Source: Candidatus Liberimonas magnetica
GTDB lineage: Bacteria > Elusimicrobiota > Endomicrobiia > Endomicrobiales > JAFGIL01
Assembly: GCA_020523885.1 (NCBI GenBank)
Contig: JAJAPY010000001.1
Location: 62,001-126,000 of the forward strand
Direction: 5' to 3'
DNA length: 64,000 nt
In this document: piece by piece, positions 1 through 64,000 of the stretch
Position numbering within the stretch: position 1 is the first letter of the stretch
Layout: each line of letters opens with the position of its first letter
The notes under the pieces: generated by a model
Database searches by the model: none
What the model saw: the letters and a program-made list of their open reading frames with translations, nothing else
What the model was told of the DNA's origin: nothing
Program-made: the position numbers and the translations under genes

Positions 1-220
1 ATTTTTTTTGTTTCAATATAGCAAAGTAAAAGAAAGTATGATATAATATGGCAAAACATAATATAACATATTATTGTTTAATTCAACAAAAGCTTCAAAA
101 TAGACAGCCTTATCAAAAAAACAGGAGGTGATTAAATTATTTAAATAGGTAATACTACTATTTTTAGGGGCAATCAAATTGGTTTTTTATGGGGGAATTT
201 ATTTTTAGTAAGGAGGGAAA
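1..220. other. Leader region of the porin-like gene
   Basis: AT-rich stretch without a recognisable gene. A TATAAT hexamer lies at 42-47 but has no convincing -35 partner 16-18 bases upstream. A perfect anti-16S match, AGGAGGTGA, lies at 123-131 but is followed only by a five- or six-codon frame, so it does not start a gene I can support. The real Shine-Dalgarno for the downstream gene is AAGGAGGG just before 221. Confidence 0.4.
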
Positions 221-1528
221 ATGACGAAAAATGTAAAAAACTTGTTTATTTTAGCAGTACTTATCCTGGCTGGTAGAGGAATTATATTGGCAGAGCAAAA
301 AAGAGTAGATCTAACCGTTGAAGACCTGTTATTTGCCGATGTTCAAAGTACTGGTGAGAGTAAGATCAGGATATTCGGTTATATGAATACCAATATTCAG
401 AAAACGATAGGGGACCTGTCAGTTTCTAACGGGGTAACCCAAAAAACCGATGCACCCTTAGAATTCAGCACGCCTTATTTTAACCTGTTCATGAATACTG
501 ATATAAATGAAAAGCTGAACACTCATGTGATTTTAAAGATGACAGGAAGCGACCTCCTGGAAGTAAGGAATATGTGGGGTAACTATAAATTATATACTGA
601 TGTGTTTCAAATAAAGCTCGGCAAAATTTACAGGGATTTTGACCTTTACAACTCTAAGTTAGATGAAGTTCCTACATACCTGGGCATAGAACCGCCGGAA
701 CTTTTTGATACAGACCATCTGCTTATCCCCAGGCTTACAACGTTCAACATACACGGTGATTTAAAGAATAATGATATCATCTATTCGTACAGCGTAGCTA
801 CCGATAACGGAGAGGGCGGGCCCATTGAAAATTTAACTCCTCTTGGCTGGGATATAAGGGCAAATATCAAAGGTAAAACTGTAATCGGTTTTTCAGGCTA
901 TGTTTCAAGCATTGGAAGCGGCAAAGCTGTCCCTGATATCGCGGTTGGCGACGGCTCCCCAAAGAACGGTGTCTTGCCCTGGATGGCAAATGACGATTAT
1001 AAAGTTTTCGGAGGCTTTGCACAAACTGAGTATAGAAGTTTTCTATTAAGCGTAGGGTACTATCAGGCAGACCATAAAGCTCAAAGAAACCCGGCGGACA
1101 TTATAACAATAGTCAATGCCACTAGTTTAAACCAAACACAGAGAGAAAGGTTCTTTGGAGCAAATGCATCAAAGGCCGATGCTGCCCTGACTACGGCAGA
1201 CGTTGTTACGGATGCCCCTTATTTAATTCAAACAGGGTATCTTGAGCTCGGGTATTTTATTGAGACAAAGTACGGCGAAATCGCGCCATATTTATTTTGG
1301 GACTGGATGCAGGATCCTGAAGTAATCGCTAAAAAGAAATACGGCGGGGACAATGAATGCGGCATTGCAGATAACGGCGTATTTTATAAAAGCACTATAG
1401 GAGTAGTTTACAGGCCGACTAAAGATATGGCTGTTAAACTGGATACCAGTACTCACTATCAGAAATATAACGGCAAAGACGAATCTTACCCGGAAATACG
1501 CGGTGATGTATCGTTCCTTTTTAAATAG
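221..1528 (+). CDS. Porin-like outer-membrane beta-barrel protein
   Basis: The 435-residue product begins with a typical signal peptide: Lys-rich start, hydrophobic core at about residues 7-23, likely cleavage after the LA at 23-24 before EQ. The rest has no further hydrophobic helix. It alternates polar and aromatic residues (repeated short strands with Tyr/Phe, Asp/Asn-rich turns) and ends in a strand close to a C-terminal Phe (SFLFK), as expected for a barrel inserted in an outer membrane. It is probably a general or substrate-specific porin; the substrate cannot be read from the sequence. The start is fixed by a strong AAGGAGGG a few bases upstream. It stands alone, with a strong hairpin directly after it. 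No family is recognised with certainty. Confidence 0.7.
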   Translation: MTKNVKNLFILAVLILAGRGIILAEQKRVDLTVEDLLFADVQSTGESKIRIFGYMNTNIQKTIGDLSVSNGVTQKTDAPLEFSTPYFNLFMNTDINEKLNTHVILKMTGSDLLEVRNMWGNYKLYTDVFQIKLGKIYRDFDLYNSKLDEVPTYLGIEPPELFDTDHLLIPRLTTFNIHGDLKNNDIIYSYSVATDNGEGGPIENLTPLGWDIRANIKGKTVIGFSGYVSSIGSGKAVPDIAVGDGSPKNGVLPWMANDDYKVFGGFAQTEYRSFLLSVGYYQADHKAQRNPADIITIVNATSLNQTQRERFFGANASKADAALTTADVVTDAPYLIQTGYLELGYFIETKYGEIAPYLFWDWMQDPEVIAKKKYGGDNECGIADNGVFYKSTIGVVYRPTKDMAVKLDTSTHYQKYNGKDESYPEIRGDVSFLFK

Positions 1529-1545
1529 TTTTTGTATTGTTGAAA

Positions 1546-1582
1546 AACAAACCCCAGGATAGGACCTATCCTGGGGTTTGTT
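1546..1582. terminator. Strong hairpin terminator
   Basis: An 18-bp perfect stem whose arms are separated by a single base (AACAAACCCCAGGATAGG and its reverse complement). It lies 17 bases after the porin stop. The flanks are T-rich when read on the minus strand and only weakly so on the plus strand. It most likely ends the porin transcript. Confidence 0.8.
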
Positions 1583-1649
1583 CATGTGGAACCCCTTCGG
1601 CAGGAGCTGGACTTCGTATTAAATAATAGAAACACTGAAGGAACTCAGC

Positions 1650-1678
1650 TTGACGATTATATATTAAATTAGTAGAAT
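1650..1678 (+). promoter_or_regulatory. Sigma-70-type promoter for the HD-domain gene
   Basis: TTGACG, a 17-base spacer and TAGAAT, ending 20 bases before the ATG at 1699. The gene also has its own Shine-Dalgarno (AGGAGGG), so it is probably transcribed independently of the porin. Confidence 0.55.
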
Positions 1679-1698
1679 TTCAGTCAGGAGGGTAGTAT

Positions 1699-2598
1699 AT
1701 GAATGATCATAAAGAAGTCCAGTTCGCTCAATTGCTTGACATGAACAGTACTACCGCCGTTTTTGAAGAAGTAAAATATAATTTTATCCATTACTATCCT
1801 ATACGAGAATTCCTCGAAGTCAGGGCTGCATTTAAATGCTTTAATGACCTCTACGACGGAAACTATCCCGGTTACGGAAAATGCAAGACCAAATATCATG
1901 ACAAGATACACACCACGGATGCGCTTCTTTCCATCTCCAGGCTCATAGACGGCTATAACCTGGAAAACCGTACTAAACTGCAACTTAGCAGGGTAAAGAC
2001 CGCCTTGATAGCCAGTATCTTTCATGATACAGGATATATCCAGAAAATAAGCGATAAAACAGGCACCGGAGCTAAATATACCTTAAGCCACGTAGAAAGA
2101 AGCATTGAATTCTTAGGAAAATATTATAAGATAGTAAAATTTTCCAGGCAGGATTATCTGTCCGCAAAGAACATGATAAGTTGCACAGGCCTTATGACAA
2201 ACCTTGCCACAATCCTTTTTAAAGATAAATCCGAGAGGCTGCTTGGGTATATGCTCGGCACCTCTGACCTTCTGGGCCAAATGGCTTCAAGGACATACCT
2301 TGAGCGGCTCACACATCTTTACAAAGAATTCAAGGAAGGCCATGTGAAAGGGTATTCCTCAGAATTTGACCTCTTAAAAAAGACATTGAAATTCTATGAT
2401 ACTATTAAGATAAGGCTGGAAAAAGATTTTGAGAACGTTGACAGGTATGCGCAAACTCATTTTAAATACAGGTATGGCATAGATAAAAACTTATATCATA
2501 TAGCTATCTTAAGGCAGCTTCACCATTTAAAAAATATAATAAAAAGCGGTGAAGGCAGTTACAGGGCATTTCTAAAAAGGCAATCAGGAATATCGTAG
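1699..2598 (+). CDS. HD-domain metal-dependent phosphohydrolase
   Basis: The 299-residue soluble protein carries a histidine/aspartate metal site of the HD superfamily: YHDKIH with H67 and H71, then FHDTG with H109-D110 about 38 residues later, and a further His in LSHVE. The H-x3-H followed by HD pattern resembles cyclic-nucleotide phosphodiesterase-like HD domains rather than simple nucleotidases. The substrate is probably a nucleotide or cyclic nucleotide (inference). There is no signal peptide or membrane helix. The start is supported by AGGAGGG before 1699. A very similar spacing of metal-site residues recurs in a domain near residue 9537 of the 11,579-residue protein downstream. It converges with the next gene across a shared hairpin. 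Confidence 0.7.
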   Translation: MNDHKEVQFAQLLDMNSTTAVFEEVKYNFIHYYPIREFLEVRAAFKCFNDLYDGNYPGYGKCKTKYHDKIHTTDALLSISRLIDGYNLENRTKLQLSRVKTALIASIFHDTGYIQKISDKTGTGAKYTLSHVERSIEFLGKYYKIVKFSRQDYLSAKNMISCTGLMTNLATILFKDKSERLLGYMLGTSDLLGQMASRTYLERLTHLYKEFKEGHVKGYSSEFDLLKKTLKFYDTIKIRLEKDFENVDRYAQTHFKYRYGIDKNLYHIAILRQLHHLKNIIKSGEGSYRAFLKRQSGIS

Positions 2599-2636
2599 TA
2601 AAAAATTTAAAAATCAAAATATATAATGAAAAATTG

Positions 2637-2684
2637 AGGTGGCCGCCAGCACAGCATTGGCGGGCACCTTATTTTTGATTTTTT
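2637..2684. terminator. Bidirectional terminator between convergent genes
   Basis: A 12-bp stem with one mismatch (AGGTGGCCGCCA against TGGCGGGCACCT) and a 9-base loop. It is followed by a T-rich tract on the plus strand and flanked by A-rich sequence that gives T-tracts on the minus strand. It serves the HD-domain gene and the convergent methyltransferase gene. Confidence 0.8.
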
Positions 2685-3891
2685 AATTTTCTTTTAATAG
2701 TATCCAGCCCTGGAAATACCTTGCTTCCGGGAAATTGAGCGGCCAGGCATGGTCCTGGTCGTGCCCGAGTTTTTCAATGAGTTTTATTTTGGCCTTGGCT
2801 TTTACAGAAGCTTTAAAGAGTGTTTTTTGAAACAGCTCTTCGCTTATATACGAACTGCAGCAGTAAGTAAATAAAACCCCGTTCTTTGCCAATTTTTTCA
2901 TAGCGAGTTCATTTAACCGTTCATAGCCTTGTACGGCATTGTCTATTTTTTCTGCCGATTTTACAAAGCTGGGCGGGTCAAGAATAATTGCTTCCGTGCT
3001 TTCATTTTGAATGCCTTCAAGGTGTTTGAAAGAGTCCTGGCATATTATTTTTAAATTCCCGCCGAAACCGTTTAAGGCAGCTGTTTTTTTGGCAGTTTCA
3101 TTCGCTTTTTCTGATATATCTATATGCTCTATCATTTTTACTCCGGCCCGGGCGGCGTAGAGGTTAAAACTCCCGCTGTAGCCGAAATAATTTTGTAAGC
3201 GTTTAACGTTTAAAATCGAGCAATAATGTTCCACCTTCTTTCGCGCCTGGCGCAGGTCAAGGAAGTACCCTGTTTTCTGCCCGTTTTCTATGTCTATAGG
3301 TATTTGGAATTTGTCTTCTTCGATAATATGTTCTTTGGGGAGTTTGCCGGACAAGGCTCCGGTAGGCATGCTTGAGAGGCCCTCTTTTCTTCTGACTTCT
3401 ACGTCGCTTCTTTCATAGACAGCGGCCGGGTTATACAGTTCCTTTATTATTTCAACCCACAATTCCCTGTTCAAGTCTGCAAAATATGTTTGAAGCTGTA
3501 CTACGAACACGAGGCCGTACCTGTCGATTACGAGCCCGGGCAGGGAATCGGCATCGGAAAATACCAAACGATAATTTTTCTTTTCTTCTGGGATGTTTTG
3601 CAGGCCGAGCAGCGTTTCTTTTATTTTTGAAAGGCCTTTTATTTTGTTTGTGAACCAGACCCTGTCGATTTTTTCATTACTGTCCCAGGAAATGATCCGT
3701 AAGGTTATAGAGCTTTTTGGGTTAAAAGCCGCATATGCCACGATATTTTCTTCGTTGCCGCATACCGGAACGATAGCGCCAGGCTTAATTTCGGGTGATG
3801 CTTTGGCTACGGCGCCTGAAAATACCCAAGGGTGTTTGTTTAAAAGTATTTTTTCTAGCCGGTCTTTTTTTATTATTACTAAATTTTTCAT
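2683..3891 (-). CDS. rlmI: RlmI-family 23S rRNA (cytosine-C5) methyltransferase
   Basis: The 402-residue protein has the order of the RlmI/YccW family. An N-terminal PUA-like domain (about residues 1-75, with HPWVFSGAV) is followed by an EEHB-like linker region (LPGLVIDRYG, VYERSD) and a C-terminal class I SAM methyltransferase domain from about residue 210. That domain has NYFGYSGSF as the SAM loop, acidic HIDIS, and the catalytic-region motif DPPSF. A Cys pair (YCCSSY) lies near the C-terminus. Length matches the family. RlmI methylates C1962 of 23S rRNA in E. coli; the exact target here is inferred. A TTGCTT/TATAAT promoter ends only 8 bases before the ATG, suggesting a leaderless or nearly leaderless mRNA. 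The symbol is by family; a paralogous specificity is possible. Confidence 0.85.
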   Translation of the reverse strand: MKNLVIIKKDRLEKILLNKHPWVFSGAVAKASPEIKPGAIVPVCGNEENIVAYAAFNPKSSITLRIISWDSNEKIDRVWFTNKIKGLSKIKETLLGLQNIPEEKKNYRLVFSDADSLPGLVIDRYGLVFVVQLQTYFADLNRELWVEIIKELYNPAAVYERSDVEVRRKEGLSSMPTGALSGKLPKEHIIEEDKFQIPIDIENGQKTGYFLDLRQARKKVEHYCSILNVKRLQNYFGYSGSFNLYAARAGVKMIEHIDISEKANETAKKTAALNGFGGNLKIICQDSFKHLEGIQNESTEAIILDPPSFVKSAEKIDNAVQGYERLNELAMKKLAKNGVLFTYCCSSYISEELFQKTLFKASVKAKAKIKLIEKLGHDQDHAWPLNFPEARYFQGWILLKEN

Positions 3892-3899
3892 GATTATTG

Positions 3900-3928
3900 A
3901 TTATACTAAAAATTGATTTTATAAGCAA
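3900..3928 (-). promoter_or_regulatory. Promoter of the rlmI-like gene
   Basis: Read on the minus strand: TTGCTT, 17 bases, TATAAT. The -10 box ends 8 bases before the ATG at 3891, so the predicted transcription start falls about at the start codon. Confidence 0.6.
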
Positions 3929-3960
3929 AAAACATTCAAAAACACATTGAATTAATAATT

Positions 3961-3983
3961 GGAATTATGTAATACATGATTCC
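3961..3983. repeat. Hairpin/palindrome in the divergent spacer
   Basis: GGAATTATGT, a 3-base loop and ACATGATTCC form a 10-bp stem with one G-T pair. It lies in the 255-base spacer between divergent genes, upstream of both promoters. There is no T-tract, so it is not a terminator; an operator or a repeat remnant is possible. The remaining spacer (3984-4101) shows only two related stretches (AATCTGTG and AATCTGCG) and nothing I can name. Confidence 0.45.
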
Positions 3984-4101
3984 GCGTGTTTTTAAAAGAT
4001 TATACAGGTTAAAAGCAAAGCACTTATAAATCTGTGATATCGTCTTTGTTAATCTGCGTAATCAATAAGTAAAAAATCACAAAAAATTCACAATCTTTCC
4101 C

Positions 4102-4129
4102 TTGCTTTTTTGCACAAATATATTATAAT
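4102..4129 (+). promoter_or_regulatory. Promoter upstream of the small membrane protein and giant gene 1
   Basis: TTGCTT, 16 bases, TATAAT, ending 17 bases before the ATG at 4147. It is the only good sigma-70-like match seen ahead of the small gene and the giant frame that follows it, so it is the best candidate to drive both. Confidence 0.55.
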
Positions 4130-4146
4130 TACAATAAGAGTAAAAA

Positions 4147-4719
4147 ATGAATAAATCATTGATTTTTATTAACAAAAAACACAAGGATTTTGCCTTACAT
4201 GTTGTTTTGGCAGGGCTTGTTATTTTTAGCCTGCTCCTTAACAGTATTGCAATGAACATTGACCCCAGAGAGACCGAGCTTCTAGGCCAGGTTGTCAAGA
4301 GCCAGTCTGTCCTTTTAAATGTTTTTTTCTTATCAACTATACCCATAAAGATCGTCAATAACCTTTTCAATGAATACAGGAACCCCGACCCGGCTGTAGC
4401 AAAAAAGGCAGCCAAAGAAAAATCCAAGAACGCCAAAAACACATCTGCGGATTTCTCGATATTTGCCTCAGGGATAAACTCTGAAACCATCAGGAGCAAT
4501 TCGAACAGGGTTTTTACGGCTGTTTACAAAGACAGTGATTCTATCTTGAATATTATTTGCCCCGCAAATGTGTTTACAAGAGGCAGCCCGGGGGGCGGCG
4601 GCACAAGTGTTTTTGTTTTACTCATGTTGATGCTGTTTTCATTATTACCGAGGGGTACTATTGATGCGTCAGCTGTAATTTATTTACATAGGATATTTTC
4701 TGCCCAACTCGAAGTTTGA
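4147..4719 (+). CDS. Small membrane protein preceding giant gene 1, function unknown
   Basis: The 190-residue product is not recognised. It has an N-terminal hydrophobic helix (about residues 19-36) that could be a signal anchor, a second hydrophobic stretch at about 46-65 and a third near residues 153-168 (VFVLLMLMLFSLLP) preceded by a Gly-rich turn (SPGGGG). The middle part is Lys/Ala- and Ser-rich. No catalytic motif is visible. It ends inside a terminator-like hairpin and only 31 bases separate its stop from the giant gene, so the two are probably co-transcribed and it may be a membrane partner or export helper of the giant (inference). The Shine-Dalgarno is weak (AAGAG). It is probably a lineage-restricted protein. 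Confidence 0.6.
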   Translation: MNKSLIFINKKHKDFALHVVLAGLVIFSLLLNSIAMNIDPRETELLGQVVKSQSVLLNVFFLSTIPIKIVNNLFNEYRNPDPAVAKKAAKEKSKNAKNTSADFSIFASGINSETIRSNSNRVFTAVYKDSDSILNIICPANVFTRGSPGGGGTSVFVLLMLMLFSLLPRGTIDASAVIYLHRIFSAQLEV

Positions 4720-4733
4720 AGTTGGGCTTTTTT
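4702..4733 (+). terminator. Intrinsic terminator or attenuator just before giant gene 1
   Basis: GCCCAACT, a 10-base loop, AGTTGGGC, then six T residues. The loop and 3' arm overlap the stop codon of the 190-residue gene (4717-4719), and the T-tract ends 17 bases before the giant ATG, leaving only the GGAGG ribosome site. Ribosomes finishing the upstream gene would cover the hairpin, so translation-coupled read-through is a plausible control. Confidence 0.75.
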
Positions 4734-4750
4734 ATTTCCTGGAGGATCGT

Positions 4751-7700
4751 ATGGACATCTTAAGAGTTAACTCAATCAAAGTTTTCGGGTGGTTAAAAGA
4801 ACTGCTTTTCAGGCAAATGCGCTGGAGGCACCTGGGTATGCCCAGGCTCCGTGATTGGATTACGGGAGCAGGCGTAAGCCCTGTTATAAAATTCCTGAAT
4901 TTTACAAAGATCGTTGCTGTTATGACACTTACCTGTTTTATACTGACCTCTGTCTTTGGCCAGGGAATGGCGGCTATTGCGCAGGACAGGCAGGATGCAA
5001 AACGGTATGCGGAAATATTTGAAGGTTTGCCCCTGCCTTATACTTCAGGCAGGATAACACAGGGCAGGTATTTTGGCTCAAAAGACGTTGTAATAAACGT
5101 TCAGGACATGCACTGTAATCCTGAAGTCCAGAGGAATATAAGCAACATAATATCTATTTTGATTGAAAAGTATAAACTCCCTCATATATATGTCGAAGGA
5201 GCTGTGGGGCAGGTGGACACGTCCTGGCTTGCGTCAATAAATAATAAAGAGTTGAAAAAGAAGATAGTAGAGGGCTTAATAGGACAGGGCAAGCTTACCG
5301 GCGGAGAATATTACTCGGTATTGAATGATAAACCCAACCTGCTTTTAGGCCTTGAAGACGAGGATATATATAAGGCAAACCTTCTAAGGCTGAATAAGAT
5401 AGTACAAAAACGTGACAGTTTGGATGCTTTAATAAAGGATTTAAGGGCAAGTATCAAGCCTGTGAAGAATATTTATCATAACTCAAAGCAAAAAAAGCTT
5501 GAAAAAACAATAGAAAAATATAAATCAACCAAGCTGGACGGGAAGGTCTATTATTCTGAACTTAAAGAGTATTCCAATACGCTCGGCGTTGATATTTACG
5601 GCTATAAGAACATCATAGCTTACCTGCAATTGATCGAGTTTGAAAAACAGCTTAAATACAAAACTATCGCACGCCAGCTGCAGGAGTTTGTAACCCTTCT
5701 AAAGCAGCAGCTTCCGCAAAAGGCCTATGACCTGATAGTTGAAGAGACGGACAGCTTTTCAAAACCTGATAAGCTCTATACTTATCTGTTAAGGTTCATC
5801 AAAGAGTTCCACCTGGACGTCTCCGTACGTTATCCGGAGCTGGATAAATTTTTAAACTATGTACAGGCAAGCCAGGATATAAACCCAATAAAACTTGTTT
5901 ATGAAGAGAAAAAAATAACAAAAGAGATCTGTGTCAGGCTTGCAGACAACCAGAGCGAACGGGATATAGTCTTTTTAGATGATTTTTTAAACTATCTTGA
6001 TGATTATTTAAAGTGTAAGATATCGGCTGAAGATTACGATTACTTTACTGCCAATATAGATAAGTTCAAATCCTTATGGTCAAAATACGTGCATAACGGA
6101 AAACTTGACGGTTTAAATGAGTACTCGGAACTTTTAGATGGTTTTTATAAAGCAAATGTGGAAAGAAATGACAGGTTCATAAAGAACATGATAGGAGATG
6201 CGGTTAACAAGGCTGAACCTTCCGATCTACCCGGTGATATGCATGCCGCAAAAGTCATAAGTTCTTTAAAAGAAGCCGGCAGGATAATAGTTACTGTTAC
6301 AGGAGGTTTCCATACAGACGGAATAAATACGAGGCTTAGCGCCAGAGGCATATCTTATATTGTTATCACTCCCAATGTTACCGAAGACACAAAATTTGCC
6401 GATGACGTCTACATGAAGTTTGCAAAAGAGCAGGGCAAGATCATGTTCCAGGCTTTTTCTCTTCTGGTACTTTCACAAAACTCGCTTGATTTCAAGTTAT
6501 GGCAGATCGCTGAGACAAGGCTGAACGACCTTTTAAAATCAGGGATATCTTTGCAGGAAGTCGCTAATGCCCTGGAGCAGGAGCTGAAGTTAATAGCAAA
6601 ACAGAAAGGCATACCTGAAGAAAATGTCAGTTTCAAGTATGATGGAAATCAGCTTGAATTAAAAGTAAATAACATAACTATTAATTTCAGCTATGATGAC
6701 AAAACAAAGACCGCAACTTTAAGTTCGATAGATGGCAAGCCTGTTGTGCTTGAAGCCGGCGCCACCCTGAAAGCTTATAAAGAACAAAGAGGAATAGAAG
6801 CAGGGGTACAGTTGAGCCTGGAACAGCTTATTGATATGTTCCTTAAATTCGCTCCGGACTATGAAATGTACGCCCTTGCAGCAGCCCTGGTAGATGAAAA
6901 GTCTAAGGCTAAGTTCTTAAACGCCTACGCAGAAGCCGACAGGGTTTTTGCAGAGGTTCAAGCCGATATCCTGAATTTTAAAGATAAGGTACGGGAAGAG
7001 TTTATAAAAGATTACCTGGAAAACCAAAGAGTGAACCGGGAAGAAAGGTTTGAGGCGTTTGTTTCCAGGGTGCTAACAGATAAAGCATTGAACATCCCAA
7101 TGCCCGATACAGCTATTACAATAGCCCAGGTCTTACGGTCACCTGCGGTTGATTTGGCGACAAAACGAAAAATATTGGGAAAAGCTCTTGCGACCTGGAA
7201 CTATTGGAACCAAAAGTTCCTTGAAAGAAGCAAACTTACTTCCCAGGCAAAACCTGAAAAGCAAAGGCCTGCACAAGCTGTTGAGAAAAAGGCCAGGAAC
7301 AGCAGCACATTCCATGAATTTCTTGAATTTCTCGCTGGTTTAACCGAGCCGGTAATAGAAGGTATAGATTTCCTGAAGCAGAAAGCATTATTAGAGTATG
7401 CCCAGCAGGTCGTAGAAGGCAATATAGTACAAATTGAAGTTCAGCCTGAACAAGCTAATAACCCTGAAACAGTCGCAGAACCTGGAGTAGAAAAAGCCAA
7501 AGCAAAACCTGCCGAAACTGCGGAAGTATCACCGCTTCAGTTAATATATGTCGAAGCACGCAGGCTGGAAGCAGTAGATTTGCTTGTAAAATGCGGGATG
7601 GAAAGGAAGGATGCTGAAAATACAGTGGACAAATATAATAATGAGTTTAGGCAGGGAAAAATTAAAAACGATGATATTAAGTCTTCTCTGGTAGCTCCGG

Positions 7701-10700
7701 ATTTAAACGATGAGATAATAGGAAAAATAGATGATGCTGTCCGTGAGTTATATAAAACCGATGTAAAGCAGGCTACTGCAATTGCAGCTATGAATTATAT
7801 AGGCTCAATGTATAAAGGCAGTTATGCATTTTATGGCAATGCAGCTGTTGCATTTGCCTGGTTTATAAAAAGTCAAAATAATCCTTCAACCGCAAAATCT
7901 GCAATTTATATTTACAATGCGGCGCTCAATAATTTTGAAAGAATGCTCAAGGACCCTGATGTCCCGACAGGAGATGAATACCAGACTTACCGGACTATGA
8001 GCCAGCTATGCAGTGATATTAGTGAAATTGCATTTAAAACAGGCGACACTGCTCAAGCAAAAGATTATTCCGGCAGAGCGGTTGAATATACCAGAAAGTC
8101 TAAAGGATATGCAGCAGGAGCAGCAGCAGCTGCTCCTGTTAAGGATCAATCTGCTTCAGCTATGCTTAAAAGAGGCAATACTCTGGCGGGTATAGGCAAA
8201 TATAAAGAAGCAAAAACTTGTTATGAACAGGCAATTACGCTTTCCGAAAAGGCCGGAGATAGTAATGATATGCTTATCATCCGGGGTGATGCATTAAATG
8301 CGCTGGGTTGTTTATATCGAGAAATAGGAGATTTAAAGAAAGCCGAAAAAGTCCATTTACAGGCCTTGACAATAGGTAACAGTATAGACGACTACAGGAT
8401 GAAGGCTGTAGCGCTTGGTAATTTAGGCCTTGTAGAACTTAATAATTCTAATTTTAAAAAAGCAGAAGATTATATTGAACAAACGATACAAATCGCCAGG
8501 GAAAACGATGACAAAAAGAAGATAGCTGTTGGTTTGCATAATCTCGGGACCGTTCAAGAAAAAATGGGAAAGCTGGATAAGGCAGAAAAATCACATGAGG
8601 AGTCTATTAGGATTGCCAAAGACAATAATCTTGCCAGAACTGAAATGATGACATTAATTGATCTTGGCAGTCTTTATAGAACAAGAGCTAACAATGATAA
8701 AGCTAACCGTAAAAGTTTATTGGCTAAATCCATAGATTTTCAGGATAGAGCCATAGCAATCGCAAGAGCCCTTGGAGATAAGGGACAGGAAGCTGTTGCT
8801 CTTTTAAACAAAGCAAATTCCACAACAGATTTAGGCAAATTTACAGAAGCAATAACTTCCTATAATCAGGTTCTTTCAATAATGCAGGAACTGAATTTTG
8901 AATCGAATGATACAACCTGGCGTGTTCATCTGGGCCTAGGTCAGTTATATTACACCATGGACAATTATGATGAAGCTTTGAAAAATTTCTCTAAATCGCT
9001 TGAATTGATAAAAGAAAAGGTAAAAGCCTTAAATATCAGAAATGACGATGCGGGTTTCTGGAATGAACATGAGATGGGATATTATTGGATGATTTGGGCC
9101 TGCCTGAAAAAAGGCGACTTGGAAAATGCTTATAAATATCACTTGGAAAATCTCGAGATACTTGCTGCTGCCCCAAATGAAAATCCCGAGGCAATTGAAT
9201 ATTTGAAAAAAATGACTAAAGCAGGCCTTGAGGAATATTACTTCCAATATAAAGCGTACCTATTTAAAGAAGAAGCTGCCCCGGCGGCTCCAACAGCAGG
9301 AGTGATTAATAATTTAAACGAATTAAAGGACGGGCAGTATGTGGCGCTGGATATCGGTATTTATCAAGTAAAGATAAATACCGGCAAAATTTCGTTCGTA
9401 AATGCTGACGGCGAGTATGCGCCTTCTGACACAAAAGCCGGCGACGTCAAAGAAGTGCTTAAGCCCGCTGACCCCCGGGTACAGGCATTCGAACTGGTTA
9501 TGGCAAAAGTAAAAAGAGCAGCGTCAGATCAAGCTCGCACCCGGCAAGCAGCTTCAGCTGAACCGCAGGCAAAAACCGCAGAGAAAATACCTTTTGCCAG
9601 GTTGCTTAATTCGGATGCTGTTCTGGCTCAAGACGGCAGGCTTGGCAAGATCCTTAACATCAATAAGGTTTGGGGAAGCCTCGAAGCTTCGGAAAAAGCG
9701 GAACTGGTAAGGCAGTTAACAGAAGTTGACTATGATGCATTTAAATGGACGGACCGTTCGCTTTTTGAAACAAACAAAGCGGATTGGATGAAAAAGTTAT
9801 CCGATGTGGACCAAAACATATATGTTTTATTTGACAATAATGGAGCAGTTAAAGGTTTTAGCAGAGTTGAAGAAACTCCTAATGATAAGATTGTTGTGCT
9901 TGACAGGATAGCTGCTTATCAAAAAGACAACGAAAGAGGCAGGGGGACTTTTTTGATGGATACGCTTTTAGGGCAATTAAAAGCTATGGATAAAAAAGAG
10001 GTAAGCTTAATGCCAGTAGATGAGGCAGCTACGAAATATTATATTTCTTATTTAAAGGAAAAGGCATATTATAAAATAGATTATGGTTATTTTATTATTC
10101 ACCTGGACACTTTTAAAAATCTTACCCCTGAACAATTAAAAGAAAACAATGATAATTATAAGGCCAATAGAAATGTGGGTAAATTTATAATAATTAATGG
10201 GGTTGTCTGGGTTATTAACCGAATATGGCCTGATGGAAAGGTCCAAATTAAAGATGCAAACCCTGAAGACGACGAAGAAGTAACTGAAAAGACCATAAAT
10301 CCAAGTGAAATACAAAAAATTTACGAGACAAAGGAGAATGCAGAAGCAGCGGTTCATCCTGCCTCGCCTCTTGCAGCTGCAGCTGAAGTTCTGAAAGCAG
10401 CACTTCCTATTCCTGATTTAGGTGCACCTGCTGGTGCTCCAAAAGAAGAAGCACCGGCTCAGCCTGAAGTCAAACCAGCAGGAGAAAAGAAAAAAACATT
10501 AAAAACTATCAAAAAGGCTTTTTCTGTAAAACATGAAGACAAAGTAGCATTTACAGGTAGAGTAATTGAGGTTGACGGGCAAACAATGACAGAATATCTC
10601 GGCCAAGATGGCGCTGTGTTTATGGCATTGCCCGGAGATTGTAGTGATAGCGCAATAGGTATGGCTGCTAACTCGTCCGATGGCAGTAGTTCTTTAGGTT

Positions 10701-13700
10701 TGGCAGGAAATAGTAACAAAGCAGGGGCTAGTATTAAAGTCAGCAAAGAAAGTAAAATATTGGGCGCTACTTCGTTGCAAGATAGGCAAACCGGCTTAAA
10801 TATTGATGTAAGAGATGGGAAATCCACAGTTAGTTTTAAAGAAGATAGTTATTCGCCTTATTCAATTAAGGTTTATGAAGTAAATGGAGAAATCAACCAG
10901 ATACTTAATGTTACTTCTTTAACTGACGGAACAATACAAATAGAATTGGCTGATAAGCAAGGCAATCACTACAATATCATTGTACCTGGCTATAAAAACT
11001 CTCAAGAATTCAAAACCTTTGTTTCTGCAGTACAAGCCCGTAAAGCTAATCAGAGGGACGCATCATTGGCGCAAAGCGCTCTTAACGCACAAAATGCTTT
11101 AGCAGGAATAATTAAAACCAAAGTAGAAATCAGCAAACAGGTTGAAGCAGAGGTGAGATATGCACAAGAACAGCCAAAAACTCCTATAAAAGTGTCTAAG
11201 CCTGAAGTCAAACCGGCGCCGGATGTTCAAGCTGTTGTAGCCAGGGTAATAGGAAGGGCTAAAGAACTTGATAAAACTATGACAGATGCTGATATTTTGA
11301 AAATAGTTGATGCTCATATTAATCTGGCTAGTAAAGGTGCAGATACGCTTATACATAAAATTAGCGAATACTCTAATACCGTTGATATAGCTTTTACAGA
11401 AGCACCGGAAGAATTTAGTGCCCTGCGTCAAAATCAATTGCTCCTAATGAATGTTCTTAGAGCTATGCAAAAGCAATTAGCTCAGGCGGTTTCCGCAGCT
11501 GAAAATGCTAGGAAAAATTCTGAAAGGCTTGCGCAAGCGCAAGCTGCGGATGCTGCAGCAAAAGTCGCAGCAAGAAAGTCAAAACTTATTGATTCTTTTG
11601 TTACAAGGTTTAGAGATGCTGTTGGCAGCGCTCCCAATGACGCAGAAATGAAGGAGATACTTAGAATTGCAGATAAAGCTGCCAAAGACCTATCCCAAAT
11701 GGGGGAAGCTAATACGGAATTTGCAGCATTGACTCATCGTGTATCGCAAGCAAAAGCTGCGGCAAAGCAGGCTGCTGCGGCTCAGGCAAGAAAAGCGCTA
11801 AGGCCCGGGTATAAAGAAGTCACGGTAAGGCTAAAACCCGGACAAAAATTACAAGGTATAGGCTATATATATGATAGTGAACCTCACACCTATATAGATG
11901 AGAATACATTTACACTGGAAAATAATTCAGACAGTGACAGAGTAGTGAGTTTTTATGCCAGAGATAATTATAGGGTTTTATGGAATTCTTCAAAGCCTGC
12001 AGACAGGGTTTACGGCAGGGTAGGTTTCGGTACATCTTTAACTGCTACGATAGATCTTGCAAGAAATCCAATAACGATACAGACCGGCGGACAAACTCTA
12101 ACAGTAACCCCTGCCTATGCGATCTTTACAGGTAATGTAACGCCGGTTTTCGGTGAAACTGCTTTCCAGGCCTGGGCAAGAAAAACAGGTTTTGTCACGT
12201 TTGAAATAAGGAAGGAAGGCAGCGACCTTGTCGTACGGGACGAAAAGAATAATGTCGTTAAAAGAGGAACAAATTTAGAGCTGTTTTTTGAAGGGGTCAT
12301 GTATAAGGCGGTAAGGAACCAGGATGGAACATATAATTTGACGGCAGTAAACGAGCAATCAGGGAATGTCTGGTGTATTGATTATCCAAGCATTAGTTAT
12401 GAAACGGATAGCACTAAAAAGGCCCAGAACCTTCTTTTCGGGCAGAGCTTAGCCTTCCATGAAGGCATGCAATATTCTTTTTATAATGAAAGCAATGAAC
12501 CTGTATGGTTCAGCATCGATAAAATCGAAGGCACGGAAAAAGGATATACGATAACATATATGGGTAAAGATGGGGCTCGTACAACATCTGATTTTTTTAA
12601 TGACACATATAATTTATATGGATTAACTATAACAAGGGACAAACAAGGAAATTTCAGCATAGTAAATTCAAATTATGAAAACGGAAAAGATATAGGTTAT
12701 GCAGAGGGCAGTATTTCTACCCCCAAAAAAGTAACCCCTTCCCAGCCGGCTGCACCTGCCCTGGCGCCGGCTATAATCACTGAACGCCCCAAGGTAGGAA
12801 GATGTATAGCTCAGGGTGATGTTCACGGAGAATTGGACGGCCTGATAGAAAACCTGCGCCAGGCAGGTTTAATAAGGCAAGTTGAAAAAGTCGAGAAAAA
12901 GGGTTTGCTTGGCAAGAAAGTCGTCACTTTGCAATGGGAATGGATAGGTACAGATGTTGAATTTGTTCAAATGGGCGACATTATTGACAAGGGGCCGAAG
13001 TCGGTTGAAGCATATAAATTCATGCAGGATATGCAAAAGCAGGCTAAAGCCAAAGGCTGTAAAGTGGTCCGCCTTTTGGGTAATCATGAGTTGGCGATAT
13101 TGCAGGGGAATTATCAATTTGCCGTACCGGAAAGAGAACTTATAAAAACAGTAAAAAGTGAAGCTGAATTGGAAGCGAAAAAACAAGAACTTAGGAAACA
13201 AGCAGATGAAATAAGAGCCCTATTAATTCAAGATATAAAGGAAGGCAAAGTACAGGCGGCTCATGTTTACGGGGACAGGCTGTTCATTCACAGCGGATTG
13301 ACTCCGCTTGTCGGGATAAAAATAATCAGAGGAATATTAGATGATAAGGGTGTTCCCAGCGTCAATGACCTGTTTAAGAAGATAGCTGTAGATGCTCTAA
13401 ATAAGGGAATGCTGCAAAAGTTCCCTCAGTTTAGTAATCTAACGCCTGCAGATATAAATAGTATGACTGCAGATCAATTGGATCTTATTATAGCGAACAT
13501 CGGCATAACGCTTGAAGATATAGTCAGGCAGGCTAACCTGACTATAAAGCTGGAAGATATAGCATCAAGCATTAACACGGTATTTACGGATTGTGTTGTT
13601 AATTTCAATGATTTTAAACATAATAGCCATCCGATTTTTTGGATTCCACCCGAGCGCTCCGGTCCCGGTTTCACTCCTGATCCTGCCGGAGGTATATTCT

Positions 13701-16700
13701 GGGCTGATTATAGTAAACTCTCGATGTCTCTTGGAATAAAACAAGTTGTAGGGCATACTCCTGAGATTACTCCTGAAGGGGAAAAGATAAAAGGCCAGAA
13801 AGGCAGGATGTCAGCGGATGCGGGTCTGATAAATATAGACGCCGGTTTGACCGAATACTACGGCGGAAACAATATTTTCCTGGAAATAGATGCAAATAGC
13901 AATAAAATTAATTTATGGAACAAGGCTGGTACAGGCTGGGAAAAAGATAAAGCCCTAGATTTTATGCCTGCCCAGCAGGCCGGCGGGCAGAAAATGTCGG
14001 CGCTCGGAGCGGGCGTGGCTATGGTGCTTGAAGCTGTTGAAAAAACCGTAAACCCGGCCGGGCCTGTTATTAAAAAAGAAGCGGTTGAGCTGGCAAAAGC
14101 GCTTATTGAATTGTTCAGGTCGCAGAAGTGGGGAAAGAATGTAACCAGCGATGGGAAGTACAGCGAAATCATTAAATTAAAAGCATCATTGGCATCAGAG
14201 GGTATCACTGACATAGAGATATGGGAGAACCCGAAGCTGATCCTGGATAAAGCCCATTACGCCCTTGCTACCATAGACGGCAATACCTTAATATTAAATT
14301 CAGTTTTAGCGGATGCTCTCCTGCGTGCGCCTCCGAAAGGCCACAAAGCGTTATTAGAAGCCCTTATTACGCTTGCTCAGCATGAAAAGCTGGAAGACGA
14401 AGCATTAAATAAACCCGGCTCAGCGATATATGACGCTTTTTCAAAATATATCGAACCGCCTGAAAATATTGAACTGTCTGCTAATAGAGGTTTGCTGCGC
14501 GAAGCCTATACAGCGGCTTATAAAGAGGTTACAGGACAGGCTTCTCAAACAGGAGCGGAGGTTGACACCTTAATCTCTAATGCACTAACCATGGTTACTG
14601 CCGGTATGCCTTTATCTTTTGCATTTGACGTAATCAAAAATAAGGCAAGAGAACTGGCAGAACGGACTATAGCAAAAGATAAAGAAGACCTGGTAAATGC
14701 CCTATCAATGTGGGCATTTGTTAATGAAAAGAACCTGGTTTCTGCCAAGCAGGGTTTAGAAACCCGGATACCTGTTCCCATACAAGGCATAGAAGACCTG
14801 CTAAAAAAACATAAAGATAAATACGGCGAAAAGGCAAAGCAGTTGGAAGCCGAGATGAAGTTAAAAGGACAGCAATACCTTGATGCCTCTTCCAAAAAAG
14901 ACACTCCTCAGTATATCCTGGATGAACTTCACAATGATTATCAATTGGCTGAACAGCGTTTGTTTGCCGCTGTAGCAGGGTATCTGATAGCTAATGAAGA
15001 CAGTGCGGTTATTAAGTCTATTATTTTGCGGTACCATGAACTGGCAGATACCGGAAAAGACAGAGAAGCAGCTCTTGTGAAGTCTATAATAGCCAAAGGA
15101 GCCAAGTCTTGTGCAGCACTATCAAGCCTGGGCGAGCAGGATATCGCAGAGCAGATAGCTCAGCAGCAAACACCCGTACAGCAGAAAGCTGCTGCGCCGG
15201 AATTTGATTTTTCGCTCGGTTCGCTTGAAATGCGCACTGCTCTTGAAAACAAAGTATCAAAAGCTTACCTGGATGCCGTTGAGGAGCATTTAAAGGCATC
15301 GGTTCAGTCCTTGTCTCATCAAAGCTTTAACAGAGTTATCCTTGTAGCTGATCCGGTTAATTCAATACCGAAAATGGTCCAGGGACTGGGAACCAATATG
15401 CCCGCAGTTTCTGTTAAGGGCGAAAGGGCAATGTATACTGTCCAGGTAACAATGCCGGACGGAAGTATACAGAATATCTTATTTATAGATGCCCGTTTTG
15501 TAGGTGATTCGGTATCTTTGTATAACGTTTCTCCGGAGCTTGCGTTTGAGTATATGGACAATCATATTATCAAGGCAGGCTATAAGAGGAATGCCAGCAT
15601 ACCTATGCTAAACCGCGATGATTTAATGCCGCTATCCCTGATAATGGAACAACTGCAGCTCCTGCCCAGGGCCGGGTTAAGGGCAGCTGCAATGCAGTAC
15701 TGGAATCAGACCCATGTCTATAACCCGAATTTTGCACCTTCGATGCCTGCAGGTACGGTACATAAAGCGATAGAAAAGGACAAAATGCAGTATAGGCGCG
15801 GTTTATATGATGAAATAAAAGCAGCGGCATCGAGTGAACCGAGTGCAATAACAACCCTGCTCAGGAGCCTGCAGGTAGAAAATATGAGCGAAGATGAATT
15901 ATGGCAGTTTGTAAGCATAATGACTGATACTATAGCGGATATAGACAGGGAGTATGCCAAAGCCAAAGCTGCACAGTCAGGTACGGTTGCGGCAGCGGCA
16001 ACAACAGCAGGAGCATCCGTTGTAGATATTGTTCGCGGACTTGCAGGACGTAAAACGCCTATTCAAGCTCCTCCTGCGGCCCGGAAGAGGCAGGCTGTCA
16101 AAGAAGTATCTTTGGGAACGGTTTCTTTAAGAGAATTGCTGGCTGTACCTGCTGCCAAAATCAGCGAGTTTAATGGAGATATAGGCAGATTAACCGTTGT
16201 AATTGACAGCGTATTGAAAGAAACCGGTTCCGAACTTACAGAGCAAAAAAGGCTTGAACTCTTCAGAGAATTGAGGGATTATTTGAAAGCAGGCAGTTTT
16301 ACTACTGCTGACCCTCAAATACAAAGGATGGTTGTCCGGATCATGACTTTGCAGTTTAAAATTTTAGACTCTATGAATATCCCGGCACAAACGCACCGTG
16401 CCATACTGTATTATGCAAATACTGCGCAACTGTTATTATTGGAATTGGGAGATTCCGTAAAATCAAGACAAACACTGTTTTTTGACCTGCTCAACGCTCC
16501 TCCTGCAGCCTGGCCGTCTATTATTTATACGCCTCAAACAATGAGTGAAAATGGGCTTACAATCGCAATAGTATTCCTTTATTTACACAGGGATGACAGC
16601 CAGATATCTAAGGAAGCGATGGACACTGCGGCGAAAGTAGTAGCTAATTTAGGTTTGAGAGAAGGTAAAGGCCTTACACCCTTGAGCATGCAAAAGGCAT

Positions 16701-19700
16701 TTGTTCAAGCAGGGTTAGATGCTCCGGATACTGCCAACGCGGCTGCTCTTATCGGGCATTTGACAATAATGGCTGCTCTTGCCAATAATATTGAAATAGA
16801 GCTGGCCGGAAAAGGGTTACCGTCTGTTGTAAAATCCAAATATGAATTACTTGCCGTAGAGTTGTTGAAAGGCCAGGCGACTTCCGGGCATATCCAGGAT
16901 ATATGTAAAATGATGTTTCCTGATGCAAAAGGAATCGAACAAATCAGCGATTATTTAATGTCTTTTAGAGAACCTTATAAAATCCTTTCAAAAAGTGTCG
17001 TCGGGTTTACCGAGTTATTGGCCCCTATAGAACAGCCTGCTGCTTTGCAAGGTAGCGAAGCAGTCCCGGGAAAAAAAGAAGAGGCAGAACTTCCCAAGGA
17101 AGCCCTGCCGACCATACCGGCAGAGTTTATTGCCGGCGGCGAAGTACAGGTGTTATTAGAAAGATTCATCAAAAAGGGCGATGTCAAAAAAATAGTAAGT
17201 GCTTATAATCATATAGTGAAAAATGGGCTGAGTTACGAAGAATTGGAAAAGGTACTGCCGCCTTATATAAACGATGATATTATAGACAAGATCCATGATG
17301 CTTTATTCCAACTCTATAGCACTGATCAGGACCAGGCTATAGCCGCTGCTTTCATTAACCAGATGATGGCCAGGTCCAGGTCTAAAAGTGACGGAATATA
17401 TAGCAATTGTTCTAATAAGCTGGCCTGGTTTTTAGATCAACAGAAAAAACCTTCACTGGCGCTCTATACGGTTTACTTTTATCAAGAAGCAATAAAAGCT
17501 TATGGGAAAATGCTAGGCACACCTGATGCCGAAGGCCAGGAAAAATTAATTTATGGCCTTATAGGCACAGCCTATGTGAACATAGGCCAGGTGTTGGCGG
17601 ACAAAGGCGAGACTGATAAAGCAGCAGTTTGTTATGAACAGGCGATCACTGTATCAGAAAAGAGCGATAAAAAACGCCAGGCTACCGTTACCGGTGATTC
17701 CCTTAATGCTTTGGGCAATATAGAGTATGACAAAGGGAGTTTCCTTAAAGCCAGGGGATTATTCATGCAAGCTTTAAAAATAGCCGAGGAAATGAAAGAC
17801 GACAGGTTACGGAATGCGGCGCTCGGCAATTTGGGCCTGGTCGAGGATAGAAGCGGTAATTTTGAAGAAGCTGTAAAATACTATGAAAAGGCGCTTGAGA
17901 TCAGCAGGCAGATAAATCATACACGGGCTACGGCACGCCATTTAAACCATCTCGGGAATGCCTTTTCGGCTCAAATAGGCATATCATCCGACGTACGAGC
18001 CAATAAAAAATTAGCCGAACGGGCGGAAAAATGCCATCAGGAAGCTCTTGAAATTGCCGAGAAAAATAATTTTACCGGGACTAAAGGCGGGGCGCTGGAT
18101 AACCTTGCCATGGTGTATGCTGACATGGCTAAATTGACATCTAATCCTAATGAACGCGCAGGCTTATTTGCCAAGGCGGTAAGGTATCACAGGCGGGCCA
18201 TAGAAGTTGCAGAAAATTCGGGAAATACCGCTGCTACTCATCTTCTTAGTCTGGGCAATACTTTAAAAGATTCGGGCAATACCGACGAAGCCCTGGCAGC
18301 CTATAAACAGGCTCTATCAAAACTGCAGGGAGCGCAATTGATTACGGATGATACGACCTGGCGCATTTATTATGCCATGGGTAAATTGTATTATGAAGCA
18401 GGTTATTATGAAGCGGCTTATGAAAAATATCTTAACTCACTGCGCCGGATAGAAGACCGGGCAGTAGCCTCTAATGTCAGCGCCAGCGATATGGGCTACA
18501 CGCGGGAAACAGGTATGGTATTTTTTTATATGGTTTTAGCGTGCCTGCGTAACGGTGATGTAAAAACAGCCTTCGAATACCATAAGCGATATCTCAAGCT
18601 AATGACTCTTCTGAAGGGAGTTTCACCTCAGCAATTGATAAAACTTATGGGCGTAACGGAAGGGAACATTTCTGGGATTTATTTTAAATCAGAAGAGGCG
18701 CAGGGTTCCACACCCAAAACCCAGCCTGCTTCAGGCCGGGCAAAAGGTGCTCTTGGTGCTTTGGGTAAAGCTGTATCTTCCGCGCTCGGGCGTACGGCAA
18801 AGAAGCCTGCTGATGTAAAGGAAGAGCAGTTCGATACTGCTGCTGACCAGCAGATACAGGACGCAAAGACGACCATTGAGAATATAATCGCAGAGCTTGG
18901 CAAATACCCTCCTTATAATGTACCTGCTGACAAAAGCGCTGACATAGAGAAAAGGTTAAGGCAGATAATAGACGATTTTTCATCAGTTGTTGACCCTGCA
19001 TTGGCGCAGAACAGGGAACTTACGCACTTTGAAGCAAAAATGTGCCATCTGATATCCCTGGCCTACAGCCATCTGGTAGAAATAACCGACCCTAAAGAAT
19101 TAAGCGTGGTCAATAATTATTACAGCCTTTCCCTGAAGTATTTAAATCTGGCTCTTAAAGATACCAGCCATCCGGATTTCTGGAAATTTAAAGTATGGGA
19201 AGCGGAGCTACATGCAGAGTTGGCAAAGGTTGTGGAAAGGTATTTACAGCCCCTTCCTTCCATGAGTAGGGACGAAGTGAAGAAAGAGCTTATTTCAATG
19301 AAAGCTAATTACCAAAAGTCCAACAAGGTATTCAGCGAGCTGGGGATATATATACCGCAGGATATATGGGCTAAGCAAGGTTATGACGTATATTCAAGGA
19401 CACGGCAAACAGAAACTGCAAATTTTTATAATAACTGTACCGGCTTATTGCAGAAGCTGGATACGGAATATGCAAGCTATACAGATGAAGAGCTGGTAAA
19501 AGCCGTTGCAGAGGAATTGTTAATTACAAAAAAGAAGTTATACGCATTTGAAAAAGGCGACGATACTGAAGTAATAAATAACATTATTGCAAAACTCAAT
19601 GAATTAAGAAACAGCGAGCCGCGGATTACCCAGACTCTTATTGATTATATCAGCAGTCTGGGCCAGTATGTTATTATTGCCGGCGGTATACGGGCTGTGG

Positions 19701-22700
19701 AAACTTTGATGGATCATTCTTTGCCTTTAACACCGGATGATAGGAAAAGAATGAAGATAATGATAGCGGATGCGTATGTTACGGACATAAGATCAGGCAA
19801 TTTCATAGCTCTTAACGACCTAAAAAACAAGGTCCCTGACATAAGCGCTGAAACTTTAGTAAAGATGGCACAAAAGTATGCCAAGGTTTCTCTTAACCGC
19901 AGGGAGCTTGCGGCTGTAGGTACTGAAGGCGGTAAAAAATATAATCTAGGCCTGCTTGGCGAGTTTGACGGCAGTAATAATAAAGTGCTTGCGCAGACTA
20001 TTAACAGCGATGGGACACGCGAGTTTGTTGTTATAAGCAAGATAGAGGTAAAAGACGGCGTACCCATGGTAACGTACGGCACTCTTGAGAGATGGAAAAC
20101 AGTGAGTGCTGAAGAATTAAACAAGCGTTTTACAGGGCTTGTATTAGTTCAGTATCCTGACCAGCTCGGAAAACCTATACCATTCACCCCTGCACCGGCC
20201 GTGGAAGCAGAGACTCCTGTTCCTGGGCAGGATTTACAATTGGCTGATGAGTTAAGCTCGGCATTTGTAAAGGCCTATGAGGCAATTGCAAAGGATCTTC
20301 CTACAATAGATGATAACATCAAACAGTTAATTGCAGATACTGTTAAGTCAGCTTCTACAGGTGTGCCTTTGCCTCTTCTCATTGAATCTGTCAAAGCTGC
20401 GGCAGAAAAACTGGCAAGGGAAGCTGTAAATGCGGCCAAGGAGCCCGCTCTTGAGGCAAAGCCGCTTACTTCGTCAGAAATACTGTCACAAACATGGCCT
20501 GCGGGCGGAAACTTGAACTTTATTGCAGGCAAGGAAGTGCTGGCCTTATTAATACAATGTAATATCAAAGAGGCTGATGCCAAAAAAATAGTAACTGCCT
20601 ATAATACTGTTGTGAAAGGCCAGATAACTCCCGAGAAGCTGGACCAGCAGCTTGGGAATATCCTGCCGTCCTACATAGACTCAGCTATGTTAGACAATAT
20701 TTATGATGAAATAAATAAACTTATGAGCGCTAATCCGGAACAGGCTATAGCGGCTATGTTTATTAACCAGGTTTTATCTAAGTTTAAAGGCGATACCCGC
20801 TGCTACGGCTCTTCAAGTAATTTATTAGGATGGCTTTTAAAGAATAAACAGGACTCTTCAAGAACGCCCTATGCAATTTATTATTATCAAGAGGCCATAA
20901 AAACTTATGAAAGCGGCCTTGAATTATTGCCGGCTGAAGGAATGGATGAACATACCAGGGAAACAAGTGAATTATACTATGGCCTTGTAGGTGAAATGTA
21001 TTTGCGGTTGGCTGATCTCATGGGAAGAGACGGTGATACCGCCAAAGCAGAGGCTTGTTTTAAACAGGCAATTGCTGTGTCAGAAAAGACTGATAAAGTA
21101 AAGAAATCTGCAATCCTTAGCGAAGCCTATAGTGGTATCGGTTTAGGCGGGATATATTATGCTAAAAGAGATTTCAAAAAAGCTAAAGAATTATATACCG
21201 AAGCTTTACGGTTGGCAAATAATGACAGATTAAAACGTTTAGCATTCAGCTCTTTAGGCCAGGTTGAGGAGAAATTCGGGAATTTAGAAGCAGCCATAAA
21301 ATATCATGAACAGGCTCTAGAAAAAAGCAGGCTGGTAGGCAGTCCGAAAGCAACAGCAGGCCATTTAGAAGATCTTGGTATTGCCCTTAGCGGTCATGCT
21401 CAGCAATTGGCTACCCAAGGCAAACAATATCGAGAAAAATCAACTGAGTTTTTTAACAGGGCTGAAAAATGTTATTTAGAAGCTGTGAAAATTGCTGATG
21501 AAAATAATCTTATTGGAACTAATAATGCAATAAGCAACCTTGGTATTTTGTATTATGATTGGGCTAGATTGACATCTGAGACAAGTGAAAAGAAAAAATT
21601 ATTAGCTCAGGCTATAGAGTATCAGGGGCGGGCCGCAAAAACTGCAGAAAGCTCCGGGAATACGCTTAAGGAAGCTATTTGTCTTCTTAATCTTGGCAAT
21701 GCCTTAAAAGATTTTGGCAATATAGACGAAGCATTGAAAACCTATAAACAGGCTCTGTCAAAACTACAGGGTTCTAAAGTAACTACGGATGATACGTCCT
21801 GGCGCATATATTATGCCATGGGTAAACTGTTTTATGAAAAAAAGGAATATAATTCAGCTTATGATTGTTATTATAATTCTATAAAACAGACAGAATCCCG
21901 GACAGCAGCCTCTAATATTAGCGCTAATGACGCAGGCTATTGGGCAGATAAGATGCCTTTATATTTTAATATGGTTTTAACATGTCTGCATATGGATAAT
22001 ATAGAAAAAGCTTTGGAATATAACAGCGAGTATAAAAAAATATGGGTTTCATCGGGAAATTCTGACAAGGAATTCAATGCTATTACTAAGGCTAACATTC
22101 GTGAGCGTTATTTTGCAGCAGAAAAAGCCCAGGCTGTTCCAGGCCAGGCAAAAGATGTTCTTAGGGTTTTTGGAAAAGCTGTAACTTCTGCAATTGGGCA
22201 TACGGCCAAGGCGGCAGAACAAGAACCCAAATCAAAACCTAAAGCTCCTGCGCAAAATACCCAGGTAACAGAATCAGCGGTACTGAGAATAAATCTTAAT
22301 GAGATAAGAGATTATTTTATAAAAGATGCCAAGGAAACTTTTGGTTTTTCTGAACAAGACATAGTCGATGCTATTAACAGATTAGCGTTACAAAACCCTG
22401 AAAAGGCTATAGAAATAGTATTTAATGCTGCCCAGAAAACTGATGCTGCCTTTGCTTTAAAAGAGGCATTTCTTCATTTTGAGCTAGATAAAGATTACTT
22501 TATGGACCATACCAACGTATATAACGTCATTATTAAAGATATATATGATAAATTAATACAACAGAAACAAGCACAACAGACAAAAACTCCTGAAACGACT
22601 ACGCTCCCGGCGGCTGCCCCTCAACCTGCAATTGTGTCGATAGCGGTGGGCAATTATGTAACAATTGAAGGAAGTGTATGGAAAATTGATAGGATATGGC

Positions 22701-25700
22701 CGGACAAAAAGATACTGCTTACAGATGCATATCCTGAAGATGAGGAAGAAGTATCTGAAAAAACAGTAGGTTTAAGCGAAGTGCAAGGGGTTTTCACTAC
22801 TAAAGAGGAGGCAGAAGCATCAAAGAAAGGCCATGCAACTGCGCAGGAAATAATTAGGGGACGGAGTCAACTTGTCAATTTAACAGGTTCAAAAACCGAC
22901 TCTGGCACAGCCTTGACCCTTCCCGCGAACCGCCAGGCTGCGGATGAATTAAGGAATTCTTTAAGAAAAGATAATATAAGTAACAAGGCATTGAATTGGC
23001 TGTACAACCGTGGATATGTAGAGTTTAGGGTTGGGTTATTTGTAGGTAAAATAGAATTTTTCAGGACGCTTAATCCCCTAGAGTTCTTTAAAGACCATTA
23101 CAGGGGAGTAGGAGCGTACGAACGCGGAGAAGTTCTAAGAGCGCTTGGTATAGGAGCAATATGGGCAGGTATGCTGGGTGCCGGGACACTGGCATTTTTG
23201 GCGAGTTTAGGCTTGGGTCTGCCGTTGGTTAGTGTATTAATAGGTATAGCGGCAGGTGTTGCGGGGAACATCATTACCCACGGGGTATATAATACCATAT
23301 TTACATATGCACCTCTTACGCTCGGCCGTTATGCACAAGAGGAAGCGGAAAAGCGTTATACCTCCGATGAAATTATTAGAGATATAGAAACGCTGCTTGA
23401 TTTCTATAGAGAGACTATGGCGGCAAACAAACCAAATCAGGCTAAGCTGAGAGATTTCGAACTTTTAAGAGATGGTATAAAAGAGGTGTTGAGTAAGAAA
23501 CGATATATTCCTACAGGGTGGGGACAGAAGTTGAATGACTTATCTGCAAAAGTAGAACGAGCTATAAGACAGATAAACACCCAACCTGGAGTTCAGCTTG
23601 TAGAAGAAGCTGCGAAGCCTGCCTATGAAACTGAGGATAAAGGTGGAACAGTCTCTACTAGGCCAAGAGATTATTATTCAAGGGGCACTATATCTGATGA
23701 AATACAAACTATATCTTTGAGTATAGATGAGATTATGAGGCAAAAAGTGCCGGGTGCAAATAAGATAGCGGCATTAGAGAGAATCAAGCCTAAAATAGAT
23801 GCCATCTTAGGCGGCAAATCCGGCACAGTAACAGGGACAGAGAGGTTGGAATTAGGCAATTTATTAAACAGGATAGAACAATTACAGGCAAGCTTAAAAC
23901 AGGAAGCAAAACCTGCGCCTGCTCCTGCAAAAAAGAAAGGTTTTTTAGGTTTGAGCTTATTTGGTTCGCTGCATCAGATAGCAAGGGATAAGGCTGCGGC
24001 AAGCACCGGCATCAAGAAAGTGGGGTGGAGTACAGCAGCAGTGCTTACAATAGGCTGGTCAACGCCCTGGCTTGCGGCTATAACCGAGACGCTAGGGTTA
24101 AGCCTGTTATATCCTGTAGTACTTGGATTCGACCCGACCGGGCTTAGCTGGATAGTAATAGCAGTTGTATTTGCCATAATACATCCGGACAATTTTATCG
24201 GAAACAGGAGTTTTAAGGATTTTGCAAAGAAAACAGGAAAAAGGATAGGAGCTTCGCTTATTGTGGTGGGCTTACCTTTTATATTTGGACAATCTCAATT
24301 TGAAGCAGCAATTGCAAGCCTTGCGGGGCATTTACTATGGAACGTAATTGCCAAGCCTTTAGGCCAGCCTGAGCTGGATTTAGGGTATGTTGGTGCCGGC
24401 GGCGCGGCCCAAGAAACAGCTGATATTGCAAGCCAGGTTCCAGCACCTGCCGGGAAAACTGGTCAAAAAGCAGAAACTGCCGTCAGAGGAACAGCGGTTC
24501 CCGCAGCAGCCTCAGATTGGATAGCCGAAGATCTTTGGCAGAAGTTTTGTGAAGAAAACAGAGGCAGGCCTCCCCATATAATAGAGTATAAGGGCCCTAT
24601 TAGTGTTATGGATAACGCAGTAAATAAACAACTTGTCTCCCTAAATCCTGATGACCTTGCCTGTATTATTATGGAATCAAGAGGATCCGATATAATTCAC
24701 CACAAAATTGTAGTAGGAAAAGTTAAAAATCTAATGCCCATAGAATTTGTAAATATCCGGATGAAAAAAGGTTTCCCTTTTTCATTTACTATGCATTCTG
24801 AATACTCTGTCAGGGGAAATGTTTTATACCTTGAATATGCCAGAATCAAGGATAGCTTAAAAGGGGAACACCTCTTCTCAAAAACAATGGAAAAAAATGT
24901 TACTACTTTAAGTAAAAAATATCCAGGGAGTAGGTTTGTATCTATTCCTTTACAGGCTTCTATGGAACATTTATTGAAAAAATACTATGGAGCAAGAATT
25001 GCTGCTAGAGATGAGATTTCACACCTCACTCAACTTTTTAATAATCTTGTAGAGTTGCCTGATGGAACTGTTATGATCGGCGAAACGCCCCGATATGATG
25101 AAAAATTGGGCCGGGTAATCCTTCCTGAAATAAAAACCCCCGGTTTTAATATCAGCCACTTCCCAAGTATTCCCGGCCTTACCAATGAACAAATTACAAA
25201 AATTCTTGATATTTTATCACAATATGACGATATTGATAATGTTTATCTATATGGGGATAGGGTAAGAGGCGACTCTGGAAAGTTAGAAATGTATATTACG
25301 CTAAGTGATAGGCAGGATGAAAGATATGTTGAAAGAATACAAGAAAGAATTAGAATGGTAATTAACGTTGAAGTAGAAGGTTACCCGCCCATGAAAGATG
25401 TTGCTCTGGATATTGTAGTAAAATTTTTAGCGCAACAAAGTAGTGTTATTCAAATTATGAAGGATGGCAAAATATTAGATACTCCAAAAGTTTTTACGGA
25501 AAAAGGCGAACAAAAACCCTCTGAGGCTGCTACGACGCTTTTAACCTTGGACCTTGGCAGGTGGCTTGGGTTTTCTGACCAGAAGACGAGGTTATTGCTT
25601 GCGCCGATTGCCGTATGGGAAAATGTGGTTATGAGCTTTGCGCCGTTCCTGTTCGGGAAGATACACGAGCAGTACGATGCCGATAAACAAAACAAACTTA

Positions 25701-28700
25701 CAAAATTTGCCTGGCTGAATGCGGTCATCTCGCTTGCTGCCGGGTTGGCGCTTGGTACATTATGGCTGGTAACTGGCATGGGTCCGGTGCTTGCTATAGC
25801 CGGTGGATTGATTGTATGGCTTGGCATAATGCCGGTGCTCGGCCACGGGCTGTGGGACTGGGGCCCGTGGGGAAATACGATGTGGCGTGGCAGGATAAAT
25901 CCCGAGGCTATACCTGCTACTACCGGCAGGTTTGAGTTTATACCTAATGATCAAATAAAGAAAATGATAGCAGATATAGATTGGCTGGGTTTGTATGACA
26001 CTGCAACATATGCTCAAAACCTGATAGATACAATTATATTGCCGTTTATCGCAGAGGTTCGCAGTAATCGGAATCTTACGCTTGAAGATCAAATAAAAGC
26101 TTTGGAAGGAGTGCAAAGGTTTATAGAAGCGGTATTTAACGATCAGGTTCCATTGTTAAAACCGTATTATTTGGGCAAATCCAATATATTGCAGGCTTTC
26201 TATTTTAATCAATTATTGCCTACTATAGGACAATTAAAACAAGAACAGCACAAAGAGTCGGCACAAGAAAGAAAAAATGGATGGATTGGAAAGGGTGTGG
26301 AGTTGGTTGTTACGGATACACTTGTTAACGCAGCTGGGATTAATGAAATGCTTGGCCGGAATTTAGCTGTAGTTTCCAGAGCGATAACAACTGCAATAAT
26401 TCCGAATATAAATAAAATAGCGCCGGAAAATATTAAGGAAAGGCAGGAAGACAGAAAAATAACATTTGATGGTAAAATTATAACAATAAGGACATATAAA
26501 GGTAAAGTAATACAAACACAAACAGCAGAAGGTGTGGCAGGATTTGCAACATTTAGCGATGACGGGGTTACACTGTCTGTATCAGAAGGTTTCTGGGAAC
26601 TATGGGATGAGAGACAACCAAGTGATATTACCGATGATGAACTTAGAGTAGTTATTAGACACGAATTTGGCGAAAATAAAGCTCGCCAAGGGAATGATGA
26701 TGGATTTAACAGATATTTAGAAAATGCCAGGGCACAAATGTCCAAAGAGTTTAAAGATAGTGCTTTTGCAACTAGAGCAGTTGAAGAAATAGCCCAAAAT
26801 CTACCTATTCAAAATTTCATAAAACTTTACCACGCATATAGGACGTCATTAAATGACGATGAAGCCGAGCTTATCAAAAAAGCAGAACATATGGTAGATT
26901 TTGAAATATCAATGATTGATTTTATGCCAACCGATGAAATTATAAGTTTCTTCCCTAGCGTTAAACTGGCCGTAAATACCACAACCAATCTTAGTTATAT
27001 AATTGACAAAACTGAGTCTGCTCTCAGACAACAACAAAACAAGGAAAATGCTTTAGCCTTGATTAGCCAAGGCGGAGATCTGGCTGAATTAATTTCCGCC
27101 ATAAAACTTACTCCTATTAAGACTCCGGTTGGCCCCTCATATATAGCCACTGGCGACTTGGTAGCTCCTATTGTTGATGCTTTTGTTCAAGCATCAATAA
27201 CAATGGATGAAGATAATACAACGGATCTGTTATCTATATCGTTGGAAAAATTGATCGAAGTATGCAGTCAGAATAATGATAATTCGGATAAGGCAACATA
27301 TGTATTGCGTACCCTTTTACTAAATGATGGCGCTCATCGTATAAGAGCTATTACGATAAACCTTTTAGATAAAATGGAAAAAGAGGGCAAGTATCCCACT
27401 AATGGCACAATTAAAGATATTATTTACGGGGTATCAGTTAACGAAACTGATACAACTGTCCTTAAAAAAACATTTGATATCGCATTGAAGAAATTAGAGA
27501 GATTGGCAATAAAATCTCAACAGATAAAAACTGCAGATGGATCAAAGGATCCACAATATCAGGCTTATATGGAACTAAACAATATCTTTGTTGATTTTCT
27601 GGTATACATCTGCAAAAAAATAAATGACAATGACAGCCAAGCCGGAAAAGAAATGTTACATACTTTATCTACAATGATCGATGAAAACCGGTTTGGCGAT
27701 GATATTTCTTCGGAATTTGTTTCTAAGATTATGCAAAATACAGGGAATGATCCCCAAATATTAAAATTTATTTTAGGAAAAATTACAGGGTTAGATGAAG
27801 ATAAAGAGCTGTTAATGCAAATGATGGTGCCAAACGCTCCAATCGGACAAATAATTACCTATTTATCTGAACATGGCTTGGATAATGAGAGGTTGGGGTA
27901 TTTAATAATACGTGAAAACAAAGCAAATTTGGATTTGTTAAGAAATATTATAAATTCCGATGCAATTGATCCTCGGTTCAGATTTTATGCTTTGACATGT
28001 TTTACAGGCCAAGTTAATAAACCAGAAAATGAAGACCAATCAATAAAAGAGATTGCTGAAATGACAGACAAGTTAAGACCATATGCAATACATTTTATAG
28101 AGACCATGGTTTCTGCACAGGGATGGAGAGAAAAACTATTTAGTAACTTCTGGCTGCAGGATGAAGAGGCAAAGGTCTATGTAATGGCAGTTATTCTTTC
28201 TATGTCAACAATAAAAGATGTACCTCAATTGAATGATCCCGAGACATTCTTAAGAATAATGGCACGCAATAATAAGACTATAATCAGAGAATACCTGGAT
28301 AATGCATATAGCGACTTTGTATTAGGCGGAAATTTAATGAAAAAGGAGTCAAACAGGTTCTTTTTCCAGACTATAGCCCATGAAGTGGGGCATAACGTTC
28401 TTGTTGAACAGGAATACGTTTCTGGAGGATTAAAAGCAAATACATTTCATGAATTAGTTGCTGATTTATGCGCACTTGCATTTTCTGATTTGTTTAAATG
28501 GGAAACAGATGAGTTCAAAACTATGCTTAGATTCTCAAGCCTATTTCAGCAGGCAAAAGACTGGTATCAGTTCAATATTAAGGAAGAACATTTGGGTGCC
28601 AGGGCTATATTAGTCCTTTTAGAGAAATCATATCCTCTGCATAAATTTAACTGGCCAAGGTTGTTAAATAGTGTTTTATTCGTGTTATATGAAAGAGATA

Positions 28701-31700
28701 TTGATACTGAAAATAATTTGCAAAATTTTATGGACCAAGTGTTGCAGCAATATATCTTTAGTAGAGAAGTATACACCGGATGTTTGAAAAAATCTACAGG
28801 ATCTATTTTTACAAGAATAATAAGTTCTTTTATGTTTTCACCAAGAGCTAAAGATAGTTTTAACATATTTTTTAGCGGCAACGATGAGTTTGAAGAATTA
28901 ATAAAGACGATACAAGCCCATGCCACAATTGCTGCCACTACGCCTGCCACATATGAAGTAGGAAGGAAGCTTGGGTTTAGTGATAGTTTTACAAGGAAGT
29001 ACCTTGCGCCGGTTGCCGTATGGGAAAATGTGGTTATGAGCTTTGCGCCGTTCCTGTTCGGGAAGATACACGAGCAGTACGATGCCGATAAACAAAACAA
29101 ACTTACAAAATTTGCCTGGCTGAATGCGGTCATCTCGCTTGCTGCCGGGTTGGCGCTTGGTACATTATGGCTGGTAACTGGCATGGGTCCGGTGCTTGCT
29201 ATAGCCGGTGGATTGATTGTATGGCTTGGCATAATGCCGGTGCTCGGCCACGGGCTGTGGGACTGGGGCCCGTGGGGAAATACGATGTGGCGTGGCAGGA
29301 TAAATCCCGAGGCTATACCTGCTACTACCGGCAGGTTTGAGTTTATACCTAATGATCAAATAAAGAAAATGATAGCAGATATAGATTGGCTGGGTTTGTA
29401 TGACACTGCAACATATGCTCAAAACCTGATAGATACAATTATATTGCCGTTTATCGCAGAGGTTCGCAGTAATCGGAATCTTACGCTTGAAGATCAAATA
29501 AAAGCTTTGGAAGGAGTGCAAAGGTTTATAGAAGCGGTATTTAACGATCAGGTTCCATTGTTAAAACCGTATTATTTGGGCAAATCCAATATATTGCAGG
29601 CTTTCTATTTTAATCAATTATTGCCTACTATAGGACAATTAAAACAAGAACAGATGCAAAGAGAAGGTGGAAAAGGAAGAGGCTTTTCTGGTCGTTTGGG
29701 ACTGGGTATCGGTACTGTAAAGGATATAGTAAACGCTGTGCTGAGCCTGGCAAAGATAGATGCGGTTGTAAATATAGCTTATTTATCAGCAAGATTAGCC
29801 AAGGCCGGGCTTTCTGCTGATGAGCAGGGCGTAAGGTATGCCAGCCATGATGAAACAGGTAAGGTAAAAATAGAGGCTTCGGCAGGGGCTCTTGATAAGC
29901 TTGATAGAAAAATAGAAAAAGTCGTGTCTTTTGATTTTGATGGGGTTCTTTCGGAAGTTACACAATATGGAACTGCTGAACTGGTATCCCTGGTAAAATA
30001 TTGCAAGGAACATGGTATTAAAATTGTTGTTGCTACAACGACAAAGGCTTTAGGAGTTAACGATTTACAAATATTCTCCATGTTGTGCGGTATAAGCACA
30101 AGTGAAATTGATATTAATTCCGTAGATTTAAAGGAGGATAAATCAAAGCTGGCTGTATTACACAAGAAGTATCCTGAAGCAGATATAATCCACATTGATG
30201 ACGATAATACTTTAGCGACGCATGGATACAGCGGTAGGCTCTCCGGGTTGGCAGACATATATAAACGGTTGGAGAAAGATTTAGCTATAACAGCCAGGAT
30301 AGAGCGGCACGAAAAAATGGAGTTTAATGCGCTGAAAGTCATGGAACTCAAATCCGCTGAAGAGGCACAAGGTGAGGCAAGGCTACTTGCCGGATACTTA
30401 ACACAGCCGCAGCAGAAAAAAGAGTTTAAGGATGCAACTTACGAGGACTGGCATAAATGTGTAAAAGCAATAGCTGAACAAGCCCTGAAAGCTAATGTAT
30501 ATTCCGGAAGTTTCACGGTGTGGGGCATAACTATTGAAGACGTTACGCCGTACATCAGTGATGCGAAGCTTATCAATGCCATGGAGCTAAACATAATTGA
30601 TGAAATTATAAATGCCTTAAAAGAACTGGTTCCTGCCGTTGCAGGACAATTAGCCAAAATTTCCGCAAAGGCTGTGCTCGACCAATTAGCCAATGCAGAA
30701 GAGCCCGGCGCAGAATTAAACGAAAAGGAAATAAAAGAAACCATTGAAGAATTAAAAACATTTATAGGGGATATTTGCAATAGTACAAGAGAAATAGTAA
30801 TTAAAGCCCGCGAAAAGGGCGGGGATGCAAAAGATAGAGAAGAATATTTAAACGGTATTGAATCAGCGGTTGCAAGAACAGAACGGTTGATTCCTTCTTT
30901 TGACGAACTTTTTGAATTTATAAATAAAGGTAGTCATATTGAGCCGTATATATTTAGTGAACAGAGTATTCAAGAGATATTTAATAATATACCCGCCCGC
31001 GCTGGTTATAAAGGGAAACTTACGGTAAATATTGAACAAGGCGTAAGCTTTTCCAAAACCAACATATTCCTGATTGAACATACCATTTTAAGAGAGCTGC
31101 TTACCAATGCTGTAAAATATGGCAAAGAAGAAATAATAGTGGCTGTAAAGAAAGACAAAACCGGAAATATCGTTATTGGAGTTTCTAATATTATGATGAG
31201 TGCCGATGAGCTAAAGGCAAAAACTATTTCCAGTTCAGGAATGGGAACTCAATTGCTAAAGCATTTAGAGGAATTATTCGGTGAGGGCTATGCCTATCCT
31301 TCTCCTGTGAAAAGGCCGGTCCTCCAGGGACAAGAAGAGTATGTAGCAACTGTTACGATACCTGACACTGAACCTAAAGGCAATATATATGCATTTGTAG
31401 AAAGCACTTTGTTTCATGAAGTTGGTAATGGCATATATCTAATGCTTGGGAATTTCGAGATGGCTCAGCAAGATAACGTTGTAGACCTGAAGGATACTAT
31501 CTGGGAAGATCTGTATGGATGCACAAAACAATTGGCAGCATTACGTGAGAAGTTAAAGGGCTTGGTAACAACAGAACAGAAATTAAGGGAGCTGTTCTTG
31601 AATTGGCAAAAACGCCCTGATCCTTTAGAAATAAGGAGTTTATCCAATGAAGAAATTGAAGCTGCTGCCAGGCTTTTTGGAGTGAAAGATATTAGTAAAT

Positions 31701-34700
31701 TTGAAAACTCGCTTACTTTCAAGGAACTGGACAACTTATTACCTTATATCTATGAAGTCGTTGAACGGATCCTGGATGAATATAAGGGGCAGAAAATAAT
31801 CGTCTTTGGCCGGGATGGTGAAATTTTTTACGATGCTTTACGTACTGTCCTTGAAGGGTCTCCTGAGCAGGATAATGTAATATTATTCCCGGGCAGCCGT
31901 GCTTTCTGGCAGAATGAAGATATGACCGAACAAGAGCAGAAAAGGTTTTTAGAGAGTCTGGGGATCACAAGGCAGGCTCTTGACCGCGGTGAAAAATTTG
32001 TACTGCTTGATGCAGGTTTCAATGGTTCTCTTGCCAATCATGTTCAGTATATTATTTTACATAATTATGGTTATTCGGCTAGTTCTGAAAATGATGTAGA
32101 CCGCGTACGGAAAGCGCTTCCAAACCTGGTTCTTGGTAATTTACCGGGTATGAGGGGCATGTCTTTTGCATCAGAAATAATGCCCTTTGATGTAGAGGCT
32201 CAAGAGCTGAAAAAATTATTCCCTAAAACATTTCCCGCGGCTGTAAAAGGAGCAATTTATGCTGAACCAACAGCAAACTATATTTTTGCATTTGCTTTAC
32301 AATTGTTACCGAAATTTCATGATTTTTATAAGAAAATGATTGAACAGGATGACGGCAGTTTAATTGCGGTCCCTGAAAATAAGGCTGTTGTATCACCACT
32401 AGCGGATATTGATACTAAAACAAACCCGGACGATTCCCTGGTTAACCCTCTGGCTGCGCTGTTGATTCAAAAAAGAGTTGCCGAATATTTTGGTGCCAGA
32501 AAAGCAGATCTGTTATCCAGGTTAACAAGCAGGGCGGCTGCTCCAGCTGCTGAGCATGAAGGTGCAAAAATTGAAAGGGCAAAAACAGAACAAAACAAGA
32601 TTAATTTATGCCAAAAACTATCCGCTCTTTTAGAGACCCGTTTCGGCATTACTGGGCATGAAGATTTCAGTAAATTTCCTATGATAGAGGGGGAAATCGA
32701 AACAGTGGAAGCCGGGACAAGGATTATTACGAAGGATACAGATGCAGATTACGTATATCTGCTTTTGGATGGAAGGGTTAAAATTGAAAAGCCTATAGAC
32801 GAAGGTATTATCAGGTATGAGATCTCATCAGGAAACCTCTTTGGCGAGTTTGCCATGACGGCTTTTAACCAGAAACGTTCAGCAAATGTAGATTCTGTAG
32901 ATAGAGTTACATATCTTAAAATACCTATAAGTTCACTAAGGACCAAGGAAAGTGCAAGATTTGTCAAGTTAGTAGCAAAATATGTTGGTGCTGTTAATAA
33001 TGGCAATGAGCGTTTGGCCGGTCTTATAGAGAATAAGGATCTGAATGAACCGATAATAGGCAAACAAGGCATAACAATCACTGTGCGTCAACTTCCTGGT
33101 AAACCTGATGAATATGAAGTTATGGATAAAGATGGGAAAATTTTATATAAGGGGAATGTAATCTACTTGCCGCCTGCACGAAAACGCGAGTTTACGGGGT
33201 TTGGGTCTATTACTCAGATAATAAATGAAGTGCCGGGTTTAATTGCAGCAGCAGCGGCAAAAAGAGGGTTGGCTAGTGAAGAAATAAAAAGCTTAATGGA
33301 CCTTATTGATATGGAAGCATCTCTATCTATCGAGATGGACTTATTCACGACTTATTATCATAATTACGCACATACTTTGATAGTAACTTACGCTATATTA
33401 CACATGCTCCCCCGGGGCTTGCCTAAAAAAGATATTAAAACCGCTGTCCTTGGCGCTTTAAGGCATGATTTTGATATAAGGACAGCCGGGAAACAAGCGA
33501 ATGTAGGAAGGACAATAGCTCAACTTAGAGCGATACGTTCGCAGATTCCGTTAGATTTGGCAAAAAGCGGGGTCTTGGACATAATGAGTATAGGAGAAAT
33601 TTCAGAACTAAACAAAGCCATGCAGGCTTTTATGGCCGGGGATGTAGATTTTGATGAAATAGAAGCGGAAATTTTAAGAACAGATTTTAAGTCAAAGCCA
33701 AAAGCCTCAAATTCTTACGCCGCGTATCTTTGGCCTGACGCTGATAAAAGGAATACGGAAGTAGAAGCAATAAATGGATTGATAGGAGAAATGCGTCAAG
33801 CAACTGCGGATTTTGCCAACGGCCTAGAAACAGCAGAAGAACAAGCAGAAAGGACAGCAGAAGCAATCAGGACAAAACTGAAAGAAGTTAGAAGCCTGGC
33901 TAATAACCTGTCAGATTCAGTATTTGCAAGACGGTATTTTGAAAAGAGAATAGGTGAAATATTCTTTGCCGGAAAACCAAGAGGAGAGCTTAGCCCGGGA
34001 CAACAAAAAGAGTTTGACACCTATATAGAAGACTGGATAATTTTATGTAAAGGGCTTGAAATAGAGCTGGATTATTATGAATCATTGAAGAAGGTCGATA
34101 AAAAAAGACGCCGGGCGGTAAATCTCTATGCGACCCTAATATCAAAGGGTTGTGACCAGGCAGGGTTTACCTGGCTGTGTAAGCCTCTTGTAATAAATGA
34201 TACTGTAAAAGGTATGGCGCAGGAAGGGATTGCTGCATCTGCTGCAGGTAATTTTGTATTTTTTTATTACCAGGAATTGCTGGATTTGAAAAAACCTGAA
34301 GTCAGAACATTCCTTGAAAGTCTGCCTGAATGGGCGCTCAACATCTTTTTTAATAACATGAGATATTATGCAGATGTGTCGGATGCAGCAGGATTTGTCA
34401 AAGACAACCCAAAACACTGGTCACAAGAGTGGGAGAGGATAAAAACTGAAATACTTGAACTGCGAAACCCCGGCATTGAAAGGATGCCGGCACCGGGCGC
34501 GGCCGCGGCTAAAGCAGGCCTTTCTACAGCCATGACAAAACAAGTAAACCGCAGGGCTGAACCAGGGATGAGAAAGTGGCTTGACAAACAAAACATAACA
34601 AAAAAATGGATAAGAGCGCCGCTTGTTGCTGCTGCCAGATACATAGCTGATGAGCAGTTTATGGGCCCTGCGCTTGAAGCAGGTGAGCTTACTAAAATAA

Positions 34701-37700
34701 CAAGGCTTATAGGAGCCTATGTATTCAAAGGATTTAGTAAAACAGCCAGGGGTGAGTTGGCTGATGCGGCGAAGGGGTTTGTTAAGGGTCACGGCTATAC
34801 CGGAACGTTTAATATTTTTTGGATGTATTCCGGTCTAGCCCTAATTACAGCCGTTACAGCGATTCCCGCGATAGTGTTTGTCCCGCTGACCTGGCTTGCA
34901 AAAGGGAACAAAAAACTTGAAAATGCCATACTTTCGCCCGTCCTTTTAATAAATGCCCTAGCCCACAGCGCAGTAAATCTTGCCAACAAAGTCCTGGTTA
35001 TACTCTCGGTATTGGCAGTATCCCCGCTTTATATTTTATCGAATGTATTATCTCCTAAAAAAGTGGCAAAAACGGTTTACACGCCTTTAACGCGGAATGA
35101 AGGTGAAGAACAAGCCGGACGCAGCCCGATAATGACAGCGTTGAGAGAGAGTGTGCGCGAAGTGATTAACGTGGTTAACGAAACCATAAACCCTGCCGGG
35201 CCGGGAAATGCGGATAAGGTTACCGCCAATTCGCGTATTTCACTAGAAGGCATAAGGTCCGAGGAATCCTTGCAGGAGGCTCTTTTTAATGATGAGTTTA
35301 TTATGCGGCAGTTAAGCGATATGGCAGATGAGAAATTCCGAGAACAATTGTTTTCTCTTATAAATGCGATGGTTACGGGAACACGCCAGGGAGAGCAGAA
35401 ATATACGGGTTCAGGCACGTTAAATATTGGTTTGGAAGCATCCGGGGCTAACCTGATTTTTACTATATCCTCTACTGAAGCGGATCAGATACCTAAAGCT
35501 GTCAATGATGCTATGCTTTTATATGTTTCTCAACAACTTGGCGGAAGTTTTGAGTCGTCTTCTCTGCCGGGCGGCGCCGGCGTACAATGCAGGTTTAGTT
35601 TCCCAGAGGAGAAGTTTCCCTTTGAATCGTATAACAATAGCAAAGAAACCGGTAAAATAATTGTTCGAAACGGCAGGGTTATGTATGACTACCCGTTTGC
35701 CGCGCTTGAATTAGATAACGACTACAGCAAATCAGTTGCCTTGCATGAAGCCCTTTCGTTAGTTGAGCTTTATCTTTTGGAAAACGGTTTAGTTGATGCG
35801 CACAGGGCTCTTGCGGAGATTTACAACTCTGGAAAATTGTATGCTGAAAAAAGGTCAGAAGCAATAAATGAGCGGGAAGGGGTAGCTGTTTTTATGTATG
35901 AAGATGAAGCGCCTGTGCTGCGGGCGCAGAGCCTTATTAGTGCTTTAACAAAAAACAGTGTGCTTGCTGCAGGCTCTGAAAAGAGGTTTGACAAATGGTA
36001 CAAAGCAAAAGAGCCTGCCAGCCAGAACTTTAAAGGGAAAAAAGACGGGACTAAGGCAACCGTTCTACCGTTCAGGGTGGTGGACAGGCTGGCAATCAAA
36101 AGTGAGGAAAATGATAGGCCTGCTTTTTTAAAATTTCTGAGCCAATTAACGGAGGCAGAAAAGAAGTTTTTACATTATGATGAACATACAGCGGAAGAAG
36201 GGGCAAATCTATTCAAGAATGAAATCAGCCCTGCCCTGGCTAATTTTTATGATGCGTCACAATGGGGATTTTCCGGAGATTGGGAATTAAACAGAGCGAT
36301 AGAGATTTCAGAAATGGATAATGAGGCGTTAAGGAAGGTCCTGGAAGAAAGATTAAAAAAAGACTATTACGACTCCATGATTTATACGAGCCGGGCAAAA
36401 ATACATAATACACGGAAAGGTTATTTTCATGATTGGATGAATTTAGGTGTAAAAATATGGGGAAACTGCCATGAAAATATGCAATACTTTTCGCAAGACC
36501 CGGAAGCGATAGAAGTTGTAGGAAAAGCTATAGACACATTCATGTTATACAGGGAATGGGTATACAGGCATCAGCAGGCCGGCCCTAGAATAAAATCCAG
36601 CTATTTGTTTAATAAAAAAACGATGAGCAAGAAAAAGACAATTATAGAAGCTGTAGGCAGCTTTATGCTTACACTTGAAGAAATATCAGAAATAGAAATG
36701 ATCTTTGGAAAAACAGAAACAGGACTAGGTGGCCAATTAAAAGCGGCACCTAAAGCTAAGCTCGCTGCAGAACCTTTGCCTAGTATGCAATCGTTACTTA
36801 ATTTATTTGTTAGTAGTGTAACAGACGCTTTGAACCTGGCAAGGCTTACTGCCAGAGCATCTCTAGATTTAGCGACTACTAAAAAACAGAAAATGCTTAT
36901 AGAAAAGACTCCGATCCTGTTAGGTAAATCGTTTGTAGCGGTCTATTTTGGGAATATGAATGAAGAAGATACCAGGAAAAAGCTGGCAGGCCTGGCAGGT
37001 ACAGGTTTAAAGTCGTGGGTTCTTGAAATTGGCGGAGAGCCAAAAGGAGAAGTGATAGGAAATAATATGCAAATGGTTAATGGCCTGGAAGTAGAGGTCA
37101 GGGTTTATAAAAAAACCATAAATAAAGTTGAAATACAAGTGGTTAGCCTGGTTCCTGTACATCCTGTACAGGGGTATGAGCCGCTTGTAGCAAGGGAAGC
37201 CCTGTTTAATTTTCAGGAAAATAAAAACTGGCAGGATAGGCTTTCAGAAGCTACCGGGCTTGATTTTACCGGGTTTAAACCCGATTTGATTCAGGTTGAT
37301 AACACTTCAGTTGATATGCTTGCACCCTCTGCCAATGAAGTAAACCAGGATCAAAAAACCATTATGATTGACAATGCGGCGGTAGTCTATGCGGTAGATG
37401 ATGCCGTAGATGTCGATCCTGTAACAGGCCTCTTCAGGCTGAAAAGCGTGCCTGAGAAGGATTTCAGCCTGATAAACAGGTCGTCCGATGATTTGAGTAC
37501 TATTCTAAAAACTTTGGCAGCTGCCTTAATTTCCAATACAGGCGTGACAATACCAAAGAATATGGTTGTTTCCATGTCCAAGGAAGCGCTTGCGGAAATG
37601 GCTAAAAACCAGTTATTTGAGCGTTACACAGATGAACAGCAGTCCCAGGTTTTGGCAACGCATACTATGATAGAAGTGCCGTTTACAGAACAAGGGCCTG

Positions 37701-39490: not shown

Positions 39491-39517
39491 GGCCGTACCA
39501 CAGACTTAGGGACCAGG

Positions 39518-39555
39518 AATCCCCCTGTATAGCATATAGGGGGATTTTTATTTTG
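39518..39555 (+). terminator. Terminator of giant gene 1
   Basis: AATCCCCCTGTAT, a 3-base loop and ATATAGGGGGATT form a 13-bp stem (one G-T), followed by TTTTATTTT. It starts 27 bases after the giant stop codon. Confidence 0.85.
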
Positions 39556-39562
39556 TGCGCAC

Positions 39563-39592
39563 GGCACGTGCCAATACCGATCCCGCATCGGT
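39563..39592. repeat. Palindrome and small hairpin in front of the nucleoside transporter
   Basis: GGCACGTGCC at 39,563-39,572 is a 10-bp palindrome; ACCGAT-CCCGC-ATCGGT at 39,576-39,592 is a 6-bp stem. They lie just upstream of the -35 box and could be operator-like. Confidence 0.4.
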
Positions 39593-39603
39593 CCTGGCTA
39601 ACA

Positions 39604-39632
39604 TTGAAAAACAAAAGAAATTTTGATATTAT
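39604..39632 (+). promoter_or_regulatory. Promoter of the nucleoside transporter gene
   Basis: TTGAAA, 17 bases, TATTAT. The -10 box ends 8 bases before the ATG at 39,641 and no Shine-Dalgarno is present, so the message is probably leaderless. Confidence 0.6.
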
Positions 39633-39640
39633 GAAACGCA

Positions 39641-40837
39641 ATGTATAAATTATGCAGTTTTACAGGAATTATAGCGTTCATAGCTTTAAGCTGGGCTATT
39701 TCCGAGAACAGGCGGAAGGTGAACTGGGCAACGGTTTTTTGGGGGATGCTGCTCCAGTTTGTTTTTGCCCTTCTGATACTTAAAACCGGTATCGGACGGT
39801 TGATATTTGACGCCGCAAGGATAGCTTTTGATAGAGTTGTCTCTTTCAGCGACAAGGGCGCATCGTTTGTTTTCGGAAATCTGGTAAATGACGCCAATAT
39901 AGGAGCTATGTTCGCCTTCAAGGTGCTACCTATAATAATTTTTGTGTCGTCCCTTATGGGCATGCTTTTTTATCTAGGGATAATCCAGTTCTTTGTGCGT
40001 CTTGGCGCAAGGCTTATGAAAAGTACGATGAAACTCTCGGGTGCGGAATCTTTCGGCGCTTCGTTGTTTGCTTTTATGGGCATAGAAGGGACAACGGCTA
40101 TAGGCGAGTATATCACCGGTATGACACGCTCGGAATTATTCGTGATAATGAGCGCCTATATGGCTACTATAGCCTCAAGTGTTATGGTGACCTATTCCAC
40201 TTTCGGAGCAGAACCCGGACATCTGCTTTCAGCCTCGATAATGAGCGTTCCTGCCGCGATCCTTATCGCTAAAATAATGATACCTGAAACAGAAACGCCA
40301 AAAACGATGGACAACACAGCATATAAAGCCGATGTCCCGGAAAAAAATATAGTAGAGGCAGCGGCCAACGGTGCGTCTCTCGGCGTAAACCTCGCCCTGC
40401 AGGTAGGTGCTATGCTCATAGCTTTTATAAGCCTGGTCTGGATGCTAAACTCCGTACTGAAAATCGCGGGTATGTCCTTTGAAGGCATAATGAGCTATGT
40501 TTTTTGGCCGTTTGCCGTGCTTATGGGAATTCCGCCTTCTGAAGCCATGACCGCGGGGAAGATACTCGGCATAAAAACCGTATTTAACGAGTTTCTCGGG
40601 TACCTCCGGCTTAAAGACGTGATAGCGTCATCCTCGATGTCTCCCCGCTCTATAGTTATAATGACCTATGCCCTTTGCGGGTTTGCCAATTTCGGAAGCA
40701 TGGCGATACTTATCGGAGGTATCGGAGGCATCGCACCGCAGAAAAAAGCCGAAGCTTCAGCGCTCGGCATAAAGTCCATCATATCCGGCACCCTGGCAAG
40801 TTTCATCACAGCCTGTATAGCAGGCATCCTGTATTAA
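39641..40837 (+). CDS. nupC: Concentrative nucleoside transporter (CNT/NupC family)
   Basis: The 398-residue polytopic membrane protein has the CNT pattern: an N-terminal hydrophobic hairpin, then VFGNLVNDANIGAMFAFKVLP and the ion/substrate loops GAESFGASLFAFMGIEGTTAIGEY abbreviated here, and MTRSELFVIM. The C-terminal half holds KTVFNEFLGYL and CGFANFGSMAILIGGIGG, which match the second half of the substrate and cation site. Length equals the family norm. It imports nucleosides with H+ or Na+ across the inner membrane. Its position ahead of the purine and pyrimidine biosynthesis cluster fits salvage alongside de novo synthesis. It has its own promoter and lacks a ribosome site. The symbol is by family; ion and nucleoside preference are not readable. 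Confidence 0.9.
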   Translation: MYKLCSFTGIIAFIALSWAISENRRKVNWATVFWGMLLQFVFALLILKTGIGRLIFDAARIAFDRVVSFSDKGASFVFGNLVNDANIGAMFAFKVLPIIIFVSSLMGMLFYLGIIQFFVRLGARLMKSTMKLSGAESFGASLFAFMGIEGTTAIGEYITGMTRSELFVIMSAYMATIASSVMVTYSTFGAEPGHLLSASIMSVPAAILIAKIMIPETETPKTMDNTAYKADVPEKNIVEAAANGASLGVNLALQVGAMLIAFISLVWMLNSVLKIAGMSFEGIMSYVFWPFAVLMGIPPSEAMTAGKILGIKTVFNEFLGYLRLKDVIASSSMSPRSIVIMTYALCGFANFGSMAILIGGIGGIAPQKKAEASALGIKSIISGTLASFITACIAGILY

Positions 40838-40844
40838 AACTCCG

Positions 40845-40860
40845 TATCAATTAATTGATA
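40845..40860. repeat. 16-bp perfect palindrome
   Basis: TATCAATTAATTGATA, 7 bases after the transporter stop and followed by AAAAAAGG. It could be an operator, a weak terminator or an insertion scar. The remaining spacer to 40,995 holds three copies of CAAACTTT and nothing else recognisable. Confidence 0.5.
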
Positions 40861-40995
40861 AAAAAGGTAATATTTTAACACGCTCGGATGTGCTTAACTT
40901 TGAAGTGTTTTTGGGTAGTACCAGACAAACTTTGGACAAACTTTTTGTAGGGGTTTGGGCAGGGGCCGAATAACAGGCATTTCTGTGCAAACTTT

Positions 40996-41424
40996 TTACT
41001 CTTTTAGGATTCGGCTGGCTTCTTTAAAGAATTTCTCGGCAACTGAAATGGTTGATACCGCTCCTTCGCTTGAGAAATTCCTGCCGTAGTCAGCATCTTC
41101 TCTTAAAACCATGGAGTTTTTGAAATCTTCAACAAGCTGTGCCTCAATCTGATGCCGTTTTACAAAAAGCTCTTTAATGGCAAGATACAGGCAAAAATGC
41201 CCTCTTTCTCTATATCCTTGTGAATAGAGCAATGCCCGTGCGGAATGGAAAATAGAATAATACCCTTTTATTGTTGCCCATTTAAAACCGTCTTTTGATA
41301 ATTCTTCTTTTGCGGATTTTAAATCGTTCTTTGCGTCTTCAAGTTCTGGTTTAGCAAGGTGTTTCGCTTCAGGGAAATGAACAATTCTTCTTTTTTCTAA
41401 ACAATCTTTAAAAGTTATCTTCAT
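40996..41424 (-). CDS. HEPN-domain protein, probable toxin of a HEPN/MNT pair
   Basis: The 142-residue all-helical protein has the HEPN pattern: a first helix rich in Lys/Glu (ELEDAKNDLKSAKEEL), then YYSIFHSARALLYSQGY and a GH preceding LYLAIKEL, and a last helix ending AEKFFKEASRIL. HEPN proteins of this kind are RNases whose activity is held in check by a partner nucleotidyltransferase. It is the second gene of the pair, overlapping the nucleotidyltransferase gene by 17 bases, so the two are translationally coupled. No clear RxxxxH active site is evident, so catalysis is not certain. Confidence 0.75.
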   Translation of the reverse strand: MKITFKDCLEKRRIVHFPEAKHLAKPELEDAKNDLKSAKEELSKDGFKWATIKGYYSIFHSARALLYSQGYRERGHFCLYLAIKELFVKRHQIEAQLVEDFKNSMVLREDADYGRNFSSEGAVSTISVAEKFFKEASRILKE

Positions 41425-41965
41425 TGGTTTCTTTCTCCCAGAGTATTTTTCCTTGCTCTACCTGTTTCATAAATATGTCATTCTTGGTGTTTGCACTCAT
41501 CAGCTCTGCAGGTGTTTTTAGTATTGCCTGTATTTTTTTACTAATTTTTTCAGAAAACTTGTTTGTTGCAGCTAACACATCGGAGCTTTTTGATGACACA
41601 ATGAAAAGGTCTATATCGCTGTTTTCATCATCAGCACCCGTTGCCCAACTGCCGAAAAGAACTATTTTATATGTAATAGGCTTTAATTTTTCTATCAATG
41701 GCTCAATAAGTAAAAGGTTGTTTAATATTTTTACCTCTTTGATATAAGGGTTTAAAATGTCAATAGAGTAATAATTCATGCGGCCTTCAGCTTTTCGCTG
41801 CAGAATTCCGTCTTTTTTAAGCTGATTAAGCAGTTTATTTGCAGACCCGAAACTAATGCCGGTTTTCCTTGCGATATCACGCTCAAAATAGGGTTTATTG
41901 GGATTCATTAAAAGAAAGCTAATAACCTTTTGCGCATTTGTAGCTATCATATATTTTGATACCAT
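41408..41965 (-). CDS. MNT nucleotidyltransferase with winged-helix N-terminus, probable antitoxin
   Basis: From the ATG at 41,965 the product has 185 residues. Residues about 5-65 form a winged helix-turn-helix (FERDIARKTGISFGSANKLLNQL). The C-terminal half has the minimal nucleotidyltransferase motif LFGSWATG followed by NSDIDLFIV, with both catalytic Asp residues. Such proteins neutralise HEPN toxins by adenylylation and can repress their own operon. The frame is open to a TTG at 41,992, but GAGGG sits five bases ahead of the ATG at 41,965, which I therefore prefer. A promoter and an operator-like palindrome lie directly upstream, in keeping with autoregulation through the HTH. Confidence 0.8.
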   Translation of the reverse strand: MVSKYMIATNAQKVISFLLMNPNKPYFERDIARKTGISFGSANKLLNQLKKDGILQRKAEGRMNYYSIDILNPYIKEVKILNNLLLIEPLIEKLKPITYKIVLFGSWATGADDENSDIDLFIVSSKSSDVLAATNKFSEKISKKIQAILKTPAELMSANTKNDIFMKQVEQGKILWEKETNEDNF

Positions 41966-41993
41966 AAAACCCTCGCTCATTATTTTGAACAAC

Positions 41994-42036
41994 TACTCAC
42001 TAAAATGAGTATAGATTAAAATGCTCAAAATGTCAA
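41994..42036 (-). promoter_or_regulatory. Promoter with overlapping operator for the MNT/HEPN pair
   Basis: On the minus strand TTGACA (42,036-42,031), a 17-base spacer and TATACT (42,013-42,008) make a near-consensus promoter. An inverted repeat TACTCA-N6-TGAGTA at 41,994-42,011 overlaps the -10 box and the start site, the classic place for an autorepressor to bind. Confidence 0.75.
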
Positions 42037-42117
42037 TAGTTGTAGGAATTTTTTTTCTTGACTTCATACGTTTAAGGATAGAAAATCTCAAAGAAGAAAA
42101 ATGGAATCAAAGAAAAA

Positions 42118-42157
42118 AGAGGCATTAACCTTCGGACGAACCTTAGGTGTGGCCTCT
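42118..42157. other. Imperfect hairpin in the divergent spacer
   Basis: AGAGGC pairs with GCCTCT and an inner ACCT pairs with AGGT. It lies between the toxin-antitoxin promoter and the ORF6N promoter in a 290-base spacer. No T-tract follows. It may be an operator remnant or a small structured RNA; nothing more can be said. Confidence 0.3.
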
Positions 42158-42225
42158 TATCGTGATTCGATAATAGTATAAGTTACTAATTTTTATTTGT
42201 CAATATAATGATAAATTACCATAAA

Positions 42226-42254
42226 TTGACTTGCTAATCTTAAAGAGATAAAAT
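42226..42254 (+). promoter_or_regulatory. Promoter of the ORF6N gene
   Basis: TTGACT, 17 bases, TAAAAT, 28 bases before the ATG at 42,283; AAAAGGGG serves as a modest ribosome site. Confidence 0.6.
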
Positions 42255-42282
42255 ATAGCAGAAGAAGCCGAAAAGGGGCTGT

Positions 42283-42798
42283 ATGACAGACTTAATTCCG
42301 CAGGAAAAGATTGAGAATAAGATATTCCTAATCAGGGGCAAGCGAGTAATGCTTGATAAAGACATGGCAGAGCTTTACAGGGTTAAAACAAGCCAGTTGA
42401 CCAGGCAGGTAAGGCGCAATATTGACAGGTTCCCGGAAGATTTTATGTTTCAGTTGAATGAAGAAGAATTTGAAAACTTGAAGTGCCATTTTGGCACATC
42501 AAGTTGGGGTGGAACCCGTAAACTTCCTTATGCTTTTACAGAAAATGGCGTGGCAATGCTTTCGTCGGTATTAACGAGCAGGACAGCGGTCAGGGTAAAT
42601 ATCCAGATTATGAGGACATTTACAAAAATCCGTGAATTTTTACTAACTCACAAGGAACTTGCGCAGAAATTGAGCCAGCTTGAAAGAAAATACGAAAGGC
42701 ATGACGAACAAATACACGCAATATTTGACCAGATAAGAGAATTTATAACATTTAAAGAAAAGCCAAGGAAACAAATAGGATTTAAAAAAGAAGGGTAA
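42283..42798 (+). CDS. ORF6N-domain DNA-binding protein
   Basis: The 171-residue protein opens with the ORF6N domain (about residues 8-95): IFLIRGKRVMLDKDMAELY, then VRRNIDRFPEDFMFQL and YAFTENGVAMLSSVL. A coiled-coil C-terminal tail follows (about 115-150). ORF6N is a DNA-binding domain first seen in phage and viral regulators and now frequent as single genes in bacterial accessory regions. A role in phage defence or as a mobile-element regulator is possible but unproven. It has its own promoter, lies between a toxin-antitoxin pair and degraded DNA, and is probably acquired. Confidence 0.85.
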   Translation: MTDLIPQEKIENKIFLIRGKRVMLDKDMAELYRVKTSQLTRQVRRNIDRFPEDFMFQLNEEEFENLKCHFGTSSWGGTRKLPYAFTENGVAMLSSVLTSRTAVRVNIQIMRTFTKIREFLLTHKELAQKLSQLERKYERHDEQIHAIFDQIREFITFKEKPRKQIGFKKEG

Positions 42799-42908
42799 TT
42801 ATAAAATAAAGTAAGATATAGTCAACTTAATATTTAGACAGCTTCGTAAGCCTTGAGAGAGTCAAGGCAGAGCTTTCTTGAGTAATCAGGAAGGCACACA
42901 TTACTACG

Positions 42909-43055
42909 ATGGACCGGACTGGAATACAGACAGGCGGTTTATCCGGTTTAGGAACAGGACTAGGAATGTTGTATAATAAAACATTAGCGGTAAACCTTGC
43001 ATGGACACCTGTAGGAGATCTTGGTGATTCACTTAAATTCGGTATAAAGTTTTAA
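42909..43055 (+). pseudogene. Possible C-terminal remnant of an outer-membrane protein
   Basis: A 48-codon frame beginning MDRTGIQTGG and ending LGDSLKFGIKF. Gly-rich strands and a terminal aromatic residue are typical of the last strands of a beta-barrel. There is no ribosome site and the preceding bases continue coding-like sequence in another frame (HYYDGPDWNTD), suggesting a truncated, frameshifted gene. Confidence 0.35.
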
Positions 43056-43203
43056 AATAGTAAAAATATGTTCCACTTTGTGGTTGGAACTTGGTTCAGA
43101 AATAGTTATAATAAATGACCTTATACATAAACCAAATGTATAGGGTTTTTTATTATTACTAGTTTTACACAATTATGTAATACCATTTATGTAATACCAA
43201 TTA

Positions 43204-43232
43204 TTGTTTTTTAAGGGTATTTTTGATATAAT
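43204..43232 (+). promoter_or_regulatory. Candidate promoter of tRNA-Arg and the nucleotide-biosynthesis cluster
   Basis: TTGTTT, 17 bases, TATAAT, about 205 bases upstream of tRNA-Arg. No terminator is visible between the tRNA and purE, so this promoter may drive both. Confidence 0.5.
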
Positions 43233-43436
43233 TCCTAAAACAGATATTGTATTTCGATATAATTAGTAGATAATCAGGTAAAATCACAAGAAAGCCATCT
43301 GAAAAAAATCTGTAATGGATACGAAAACGGCCTTGTTTCCTTAAGTATCAGGAAGTGTCAGGAGTTGTCATAAATTTCAGGTGTTTAGCAAAATCTTAGA
43401 CGGTAATATTAATCAAGGGAATCTTTAGACGGAGAT

Positions 43437-43510
43437 GCGCCCATAGCTCAATTGGATAGAGCGTTTGACTACGAATCAAAAGGTTAGAGGTTCGATTCCT
43501 CTTGGGCGCG
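43437..43510 (+). tRNA. tRNA-Arg (anticodon ACG)
   Basis: The acceptor stem GCGCCCA pairs with TGGGCGC. The anticodon arm is TTTGA-CTACGAA-TCAAA with anticodon ACG. The D-arm is AGCTCAATTGGATAGAGC and the T-arm contains GGTTCGATTC. The discriminator is G and CCA is not encoded. It lies 47 bases before purE in the same orientation. Confidence 0.95.
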
Positions 43511-43557
43511 GGTTATATATCGGACCACAGACTGTACTCTGAACGCATAGGAGATAT

Positions 43558-44094
43558 ATGGCAAAAAACATTAAAGTAGCGATACTGGTGGGGTCTGATT
43601 CTGACCTGCCTATTGTGCAAGAGACTGCAGGGGTTCTGGAATCATTCGGGATACCTTATGATATTGCAATTGCTTCTGCGCATAGGACTCCTCAAAGAGT
43701 AGAGGACTTTGTAGAGAGCTCATTGAAAAAAGGCGCAGAGGTTTTTATTGCAGCCGCCGGTATGTCCGCTGCGCTTCCGGGAGTAGTAGCAAGTAAAACA
43801 ATAAAACCTGTGATCGGAATTCCGATACAGGGAAAATCTTTAAACGGCCTTGATGCTTTGTTATCGATAATTCAAATGCCTGCAGGAATTCCTGTTGCTG
43901 CAGTTGCCTTAGATAAAACAGGCGCAAAAAACGCCGGGCTTCTTGCCGTAGGGATACTTGCCTTAAAGTACCCGGAGTTAGAAAAAAAACTAAGTGAATA
44001 CCGCGAAAAGTTATCGAAAGAAGTTATGGAAAAAGACAATGAACTTCAAAAAATAGGGCTGAAGAACTATATTGCATCAAAAGGAAATAAATGA
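43558..44094 (+). CDS. purE: N5-carboxyaminoimidazole ribonucleotide mutase, PurE class I
   Basis: The 178-residue protein has the PurE signatures VGSDSDLP near the N-terminus, SAHRTP, AAGMSAALPGVVAS and GIPIQ, and matches class I length. It moves the carboxyl group of N5-CAIR to carbon 4 to give CAIR in purine synthesis. The N-terminal nucleotide-binding strand and the His of SAHRTP that binds substrate are intact. AGGAG precedes the ATG. Its stop overlaps the ATG of the next gene as ATGA, so the toxin-antitoxin-like pair downstream is coupled to its translation. No purK was seen in this window. Confidence 0.95.
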   Translation: MAKNIKVAILVGSDSDLPIVQETAGVLESFGIPYDIAIASAHRTPQRVEDFVESSLKKGAEVFIAAAGMSAALPGVVASKTIKPVIGIPIQGKSLNGLDALLSIIQMPAGIPVAAVALDKTGAKNAGLLAVGILALKYPELEKKLSEYREKLSKEVMEKDNELQKIGLKNYIASKGNK

Positions 44095-44423
44095 ATAATA
44101 AAAAAGTCAATTTATTTCAAAAAGAGCTAAGAAGCATAGTTTCAATTCTTAAAAAGAAATATAATCCTGAAAAAGTAATTTTATTTGGCTCTTTATTAAA
44201 AGATAGCATGAAAAATAATTCTGACATTGATCTAATGGTTATCAGGAATACAAGAAAAAATCCCTGGGCTCGGCAAAAAGAAGTTGAAAAATACTTGAAA
44301 CATAAAGTCCCATTAGATTTGCTGGTTTATACTCCCAAAGAAATCAAGTATAGAATGTCTATTGGAGACCTTTTTGTAAAAGATATAGTAGATAATGGAA
44401 AAATAATTTATGAAAAAAATTAA
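44091..44423 (+). CDS. MNT-type nucleotidyltransferase, probable antitoxin (second pair)
   Basis: This 110-residue minimal nucleotidyltransferase has LFGSLLKDS and NNSDIDLMVI, i.e. the G-S and D-x-D active-site motif. It lacks any HTH domain, unlike the pair on the minus strand at 41-42 kb. The start codon overlaps the purE stop (ATGA) and its 3' end overlaps the next gene by 14 bases. It is probably the AMP-transferring antitoxin of the HEPN protein that follows. Its place inside the nucleotide operon means it is regulated with nucleotide synthesis. Confidence 0.8.
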   Translation: MNNKKVNLFQKELRSIVSILKKKYNPEKVILFGSLLKDSMKNNSDIDLMVIRNTRKNPWARQKEVEKYLKHKVPLDLLVYTPKEIKYRMSIGDLFVKDIVDNGKIIYEKN

Positions 44424-44808
44424 CTCACTAATTAAGGAGTGGATAAATAAAGCAGAAAGTGATTTAAAGTTTGCCGAGTTATCTTTTGATGGTTTTGATG
44501 AGTTTTATTCTCAGATGTGTATTTTGTGCCATGATGCCGTAGAAAAATATCTAAAGGCATATCTATATGCTAACAAAGTTAATCCTCCCAAAATTCATGA
44601 CTTAGTTACTCTTATTAATCATTGCATAGAGATTTCAAAAAATGATAAAAGGCTAAAGAGCATAGAAAAATATTGTAAAGAATTAAACTCATATTATATC
44701 CCTCTTAAATATCCTTCGCATTATCCACCGGTGGATAAGAAAATGGCAAAAAGAGCGATAGATTCTGCTAAAATAGTAGAAAACGTTATTAAAAAAGCAT
44801 TGCTATAA
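44410..44808 (+). CDS. HEPN-domain protein, probable toxin (second pair)
   Basis: The 132-residue helical protein has the HEPN layout: KEWINKAESDLKFAELS, then CILCHDAVEKYLKAYLY, IHDLVTLINHC and a last helix AKRAIDSAKIVENVI. The conserved CHDAVEKYLKA helix and the IHDL motif are typical of this family. The gene order MNT-HEPN and the 14-base overlap match known toxin-antitoxin pairs. Ten bases separate it from pyrR. A role as a nucleotide-stress switch is only inferred. Confidence 0.8.
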   Translation: MKKINSLIKEWINKAESDLKFAELSFDGFDEFYSQMCILCHDAVEKYLKAYLYANKVNPPKIHDLVTLINHCIEISKNDKRLKSIEKYCKELNSYYIPLKYPSHYPPVDKKMAKRAIDSAKIVENVIKKALL

Positions 44809-44818
44809 AGGAAAGATA

Positions 44819-45376
44819 ATGGCAAATAAAAATAAGATAATTATGAATAAAGAAGAAATGAATAAAGCTATAAAACGCCTGGCTGATGAGATCGTAAAAG
44901 AAAATTCGGGCGTGGAAGACATTGCCATCATCGGCATCCAGACAAGAGGAGTTCCTATAGGAAAGAGGATAATAACAGAAATACTAAAGTCTGAACCGGC
45001 TAAAGGCCTGAAAGAAATACCTTTCGGTATTCTTGATATTACCCTGTATAGGGACGACATGGATTCCATGGCATCAGTGCCTGTTGTGAAAGATACTGTC
45101 ATACCTTTTGATATAAACGGAAAAGTTGTCGTGATAGTAGATGATGTTATCTTTACCGGCAGGAGCGTCAGGGCCGCGATAGATGAACTGATAGATTTTG
45201 GCAGGCCGAAGAGGATAGAGCTTGCCGTCTTGATAGACCGGGGGCACAGGGAACTTCCCATAGAGCCGAATTTTGTCGGCAAGAAGATCCCGACAAAAAG
45301 AGAAGAAATAGTTGCCGTTGAAGTAGATGAGGTTGACGGCAAAGACAACGTAATACTCAGGCAAAAGGAAAAATAA
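44819..45376 (+). CDS. pyrR: PyrR, pyrimidine operon regulator / uracil phosphoribosyltransferase
   Basis: The 185-residue protein has the PRTase fold with the PRPP-binding motif VVIVDDVIFTGRSVRAA (about residues 100-117), an IGIQTRGVPIGKR early loop and the PyrR-typical DITLYRDD segment and LIDRGHRELPI. In Bacillus PyrR binds pyr mRNA with UMP and promotes termination, with a weak UPRTase activity. Length and motifs fit the regulator. I found no clear PyrR-binding loop next to an attenuator in this window, so how it regulates here is open. AGGAAAG precedes the ATG. Its stop is immediately followed by the pyrB ATG. Confidence 0.93.
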   Translation: MANKNKIIMNKEEMNKAIKRLADEIVKENSGVEDIAIIGIQTRGVPIGKRIITEILKSEPAKGLKEIPFGILDITLYRDDMDSMASVPVVKDTVIPFDINGKVVVIVDDVIFTGRSVRAAIDELIDFGRPKRIELAVLIDRGHRELPIEPNFVGKKIPTKREEIVAVEVDEVDGKDNVILRQKEK

Positions 45377-46300
45377 ATGCCTTTAAAATCAAAAGATCTG
45401 CTAGGGCTTGAATATTTGGACAAGAAAGAGATCGAACTTATTCTTGATACAGCGCGTCCGTTCAAAGACCTTTTCACCCGTTCAATAAAAAAAGTGCCTA
45501 CCTTGCGCGGGAAAACCGTTGTAAACCTCTTCTATGAACCGTCCACAAGGACAAGGACCTCTTTTGAGATAGCGGCAAAACGGCTCTCGGCTGACCTGGT
45601 AAATATCGCGGTTTCAACTTCAAGCGTTGTAAAAGGCGAAAGCCTTATAGATACGGGGAAAACCTTTGAGGCTATGAAAGCGGATTTTATCGTTATAAGG
45701 CACAGCCTTGCGGGAGCTCCGGCTGTCCTTGCCAGGAACCTCAATGCTTCGATAATAAATGCAGGCGATGGTTTTCACGAACACCCAAGCCAGGGCCTTT
45801 TAGACCTTTTTACTATAAGAGAAAAAAAGAAAAGAATAGCGGGCTTAAAGATACTTTTAGTAGGAGATATACTTCACTCAAGGGTGGCAAAATCAAATAT
45901 CTGGGGGTTAACCAAACTCGGTGCTGAAGTAAGGGTAGTCGGGCCTCCGACCCTGATTCCGTATAAAATAGAAGAATTAGGCGTAAAAGTTTATTATGAT
46001 ATCGAAAAAGCGCTTGAAGGCGTGGATGTCATAAATATCCTGCGTATTCAGCTTGAACGCCAGCAGGAAAGCCTTTTCCCTTCGGTCCATGAATATATAG
46101 AGCTTTTTCAGATGAATAAAGAAAGGCTCAAGTTCGCAAAGCCCGATGCTTTAATTATGCACCCCGGCCCCATGAACCGCGGCATAGAGATATCTTCAGA
46201 TGTAGCTGATAGTGCCAATGCTGTAATAAATGAGCAGGTCACGAACGGTATAGCCGTACGGATGGCTGTGCTTTATCTCCTATCTGCAAAAAAGAGATAA
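45377..46300 (+). CDS. pyrB: Aspartate carbamoyltransferase catalytic subunit
   Basis: The 307-residue protein has the carbamoyl-phosphate site [11 protein letters not shown] at about residue 55, the second-site segment VKGESLIDT, the HPSQGLLD motif and HPGPMNRG near the C-terminus. It condenses carbamoyl phosphate and aspartate, the first committed step to UMP. There is no gap to pyrR (TAA then ATG); the ribosome site AAGGAAA lies in the end of pyrR. No pyrI regulatory subunit is present, so it belongs to the unregulated or PyrC-associated type. Confidence 0.96.
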
Positions 46301-46321
46301 AATATCTCGGAGGAAAACAGA

Positions 46322-47623
46322 TTGAAACTTTTAATTAGAGGCGGCCTTGTTGTTGACCCTGAAACAAAACTGAACAATATTTCGGATATATTAATAAACA
46401 ACGGCAGGATAGAACAGGTAAAAAATGGCATAAAAGCTGACGGTGCTGTAGAAATTGACGCAAAGGGTAAAGTTGTAATTCCGGGTCTTATCGACGTGCA
46501 CACTCATCTCAGGGAACCGGGGCATGAAGAAGAAGAGACTATCGCATCAGGCACCCGCGCTGCAGCACACGGCGGCGTAACATCGGTCTTCTGCATGCCT
46601 AATACCCATCCTCCTCTTGATAATGCACCCGCGGTGGAGTTTGTCCTTCTTAAAGCTCAAAAAGAAGGGATAGTGAATGTTTTTCCTATCGGCTGTATCA
46701 CCAAGGGTTCCAACGGAGAAGAACTTGCCGAGATAGGGGTACTTAAAAAATCGGGCATAATAGCAATAAGCGACGACGGAAATACCGTTATGAATTCGCA
46801 GGTCATGCGCAGGGCGCTTGAGTATACAAAAATGTTTGATATACCAGTTATATCTCATTGCGAAGATACAGCACTTACAAAAAACGGCGTTATGAATGAA
46901 GGCTATACTTCGATGGTGCTTGGTTTAAGGGGGATACCTACTCATTCGGAAGATATTATCGTAAGCCGAGATATCATGCTTGCCGAGCTTTCAAGCGGGC
47001 ATCTTCATATTGCTCATGTCTCAACCAAAGAATCCGTGGACTTGATACGGCAGGCAAAAAAAAGAAAAATAAAAGTTACCGCTGAAACCTGCCCGCATTA
47101 TTTTTCGCTCACAGAAGAAGACGTCAAAAAAACTAATTATGACACAAATACCAAGATGAAACCGCCTTTACGTACCAGAGAAGATGTTTCTGCGATAATA
47201 GAAGGGTTGAAAGACGGGACTATTGACTGTATAGCGACAGACCACGCTCCCCATACTATTGAAGAAAAGAATAAAGAATACGACCTGGCCCCGTTCGGCA
47301 TAATAGGGCTTGAAACCCTGCTTTCTTTAGTGGTCACAGAGCTCGTTAATAAAAAAGTTATGACGTTAAGCGAAGCTGTGTCCAAGATGACCATAAATCC
47401 TGCAAGAATTTTTAATTTAAAAGACAGGGGCAGTTTAAAGAAAGGAAATATAGCAGACATAACTATAATAGATATAAAAAAGAATTATGTGATAAGGAAA
47501 GAAGATTTTGTTTCCAAGAGCAAGAATTCTCCGTTTGTCGGCCGTACCTTGGCCGGTTTTGTAGAAAAAACGATAGTCGGAGGTGAAGTAGTCTGGCCGA
47601 TAAAAGAAGAAACGAACCGTTAA
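46322..47623 (+). CDS. pyrC: Dihydroorotase, class I
   Basis: The 433-residue amidohydrolase has the metal motif DVHTHLREPG near residue 60, FCMPNTHPPLDN, a HCED and HVSTKES region, and ATDHAPHT with the catalytic Asp. It cyclises carbamoyl aspartate to dihydroorotate. The start is TTG at 46,322, preceded by a strong GGAGG; no ATG fits better. It follows pyrB by 21 bases. Length and motifs place it in the long class I type. Confidence 0.95.
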   Translation: MKLLIRGGLVVDPETKLNNISDILINNGRIEQVKNGIKADGAVEIDAKGKVVIPGLIDVHTHLREPGHEEEETIASGTRAAAHGGVTSVFCMPNTHPPLDNAPAVEFVLLKAQKEGIVNVFPIGCITKGSNGEELAEIGVLKKSGIIAISDDGNTVMNSQVMRRALEYTKMFDIPVISHCEDTALTKNGVMNEGYTSMVLGLRGIPTHSEDIIVSRDIMLAELSSGHLHIAHVSTKESVDLIRQAKKRKIKVTAETCPHYFSLTEEDVKKTNYDTNTKMKPPLRTREDVSAIIEGLKDGTIDCIATDHAPHTIEEKNKEYDLAPFGIIGLETLLSLVVTELVNKKVMTLSEAVSKMTINPARIFNLKDRGSLKKGNIADITIIDIKKNYVIRKEDFVSKSKNSPFVGRTLAGFVEKTIVGGEVVWPIKEETNR

Positions 47624-47625
47624 CC

Positions 47626-48375
47626 ATAATAAAGAATGATAGTATTCACCCGAGCTATTACAGGATCGTTTTTAAGGCACCTCACCTGGCTCGGGTTTCT
47701 TATCCCGGCCAGTTCTGCCTCTTGGAAGTTCCGGGAGTTTTCTTAAAAAGGCCTTTGAGCATTTTTGATATTAACGACACAAGAGTAGAGTTTTTGTACA
47801 AAGTCATAGGCAAAGGCACGGAAAGCCTGGCAAGTCTTAAAAAAGGGCAAAGCCTTAATCTACTCGGTCCTCTTGGCAACGGATATGAAATTCCACCTGC
47901 AAAAAATAAGATACCGGTATTGATCTCCGGCGGAGTAGGGATAGCTTCCCTTGCGTATCTGGCAAAAAAGCTACCCGCGCCGGGCATCCTTTTTTACGGA
48001 ACACAGAGTAAAAAAGATATTGTCGGTCTTGAAATATTTAAGAAGAAAAAATGGCAGATAAAACTTTCTACCATGGACGGGACAGCGGGTTTTAAGGGTT
48101 TCGTAACGGACCTGTGCCGTGAAAGTTTGGACCGGGATACGTGTTCAACAGCTGTCATTTACTCCTGCGGGCCTAAGCCTATGCTTAAAAGCGCTGCCAG
48201 AACGGCAAAAGAACTCGGAGTTGAGTGTTTTGTGTCACTTGAAGAAATGATGGCCTGCGGTGTAGGGATCTGCCAGGGTTGTGTCGTCAAAACAAACGAA
48301 GGTTACAGGAAAGTATGCGATGACGGACCTGTTTTTAATGCCGATAAAATTGACTGGGAAAGCTTAACGGATTAA
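47626..48375 (+). CDS. pyrK: Dihydroorotate dehydrogenase electron-transfer subunit (PyrK)
   Basis: The product carries the PyrK pattern: an FAD-binding barrel with YPGQFCLLEVPG and FLKRPLSIFD, then a NAD-binding part with ISGGVGIASL, and a C-terminal [2Fe-2S] site CGVGICQGC followed by a fourth Cys in RKVCDDGP. It passes electrons from PyrD to NAD+. The first conventional start in frame is TTG at 47,722, which would delete the beginning of the FAD barrel. The conserved sequence continues upstream through SYYRIVFKAP to at least 47,626, where no ATG/GTG/TTG exists, so the start is uncertain (ATA, ATT, or CTG at 47,593 inside pyrC). From 47,626 the length is 249 residues, the family norm. Confidence 0.85.
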   Translation: MIKNDSIHPSYYRIVFKAPHLARVSYPGQFCLLEVPGVFLKRPLSIFDINDTRVEFLYKVIGKGTESLASLKKGQSLNLLGPLGNGYEIPPAKNKIPVLISGGVGIASLAYLAKKLPAPGILFYGTQSKKDIVGLEIFKKKKWQIKLSTMDGTAGFKGFVTDLCRESLDRDTCSTAVIYSCGPKPMLKSAARTAKELGVECFVSLEEMMACGVGICQGCVVKTNEGYRKVCDDGPVFNADKIDWESLTD

Positions 48376-48381
48376 AATGAC

Positions 48382-48448
48382 CCTCCTGCGCAAAACATCT
48401 TGCCCATAGACGCACCTGTTCGGTGCATTGGCAACATTGCTTCGGAGG
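48382..48448 (+). promoter_or_regulatory. Structured spacer between pyrK and pyrD
   Basis: Three nested stems: CCTCC/GGAGG outside, TGCC/GGCA in the middle and GCACC-TGTTC-GGTGC inside. It fills most of a 154-base gap in an otherwise tight operon. There is no T-tract, so it is not a simple terminator; an RNA-processing or regulatory site is possible. Confidence 0.35.
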
Positions 48449-48541
48449 ATCACCTGTGGTTATGAGGGGATTAAAAGGAAACAAATTGTATTATCAAAGC
48501 ATTTTAATAGCCGTTAAAAGAAATTTAAGGTGGATTTACAG

Positions 48542-49450
48542 GTGAAACTAGATTTATCTACCACCATCGCAGGAATAAAATTTAAAAATCCCGTGCTTAC
48601 GGCATCAGGTACATTCGGCTATGGGGATGAAATAACGGATTTGGCCGATGTTTCAAAGCTCGGCGGTATAATAACAAAGACTATCACATTGAAACCAAAG
48701 GAGGGGAATCCTCCTCCGAGGCTGTGCGAAGTGGCCGGCGGCATGCTTAACAGCATAGGCCTTCAGAATATAGGCGTAGAAAGGTTCGTCAAAGAAAAAG
48801 CCTGTGTCCTTTCAAAACTTAAAACTTCTGTAATAGTAAGCATTGCAGGTAAAACAGCAGATGAGTATTCTAAAGTGATAGGGTTGCTTAAGGATGAAAA
48901 ATGGATAAAAGCGATAGAGCTTAACCTGTCCTGCCCCAACCTTGACAAAGGGATAGTGTGCAAGGACCGGGAACTTGTAAAGGAAATAATGCTGAGAGCA
49001 AAAGAAACTTCCGTTTTTCCTTTAATAGCAAAACTTTCTCCTGACGTAGAGGATATAGCGGAATTGTCAACTTTTCTTGAAAGCCTTGGCGCGGATGCAA
49101 TATCTCTTATAAATACGTTTCCAGGAATGGCAATAGATATAAAAACATTGAAACCTAAACTTGCAAATATAACAGGTGGATTTTCTGGCCCGGCAATTAA
49201 GCCGCTTGCATTAAGGTGTGTTTATTTTGCGGCAAAGACGGTCAATATCCCTATCATAGGCTGCGGGGGAATATCATTTGCAGAAGACGCAATAGAATTT
49301 TTCCTGGCAGGTGCAAGCGCTGTAAGCATAGGCACTGCGAGTTTTATAGAGCCAAAAGCAACAATTGATATTGTAAAAGGCATAGAGAATTATATAAAAA
49401 AGAATAAATTAAATAGTCTTGATGAAATAATAGGAAAATTAAAGGTATAA
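48542..49450 (+). CDS. pyrD: Dihydroorotate dehydrogenase, class 1B catalytic subunit
   Basis: The 302-residue FMN barrel has LTASGTFGYGDE at the N-terminus, ELNLSCPN with the catalytic Cys, LSPDVEDI, and the FMN-phosphate loop GCGGISFAEDAIEFFLAG abbreviated here, then SIGTASF. It oxidises dihydroorotate to orotate; pairing with PyrK marks class 1B. The frame is also open from a GTG at 48,530, but AAGGTGG lies eight bases ahead of the GTG at 48,542, which I prefer. Long spacer to pyrK (see separate entry). Confidence 0.94.
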   Translation: MKLDLSTTIAGIKFKNPVLTASGTFGYGDEITDLADVSKLGGIITKTITLKPKEGNPPPRLCEVAGGMLNSIGLQNIGVERFVKEKACVLSKLKTSVIVSIAGKTADEYSKVIGLLKDEKWIKAIELNLSCPNLDKGIVCKDRELVKEIMLRAKETSVFPLIAKLSPDVEDIAELSTFLESLGADAISLINTFPGMAIDIKTLKPKLANITGGFSGPAIKPLALRCVYFAAKTVNIPIIGCGGISFAEDAIEFFLAGASAVSIGTASFIEPKATIDIVKGIENYIKKNKLNSLDEIIGKLKV

Positions 49451-49467
49451 GTGCGGTTTTAAAAAGT

Positions 49468-49544
49468 GTCATTCCCATGAAAATGGGAATCCAGTAAGTG
49501 CAGTATCCGAATAAAGATTGGATTCCTGCTTTCGCAGGAATGAC
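49468..49544. repeat. Palindromic intergenic repeat (two cross-complementary hairpins)
   Basis: GTCATTCC begins and GGAATGAC ends the element. Inside are two hairpins, ATTCCCAT-GAAA-ATGGGAAT and ATTCCTGC-TTTC-GCAGGAAT, whose arms can also pair with each other. This form, with CATTCC ends around a CGAAAG-like loop, is a common dispersed REP/MITE-like repeat in many bacterial genomes. Confidence 0.75.
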
Positions 49545-49579
49545 AAAATCAGGCTTTCTAGAGTAAACTCCGGTATAAT

Positions 49580-50224
49580 ATGAAGAAATTGATTCTGGCT
49601 TTGGATATCTATGAAGAAAAAAAAGCCTTGGATATGGTAAAAGCCCTCTCTGAATATGTAGATATATTCAAAGTCGGGCCTATACTTTTTTTAAAAAGCG
49701 GGCCTTCGATAGTTGGAAAGATAAAGAAGCTTAATAAAGAAGTTTTCCTTGACCTTAAATTCCACGATATTCCCCAGACAGTAAAAAGAGCGGTTCAATC
49801 TGCTGCTGATTTGGGAGTTTACAGCCTGACTCTTCATTCAAGCGGTGGCAAAGATATGATAGCCGAGGCGTCAAGCATTCAGAACAGGCCGAAACTCTGG
49901 GCTGTAACCGTTCTTACAAGCCAGGAAACAAAACCAGAAAAAGTTGTTGAACTTGCTATACTTGCCAAAGAAAGTGGGGCCGACGGTGTGATAGCCTCAC
50001 CTCTTGAGATAGGGCTAATCAAGAAAGAATGCGGCAGAGAATTTACCGTTGTTACCCCGGGTATCAGGATTGCAAATGCAAATGATGACCAGAAAAGAGT
50101 GGCTGCTCCGTCGTCAGCGATAAAAGCCGGAGCAGATTTCATAGTGGTCGGACGCCCTATAATAGAAGCGGAAAATCCGAAAGAAGCGGCAAAGAAAATA
50201 TATGAAGAAATTTCTAAACTCTAA
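49580..50224 (+). CDS. pyrF: Orotidine-5'-phosphate decarboxylase
   Basis: The 214-residue TIM barrel has LALDIYEE, FKVGP and the catalytic DLKFHDIPQTV (about residues 57-67), then the phosphate-binding end TPGIR and VVGRPI. It makes UMP from OMP, the last de novo step. There is no Shine-Dalgarno before the ATG; TATAAT is directly adjacent, which is too close to act as a -10 for this start. The last codons run into a heptamer array. Confidence 0.95.
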   Translation: MKKLILALDIYEEKKALDMVKALSEYVDIFKVGPILFLKSGPSIVGKIKKLNKEVFLDLKFHDIPQTVKRAVQSAADLGVYSLTLHSSGGKDMIAEASSIQNRPKLWAVTVLTSQETKPEKVVELAILAKESGADGVIASPLEIGLIKKECGREFTVVTPGIRIANANDDQKRVAAPSSAIKAGADFIVVGRPIIEAENPKEAAKKIYEEISKL

Positions 50225-50317
50225 ACCCTAAATCCTAAATAAATCCAAAATTCAAAATCTAAAGTTTTGAGTTTTAAAATTATTTAGAGTTTATTGTTTC
50301 GAGTTTAGGGTTTAGGA
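50214..50317. repeat. Inverted heptamer array between pyrF and pyrE
   Basis: Left arm 50,214-50,241 has four units of CTAAAYY type (CTAAACT, CTAAACC, CTAAATC, CTAAATA) and begins in the last codons of pyrF. Right arm 50,283-50,317 has five units (TTTAGAG, TTTATTG, TTTCGAG, TTTAGGG, TTTAGGA). The arms are complementary. The last unit runs into GG and so creates the AGGAGG ribosome site of pyrE. Confidence 0.85.
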
Positions 50318-50324
50318 GGTTAGT

Positions 50325-50900
50325 TTGGAACCCAAAGAAATAAAAACATTATTTGAAGAAGAAAAAGCGTTATTGTCCGGCCATTTTTTACTATCGAGCG
50401 GGCTTCATTCGGATACCTATTTCCAGTCTGCTCTGATAATGCAGTATCCGGAACTTGCAGAGATGCTTGCAATTGAGATTGCAAAAAAGCTTGAAAGTTT
50501 AAAATCGTCTATAGACCTTGTAATATCTCCGGCACTCGGCGGAATTATTATAGGTTACGAGTTAGGCAGAGTTTTAGATAAGAGAGCGATCTTTTGTGAA
50601 AGAGTGGATTGTAAATTAACTTTACGCCGGGGTTTTAATATTTTACAGCATGAAAACTGTCTGTTGGTGGAAGACGTTATCACTACCGGAAAATCCACAA
50701 ATGAAGTAATAGAAGTGGTTAAATCTACGGGAAGTAAGGTAATAGGTGTTGCCTCTCTGGTAGACAGAAGCGGCGGGAAGGCTGATTTTGGAGTGCCTAA
50801 GTTCTCGCTTCTTGAAATAGAGTTAAAATGTTATACACCGGAAGAATGCCCTATGTGCAAAAAAGGGATCCCGTTCGTAAAACCGGGAAGCAGGAAATAA
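50325..50900 (+). CDS. pyrE: Orotate phosphoribosyltransferase
   Basis: The 191-residue PRTase has LSSGLHSDTYFQ at the N-terminus, SPALGGIIIGYE, and the PRPP motif LVEDVITTGKST. The C-terminus adds EECPMCKKGIP, a CxxC-containing tail typical of one subgroup of PyrE. It joins orotate to PRPP, giving OMP. The start is TTG at 50,325 with AGGAGG five bases ahead; no ATG fits. Confidence 0.95.
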   Translation: MEPKEIKTLFEEEKALLSGHFLLSSGLHSDTYFQSALIMQYPELAEMLAIEIAKKLESLKSSIDLVISPALGGIIIGYELGRVLDKRAIFCERVDCKLTLRRGFNILQHENCLLVEDVITTGKSTNEVIEVVKSTGSKVIGVASLVDRSGGKADFGVPKFSLLEIELKCYTPEECPMCKKGIPFVKPGSRK

Positions 50901-50902
50901 TA

Positions 50903-50985
50903 TATAGCGTTTAGCGTACAGCGTAGAGCGTAGAGGATTGTAAAGTTTTTCTATACGCTATCCGCTATCCGCTCTACGCTAAAAA
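50903..50985. repeat. Inverted heptamer array between pyrE and purM
   Basis: Left arm 50,903-50,937: TATAGCG, TTTAGCG, TACAGCG, TAGAGCG, TAGAGGA. Right arm 50,951-50,985: CTATACG, CTATCCG, CTATCCG, CTCTACG, CTAAAAA. The arms are complementary with a 13-base loop. The right arm runs directly into GAGGG, the ribosome site of purM. Confidence 0.9.
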
Positions 50986-50994
50986 GAGGGTAAT

Positions 50995-51948
50995 ATGACA
51001 TTAACTTATGCAAAAGCCGGAGTGAATATCGATGCAGGTAATGAACTTGTAAGAAGAATAAAAAAGATGGTGCCCGGCATCGGGGGGTTTTCCGGGCTCT
51101 TCCCGCTGGAGAATACAAAATATTACCTCGTCAGCTCTACCGATGGTGTGGGTACAAAACTGAAAGTTGCGGGCCTTATAAATAAGCACGATACGATAGG
51201 CATAGACCTCGTTGCCATGAATGTCAATGACCTGGTGTGCTGCGGGGCGAAGCCTCTTTTCTTCCTTGACTACTTTGCGTGCGGCAAATTAAATGTCGGT
51301 CTTGCAGAAACAGTAATTAAAGGAATTATAGACGGCTGTAAGATATCAGGTAGCGCGCTTCTCGGAGGCGAAACAGCCGAAATGCCGGGTTTTTATTCCG
51401 GTAAAGAGTATGACCTTGCCGGTTTTGCGGTCGGAGTCGTAGAGAAAGGAAAAGAAATATCAGGCAAAAATATAAAAGCCAGAGATGTGCTTATAGGGAT
51501 TCCGTCAAGCGGGCCTCATTCAAACGGGTATTCGCTCATAAGAAAGGTGTTTTCTAAAAAAGCCATTAAAAAATACGGGAAATACCTCTTGGCACCGACA
51601 CGGATTTATGTCAAGGAGATCTTAAATCTGCTGAAGAGGGAAAGGAAAAGTATTTCTGCGATCGCACACATTACCGGAGGTGGATTCTACGATAACATTG
51701 AAAGGCTCCTGCCGGACGACTGCCATGTTGTGGTAAACAAAAGTTATTGGAGCGTTCCAGATATTTTTCATATAATCCAGAATAAAGGAGCTGTACCCGA
51801 GACAGAAATGTACCGTACTTTCAATATGGGTATAGGGATGGTTGTAATAGCCAGAGAAAACAGGGCTGGTGCTGTACAGAAATTGCTGAAAGGCTCACAG
51901 ATAATAGGTTATGTCAAAAAAGGTAAAAAAGGGGTATCTGTTGTCTAA
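50995..51948 (+). CDS. purM: Phosphoribosylformylglycinamidine cyclo-ligase (AIR synthetase)
   Basis: The 317-residue protein has the PurM ATP/phosphate loops STDGVGTKLKVA, GIDLVAMNVNDL, GGETAEMPGFY and GIPSSGPHSNGYSL, and a C-terminal HITGGGF. It closes the imidazole ring to AIR. GAGGG precedes the ATG. The 3' end overlaps the start of purN. Confidence 0.96.
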   Translation: MTLTYAKAGVNIDAGNELVRRIKKMVPGIGGFSGLFPLENTKYYLVSSTDGVGTKLKVAGLINKHDTIGIDLVAMNVNDLVCCGAKPLFFLDYFACGKLNVGLAETVIKGIIDGCKISGSALLGGETAEMPGFYSGKEYDLAGFAVGVVEKGKEISGKNIKARDVLIGIPSSGPHSNGYSLIRKVFSKKAIKKYGKYLLAPTRIYVKEILNLLKRERKSISAIAHITGGGFYDNIERLLPDDCHVVVNKSYWSVPDIFHIIQNKGAVPETEMYRTFNMGIGMVVIARENRAGAVQKLLKGSQIIGYVKKGKKGVSVV

Positions 51949-52540
51949 AAAGAGGATAGGAGTTTTAATTTCCGGCGGGGGGACAAACCTGCAGGCGATA
52001 ATCGATGCCTGTAAAAACGGAATTTTAAAAGATATTGCTGAAGTTTCGTTAGTCTTATCAAGCCGTTTGGATGCCTACGGGTTTGAACGCGCCAAAAACA
52101 GCTGTATAGACGGTGTCTTTATCGACCGTAAAGAGTTTAAGGACGATATTTCTTATTGCAAAAAATATATAGATGAACTTAAAAAATACAGGGTTGACCT
52201 GGTTTGCCTTGCAGGATTTATGAGGAAGCTTGAACCTGATTTTATTAAAGCTTTTTCAGGCAAAATATTAAATATCCATCCTGCACTACTTCCGAAATTC
52301 GGTGGAAAAGGCATGTACGGCCATTATGTCCATGAAGCGGTCATAGAGGCCAAGGAAAAAGAGTCCGGCGCCACAGTGCACATGGTAGATGAAGAATACG
52401 ACCATGGCAGAATAATAATACAAAAAAAAATCCCGGTGCTTGCAACTGATACATGTGAATCTCTGGCTAAAAGAGTGCTTGAGATAGAGCATGAGATATA
52501 CCCGGAAGCAATAAAAATAGTTATAAGCGGTAAGTTGTAA
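51941..52540 (+). CDS. purN: Phosphoribosylglycinamide formyltransferase (GART)
   Basis: The 199-residue formyltransferase has IGVLISGGGTNLQAII at the N-terminus, LAGFMRKL, the catalytic triad region NIHPALLPKF and HMVDEEYDHG. It formylates GAR with 10-formyl-THF. An in-frame ATG at 51,911 adds ten residues, but AAGGGG six bases ahead of the TTG at 51,941 and the family's usual start just before the first strand favour 51,941. The gene overlaps purM by 8 bases. Its last codons are part of a heptamer array. Confidence 0.93.
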   Translation: MSKKRIGVLISGGGTNLQAIIDACKNGILKDIAEVSLVLSSRLDAYGFERAKNSCIDGVFIDRKEFKDDISYCKKYIDELKKYRVDLVCLAGFMRKLEPDFIKAFSGKILNIHPALLPKFGGKGMYGHYVHEAVIEAKEKESGATVHMVDEEYDHGRIIIQKKIPVLATDTCESLAKRVLEIEHEIYPEAIKIVISGKL

Positions 52541-52551
52541 GCTGTAAGAAA
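52524..52551. repeat. Heptamer array, left arm before the S23 gene
   Basis: TAAGCGG, TAAGTTG, TAAGCTG, TAAGAAA, four units in register, starting inside the final codons of purN. The inverse arm lies at 52,956-52,990, on the other side of the S23-protein gene. Confidence 0.85.
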
Positions 52552-52585
52552 GATAAAAGGCAGAACATTAAGAAAAGGCCAAGAG

Positions 52586-52939
52586 ATGGCAATATTTAAG
52601 AATCTAAAAGTATGGGAAAAAGCACATCAACTTGTATTGTCGATATATGTAATTACAAAAACATTTCCTGAAGAGGAAAAATTCGGATTAATTTCCCAGA
52701 TAAGAAGGGCTGCGAGTTCTGTTCCAACCAATATAGTTGAAGGATGCAAGAAAAATAGCAACAGAGAATTTATCCATTTTCTTAATATAGCAGAAACCTC
52801 TCTTGAGGAAACAAAGTATCATCTTATTTTAAGCAGAGATTTGAAATATATTTCCACAACGGATACGGAAGTTATTTATCGAGAATGCGAAGAGATAGGA
52901 AAGATGATTTCCGGACTTAAAAAGAAACTTAAAGCATAA
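52586..52939 (+). CDS. Four-helix-bundle protein of the 23S rRNA intervening-sequence (S23/IVP) family
   Basis: The 117-residue all-helical protein has the family pattern: FKNLKVWEKAHQLVLSIY, then FPEEEKFGLISQIRRAASSVPTNIVEG and a SLEETKYHL helix. Such proteins were first seen in intervening sequences of 23S rRNA genes and are common as single genes of unknown function. Here the gene is not in an rRNA; it sits between purN and purB, bracketed by inverted heptamer arms. It is probably a mobile or recently inserted passenger. The ribosome site is weak. Confidence 0.9.
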   Translation: MAIFKNLKVWEKAHQLVLSIYVITKTFPEEEKFGLISQIRRAASSVPTNIVEGCKKNSNREFIHFLNIAETSLEETKYHLILSRDLKYISTTDTEVIYRECEEIGKMISGLKKKLKA

Positions 52940-52955
52940 TTAATGCAAGGTTTTT

Positions 52956-52990
52956 CTTACAGCTTAAAACTTATAGCTTATAGCTTTTGG
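52956..52990. repeat. Heptamer array, right arm before purB
   Basis: CTTACAG, CTTAAAA, CTTATAG, CTTATAG, CTTTTGG, five units that are the reverse complement of the arm at 52,524-52,551. The last unit joins AGG to form GGAGG, the ribosome site of purB. Confidence 0.85.
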
Positions 52991-52997
52991 AGGTCTT

Positions 52998-54302
52998 ATG
53001 ATTCCTCGTTATTCCCGCAAAGAGATGTCTGATATCTGGTCTGAGGAAAACAAGTTTAATAAAATGCTTGAAGTCGAAATACTTGCATGCGAGGCTATGT
53101 CCAAAAAAGGAATTATTCCGAAAGCTGACGTAAACCAGATAAGAAAAAAAGCTTCTGTTGATATTAAGCGCATAAATAAGATAGAGGAAACCGTAAAGCA
53201 TGATGTAATAGCTTTTCTAACTCAGGTCGGAGAAAAGGTAGGCCCCAGTTCAAGGTATATACACCTTGGAATGACCTCTTCGGATGTGCTTGATACAGCT
53301 CTTTCAGTGCAGATGAAAGAATCCTGTGGTTTGCTGCTGAAAGGAGCAAAAGAACTTGCCTCAACAATAAAAAAACTCGCTTTAAAATACAAAAATACTC
53401 CGATGATAGGAAGGACTCACGGGATACATGCTGAACCGATGACATTCGGGCTCAAGATGGCATCCTGGTACTCGGAAATGAAGCGTGTAATAGCTCTTCT
53501 TGAAAATACAAAAGAAACAATAAGTTACGGCAATATCTCGGGAGCGGTTGGAACGTTCGCTCATTTAAGCCCGGATGTTGAGAGTTATGTTTGCAGAAAG
53601 ATCGGGCTTAAGCCTGAGCCTGTTTCAACGCAAGTGATACCGCGCGACAGGCATGCGATCTATCTTTGCAGGATCGCTTTAATAGGCGCTTCGCTGGAGC
53701 GGTTTGCCACTGAAATAAGGCATTTGCAAAGGACAGAAGTCATGGAAGCGGAGGAGCCGTTTACAAAGGGACAAAAAGGCTCAAGTGCTATGCCTCATAA
53801 AAGAAATCCTATACTTTCAGAGAATATCTGCGGTTTGGCAAGGCTGTTAAGAGGTTATGCAGTAGCAGGCATGGAAAACGTTGCTTTGTGGCATGAAAGG
53901 GATATAAGCCACTCTTCAGCCGAGCGTGTTGCCCTGGCTGATGCCTCAATTTTGCTTGATTTCATGTTTGCAAGGATGAATAAAATACTTTCAGGGCTGG
54001 TGGTTTATCCTCAAAACATGGCACGGAATCTAAAGACATTCCAGGATGCGATATTTTCGGGTACTCTATTGCTTGCGCTTGTAAAAAAAGGCTTGACCAG
54101 GGAAAAATCATACGATATAGTCCAAAAAGCGGCTTTCCAGGCGAGGGAAAAAAATATCAGCCTTGAAAAATGTGCACTTACAGAAAAGAATATTTCAAAC
54201 CTTCTAAAGCCTCAAGAGATCAAGGCATCTTTTGACATAAAATCCCACTTTAAACATATACCGTACATCTTTAGTAGAGTTTTTCAAGATAACAATGGTT
54301 GA
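52998..54302 (+). CDS. purB: Adenylosuccinate lyase
   Basis: The 434-residue protein of the fumarase/aspartase superfamily has HLGMTSSDVLDT, GRTHGIHAEPMTFG with the catalytic His, TEVMEAEEPF and the signature loop GSSAMPHKRNP. It acts twice in purine synthesis, on SAICAR and on adenylosuccinate. GGAGG precedes the ATG. The stop codon overlaps the -35 box of the tRNA-Val promoter. Confidence 0.96.
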   Translation: MIPRYSRKEMSDIWSEENKFNKMLEVEILACEAMSKKGIIPKADVNQIRKKASVDIKRINKIEETVKHDVIAFLTQVGEKVGPSSRYIHLGMTSSDVLDTALSVQMKESCGLLLKGAKELASTIKKLALKYKNTPMIGRTHGIHAEPMTFGLKMASWYSEMKRVIALLENTKETISYGNISGAVGTFAHLSPDVESYVCRKIGLKPEPVSTQVIPRDRHAIYLCRIALIGASLERFATEIRHLQRTEVMEAEEPFTKGQKGSSAMPHKRNPILSENICGLARLLRGYAVAGMENVALWHERDISHSSAERVALADASILLDFMFARMNKILSGLVVYPQNMARNLKTFQDAIFSGTLLLALVKKGLTREKSYDIVQKAAFQAREKNISLEKCALTEKNISNLLKPQEIKASFDIKSHFKHIPYIFSRVFQDNNG

Positions 54303-54327
54303 AATATAAGGTGCAAAATGGTATTAT
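54299..54327 (+). promoter_or_regulatory. Promoter of tRNA-Val
   Basis: TTGAAA, 17 bases, TATTAT, ending 15 bases before the tRNA. Confidence 0.6.
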
Positions 54328-54342
54328 AATAAATCATTTTTT

Positions 54343-54417
54343 GGGCAGTTAGCTCAGCGGAAGAGCGCTCGCCTTACACGCGAGTGGCCGCAGGTTCAAA
54401 TCCTGCACTGCCCACCA
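54343..54417 (+). tRNA. tRNA-Val (anticodon TAC)
   Basis: The acceptor GGGCAGT pairs with ACTGCCC. The anticodon arm is CTCGC-CTTACAC-GCGAG with anticodon TAC. The T-arm contains GGTTCAAATC. The discriminator is A and CCA is encoded, unlike the tRNA-Arg and tRNA-Asp nearby. Confidence 0.96.
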
Positions 54418-54421
54418 TTTA

Positions 54422-54608
54422 CAGTGAACAGTAACCAGTGACCAGTTACCAACAACTGCATTAGAAATCAGTAAGAACACAAAAAATTTGACATACTGTA
54501 GTAATTCAGTGTATAATTATAACCCATTAAATAGATTTTTGCTCTTTTGAATTTTGTAGTTTGATGTTAACTGTTTACTGATTACTGGTCACTGGTAACT
54601 GGTAACTG
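54422..54608. repeat. Inverted heptamer array between tRNA-Val and tRNA-Asp
   Basis: Left arm 54,422-54,456: CAGTGAA, CAGTAAC, CAGTGAC, CAGTTAC, CAACAAC. Right arm 54,567-54,608: TTAACTG, TTTACTG, ATTACTG, GTCACTG, GTAACTG, GTAACTG. The arms are complementary and separated by 110 AT-rich bases with no gene. Confidence 0.9.
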
Positions 54609-54613
54609 TAAAA

Positions 54614-54689
54614 GGGGATGTGGTGTAGCCTGGTTTAACACGCTGCCCTGTCAAGGCAGAGATCGCGGGTTCAAATCCCGTCGTCCCCG
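54614..54689 (+). tRNA. tRNA-Asp (anticodon GTC)
   Basis: The acceptor GGGGATG pairs with CGTCCCC (one G-T). The anticodon arm is CTGCC-CTGTCAA-GGCAG with anticodon GTC. The T-arm contains GGTTCAAATCCC. The discriminator is G, as expected for Asp; CCA is not encoded. Its 3' 17 bases are part of a 98-bp direct repeat. Confidence 0.96.
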
Positions 54690-54770
54690 TTTTACTTCCC
54701 TGATAAGGGATTTGAAGCCGACCCGAAGCGCTGCCCTGTGGCAGAAGAAGCGAGGGCGGCCGGTTTCGGA
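54673..54770. repeat. 98-bp direct repeat, copy 1 (includes tRNA-Asp 3' end)
   Basis: Identical to 54,799-54,896 (offset 126). Its first 17 bases are the 3' end of tRNA-Asp (AAATCCCGTCGTCCCCG). The rest contains hairpins CCCT-GATA-AGGG and CTGCC-CTGT-GGCAG, and CGCTGCCCTGT, also found in the tRNA anticodon arm. The 28 bases between copies hold another hairpin (ACCCGC-GAA-GCGGGT). Confidence 0.95.
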
Positions 54771-54798
54771 TGAACCCGCGAAGCGGGTGAGGGAGAAA

Positions 54799-54896
54799 AA
54801 ATCCCGTCGTCCCCGTTTTACTTCCCTGATAAGGGATTTGAAGCCGACCCGAAGCGCTGCCCTGTGGCAGAAGAAGCGAGGGCGGCCGGTTTCGGA
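54799..54896. repeat. 98-bp direct repeat, copy 2
   Basis: Second copy. It carries a detached tRNA-Asp 3' end without the rest of the tRNA, as at the far end of an integrated element that uses a tRNA as its attachment site, or as left by tandem duplication. Confidence 0.95.
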
Positions 54897-54932
54897 ATAA
54901 AAAGTACAACCCCATCAAAATATAGCACTCCC

Positions 54933-55727
54933 ATGAATTACAATACCCCAAAAAACTTGTCACCTTTCACAAGAACAGCTATTGAAGCAGCTTTAGCCGG
55001 CGGAAAAATACTTAAGAAATATTTCAACAAAAATATAAAAGTTGATTACAAGGGCGAAATAGACCCTGTGACTATCGCAGACAAGAAAAGCCAGAAAGCT
55101 ATACTTGAGATAATAAAACAAAGGTTTCCCGGGCATACGACGCTTGGCGAAGAAGACAAGGAGAAAGCAATTTGTTCGGAATATTGCTGGATCATAGACC
55201 CGCTTGACGGTACGGTCAATTTTATACACGGTATGGAGATTTTCTCTGTCTCTATCGGGCTCAGCCATAATGGAAATATAATATCCGGCGTAGTATATGC
55301 ACCCCGTCTAAAGGAGCTTTTTGTAGCAGAAAAAGGCAAAGGAGCTTTTTTAAACGGTAAAAGAATAAGAGTTTCAAAGATAAATAGCCTGGTAAGGTCA
55401 CTTGTAGTTACGGGGTTTCCTTATTACGTGCATAAAAGTTCAAAACGGGTATTAAAAAATTTTTCCGGAATTTTAACTAAAGTTCAGGGACTGCGGAGGC
55501 TTGGTTCTGCTGCAATTGACCTTTCTTATGTTGCACGCGGAAAGTATGAAGCTTTTTGGGAAGAAGGCCTTAAACCGTGGGATGTGGCTGCCGGCTCTCT
55601 TATAGTCCGGGAAGCAGGCGGAAAAGTTACCGATTATGCAAATGGGAAAGGATATCTTTTAGGGGAAAATATTCTGGCAACAAACGGCAAAACACATAAA
55701 AAGATGCTAAAATTGATTAAACGATAA
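54933..55727 (+). CDS. suhB: Inositol-monophosphatase-family phosphatase
   Basis: From the ATG at 54,933 the protein has 264 residues and all metal-site motifs of the family: PVTIADKKSQ, LGEED, IDPLDGTVNF and, near the C-terminus, KPWDVAAGSLIVREAGG. It hydrolyses inositol phosphates or related sugar phosphates; the bacterial homologue SuhB also acts in transcription antitermination. An in-frame ATG at 54,864 would add 23 residues encoded by the 98-bp repeat, which are unlike the family and probably not translated. The symbol is by family only. Confidence 0.9.
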   Translation: MNYNTPKNLSPFTRTAIEAALAGGKILKKYFNKNIKVDYKGEIDPVTIADKKSQKAILEIIKQRFPGHTTLGEEDKEKAICSEYCWIIDPLDGTVNFIHGMEIFSVSIGLSHNGNIISGVVYAPRLKELFVAEKGKGAFLNGKRIRVSKINSLVRSLVVTGFPYYVHKSSKRVLKNFSGILTKVQGLRRLGSAAIDLSYVARGKYEAFWEEGLKPWDVAAGSLIVREAGGKVTDYANGKGYLLGENILATNGKTHKKMLKLIKR

Positions 55728-56146
55728 AAAACAGGGATAAGGGCTAAGGTGTAAAGGGGTAAACGAGAAACAAGGTTTTTATTGCACATTACCACTCCCG
55801 TTTTTTAAAATTTTTAGAAAAAGATTGCTCATAATGTATTTTTTAATAAAATATAGTTGAAAAATGAAAGTATTCTTGTTATTGCTGTTTTCATGATAAT
55901 AACATTCTTAAGGAAAAAGTATCTTGTTTCCTATCTATAAATCTGGAAAACCCAAAAAGTAGATTTTTTAAACCTTTCCTTTATTCAATACCCACACTAA
56001 ATACAAAACAACAAGATTTTGCATATATTTTACGTTATTTTCATAAAATATACTTGAATTTACTATATAATCTCATTATAGTATTAATAATATATATATA
56101 TTGATTAAAGTCTAATCTTGCCTTTCAGTAATTAATTTTTAATTTT
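55728..56146. other. AT-rich spacer before giant gene 2, with one heptamer array
   Basis: 419 bases, strongly AT-rich, no gene seen. At 55,734-55,762 there is a short array GGGATAA, GGGCTAA, GGTGTAA, AGGGGTAA without a clear inverse arm. A TATAAT lies at 56,066-56,071 but no good -35 stands 16-18 bases before it. There is no Shine-Dalgarno just before the ATG at 56,147. Confidence 0.4.
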
Positions 56147-59100
56147 ATGTTTAAATCTATAAAAGAATTCAAATTAATGTTTTTAAATGGATTAAATTTT
56201 ACGAAATTCATAAGTTTTGTAATTTTATTATTCTTTACATATTCATTTGTTGTGTTTGAACCCTTGTACGGCATTACGGAATTGATTAAAGATACTAAAA
56301 AAATAAATGAGTTATATGGAGAAAATACGTGTGTACTTCCGTACCAAAACGGAAGGGTGGTAGAGGGCAGCTATAAAGATGAAAATAACCTGATCGTCTG
56401 GATCCAGGATCTGCACTGCCACCCTGAAGTGCAGAAAAATATATACAAAATTCTTAATCTTTGGGATAAGGAATACAGCCTGGATAAAGTGTTCGTAGAA
56501 GGTGCTCCGCGGGGTAAGCTTGGATCAAATCTTTTAACCTGTATACCTAATAAAGAAATAAAGCAAAGAACAGCAGATATGCTTTTGGCTACTGGCTTGC
56601 TTTCTGCCAGTGAATATTTCTCTACCATTGAAAATAAAGATAATCTTTATGGTTTGGAAGACTGGGATGTTTACAAAGATAATTTAAACCGGATGAGGAG
56701 CCTGATAGCTGAAAAAGAGAAGAATGTTCCTGTTGTAAAGGATTTAAAGTCTAATATAAACGGCATAAAGGGCAGGTTTATTTCAGGAGAACTTAAGAGT
56801 ATATGCAGATTTATGGAAAAGGAAAATAAAACCGTGCCTTTAAAATGGTATTTAAAACTTGAAAAACTCGGCACGCACTGCGGCGAACAAACAGCCTGGT
56901 ACCCGAATTTAAACCGTTATATCGCAATGTTGAAGTTAAATCATAGAATTAATTATAAACGCCTTAGTAAGGAACAGCAAGAATACCTTGCCCAGCTTAG
57001 GCAAATTCTTCCATACAGGATCTATGTGAACCTCTTAAATAAACTGCAGGGGGAAAATAATCCTGCTGAATATTATTTTATTTTAAGCAGGTTAGCGCCG
57101 AAATATACTCCGAATATTGATACAAAGTATCCGAATTTAGCTATGTTCATAGAGTATATACGTTTAAGTTATGAGTTAAACCCTATCAAATTTGTATATG
57201 AGAAGAATGCTTTTATGGACAGGGTACTTGCCAATTATACCGGAAGGCTGACAGATAAAGAAATGATGTTTTTGGTTAAGATGAGCGATTATCTGGAAGG
57301 TTTTGCCAACCTCAAGATCACTTCGGAAGAGTTCGAGGAATTCAGTAAAAATACATCCGATTTTAATGTATTGCTAAAGAAATATCTGCCTCAAAAGAGT
57401 ACATTGCTAAATGAAGTAACCGGGATCTCAAATGAATCTGAGATGTCCAAATATTATAACCAAAACTTAAAGAGGAACGGAATATTTCTTGAAAATATTA
57501 TTAGCGAGACAGGTATAGAAGAAAAGAACTCTCAAGAGAAACAGGAAGAACAGAATTGGCATGCAGTTATGAGCAGGCTTAAGGAATTCAAAAAAATTAC
57601 GGTCGTAATTGCCGGCGGCTTTCATGACGGGATTACTGAAAGGTTTAAAAAAGCAGGTATATCCTATCTTGTTATAAGCCCAAATGTGACAAAAGATTAC
57701 AATGAAGCTATTTATGAGAAAGTCCTTTGTAATAAAGTACAGCCTTCGGATATAGCGGGTTCTGCTTTAGCCCCTGGTGAAGCCGCGAAGCTTTTAAGCG
57801 ATGGCGAAGTTGGTGTTTTTCATGACAGATTAATAGCGTTTGCAAAAGTCACTCCTTCCATAACTACCGATATTAATGAAATACAGAAGTTTATTGATGA
57901 ATATCTTAAAGTAGTCAGGCTATTGCTGGGAGATAAAAGCGATGTATTAAAAGATCTTGTTGTAAGGGTAAGCAAAGACGGAGAAAAAATAATAATAAGC
58001 ATAGAAGATAATAATTACAGGTATAAGGTTGCTACAAATAGCGAAACAGGTAAAGTACAAGGCGGCAAGGCTGTAAGTGAGGAAAGTAAATTACAGGCCG
58101 GAAAAAGATGGCTGCGAGGTATCTTAACAAGATGTGTCTCGGCATTAAATAAGGTTATTAAATTTGTACAGACGCCGGAAAAAGGAAATACGATCAAAAA
58201 TGTTATACGTTCTATTAAACCGCAATTTACCAAGGCGCTTTGGCTTAAAGCCGGGAAAGAAGAACTTCTTTTTAGGTTTGCTGCAGGCATAGCAGTAGAG
58301 CTATTGTTAAAGAATAACAATATTCTTGGCATAGGAACGGTTGTAACTTTAAGCGCGGTCTTGTTTTCCGCTGCCCATGTGATAAGGCAGTGGTTAATAG
58401 ACAGGGATAAGGCAAAAGGAACACATAAATACAGCAGTTTATTAGATGCATTTAAAAAAGAATTTATCCCTTATCTCCTTCCTTCCCTGTTGTTTACCGG
58501 TATTTATCTCATCTTTTTTGGCATATCTCATGTATTCCCTTTAACAACTCCAATATCTATTTTTGCCGGATTTGTTGCAAGCACAATTACTCATGCTGTA
58601 TGGAATGCAGCCTATTCTTATCTTGCCTCTATTGGAAAGGTGCCGTTATGGATGCGCCTGGCTGATCTTAATTCTTCGGATTTAGAGATGCTTATTGCGG
58701 ATTTGAAAAATAAAGAGCCTGAAAAAAGATATGAAGCAATTATGAGGCTTGGAGAGCTGGGGAATGCTAATCTTGCAGCAGAGAGTCTTTTTGACATAGT
58801 TCTTGATGAGGATGAATTATCTAGCATCAGAGTAACTGCCCTGAGGGTTTTGCTTGGAGTAGAGGCCGGCAGAGAGTCGTTTAATGAAAGGCTTTCACAA
58901 GCAACAGACGGGATACGGGATGAAGCTGTAAAACGTGCAGTCTTGCAGGTTGTTAATCCAGCGGCTTTGCAGGATGATGATACTGGAGAACAAGCCCGTC
59001 CGCAAATTTTAACAGCTGCTGAAATTGCTGCCGGAACAAAAGCTCAAGCACAAGCTAAAGAGGCGGCAAGGCCTAAAAGGACAGTCTCGGATTTCAAGAT

Positions 59101-62100
59101 AAGAAAAGCAATGGCGGAATTAAGTAAGTATCCGCCGATGATTGTAATGCAAGGGTTGATAGCGGAGTTGGCGAACTATGGCACGGAAGCTGAAGAGGCA
59201 ATTCCATTGTTACGGAGGATGGCTTTGAATCCGTTGATAAGCGGTTTGCATCCTCTTATTTTATATGCACTTGAAAGGATAGGCGGCAAAGAGGCTGTTA
59301 ATGGTGTAGGAGAAGAGGCCGGCCGGCCGGTGGAAGACGTACCTGTAACAGAAGATGAGGAAGTGCAGGATTTGCTGCATGATCTGCAGAGTGATAAATC
59401 GAGTGTTTTCAATGTTGCCATAAGACGACTCGGCCAGTTAGGGCCAAGGGCAGCTTCAGCCGGTGTAGTACTTGTTAATATGATTGAACACCAGAACAAC
59501 TACACCACTAAGATACTTATTCTCCAGGCTTTAAAGCAGATAGGCCTGAATGACGAAGCCAGAGCAAGGCTGATACAAGTAGCTGAATCAATGAGAGACG
59601 GCATGATAGCTGATAAGATAAAGGAAGTTTTGGCGTACCCGGAAGATAAAGATTTAATACAAACCTACATTGATAAATTGGTGAATGAGGCTACATTTAA
59701 GGATGGGCTTGACGGGCTTTTAAGCATGGGTTCAGCCGCTAAGCCGGCTCTAAGAGTGCTTGTAGATTTATTAAGAAGCTATGCAAAGGGGCGTGATAAC
59801 ATAAAGAAGGCGCTTGAATCCCTGGCAAAAAATGAGGATATTTTGCGTAAACTTCTTTCTATCGCTGTAGATGACGCCACGTACGATGATATTCGGCATG
59901 ATATATTTGACGTAATTATTCGTGCCGGAGATAAAGCAGTTCCTTCTCTTGTAGAAGCTCTTAATGATCCAAAATTAAAGGGAATAGTGTTTAACCGGAT
60001 TTTAAATGATGTGGCAACGGCCATAATAAAAATAATATGGCTGCCCGAACCCAATTCCCCGGATAATATAAACTTATTAAAGAAATTATTTGTTCATGCA
60101 CCTTCTTCTTATACGAAGGCCATAGCCGGCAAGCTTGCCAAACAGGGGTTGCCGGGATTATTAATATTCAAAGATTTTATAGCAAGCAGTGATGATGCTG
60201 ATATTAAAATTGCATCATTAGAAACATTGAATAAAGCTCCCCTTGCAGAGCTTATTGAAGGCAATGAGGATTTAACAGCAGTATTGAAAGCAAGAGTAGC
60301 TGATTTAAATGAAAGCAAGGCTGTGCGGACTTTAGCTTTGGACCTTCTGCTTAAAGCCATTGCAAAGATGCCGGTAAGAGAGAAAAGATCATTGCTTGAA
60401 GAGTTACACACGGCATTGGAAAATGATGTCCCGCCTGGTTTAAAATACACTTTGGCCGTTGCTATACTTGACTTAGGCCCGGTAACTGCAGCTGAAAAGG
60501 AAGCTCCTGTTAGAATGAAAATAGAAGATTTGCGCGGATACCTTCAGTTCGGGAAAGCAATGAAAGAAACATTGGCTGCGGCACCTAAAAAAGGCGAAAC
60601 AAGGACAGCCTATTATCCATTCATAGGCGCAGGCAAAAATAAAACTGATTTTGAATCCGTAATAAGTTTTACAGATGCAGATTTGATAATAGGCACAGAT
60701 ATAAAGCCCATGAGTTTCAAGGTGTTTTCAGAGAGTGTAAAAAAGCAGTTTGAAGACATGGGAATACCTGTATCAAATATTGAAAGAGTAAAAGACCAGG
60801 TTTATAAGATCGAGTTTTTTGACCAGGCTCTTAAAAAGAAGCGGACGATCATCGTACGCTATTCATTCGATGCAACTAAAGACATCCCGCCTGAAGCCGG
60901 GACAATAGATGTGCTTTATACAAGAAATCCGGGAGAGTTTTTTACAAGAATGTCCGAAGCGGCTGTAACGGCTTTATTCGATAAAATTGCGGAAAACGGC
61001 TATTTTTATATTGGCGGGATAATAGGCAAGCATACAGGCAAGCAGGATGTAAATGCCAGGAAAGATGAAGAGCTATCAATCTTGAGATCCCATGGATTTG
61101 AACTGGTTTCAAAAAGAGAAGAAGATACATATCCAGGGTCACATCAGTATTTGTTTAAGAAGCCGGAAAAAACAAAAGCCCGGCCTAAGGAACAAGCAGT
61201 TCCTTCACCTGGGCCTAGAGTAGATAAGGCATCTGCTGAAAGGAAAGCTAAAATTGTGCCTGAAGATATTGCAGCAGGGATTGAAGGCCTCGCCAACATA
61301 GCCGCCCGTGCTGCATGGAAAATGACGCATGGGCCAGATGAATCGCTGTATGAAAATACTGCCCTTATAAAAGCAAAAGAGTTTGTTCCCTATATTGAAA
61401 AAATATTTGATTCCTATTATAAAGCAAGTTTTGAACCAGATCTGCATCGTTTACACAGCGCTATGTTCTTTTATTTATTTGGGAATTCTCTGGATAAGTT
61501 TAAAGCCAGCAACGGAAATTTGGAAGAAATCAGGTTAGCCCAAGTACGGGAGTCTGTCAGATATTTATTGCAAAAAGAAATGAAATCAGGCCAAATAGAT
61601 GCTGCGCTGATTGAGCAGGTATTGCAGGGAAACTATCCATCAGGTTTGAGCGTGCCTGTAAAAAGAATATTGGATGCATACAAAAATGGAGCGTTTCCAG
61701 GCAGAATCCAGCGCATTTCGCGTCAGGTAAATACTCTAAGAGTCATTAGGAATGAACACCATGAACTTGCAAGTGCAGCGTATAATCTTGCAGAAATGGT
61801 AAGCGGCAAGCGCATTGCAATACACATAACAAAAGAAGAAGCCGCGGCAATTACTGCGGTTCTTTCTGAAATGACTGCGCGTATTGGCTATGACCTTAGT
61901 GAAAAAACGGACTTATTGTTTTTACAGGACGGTTCAGCTTATCTTTATAATCAAGATTTGCTGGCTTATGTTAATTATACACAAGATAAGCGGTTTGATG
62001 AAATACCTCCTGCGGACAGGATGGCAGAGGAATTACAAAACCCTTCTTCACCTTTTAATACTGCATTAGGTTATGAGTCAAAAGGTTTTGTTTCTGACTC

Positions 62101-64000
62101 TGAAGCAATACTAAGCATTTTTCAATCCGGTCAAAAAATCCCGGAATTACTTGCATCACCTTACGGAAACACAATTACTATTCGTTCGTTTATTTCATCG
62201 GATAATTCAAGAACAGCTGAGCTGCGGAGGAGCCTAGAGTCATATATAGAAAGTATTAACCTGTATCACCCTGGCGAACAGGTAAGAATTATAGTATTTG
62301 ACGATTCCAATGGTAAGTATGCAGACATAACAAAAGCACTTGTTGATGAATTTAAGGGAAGAGTAGAGTATGTGGGCCCGGTTGAAAAAGAAAGGTTTAT
62401 TGACGAACAAGCAAAACGGGCAGGTATGACACCTAACGAACAGGTTCGAAATACACTTTTGTTTAATAAAAATTTCATCGGGTATTATTTACAAAAACCA
62501 TATATAGTGGCTGATGAGGATTTAACTGCTCAGGCATTTGCCCTTAATTCCGAGGCAGCTAAACTTGCCCGGGATATAGGTGATCGCTTAGCTAAAGGGA
62601 TACCTGTGACTGATATAATAAATGAATTAAGTACTAAATATCCTTCCCTGCCAGATAAATGGAAAGATCTGCTGATGCGTTATGGCAGCGTTATTCCTGT
62701 TTCAACATTAGAGAACATTATTGAAAAAGTAATTGCTGGTGATTCAGATTACTTTAAGCTTGTGCCAACCGATGTGCTTTCAGCAATGAATAATGCTTCC
62801 CTGCGCGGCAGTGCAAAAGGTGGGCAAACGGTTACTGTTGATACCGGGCTTGTTGGCGATATTGATTTTTCTGCTTTTGAAATCATCTCTCAATATATAA
62901 GCACTTTAGATGAGAAATATAGAAGTGGTGCTGTTGGAGAGAAAATATCTCATTCTATTCCCCGTTTCAATGACATTCTTTTTGAATCAGAAAAAGGGAT
63001 TGTTTTTATGATTTTGGGTATGGCAGCTGCTTTCCAAATGCCCTTTCCGTCATTGAAATTCAAATTAAGAAATGATGATGTTCTTTTATCATTTCTTACA
63101 GCGCAAGCTTCTGAAAGTGCTATCAGAGAAGACGCAAATGTTTCTCTTTATCATAAAAGGGGGGCAAGGAATATCAGGAATCTCGCAGCCTTTTACAAAT
63201 GGGAAATAATGGGAAGCGGACTCCTTGTTCCGCTAATAGAAGATAATTTAAATAGATTAATATATGGGGGTGTAAAACCCGGGCCAAGTGCTGTATCACA
63301 GAGTTATGATGAGCTGGCAGCCCTATTGCAGCAAACCTCGGAAAATTATGATTATACAGGCCCAGGCGAGAAAGATAGAACTTCAAAGTTAATTTGTGAT
63401 TTTGTTGATAGTCAATTAAAAGCTGCTGCAAAGTATATCGAAGATCTTGAGAAACAAAAAAGCGCACATCCGGATAAAGCTGCAAGCATTGACCAGGTTA
63501 TAGCTGAATTTAGAACTGAATTCCACTTGGATTCACAAAATCCAAGGGATGAATTATATAAGGAAGTAAGGGCATTTCTTGTTGACGAAATACAAAATGA
63601 AGCGCAATTTATTCATGTTTGGAATCAATTAATGGAGAATAGGCAGAGTCAACAGGAGTTACAACCAATTATTGATGATTTAGCGGGAAAGGAAGCTCCT
63701 GACAGAAAAGCCGATAAAACGGAAATGAAGGATGAGCAGAAAAAAGAGGAAGCCAAAGCAGCGCCGGGGATGACAGCTAAAAGAGCAGTGCAAATCGGTG
63801 ATATTTTATCTGCAATTGCAGATAAATTGAGGAGCAGAGGCACAGATTTAAAAACAGATGCAGCAGCGGATATGCAGTTAAGTGAAATAGTTAGAGAGAT
63901 TGATGAGAATTTAGATTTCATTGAACTTTTAGGAATAGGCGGATTTTCAATAGTAATTAAAGTAAAGGACAAAACGGATAATCGTGAAAAAGCCTTAAAA
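56147..64000 (+). CDS. Giant multidomain protein, second copy, cut by the window edge (at least 2,618 aa)
   Basis: I translated this frame codon by codon from the ATG at 56,147 to base 64,000 and found no stop, so at least 2,618 codons are open and the gene continues beyond the window. A hydrophobic segment at about residues 20-38 suggests a signal anchor. Then come a ChaN/TraB-like domain paralogous to that of giant 1, a CPBP intramembrane-protease domain with all motifs, HEAT repeats, a methyltransferase-like fold, helical parts, a GT-A-like segment and, at the very end, the start of a protein kinase domain. No Shine-Dalgarno precedes 56,147; an in-frame ATG at 56,177 is an alternative start. 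Function of the whole is unknown. Confidence 0.92.
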   Translation, partial: MFKSIKEFKLMFLNGLNFTKFISFVILLFFTYSFVVFEPLYGITELIKDTKKINELYGENTCVLPYQNGRVVEGSYKDENNLIVWIQDLHCHPEVQKNIYKILNLWDKEYSLDKVFVEGAPRGKLGSNLLTCIPNKEIKQRTADMLLATGLLSASEYFSTIENKDNLYGLEDWDVYKDNLNRMRSLIAEKEKNVPVVKDLKSNINGIKGRFISGELKSICRFMEKENKTVPLKWYLKLEKLGTHCGEQTAWYPNLNRYIAMLKLNHRINYKRLSKEQQEYLAQLRQILPYRIYVNLLNKLQGENNPAEYYFILSRLAPKYTPNIDTKYPNLAMFIEYIRLSYELNPIKFVYEKNAFMDRVLANYTGRLTDKEMMFLVKMSDYLEGFANLKITSEEFEEFSKNTSDFNVLLKKYLPQKSTLLNEVTGISNESEMSKYYNQNLKRNGIFLENIISETGIEEKNSQEKQEEQNWHAVMSRLKEFKKITVVIAGGFHDGITERFKKAGISYLVISPNVTKDYNEAIYEKVLCNKVQPSDIAGSALAPGEAAKLLSDGEVGVFHDRLIAFAKVTPSITTDINEIQKFIDEYLKVVRLLLGDKSDVLKDLVVRVSKDGEKIIISIEDNNYRYKVATNSETGKVQGGKAVSEESKLQAGKRWLRGILTRCVSALNKVIKFVQTPEKGNTIKNVIRSIKPQFTKALWLKAGKEELLFRFAAGIAVELLLKNNNILGIGTVVTLSAVLFSAAHVIRQWLIDRDKAKGTHKYSSLLDAFKKEFIPYLLPSLLFTGIYLIFFGISHVFPLTTPISIFAGFVASTITHAVWNAAYSYLASIGKVPLWMRLADLNSSDLEMLIADLKNKEPEKRYEAIMRLGELGNANLAAESLFDIVLDEDELSSIRVTALRVLLGVEAGRESFNERLSQATDGIRDEAVKRAVLQVVNPAALQDDDTGEQARPQILTAAEIAAGTKAQAQAKEAARPKRTVSDFKIRKAMAELSKYPPMIVMQGLIAELANYGTEAEEAIPLLRRMALNPLISGLHPLILYALERIGGKEAVNGVGEEAGRPVEDVPVTEDEEVQDLLHDLQSDKSSVFNVAIRRLGQLGPRAASAGVVLVNMIEHQNNYTTKILILQALKQIGLNDEARARLIQVAESMRDGMIADKIKEVLAYPEDKDLIQTYIDKLVNEATFKDGLDGLLSMGSAAKPALRVLVDLLRSYAKGRDNIKKALESLAKNEDILRKLLSIAVDDATYDDIRHDIFDVIIRAGDKAVPSLVEALNDPKLKGIVFNRILNDVATAIIKIIWLPEPNSPDNINLLKKLFVHAPSSYTKAIAGKLAKQGLPGLLIFKDFIASSDDADIKIASLETLNKAPLAELIEGNEDLTAVLKARVADLNESKAVRTLALDLLLKAIAKMPVREKRSLLEELHTALENDVPPGLKYTLAVAILDLGPVTAAEKEAPVRMKIEDLRGYLQFGKAMKETLAAAPKKGETRTAYYPFIGAGKNKTDFESVISFTDADLIIGTDIKPMSFKVFSESVKKQFEDMGIPVSNIERVKDQVYKIEFFDQALKKKRTIIVRYSFDATKDIPPEAGTIDVLYTRNPGEFFTRMSEAAVTALFDKIAENGYFYIGGIIGKHTGKQDVNARKDEELSILRSHGFELVSKREEDTYPGSHQYLFKKPEKTKARPKEQAVPSPGPRVDKASAERKAKIVPEDIAAGIEGLANIAARAAWKMTHGPDESLYENTALIKAKEFVPYIEKIFDSYYKASFEPDLHRLHSAMFFYLFGNSLDKFKASNGNLEEIRLAQVRESVRYLLQKEMKSGQIDAALIEQVLQGNYPSGLSVPVKRILDAYKNGAFPGRIQRISRQVNTLRVIRNEHHELASAAYNLAEMVSGKRIAIHITKEEAAAITAVLSEMTARIGYDLSEKTDLLFLQDGSAYLYNQDLLAYVNYTQDKRFDEIPPADRMAEELQNPSSPFNTALGYESKGFVSDSEAILSIFQSGQKIPELLASPYGNTITIRSFISSDNSRTAELRRSLESYIESINLYHPGEQVRIIVFDDSNGKYADITKALVDEFKGRVEYVGPVEKERFIDEQAKRAGMTPNEQVRNTLLFNKNFIGYYLQKPYIVADEDLTAQAFALNSEAAKLARDIGDRLAKGIPVTDIINELSTKYPSLPDKWKDLLMRYGSVIPVSTLENIIEKVIAGDSDYFKLVPTDVLSAMNNASLRGSAKGGQTVTVDTGLVGDIDFSAFEIISQYISTLDEKYRSGAVGEKISHSIPRFNDILFESEKGIVFMILGMAAAFQMPFPSLKFKLRNDDVLLSFLTAQASESAIREDANVSLYHKRGARNIRNLAAFYKWEIMGSGLLVPLIEDNLNRLIYGGVKPGPSAVSQSYDELAALLQQTSENYDYTGPGEKDRTSKLICDFVDSQLKAAAKYIEDLEKQKSAHPDKAASIDQVIAEFRTEFHLDSQNPRDELYKEVRAFLVDEIQNEAQFIHVWNQLMENRQSQQELQPIIDDLAGKEAPDRKADKTEMKDEQKKEEAKAAPGMTAKRAVQIGDILSAIADKLRSRGTDLKTDAAADMQLSEIVREIDENLDFIELLGIGGFSIVIKVKDKTDNREKALK
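56350..57720 (+). other. Domain: ChaN/TraB-like N-terminal domain of giant 2
   Basis: QDLH (residues 87-90) with HPEVQ, then VFVEG, YGLEDWDVYKDN and, 403 residues after the first motif, GGFH (490-493) followed by SYLVISPNVT. Every one of these elements has a counterpart in giant 1 (QDMH, YVEG, LGLEDEDIYKAN, GGFH, SYIVITPNVT), so the two N-terminal domains are paralogues. Confidence 0.85.
58216..58650 (+). other. Domain: CPBP (CAAX/Rce1-type) intramembrane metalloprotease in giant 2
   Basis: Residues about 690-835. EELLFR (E705, E706, R710), then LFSAAH (F740, H744), then THAVWN (H816, N820), each within or next to a hydrophobic helix. This is the complete EExxxR / FxxxH / HxxxN set of the CPBP family, so an active intramembrane peptidase is likely. 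In giant 1 the equivalent modules keep the later motifs but have lost EExxxR. Confidence 0.75.
58660..60480 (+). other. Domain: HEAT-repeat array of giant 2
   Basis: Residues about 840-1445. Repeating helix pairs such as YEAIMRLGELGNANLAAESL, AIRRLGQLGPRAASAGVVLV and ILQALKQIGLNDEARARL show the HEAT pattern. Such solenoids bind proteins. Confidence 0.75.
60560..61160 (+). other. Domain: possible Rossmann/methyltransferase-like fold in giant 2
   Basis: Residues about 1472-1671. A strand and loop AYYPFIGAGK, then ADLIIGTDIKP (an acidic strand end as in SAM-binding motif II), and FYIGGIIGKHT near the end. The order resembles class I methyltransferases, but the Gly-rich loop is not canonical. 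Confidence 0.3.
62170..62530 (+). other. Domain: possible GT-A glycosyltransferase-like segment in giant 2
   Basis: Residues about 2008-2128. VRIIVFDDSNG followed by a helix and RVEYVG, then a conserved-looking NTLLFNKNFIGYYL and IVADEDLT, where ADED could be the DxD-type metal site. The layout resembles family-2-like transferases; unproven. Confidence 0.35.
63900..64000 (+). other. Start of a Ser/Thr protein kinase domain in giant 2 (cut)
   Basis: LLGIGGFSIVIKV is the glycine-rich nucleotide loop (G2596, G2598, G2599), and ALK with K2618 would be the invariant ATP-binding lysine. The window ends on that codon, so the catalytic HRD and DFG motifs cannot be seen. Confidence 0.7.

Follow-up and report, generated by a model that had tools for sequence, protein, structure and literature searches.

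Most descriptions of giant bacterial genes note their poor annotation and weak conservation. Giant or huge proteins are already known in Elusimicrobiota and Omnitrophota (PMC11573180; PMC10066038; West-Roberts et al. 2023 via PMC12057145), and, as far as the parts of these sources considered here go, they resemble the proteins described below in having very long frames and membrane segments, in occurring several per genome, and in coming from the same or sister phyla. The same parts, however, describe no common head and no enzyme-mosaic make-up for them, and they stress adhesion and carbohydrate domains, whereas giants 1, 2, and 3 of the genome analyzed here showed no adhesin, carbohydrate-binding, or toxin domain. 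The window, a stretch of 64,000 nucleotides from an uncultured Elusimicrobiota (Endomicrobia) bacterium, contains giant 1 (positions 4751 to 39490; all features given are on the forward strand), a single open frame of 11,579 amino acids (aa) with GGAGG close upstream of its ATG. It also contains the beginning of giant 2 (56147 to 64000; 7,388 aa, the end lying outside the window), which has the same head, GNAT modules, and a CPBP-like segment.

The genome carries 18 such head-bearing giant frames, which together encode about 122,000 aa and make up 10.8% of its length. All giants of the family open with a signal-peptide-like segment followed by a head of about 500 aa. Of 199 genomes sampled from the phylum, 55 carry the head, which is widespread in Endomicrobia and found also in a few other Elusimicrobiota. 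Among 172 head relatives in named assemblies, 80 were kept, every one of them from Elusimicrobiota. No description of the head family was found in the published articles searched. The possibility that giant 1 is an assembly artefact was rejected because its codon-position GC pattern is uniform along the frame and because the head recurs across the sampled genomes and in assemblies from several studies. Giant 1 contains an internal duplication of 661 bp (copy 1, with a membrane segment, at 25598 to 26257; copy 2 at 29003 to 29663) that is 99.4% identical and could mask a local assembly fault.

The constant head domain of giant 1 (4970 to 6484) has no Pfam or NCBIfam match in profile searches. 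The alpha/beta matches of its structure model (pLDDT 86.7) are ChaN (Z 8.1), EreC (7.0), Bcr135 (6.7), and HopBA1 (6.7), and although these matches are of moderate strength (Z at most 8.1, Foldseek E above 0.001), the result is suggestive because these proteins belong to the TIKI/Ere superfamily. In an alignment of 43 heads that are 30 to 44% identical to that of giant 1, D119-x-H121, E149, and H521 are invariant, which gives the 2His/2Glu active-site pattern of the superfamily with Asp as the first Glu. The His-Glu spacing is 28 residues, as in Bcr135 (His85-Glu113) and VvRRSP (His3902-Glu3930) (PMC6254334). The head thus shares with the TIKI/erythromycin-esterase/ChaN superfamily (PMC6254334) the (D/E)xH...28...E...H pattern, and its model has moderate matches to the parallel-sheet core, but it differs in the Asp, in a large helical insertion (model residues ~138 to 438), and in its N-terminal position within proteins as long as 12,656 aa. 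Its assignment as a hydrolase of ester or peptide bonds within the TIKI/erythromycin-esterase superfamily is supported but not proven by the alignment and the model.

TIKI superfamily domains also occur in secreted effectors (PMC6254334), and for the giants known from Omnitrophota and its sister phyla, a role in predation or symbiosis has been proposed in the parts of the sources considered (PMC10066038; PMC12057145). On this view, the giants would be surface or secreted weapons with modules directed against the cell of a host or prey, which is consistent with the finding that many reduced genomes (0.6 to 1.4 Mb) of genus g3 have no head match. However, the modules are ordinary bacterial enzymes, and together with the missing adhesin, carbohydrate-binding, and toxin domains in giants 1 to 3, this leaves a weapon unlikely.

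The head is preceded in giant 1 by a signal-peptide- or anchor-like N-terminus (4890 to 4980) that is common to the family and consists of basic residues, a hydrophobic core of 12 to 19 aa, and then small residues. The call of an export signal was made by hydropathy and a simple motif count, in which basic residues precede the core in 75 of 76 family N-termini and a small-x-Ala motif follows it in 67 of 76. Giant 1 may accordingly be read as a candidate for export via the Sec route, and its internal membrane segments would then anchor it at the envelope.

Past the head, the first-pass annotation of giant 1 had recognized a series of signaling domains, and one of these is a PPP-type phosphatase (12791 to 13990). 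Its Metallophos/PPP match (aa ~2687 to 2849) is above the Pfam cut-off, and alignment with standalone relatives indicates that the metal ligands are retained in the GDxHG (GDVHG), GDxxD, GNHE, HxGL (HSGL), and GHT motifs that it shares with the Shewanella-type and ApaH-like PPP phosphatases (PDB 2z72 and 1v73). Unlike in these, Lys replaces the Arg of GDxxDRG (GDIIDKG), and the domain sits inside a giant. The closest free-standing relatives found are 262 to 290 aa long, 36 to 46% identical, and come from another Elusimicrobiota family. The Arg of GDxxDRG in PPP phosphatases is a phosphate binder. The change to Lys is conservative, and therefore the expectation that the domain works like a PPP phosphatase is only slightly lowered. 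In addition, giant 1 keeps 49 of 59 near-invariant positions, compared with 48 of 201 others, a pattern as expected for a constrained enzyme, and judged from its sequence, the phosphatase looks functional.

The CAP-type cyclic-nucleotide pocket also held up. The domain (32699 to 32941) matches cNMP_binding PF00027 with an E value of 6e-10 (aa 9317 to 9397; 39.4 bits against a cut-off of 27.5, and 44.2 bits in another search), and the Glu and Arg of the phosphate-binding cassette (E9366 and R9376) are present both here and in a relative, so that the predicted pocket looks functional. The FGE...RSA cassette and its spacing are like those of CRP/PKA-type domains, but in giant 1 the domain is followed by an HD-like module, and no DNA-binding domain was seen there. 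This HD phosphodiesterase-like module (33194 to 33850) shows the pattern YHNYAH...RHD at aa 9536 to 9573 (H9537, H9541, H9572, and D9573). The H...HD ligands and the YHN/H general acid are present, and H/H/H/D is retained in a 27%-identical relative within another giant. The site proposed earlier is readable and retained in a remote relative, but the module has no Pfam or PDB-sequence match, and the fourth ligand (Asp) was not found. An AlphaFold model of the cNMP and HD modules, made from fragments of two relatives, reached a pLDDT of 40. A relationship between the HD module and a free-standing HD gene in the window (1699 to 2598) was not supported (hhalign probability, 0.8%). A further module, M (33992 to 34642), occurs with the HD and cNMP modules in the giant of a relative too, in a different order.

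The remaining parts of the proposed signaling set are less well supported. HAD-like phosphatase motifs (29912 to 30250; DFDG, TTT, K, and DDD) can be read by eye as VSFDFDGVLSE...VVATTT...HIDDDNT at aa ~8391 to 8485, but the profile match is below the cut-off (NCBIfam HAD-IIIA, 0.0072). The GHKL ATPase (30848 to 31390) is degenerate: the N-box and G2 are present, but the G1 box (DxGxG) reads VIGVSNIMM, which lacks the nucleotide-binding Asp, and HATPase_c falls under the Pfam cut-off (0.0016), so that an active kinase is not borne out. PDB sequence searches with the HAD and GHKL parts gave no matches or chance matches. Giant 2, taken earlier to begin a Ser/Thr kinase, has a glycine-loop lobe at the window's end (63902 to 64000; GIGGFSIV), and this region has N-lobe similarity to the methylation-associated defence kinase MAD6 (NF047741; E value, 6e-10), but it scores far under the family cut-off (38 versus 460 bits), and the catalytic loop is not conserved. 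HRD and DFG had been predicted to lie past position 64,000, where giant 2 reads LNLYLDDINSMMLDENRGYLVDVEMF and contains neither; the kinase-like region reads LNLYLDDINSMML...YLVDVEMF. Depending on the alignment with relatives, an aligned Asp may remain.

These domains had been interpreted as one circuit fused into scaffold proteins, in which the cNMP domain would sense cAMP from a cyclase, the HD module would destroy it, and the PPP, HAD, and kinase parts would switch substrates held by the TPR arrays. Several of its components do exist: the cNMP pocket residues are conserved, the PPP phosphatase appears constrained, the cNMP, HD, and M modules occur as a set both in giant 1 and in the giant of the relative, and kinase-like modules occur in several giants, two of them with HND...DFG/DLG motifs. 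The cyclase sought in the same genome was found as well, as two class III, adenylate-type genes outside the window, and the genome has seven cNMP-binding places. cAMP is made in the cytoplasm. The circuit is nonetheless unsupported, because other giants of the same family in this genome carry metabolic and hydrolytic enzymes in a like manner, because the Sec-like N-terminus would place the PPP phosphatase outside the cytoplasm unless later hydrophobic segments re-cross the membrane, and because neither HRD nor DFG is present in giant 2, which had been cast as the kinase partner. The missing GHKL Asp and fourth HD ligand also count against it. We found no evidence of a circuit in which the PPP, cNMP, and HD modules influence each other, and we regard this reading as quite unlikely.

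Besides these modules, giant 1 contains three TPR arrays (8153 to 9250 and, with flanks, 17129 to 18800 and 20519 to 22210), all scoring far above the Pfam cut-off, in agreement with the solenoids first described. The HEAT solenoids reported alongside them could not be upheld, the in-window part of giant 2 giving a sub-cut-off match (0.0081). A GNAT-like module with its linker (9575 to 10354) has a weak RimI profile match, and giant 2 holds two copies that are 51 to 55% identical to it. A hydrophobic, CPBP-like segment (23141 to 23300; ITHGVYN by eye) and an HEVGH zinc-protease motif (28379 to 28393), whose module is also found in other giants, are protease-like, as are HEIGH and CPBP motifs in giant 2 and M50 in the C4 giant. 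These recurring motifs, and the resemblance of modules to free-standing enzymes such as the PPP relatives, are compatible with a bacterial polyprotein that is cut into separate enzymes by its own TIKI-like head, CPBP/M50-like membrane segments, and HExxH zincins. The export of a polyprotein of metabolic enzymes would, however, have no clear purpose, and we consider such processing rather improbable.

In the family at large, the regions past the head are mosaics in which solenoids, membrane segments, and enzyme modules are combined differently in each member, and large stretches have no Pfam or NCBIfam match in profile searches. The same module can turn up in several giants and more than once within one, the internal duplications ranging from about 30% to 99% identity. 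Sister giants carry not only kinases but, just as readily, adenosine deaminase, GH2 glycosidase, uracil phosphoribosyltransferase, alcohol dehydrogenase, and esterase modules. Module integrity was judged by eye, except for PPP, and on this basis several sister-giant modules retain catalytic residues. Others are degenerate (GHKL, the giant 2 kinase, a dCMP deaminase, and the PPP copies that giants of other classes carry), and therefore not all of the cargo is catalytic. Such decay, the duplications, and a relative's giant that has the same head as giant 1 and another module order could reflect non-adaptive growth, in which captured and duplicated gene pieces accumulate in frame, are tolerated, and decay. 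Against this stand frames that remain open over up to 12,656 codons, with one internal stop reported among the heads matched in this genome, and the conserved PPP active site, which make purely non-adaptive growth very unlikely.

We favor, by a modest measure, the interpretation that giant 1 belongs to a family of paralogous, exported giant mosaics of Endomicrobia and some other Elusimicrobiota, acting as an envelope multi-enzyme scaffold with a TIKI-type hydrolase head. Family giants would acquire modules by internal duplication and capture, and in giant 1 a PPP phosphatase that looks functional would happen to be among the cargo, along with a cNMP sensor and an HD hydrolase. A more far-reaching version, which we put forward tentatively, is that an exported TIKI-type head, joined to enzyme and sensor modules in constantly varying series and taking up as much as a tenth of a genome, constitutes a combinatorial envelope multi-enzyme system shaped by capture, duplication, and exchange, with giant 1 as its phosphatase/cNMP/HD edition.

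The family context corrects an easy overinterpretation, in which a single giant becomes a signaling circuit. The shared, catalytic-looking head marks the 18 giants of one genome as a single gene family and, as an expressible domain with a profile and a putative active site, gives a handle on their role. The recurrence of the mosaic tails between giants and genomes allows testing of whether these proteins serve as multi-enzyme scaffolds, are processed as polyproteins, act as weapons, or are junkyards of genes.

The Candidatus Liberimonas magnetica genome (3.39 Mb in 29 contigs, 97.8% complete) encodes giant 1 within the window C1:62001-126000, in a single open frame of 11,579 codons (window positions 4751-39490, forward strand), which is preceded by GGAGG and has a coding-like base pattern over its entire length. 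Two internal segments of 661 bp (25598-26257 and 29003-29663) are 99.4% identical, which may stem from a recent duplication, from gene conversion or from a local fault in the assembly. Just upstream of the GGAGG and ATG, a hairpin resembling a terminator, T run included (GCCCAACT...AGTTGGGCTTTTTT, 4702-4733), overlaps the 3' end of a 190-aa membrane-protein-like ORF (4147-4719) and could be an attenuator in the giant 1 leader. A free-standing HD protein (1699-2598; YHDKIH...FHD...TSD) matches the NCBIfam Npun_R2479 HDIG family at 1.4e-7, under the family cut-off, and has a close relative ~23 kb from the giant on the same contig of G120, a related genome.

Giant 1, giant 2 (7,388 aa, starting at 56147), giant 3 from the same genome and the G120 giant have ~550 N-terminal residues in common and little beyond. 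Profile searches with this head identified 18 frames in the genome, from 2,423 to 12,656 aa long, a few of them truncated where contigs end; they total 122,474 aa and make up 10.8% of the genome. Of 199 genomes examined across the phylum, 55 have at least one such frame, which records presence rather than copy number, only a few candidates having been scored per other genome. Among the head-positive genomes, six come from more distant families and two from the same class, and many belong to the same order but not to the reduced genus g3; the named-assembly relatives among the best 80 of 172 are Elusimicrobiota, mostly Endomicrobia. Many small genomes (0.6-1.4 Mb) of g3 have no head, and in one a retained copy is interrupted by five internal stops, suggesting that the head was lost as genomes shrank.

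Forty-three heads, 30-44% identical to that of giant 1, share Q45-D46-x-H48, E76-G77 and G-G-x-H448 in segment numbering (D119, H121, E149 and H521 in giant 1). The alpha/beta proteins matched by the structure model (pLDDT 86.7) are ChaN, EreC, Bcr135 and HopBA1 (Z 6.7-8.1); a Foldseek search with the head gave no significant match by itself. ChaN, Bcr135 and HopBA1 are listed as TIKI superfamily relatives (PMC6254334), whereas EreC, an erythromycin esterase, is not. The His-Glu spacing of 28 in Bcr135 (His85-Glu113) and VvRRSP (His3902-Glu3930) (PMC6254334) equals that of the giant head, which is a probable TIKI/Ere-type hydrolase judging from conserved residues and the model. Of 76 family N-termini scanned, 75 have a basic stretch ahead of a hydrophobic core and 67 a small-x-Ala motif after it, a layout like that of a signal peptide. 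The next strongly hydrophobic stretch of giant 1 does not come before aa ~6131, so the head, TPR arrays 1-3 and the PPP domain would lie on one membrane side, outside if the signal works.

The first-pass annotation read the giants as a signalling circuit fused into TPR and HEAT solenoid scaffolds. Three TPR arrays in giant 1 are confirmed by Pfam, and the predicted PPP phosphatase is borne out by Metallophos (2.5e-5, above cut-off). In alignment, it is 36-46% identical to free-standing proteins, mostly of 262-298 aa, from another family of the phylum; every metal-ligand motif is kept, the phosphate-binding Arg is Lys, and near-invariant positions are kept at 49/59 versus 48/201 for other positions. 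The PPP domains carried by giants from other classes have decayed, with GDxH lost. The putative CAP-type pocket matches cNMP_binding (6e-10, above cut-off), its cassette FGEFAMTAFNQKRSA having CRP-like spacing. The G120 giant carries the HD, M (33992-34642 in giant 1) and cNMP modules in a different order and, at 27-32% identity, retains Glu/Arg of the cassette together with His/His/His/Asp of the phosphodiesterase-like HD module. The HAD motifs are legible, with no profile support, and an active GHKL kinase is not confirmed, HATPase_c scoring under its cut-off and the G1 Asp being absent.

A cyclase in the same genome had been anticipated, and two of class III are present, one with FSDIRGFT...DKFIGDAVMAFWG...MDYTVIGDDVNLASR and the other a response-regulator fusion. 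By the class IIIb pattern, Lys/Thr at specificity-determining positions points to adenylate cyclase. The genome also has seven cNMP-binding places, six of which lie outside the giants' long frames, so the cell probably produces cAMP; cAMP production does not show that giant 1 senses it. A cAMP circuit in giant 1 is possible but unsupported, and metabolic enzymes sit alongside signalling parts in the same giant family. The HRD and DFG expected in giant 2 beyond 64,000 do not appear: read past the window end, its kinase-like lobe is a weak relative of MAD6, and the sequence after the lobe runs LNLYLDDINSMML...YLVDVEMF. Elsewhere in the genome, two kinases carry DFG with either HRD or HGD. In other giants, kinase-like modules are near-intact on contigs C3 and C23 (HND...DFG/DLG) and degenerate on C17 and C4. 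The C17 (31358-67042, 11,894 aa) and C4 (45028-82998, 12,656 aa) giants both have these modules duplicated, the former also carrying nucleotide-metabolism enzymes.

Giant 3 contains ADH_N and adenosine deaminase above cut-off, with PGM and GlpX-like traces; the C17 giant contains GH2, two UPRTase, PRPP-synthetase-N and HAD_2 modules, and the C4 giant esterase, cytidine-deaminase-like, M50-like, xylose-isomerase-like, HD, methyltransferase and TPR modules. By eye, most keep their catalytic residues (deaminase HxH/HVGED/DDP, GH2 NE/E, esterase GxSxG, HD HD/H/H/D), and the dCMP deaminase module lacks PCxxC. Modules recur in different giants, and duplications occur within giants. Some of the signalling equipment proposed for giant 1 is real, in a family that also carries metabolic enzymes, and a fused signalling circuit is not supported.

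Giant genes in Elusimicrobia are already known (PMC11573180, PMC12057145), and a weapon or adhesin idea has been proposed for Omnitrophota giants (PMC10066038). No description of a shared head defining a large giant family was found in the non-preprint literature searched. The sequences establish the open frames, the family, the conservation of its head and the modules that score above cut-off. The best-supported picture of giant 1 is a multi-enzyme protein that would be exported and associated with the membrane, with a TIKI-like head and a cargo that may be active and may serve a role in the envelope.

Follow-up and report, generated by a model that had tools for sequence, protein, structure and literature searches.

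Heptamer arrays in gene spacers of Candidatus Liberimonas magnetica as probable inverted arms of small S23 mobile elements

Successive spacers of the pur/pyr gene cluster of Candidatus Liberimonas magnetica, and of the tRNA tail of this cluster, contain tandem repeats that all have a period of 7 bp, each with a heptamer of its own. What process places arrays of one period but different units in neighbouring spacers? We addressed this question for the arrays of the window (the whole stretch of 64,000 nucleotides that was analysed), for the host genome and for S23 loci in other phyla.

Heptamer arrays and an enclosed S23 gene in the window

A preliminary description of this locus had listed five period-7 arrays, four of them with complementary arms. 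In five stretches, the best period-7 run was compared with 2000 dinucleotide shuffles of its own spacer. No shuffle was as good as the left arms in the pyrF–pyrE and pyrE–purM spacers (score 15 each), the right arm before purB (score 12) or the right arm between tRNA-Val and tRNA-Asp (score 22), and five were as good as the left arm at the end of purN (52530–52548, score 9). In the spacers of these four arrays, periods 5, 6, 8, 9 and 10 scored 1 to 5. The four inverted arrays are thus far above shuffled sequence, and their complementary arms were borne out by reading. The fifth array (55733–55749) is marginal, as 10 of 2000 shuffles equalled its score of 7 and period 8 tied with period 7; its TAAGGNN units are found again elsewhere in the genome (e.g., contig C1:140416). 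The stop codons of pyrF and purN (ends at 50224 and 52540) lie within arrays, in agreement with the view that two arrays start inside these genes. Compared with shuffles, the RNA folds of the pyrF–pyrE, pyrE–purM and tRNA-Val–tRNA-Asp elements had z-scores of −6.4, −3.6 and −4.2, respectively. The AGGAGG ahead of pyrE comes from the right arm of the pyrF–pyrE element, the whole pyrE–purM element has copies at 74–84% identity elsewhere in the genome, and the arm class of the tRNA-Val–tRNA-Asp element also flanks two further S23 genes (L003 and L005).

Table 1. Arrays, arms and associated features of the window, in positions of the window.
Feature	Position	Strand	Remarks
S23-less element, TAAACCC heptamers	50213–50318; arms 50213–50240 and about 50283–50316	.	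starts within last pyrF codons
S23-less element, AGCGNNN heptamers	50905–50981; arms 50905–50935 and 50951–50981	.	dispersed-family member
S23-element left (5') arm, TAAGNNN heptamers	52519–52548	+	contains purN stop codon
S23/23S rRNA IVP four-helix-bundle protein gene, 117 aa (P0001), probable element cargo	52586–52939	+	PF05635, 144 bits
S23-element right (3') arm, complementary heptamers CTTANNN	52956–52986	+	immediately before purB
S23-less element, CAGTNAN heptamers, tRNA-Val/tRNA-Asp spacer	54421–54608; arms 54421–54451 and 54565–54608	.	
Putative sigma-70-type promoter, TTGACA-18-TATAAT	54488–54517	+	predicted from sequence; in loop of tRNA-Val/tRNA-Asp element, upstream of tRNA-Asp
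Marginal single arm, TAAGGNN units, probably decayed	55733–55765	.	no partner arm by eye

The arms in the purN–purB spacer had been described as a single array of TAAGCTG units, but they enclose an intact S23 gene (Table 1). Its product, P0001, matched TIGR02436 (E 1.7e-40) and the structures PDB 2gsc (E 1.8e-17) and PDB 2rld (E 6.2e-8). This element has an inverted stem around the S23 ORF with heptamers beside the S23 start, and it lies in a protein gene spacer, not inside a 23S rRNA gene; no rRNA was found in the window at Rfam gathering thresholds. The genome contains six S23 genes, five of which are clearly located between period-7 arms and the sixth (L002) weakly so, with arm families that differ. 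No S23 was found in phages with P0001 as the query.

P0001 also matched the model of Avd, the accessory protein of diversity-generating retroelements, with E 3.2e-13 and 49.9 bits, under the cut-off of 80; it is a relative and not a member. The arms and S23 could be the RNA and the Avd-like partner of a reverse transcriptase that acts in trans, and a resemblance between PF05635 and Avd has been reported (PMC10053308). However, a search of this 98% complete genome gave no RVT_1 match, and we consider a retroelement of this kind unlikely.

Array families in the genome and at S23 loci of other phyla

The host genome comprises 3.39 Mb in 29 contigs, and the window covers positions 62001–126000 of contig C1. 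Of this genome, 2.0 Mb, about 10% spacer, was scanned. Genes were called with a simple hexamer-scored ORF method that is crude but recovers the pur/pyr genes of the window. Windows of 28 nucleotides with at least 22 matches at a given lag were counted for lags 4 to 20. Lag 7 gave 58 windows in spacers versus 9 in genes, and every other lag gave 0 to 4 in spacers, save for the harmonic at 14 (17 windows). A finer scan of the same 2.0 Mb identified 129 arrays, 113 of them in spacers; among these 113, an inverted partner was found within 600 bp for 89 and a direct one for 6, compared to 23 in the mismatched-spacer control. The preliminary description had proposed a genome-wide scan for period 7 together with complementary arms, and the scan shows both in spacers.

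About ten heptamer families recur in the genome, with units in which some four positions are fixed and three vary (AGCGNNN, CAGTNAN, TGCAAAA-like, AGACNAC, TAAGNNN, TAAANNN, AACTCNG, GGTARAN, ACGAAGG and GAGTNNT; grouping by eye). These families often represent homologous dispersed copies with shared cores, which contradicts the earlier idea that the units of each spacer are unrelated local inventions. The loop is 11–64 nt long in 69 of 74 delimitable elements, 113 and 119 nt in two, and 392–429 nt in three, and these last three contain S23. One arm class can enclose different contents. Besides S23, the interiors comprise a short loop or a 57-nt core with two small hairpins for TGCAAAA arms, short loops for TAAG arms, and stretches of 12 or 113 nt for CAGT arms; AGCG arms surround short loops in this genome and S23 in relatives (L197, L207). 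RNAalifold found no structure in the TGCAAAA family, where the hairpin columns were probably gapped in the alignment; covariation of the internal hairpins of this family was seen by eye only.

With P0001 as the sole query, we found 54 S23 homologues, a set biased to the relatives of P0001, in Chloroflexota, Bacteroidota, Cyanobacteria, Desulfobacterota, Acidobacteriota, Verrucomicrobiota and other phyla. Period-7 arrays were present upstream of 26 of these genes, downstream of 26 and on both sides of 18. Other periods occurred 0 to 3 times per side and 0 to 1 times on both sides, and places 2 kb from S23 genes contained a period-7 array in 1 of 108 cases. By the automatic score, about a third of the S23 loci have no clear array, but arm alignment made arms visible at many of the loci that this score missed. 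Within an element, the two arms represent a single unit class in reverse complement (similarity 0.70); direct reading gave 0.45, and the comparison of different elements 0.47. In the S23 sense orientation, 41 of 53 elements have the AG-rich arm on the 5' side. S23 genes on cyanobacterial plasmids have arms of heptamers that resemble STRRs in form.

The presence of S23 is patchy in the host phylum (84 of 285 genomes). We compared array density in six genomes, using 2.0 Mb of the host genome and 200-kb samples of G004, G014, G012 and G017. The S23-bearing genomes had 12.9 (host), 9 (G004) and 7 (G014) period-7 arrays per 200 kb; no such array was found in the samples of the S23-less relatives G012 and G017 or in 100 kb of Escherichia coli K-12. 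On S23-bearing contigs from other phyla, 232 kb of sequence more than 600 bp from S23 contained 35 period-7 arrays, compared to 0 to 6 for other periods.

Filled and empty sites

Next, we focused on the sites at which arrays are found. Of 98 distinct array spacers, 88 separate co-directional genes and one separates divergent genes, whereas 56 of all 838 spacers of at least 60 bp are divergent. This distribution would fit conserved regulatory sites that act in translation, mRNA stability or termination and evolve in place without mobility, as has been suggested for STRR and TAACTGA repeats. The strong RNA folds, and right arms that can provide the ribosome-binding region of the next gene, are also consistent with such a role. 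However, most of the orthologous spacers that were compared in the host order have no array. The orthologous pyrF–pyrE spacer is only 0–15 bp long in G002, G017, G024 and G013, and the pyrE–purM site is nearly empty in G017 and G013. The purN–purB site holds S23 with TAAG arms in G002 and G004 as well, and it is empty in G005 and G007. The S23 proteins of G002 and G004 are 62–64% identical to P0001 and group with it at 85% support, so this insertion looks old. As the same families also occupy many unrelated spacers, and comparable elements occur on plasmids, it is improbable that the arrays are regulatory sites that evolved in place.

Cyanobacterial plasmids allow filled and empty sites to be compared base by base. 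Three plasmids (L259, L260, L261) contain the empty site AAAAAGTAATTAACAAAT, and a Trichormus plasmid about 98% identical to them (L252) contains AAAAAGTAAT, the element, GTAAT and TAACAAAT, i.e., a 5-bp target duplication (GTAAT). L253 carries this insertion too, and its left arm is two units shorter. At the same site, L262 is a decayed copy and L267 an S23-less hairpin; as L267 is more distant from the filled plasmids than the empty ones are, the pattern allows either repeated insertion or precise loss. Among the sites compared at base level, this was the only clean target duplication. At L256 and L249, the element replaces a few bases at a gene end, and the element between cas10 and cmr3 (L258) is missing from a relative (L263).

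Arm length differs by 14 bp between L252 and L253 and by 7 bp between L254 and L255, so unit number does change, which the preliminary description had proposed to check between strains. The claim of a local process, as opposed to a mobile repeat, holds to the extent that unit number changes locally. It does not hold for the arrays as a whole, which make up the arms of discrete insertions whose orthologous sites can be empty, and one class of these insertions carries an S23 gene.

Unit length, S23 clades and the origin of the arrays

In part of the host order, S23 genes have arms with 8-nt units (L186–L189, L191, L192 and L194, with L193 assigned by reading); both arms of L185 consist of 10-nt units. 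The 8-nt label requires 5 changes in a tree of 79 S23 proteins, versus a mean of 8.7 after shuffling (none of 500 shuffles as low). Two genomes contain both lengths, each with its own S23 clade (8-nt L191 and 7-nt L202 in G014; 8-nt L192 and 7-nt L200 in G019). In their host family, eight 8-nt and four 7-nt elements are split fully by clade (exact p 0.002, with relatives treated as independent). Unit length (7, 8 or 10) thus follows the S23 clade and not the host. The arm motif is also correlated with S23 similarity (Mantel r 0.32, 0 of 2000 permutations), and shared ancestry is still included in this and the tree test. For L150, L151 and L152, flags at periods 6 and 9 were set aside; when read, the first two of these loci seem to mix 7- and 8-nt units. 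In close S23 pairs, dN/dS is about 0.05–0.2 (0.024/0.237, 0.053/0.453 and 0.039/0.552). As dN is well below dS, the S23 protein is kept by selection, i.e., it is under purifying selection.

REP/BIME elements, which are mobilised by Y1 (RAYT-like) transposases, are likewise intergenic palindromes with many copies. The two small inverted hairpins in the TGCAAAA core and the eight Y1 transposases of this genome would suit such an origin. However, none of three Y1 genes examined has a period-7 array within 3 kb or any linkage to the elements, at least one has an unrelated flanking inverted pair of its own, and the gene inside the arms is S23 and not Y1. To our knowledge, REPs as commonly described do not have period-7 arms, and we regard a REP/BIME origin as very unlikely. 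Equally little speaks for host slippage, an idea of the type that PMC4679880 attributes to Mrazek et al. 2007, in which the polymerase would duplicate 7-nt stretches in spacers, fold-back copying would produce inverted arms and S23 would be nearby by chance: arms do change by whole units, both at the plasmid loci and among Coxiella strains (PMC4990558), but slippage is already contradicted by the 7- and 8-nt units that coexist by S23 clade in G014 and G019, and further by the period of 10 in both arms of one element, the lack of arrays in the samples of S23-less relatives, the dispersed homologous copies with shared cores and the presence or absence of whole elements at sites.

We therefore consider it probable that the arrays form the inverted terminal arms of small S23 mobile elements and of MITE-like derivatives of these elements, and that both are free-standing kin of the 23S rRNA IVS. 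This kinship is proposed because the IVS of Coxiella burnetii has GACAGAT heptamers before the S23p start, in numbers that vary between strains, and is cut by RNase III (PMC4990558). Like the elements described here, the IVS has an S23/IVP gene as its sole cargo, a length of about 430 bp, an inverted stem and tandem heptamers beside the S23 start, and it is suspected to be a selfish element. Unlike the IVS, the present elements are multi-copy, occupy many spacers of protein and tRNA genes instead of 23S rRNA, have S23-less derivatives and in some cases have 8- or 10-nt units. In the open literature searched, we found heptamers and S23 mentioned together only in the Coxiella IVS paper, where the association is not generalised.

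The resemblance to cyanobacterial STRR heptanucleotide repeats (Mazel et al. 1990, cited in PMC2670836), which the preliminary description had pointed out, holds in form: both consist of tandem degenerate 7-bp units that are intergenic, hairpin-forming and located between or beside co-transcribed genes. STRRs are described as gene-less in the literature compared, whereas the elements found here include S23 carriers. The TAACTGA repeats of Beggiatoaceae, Cyanobacteria and Bacteroidetes (PMC4679880) are also intergenic heptamer arrays, some of them over the end of the upstream gene, with a patchy distribution and suspected mobility. However, they are almost wholly direct repeats of one heptamer and not inverted arms, and S23 is absent from the text of that paper. 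As in MITEs, the S23-less elements are short and gene-less, have inverted arms and empty sites, and seem to have arisen from a gene-bearing element through internal loss; related elements that share the arm class and carry a gene are present (L197 and L207 for AGCG). The ends of the S23-less elements are built of short units in tandem, whereas MITEs have fixed terminal repeats. The insertion sites combine one 5-bp duplication with two small replacements, no transposase is known for the elements and S23 is not known as one.

A complete S23 element would be about 430–490 bp long and consist of a 5' arm, the S23/IVP gene and a 3' arm of complementary units, with each arm formed by degenerate tandem units in which about four bases are fixed and three vary. 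In this genome, the gene would have been lost from most copies, leaving arms around a short loop or structured core, in the way that MITEs relate to transposons. Each element would insert as a whole, in most cases where the stop of one gene meets the start of a co-directional one. There, the RNA of the element would fold into a hairpin, and its arms would subsequently gain or lose whole units. The folding of the arms may take place in DNA or RNA. S23 most likely binds the arm units, and binding of its oligomers to the repeated units may be what fixes unit length. As the element encodes no protein besides S23, a recombinase may be supplied in trans for movement. More tentatively, S23 rings might form a molecular ruler: each clade would bind arms whose units have the length proper to it (7, 8 or 10 nt), maintain that length and drive or license movement, with no transposase or reverse transcriptase of a known kind on the element.

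There is no agreed origin for the heptamer repeats in bacterial spacers, which were already known in 1990; the elements described here offer a testable one, namely that the repeats are arms. S23/IVP proteins are widespread, and we know of no function for them outside their Avd relatives; as cargo and probable arm-binder of these elements, S23 would be explained in a way that can be tested, which joins two old puzzles. Interpreting the arrays as arms of S23 elements predicts which genomes hold them, and the unit-length code may be tested in vitro. The elements would represent a class of mobile elements able to spread through operons although no recombinase is obvious.

S23 elements and other inverted arms

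S23 elements, in which complementary arms enclose an S23/IVP four-helix-bundle gene, are inserted in two plasmid CRISPR gene clusters (L258 and L270). In the element at L185, both arms are built of 10-nt units of the GAACGACAGG type. An inverted pair containing CAATAGTTTAGCCCTGACCCCAA lies on both sides of the Y1 transposase gene at G000:C15:114-1115, in the window's own genome, and bears no relation to the heptamers.

S23 elements
Locus	Position	Genes
L258	2486-2842	cas10/cmr3
L270	1501-1860	cas6/cas4
L185	538-852	

The TGCAAAA-armed family

This family comprises G000:C1:55791-55914 and about 26 similar loci. Its 57-nt core contains two small hairpins, whose stem sequences vary while, as judged by eye, pairing is retained.

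The giant ORF and the tRNA-Asp surroundings

One open reading frame, 11,579 aa long (4751-39490), takes up more than half of the window. At 54689-54895, a stretch that takes in the tRNA-Asp 3' end and about 80 bp downstream is present in two tandem copies. Upstream of tRNA-Asp, the loop of the S23-less CAGT element contains TTGACA-18-TATAAT (54488-54517); this element is a possible promoter carrier.
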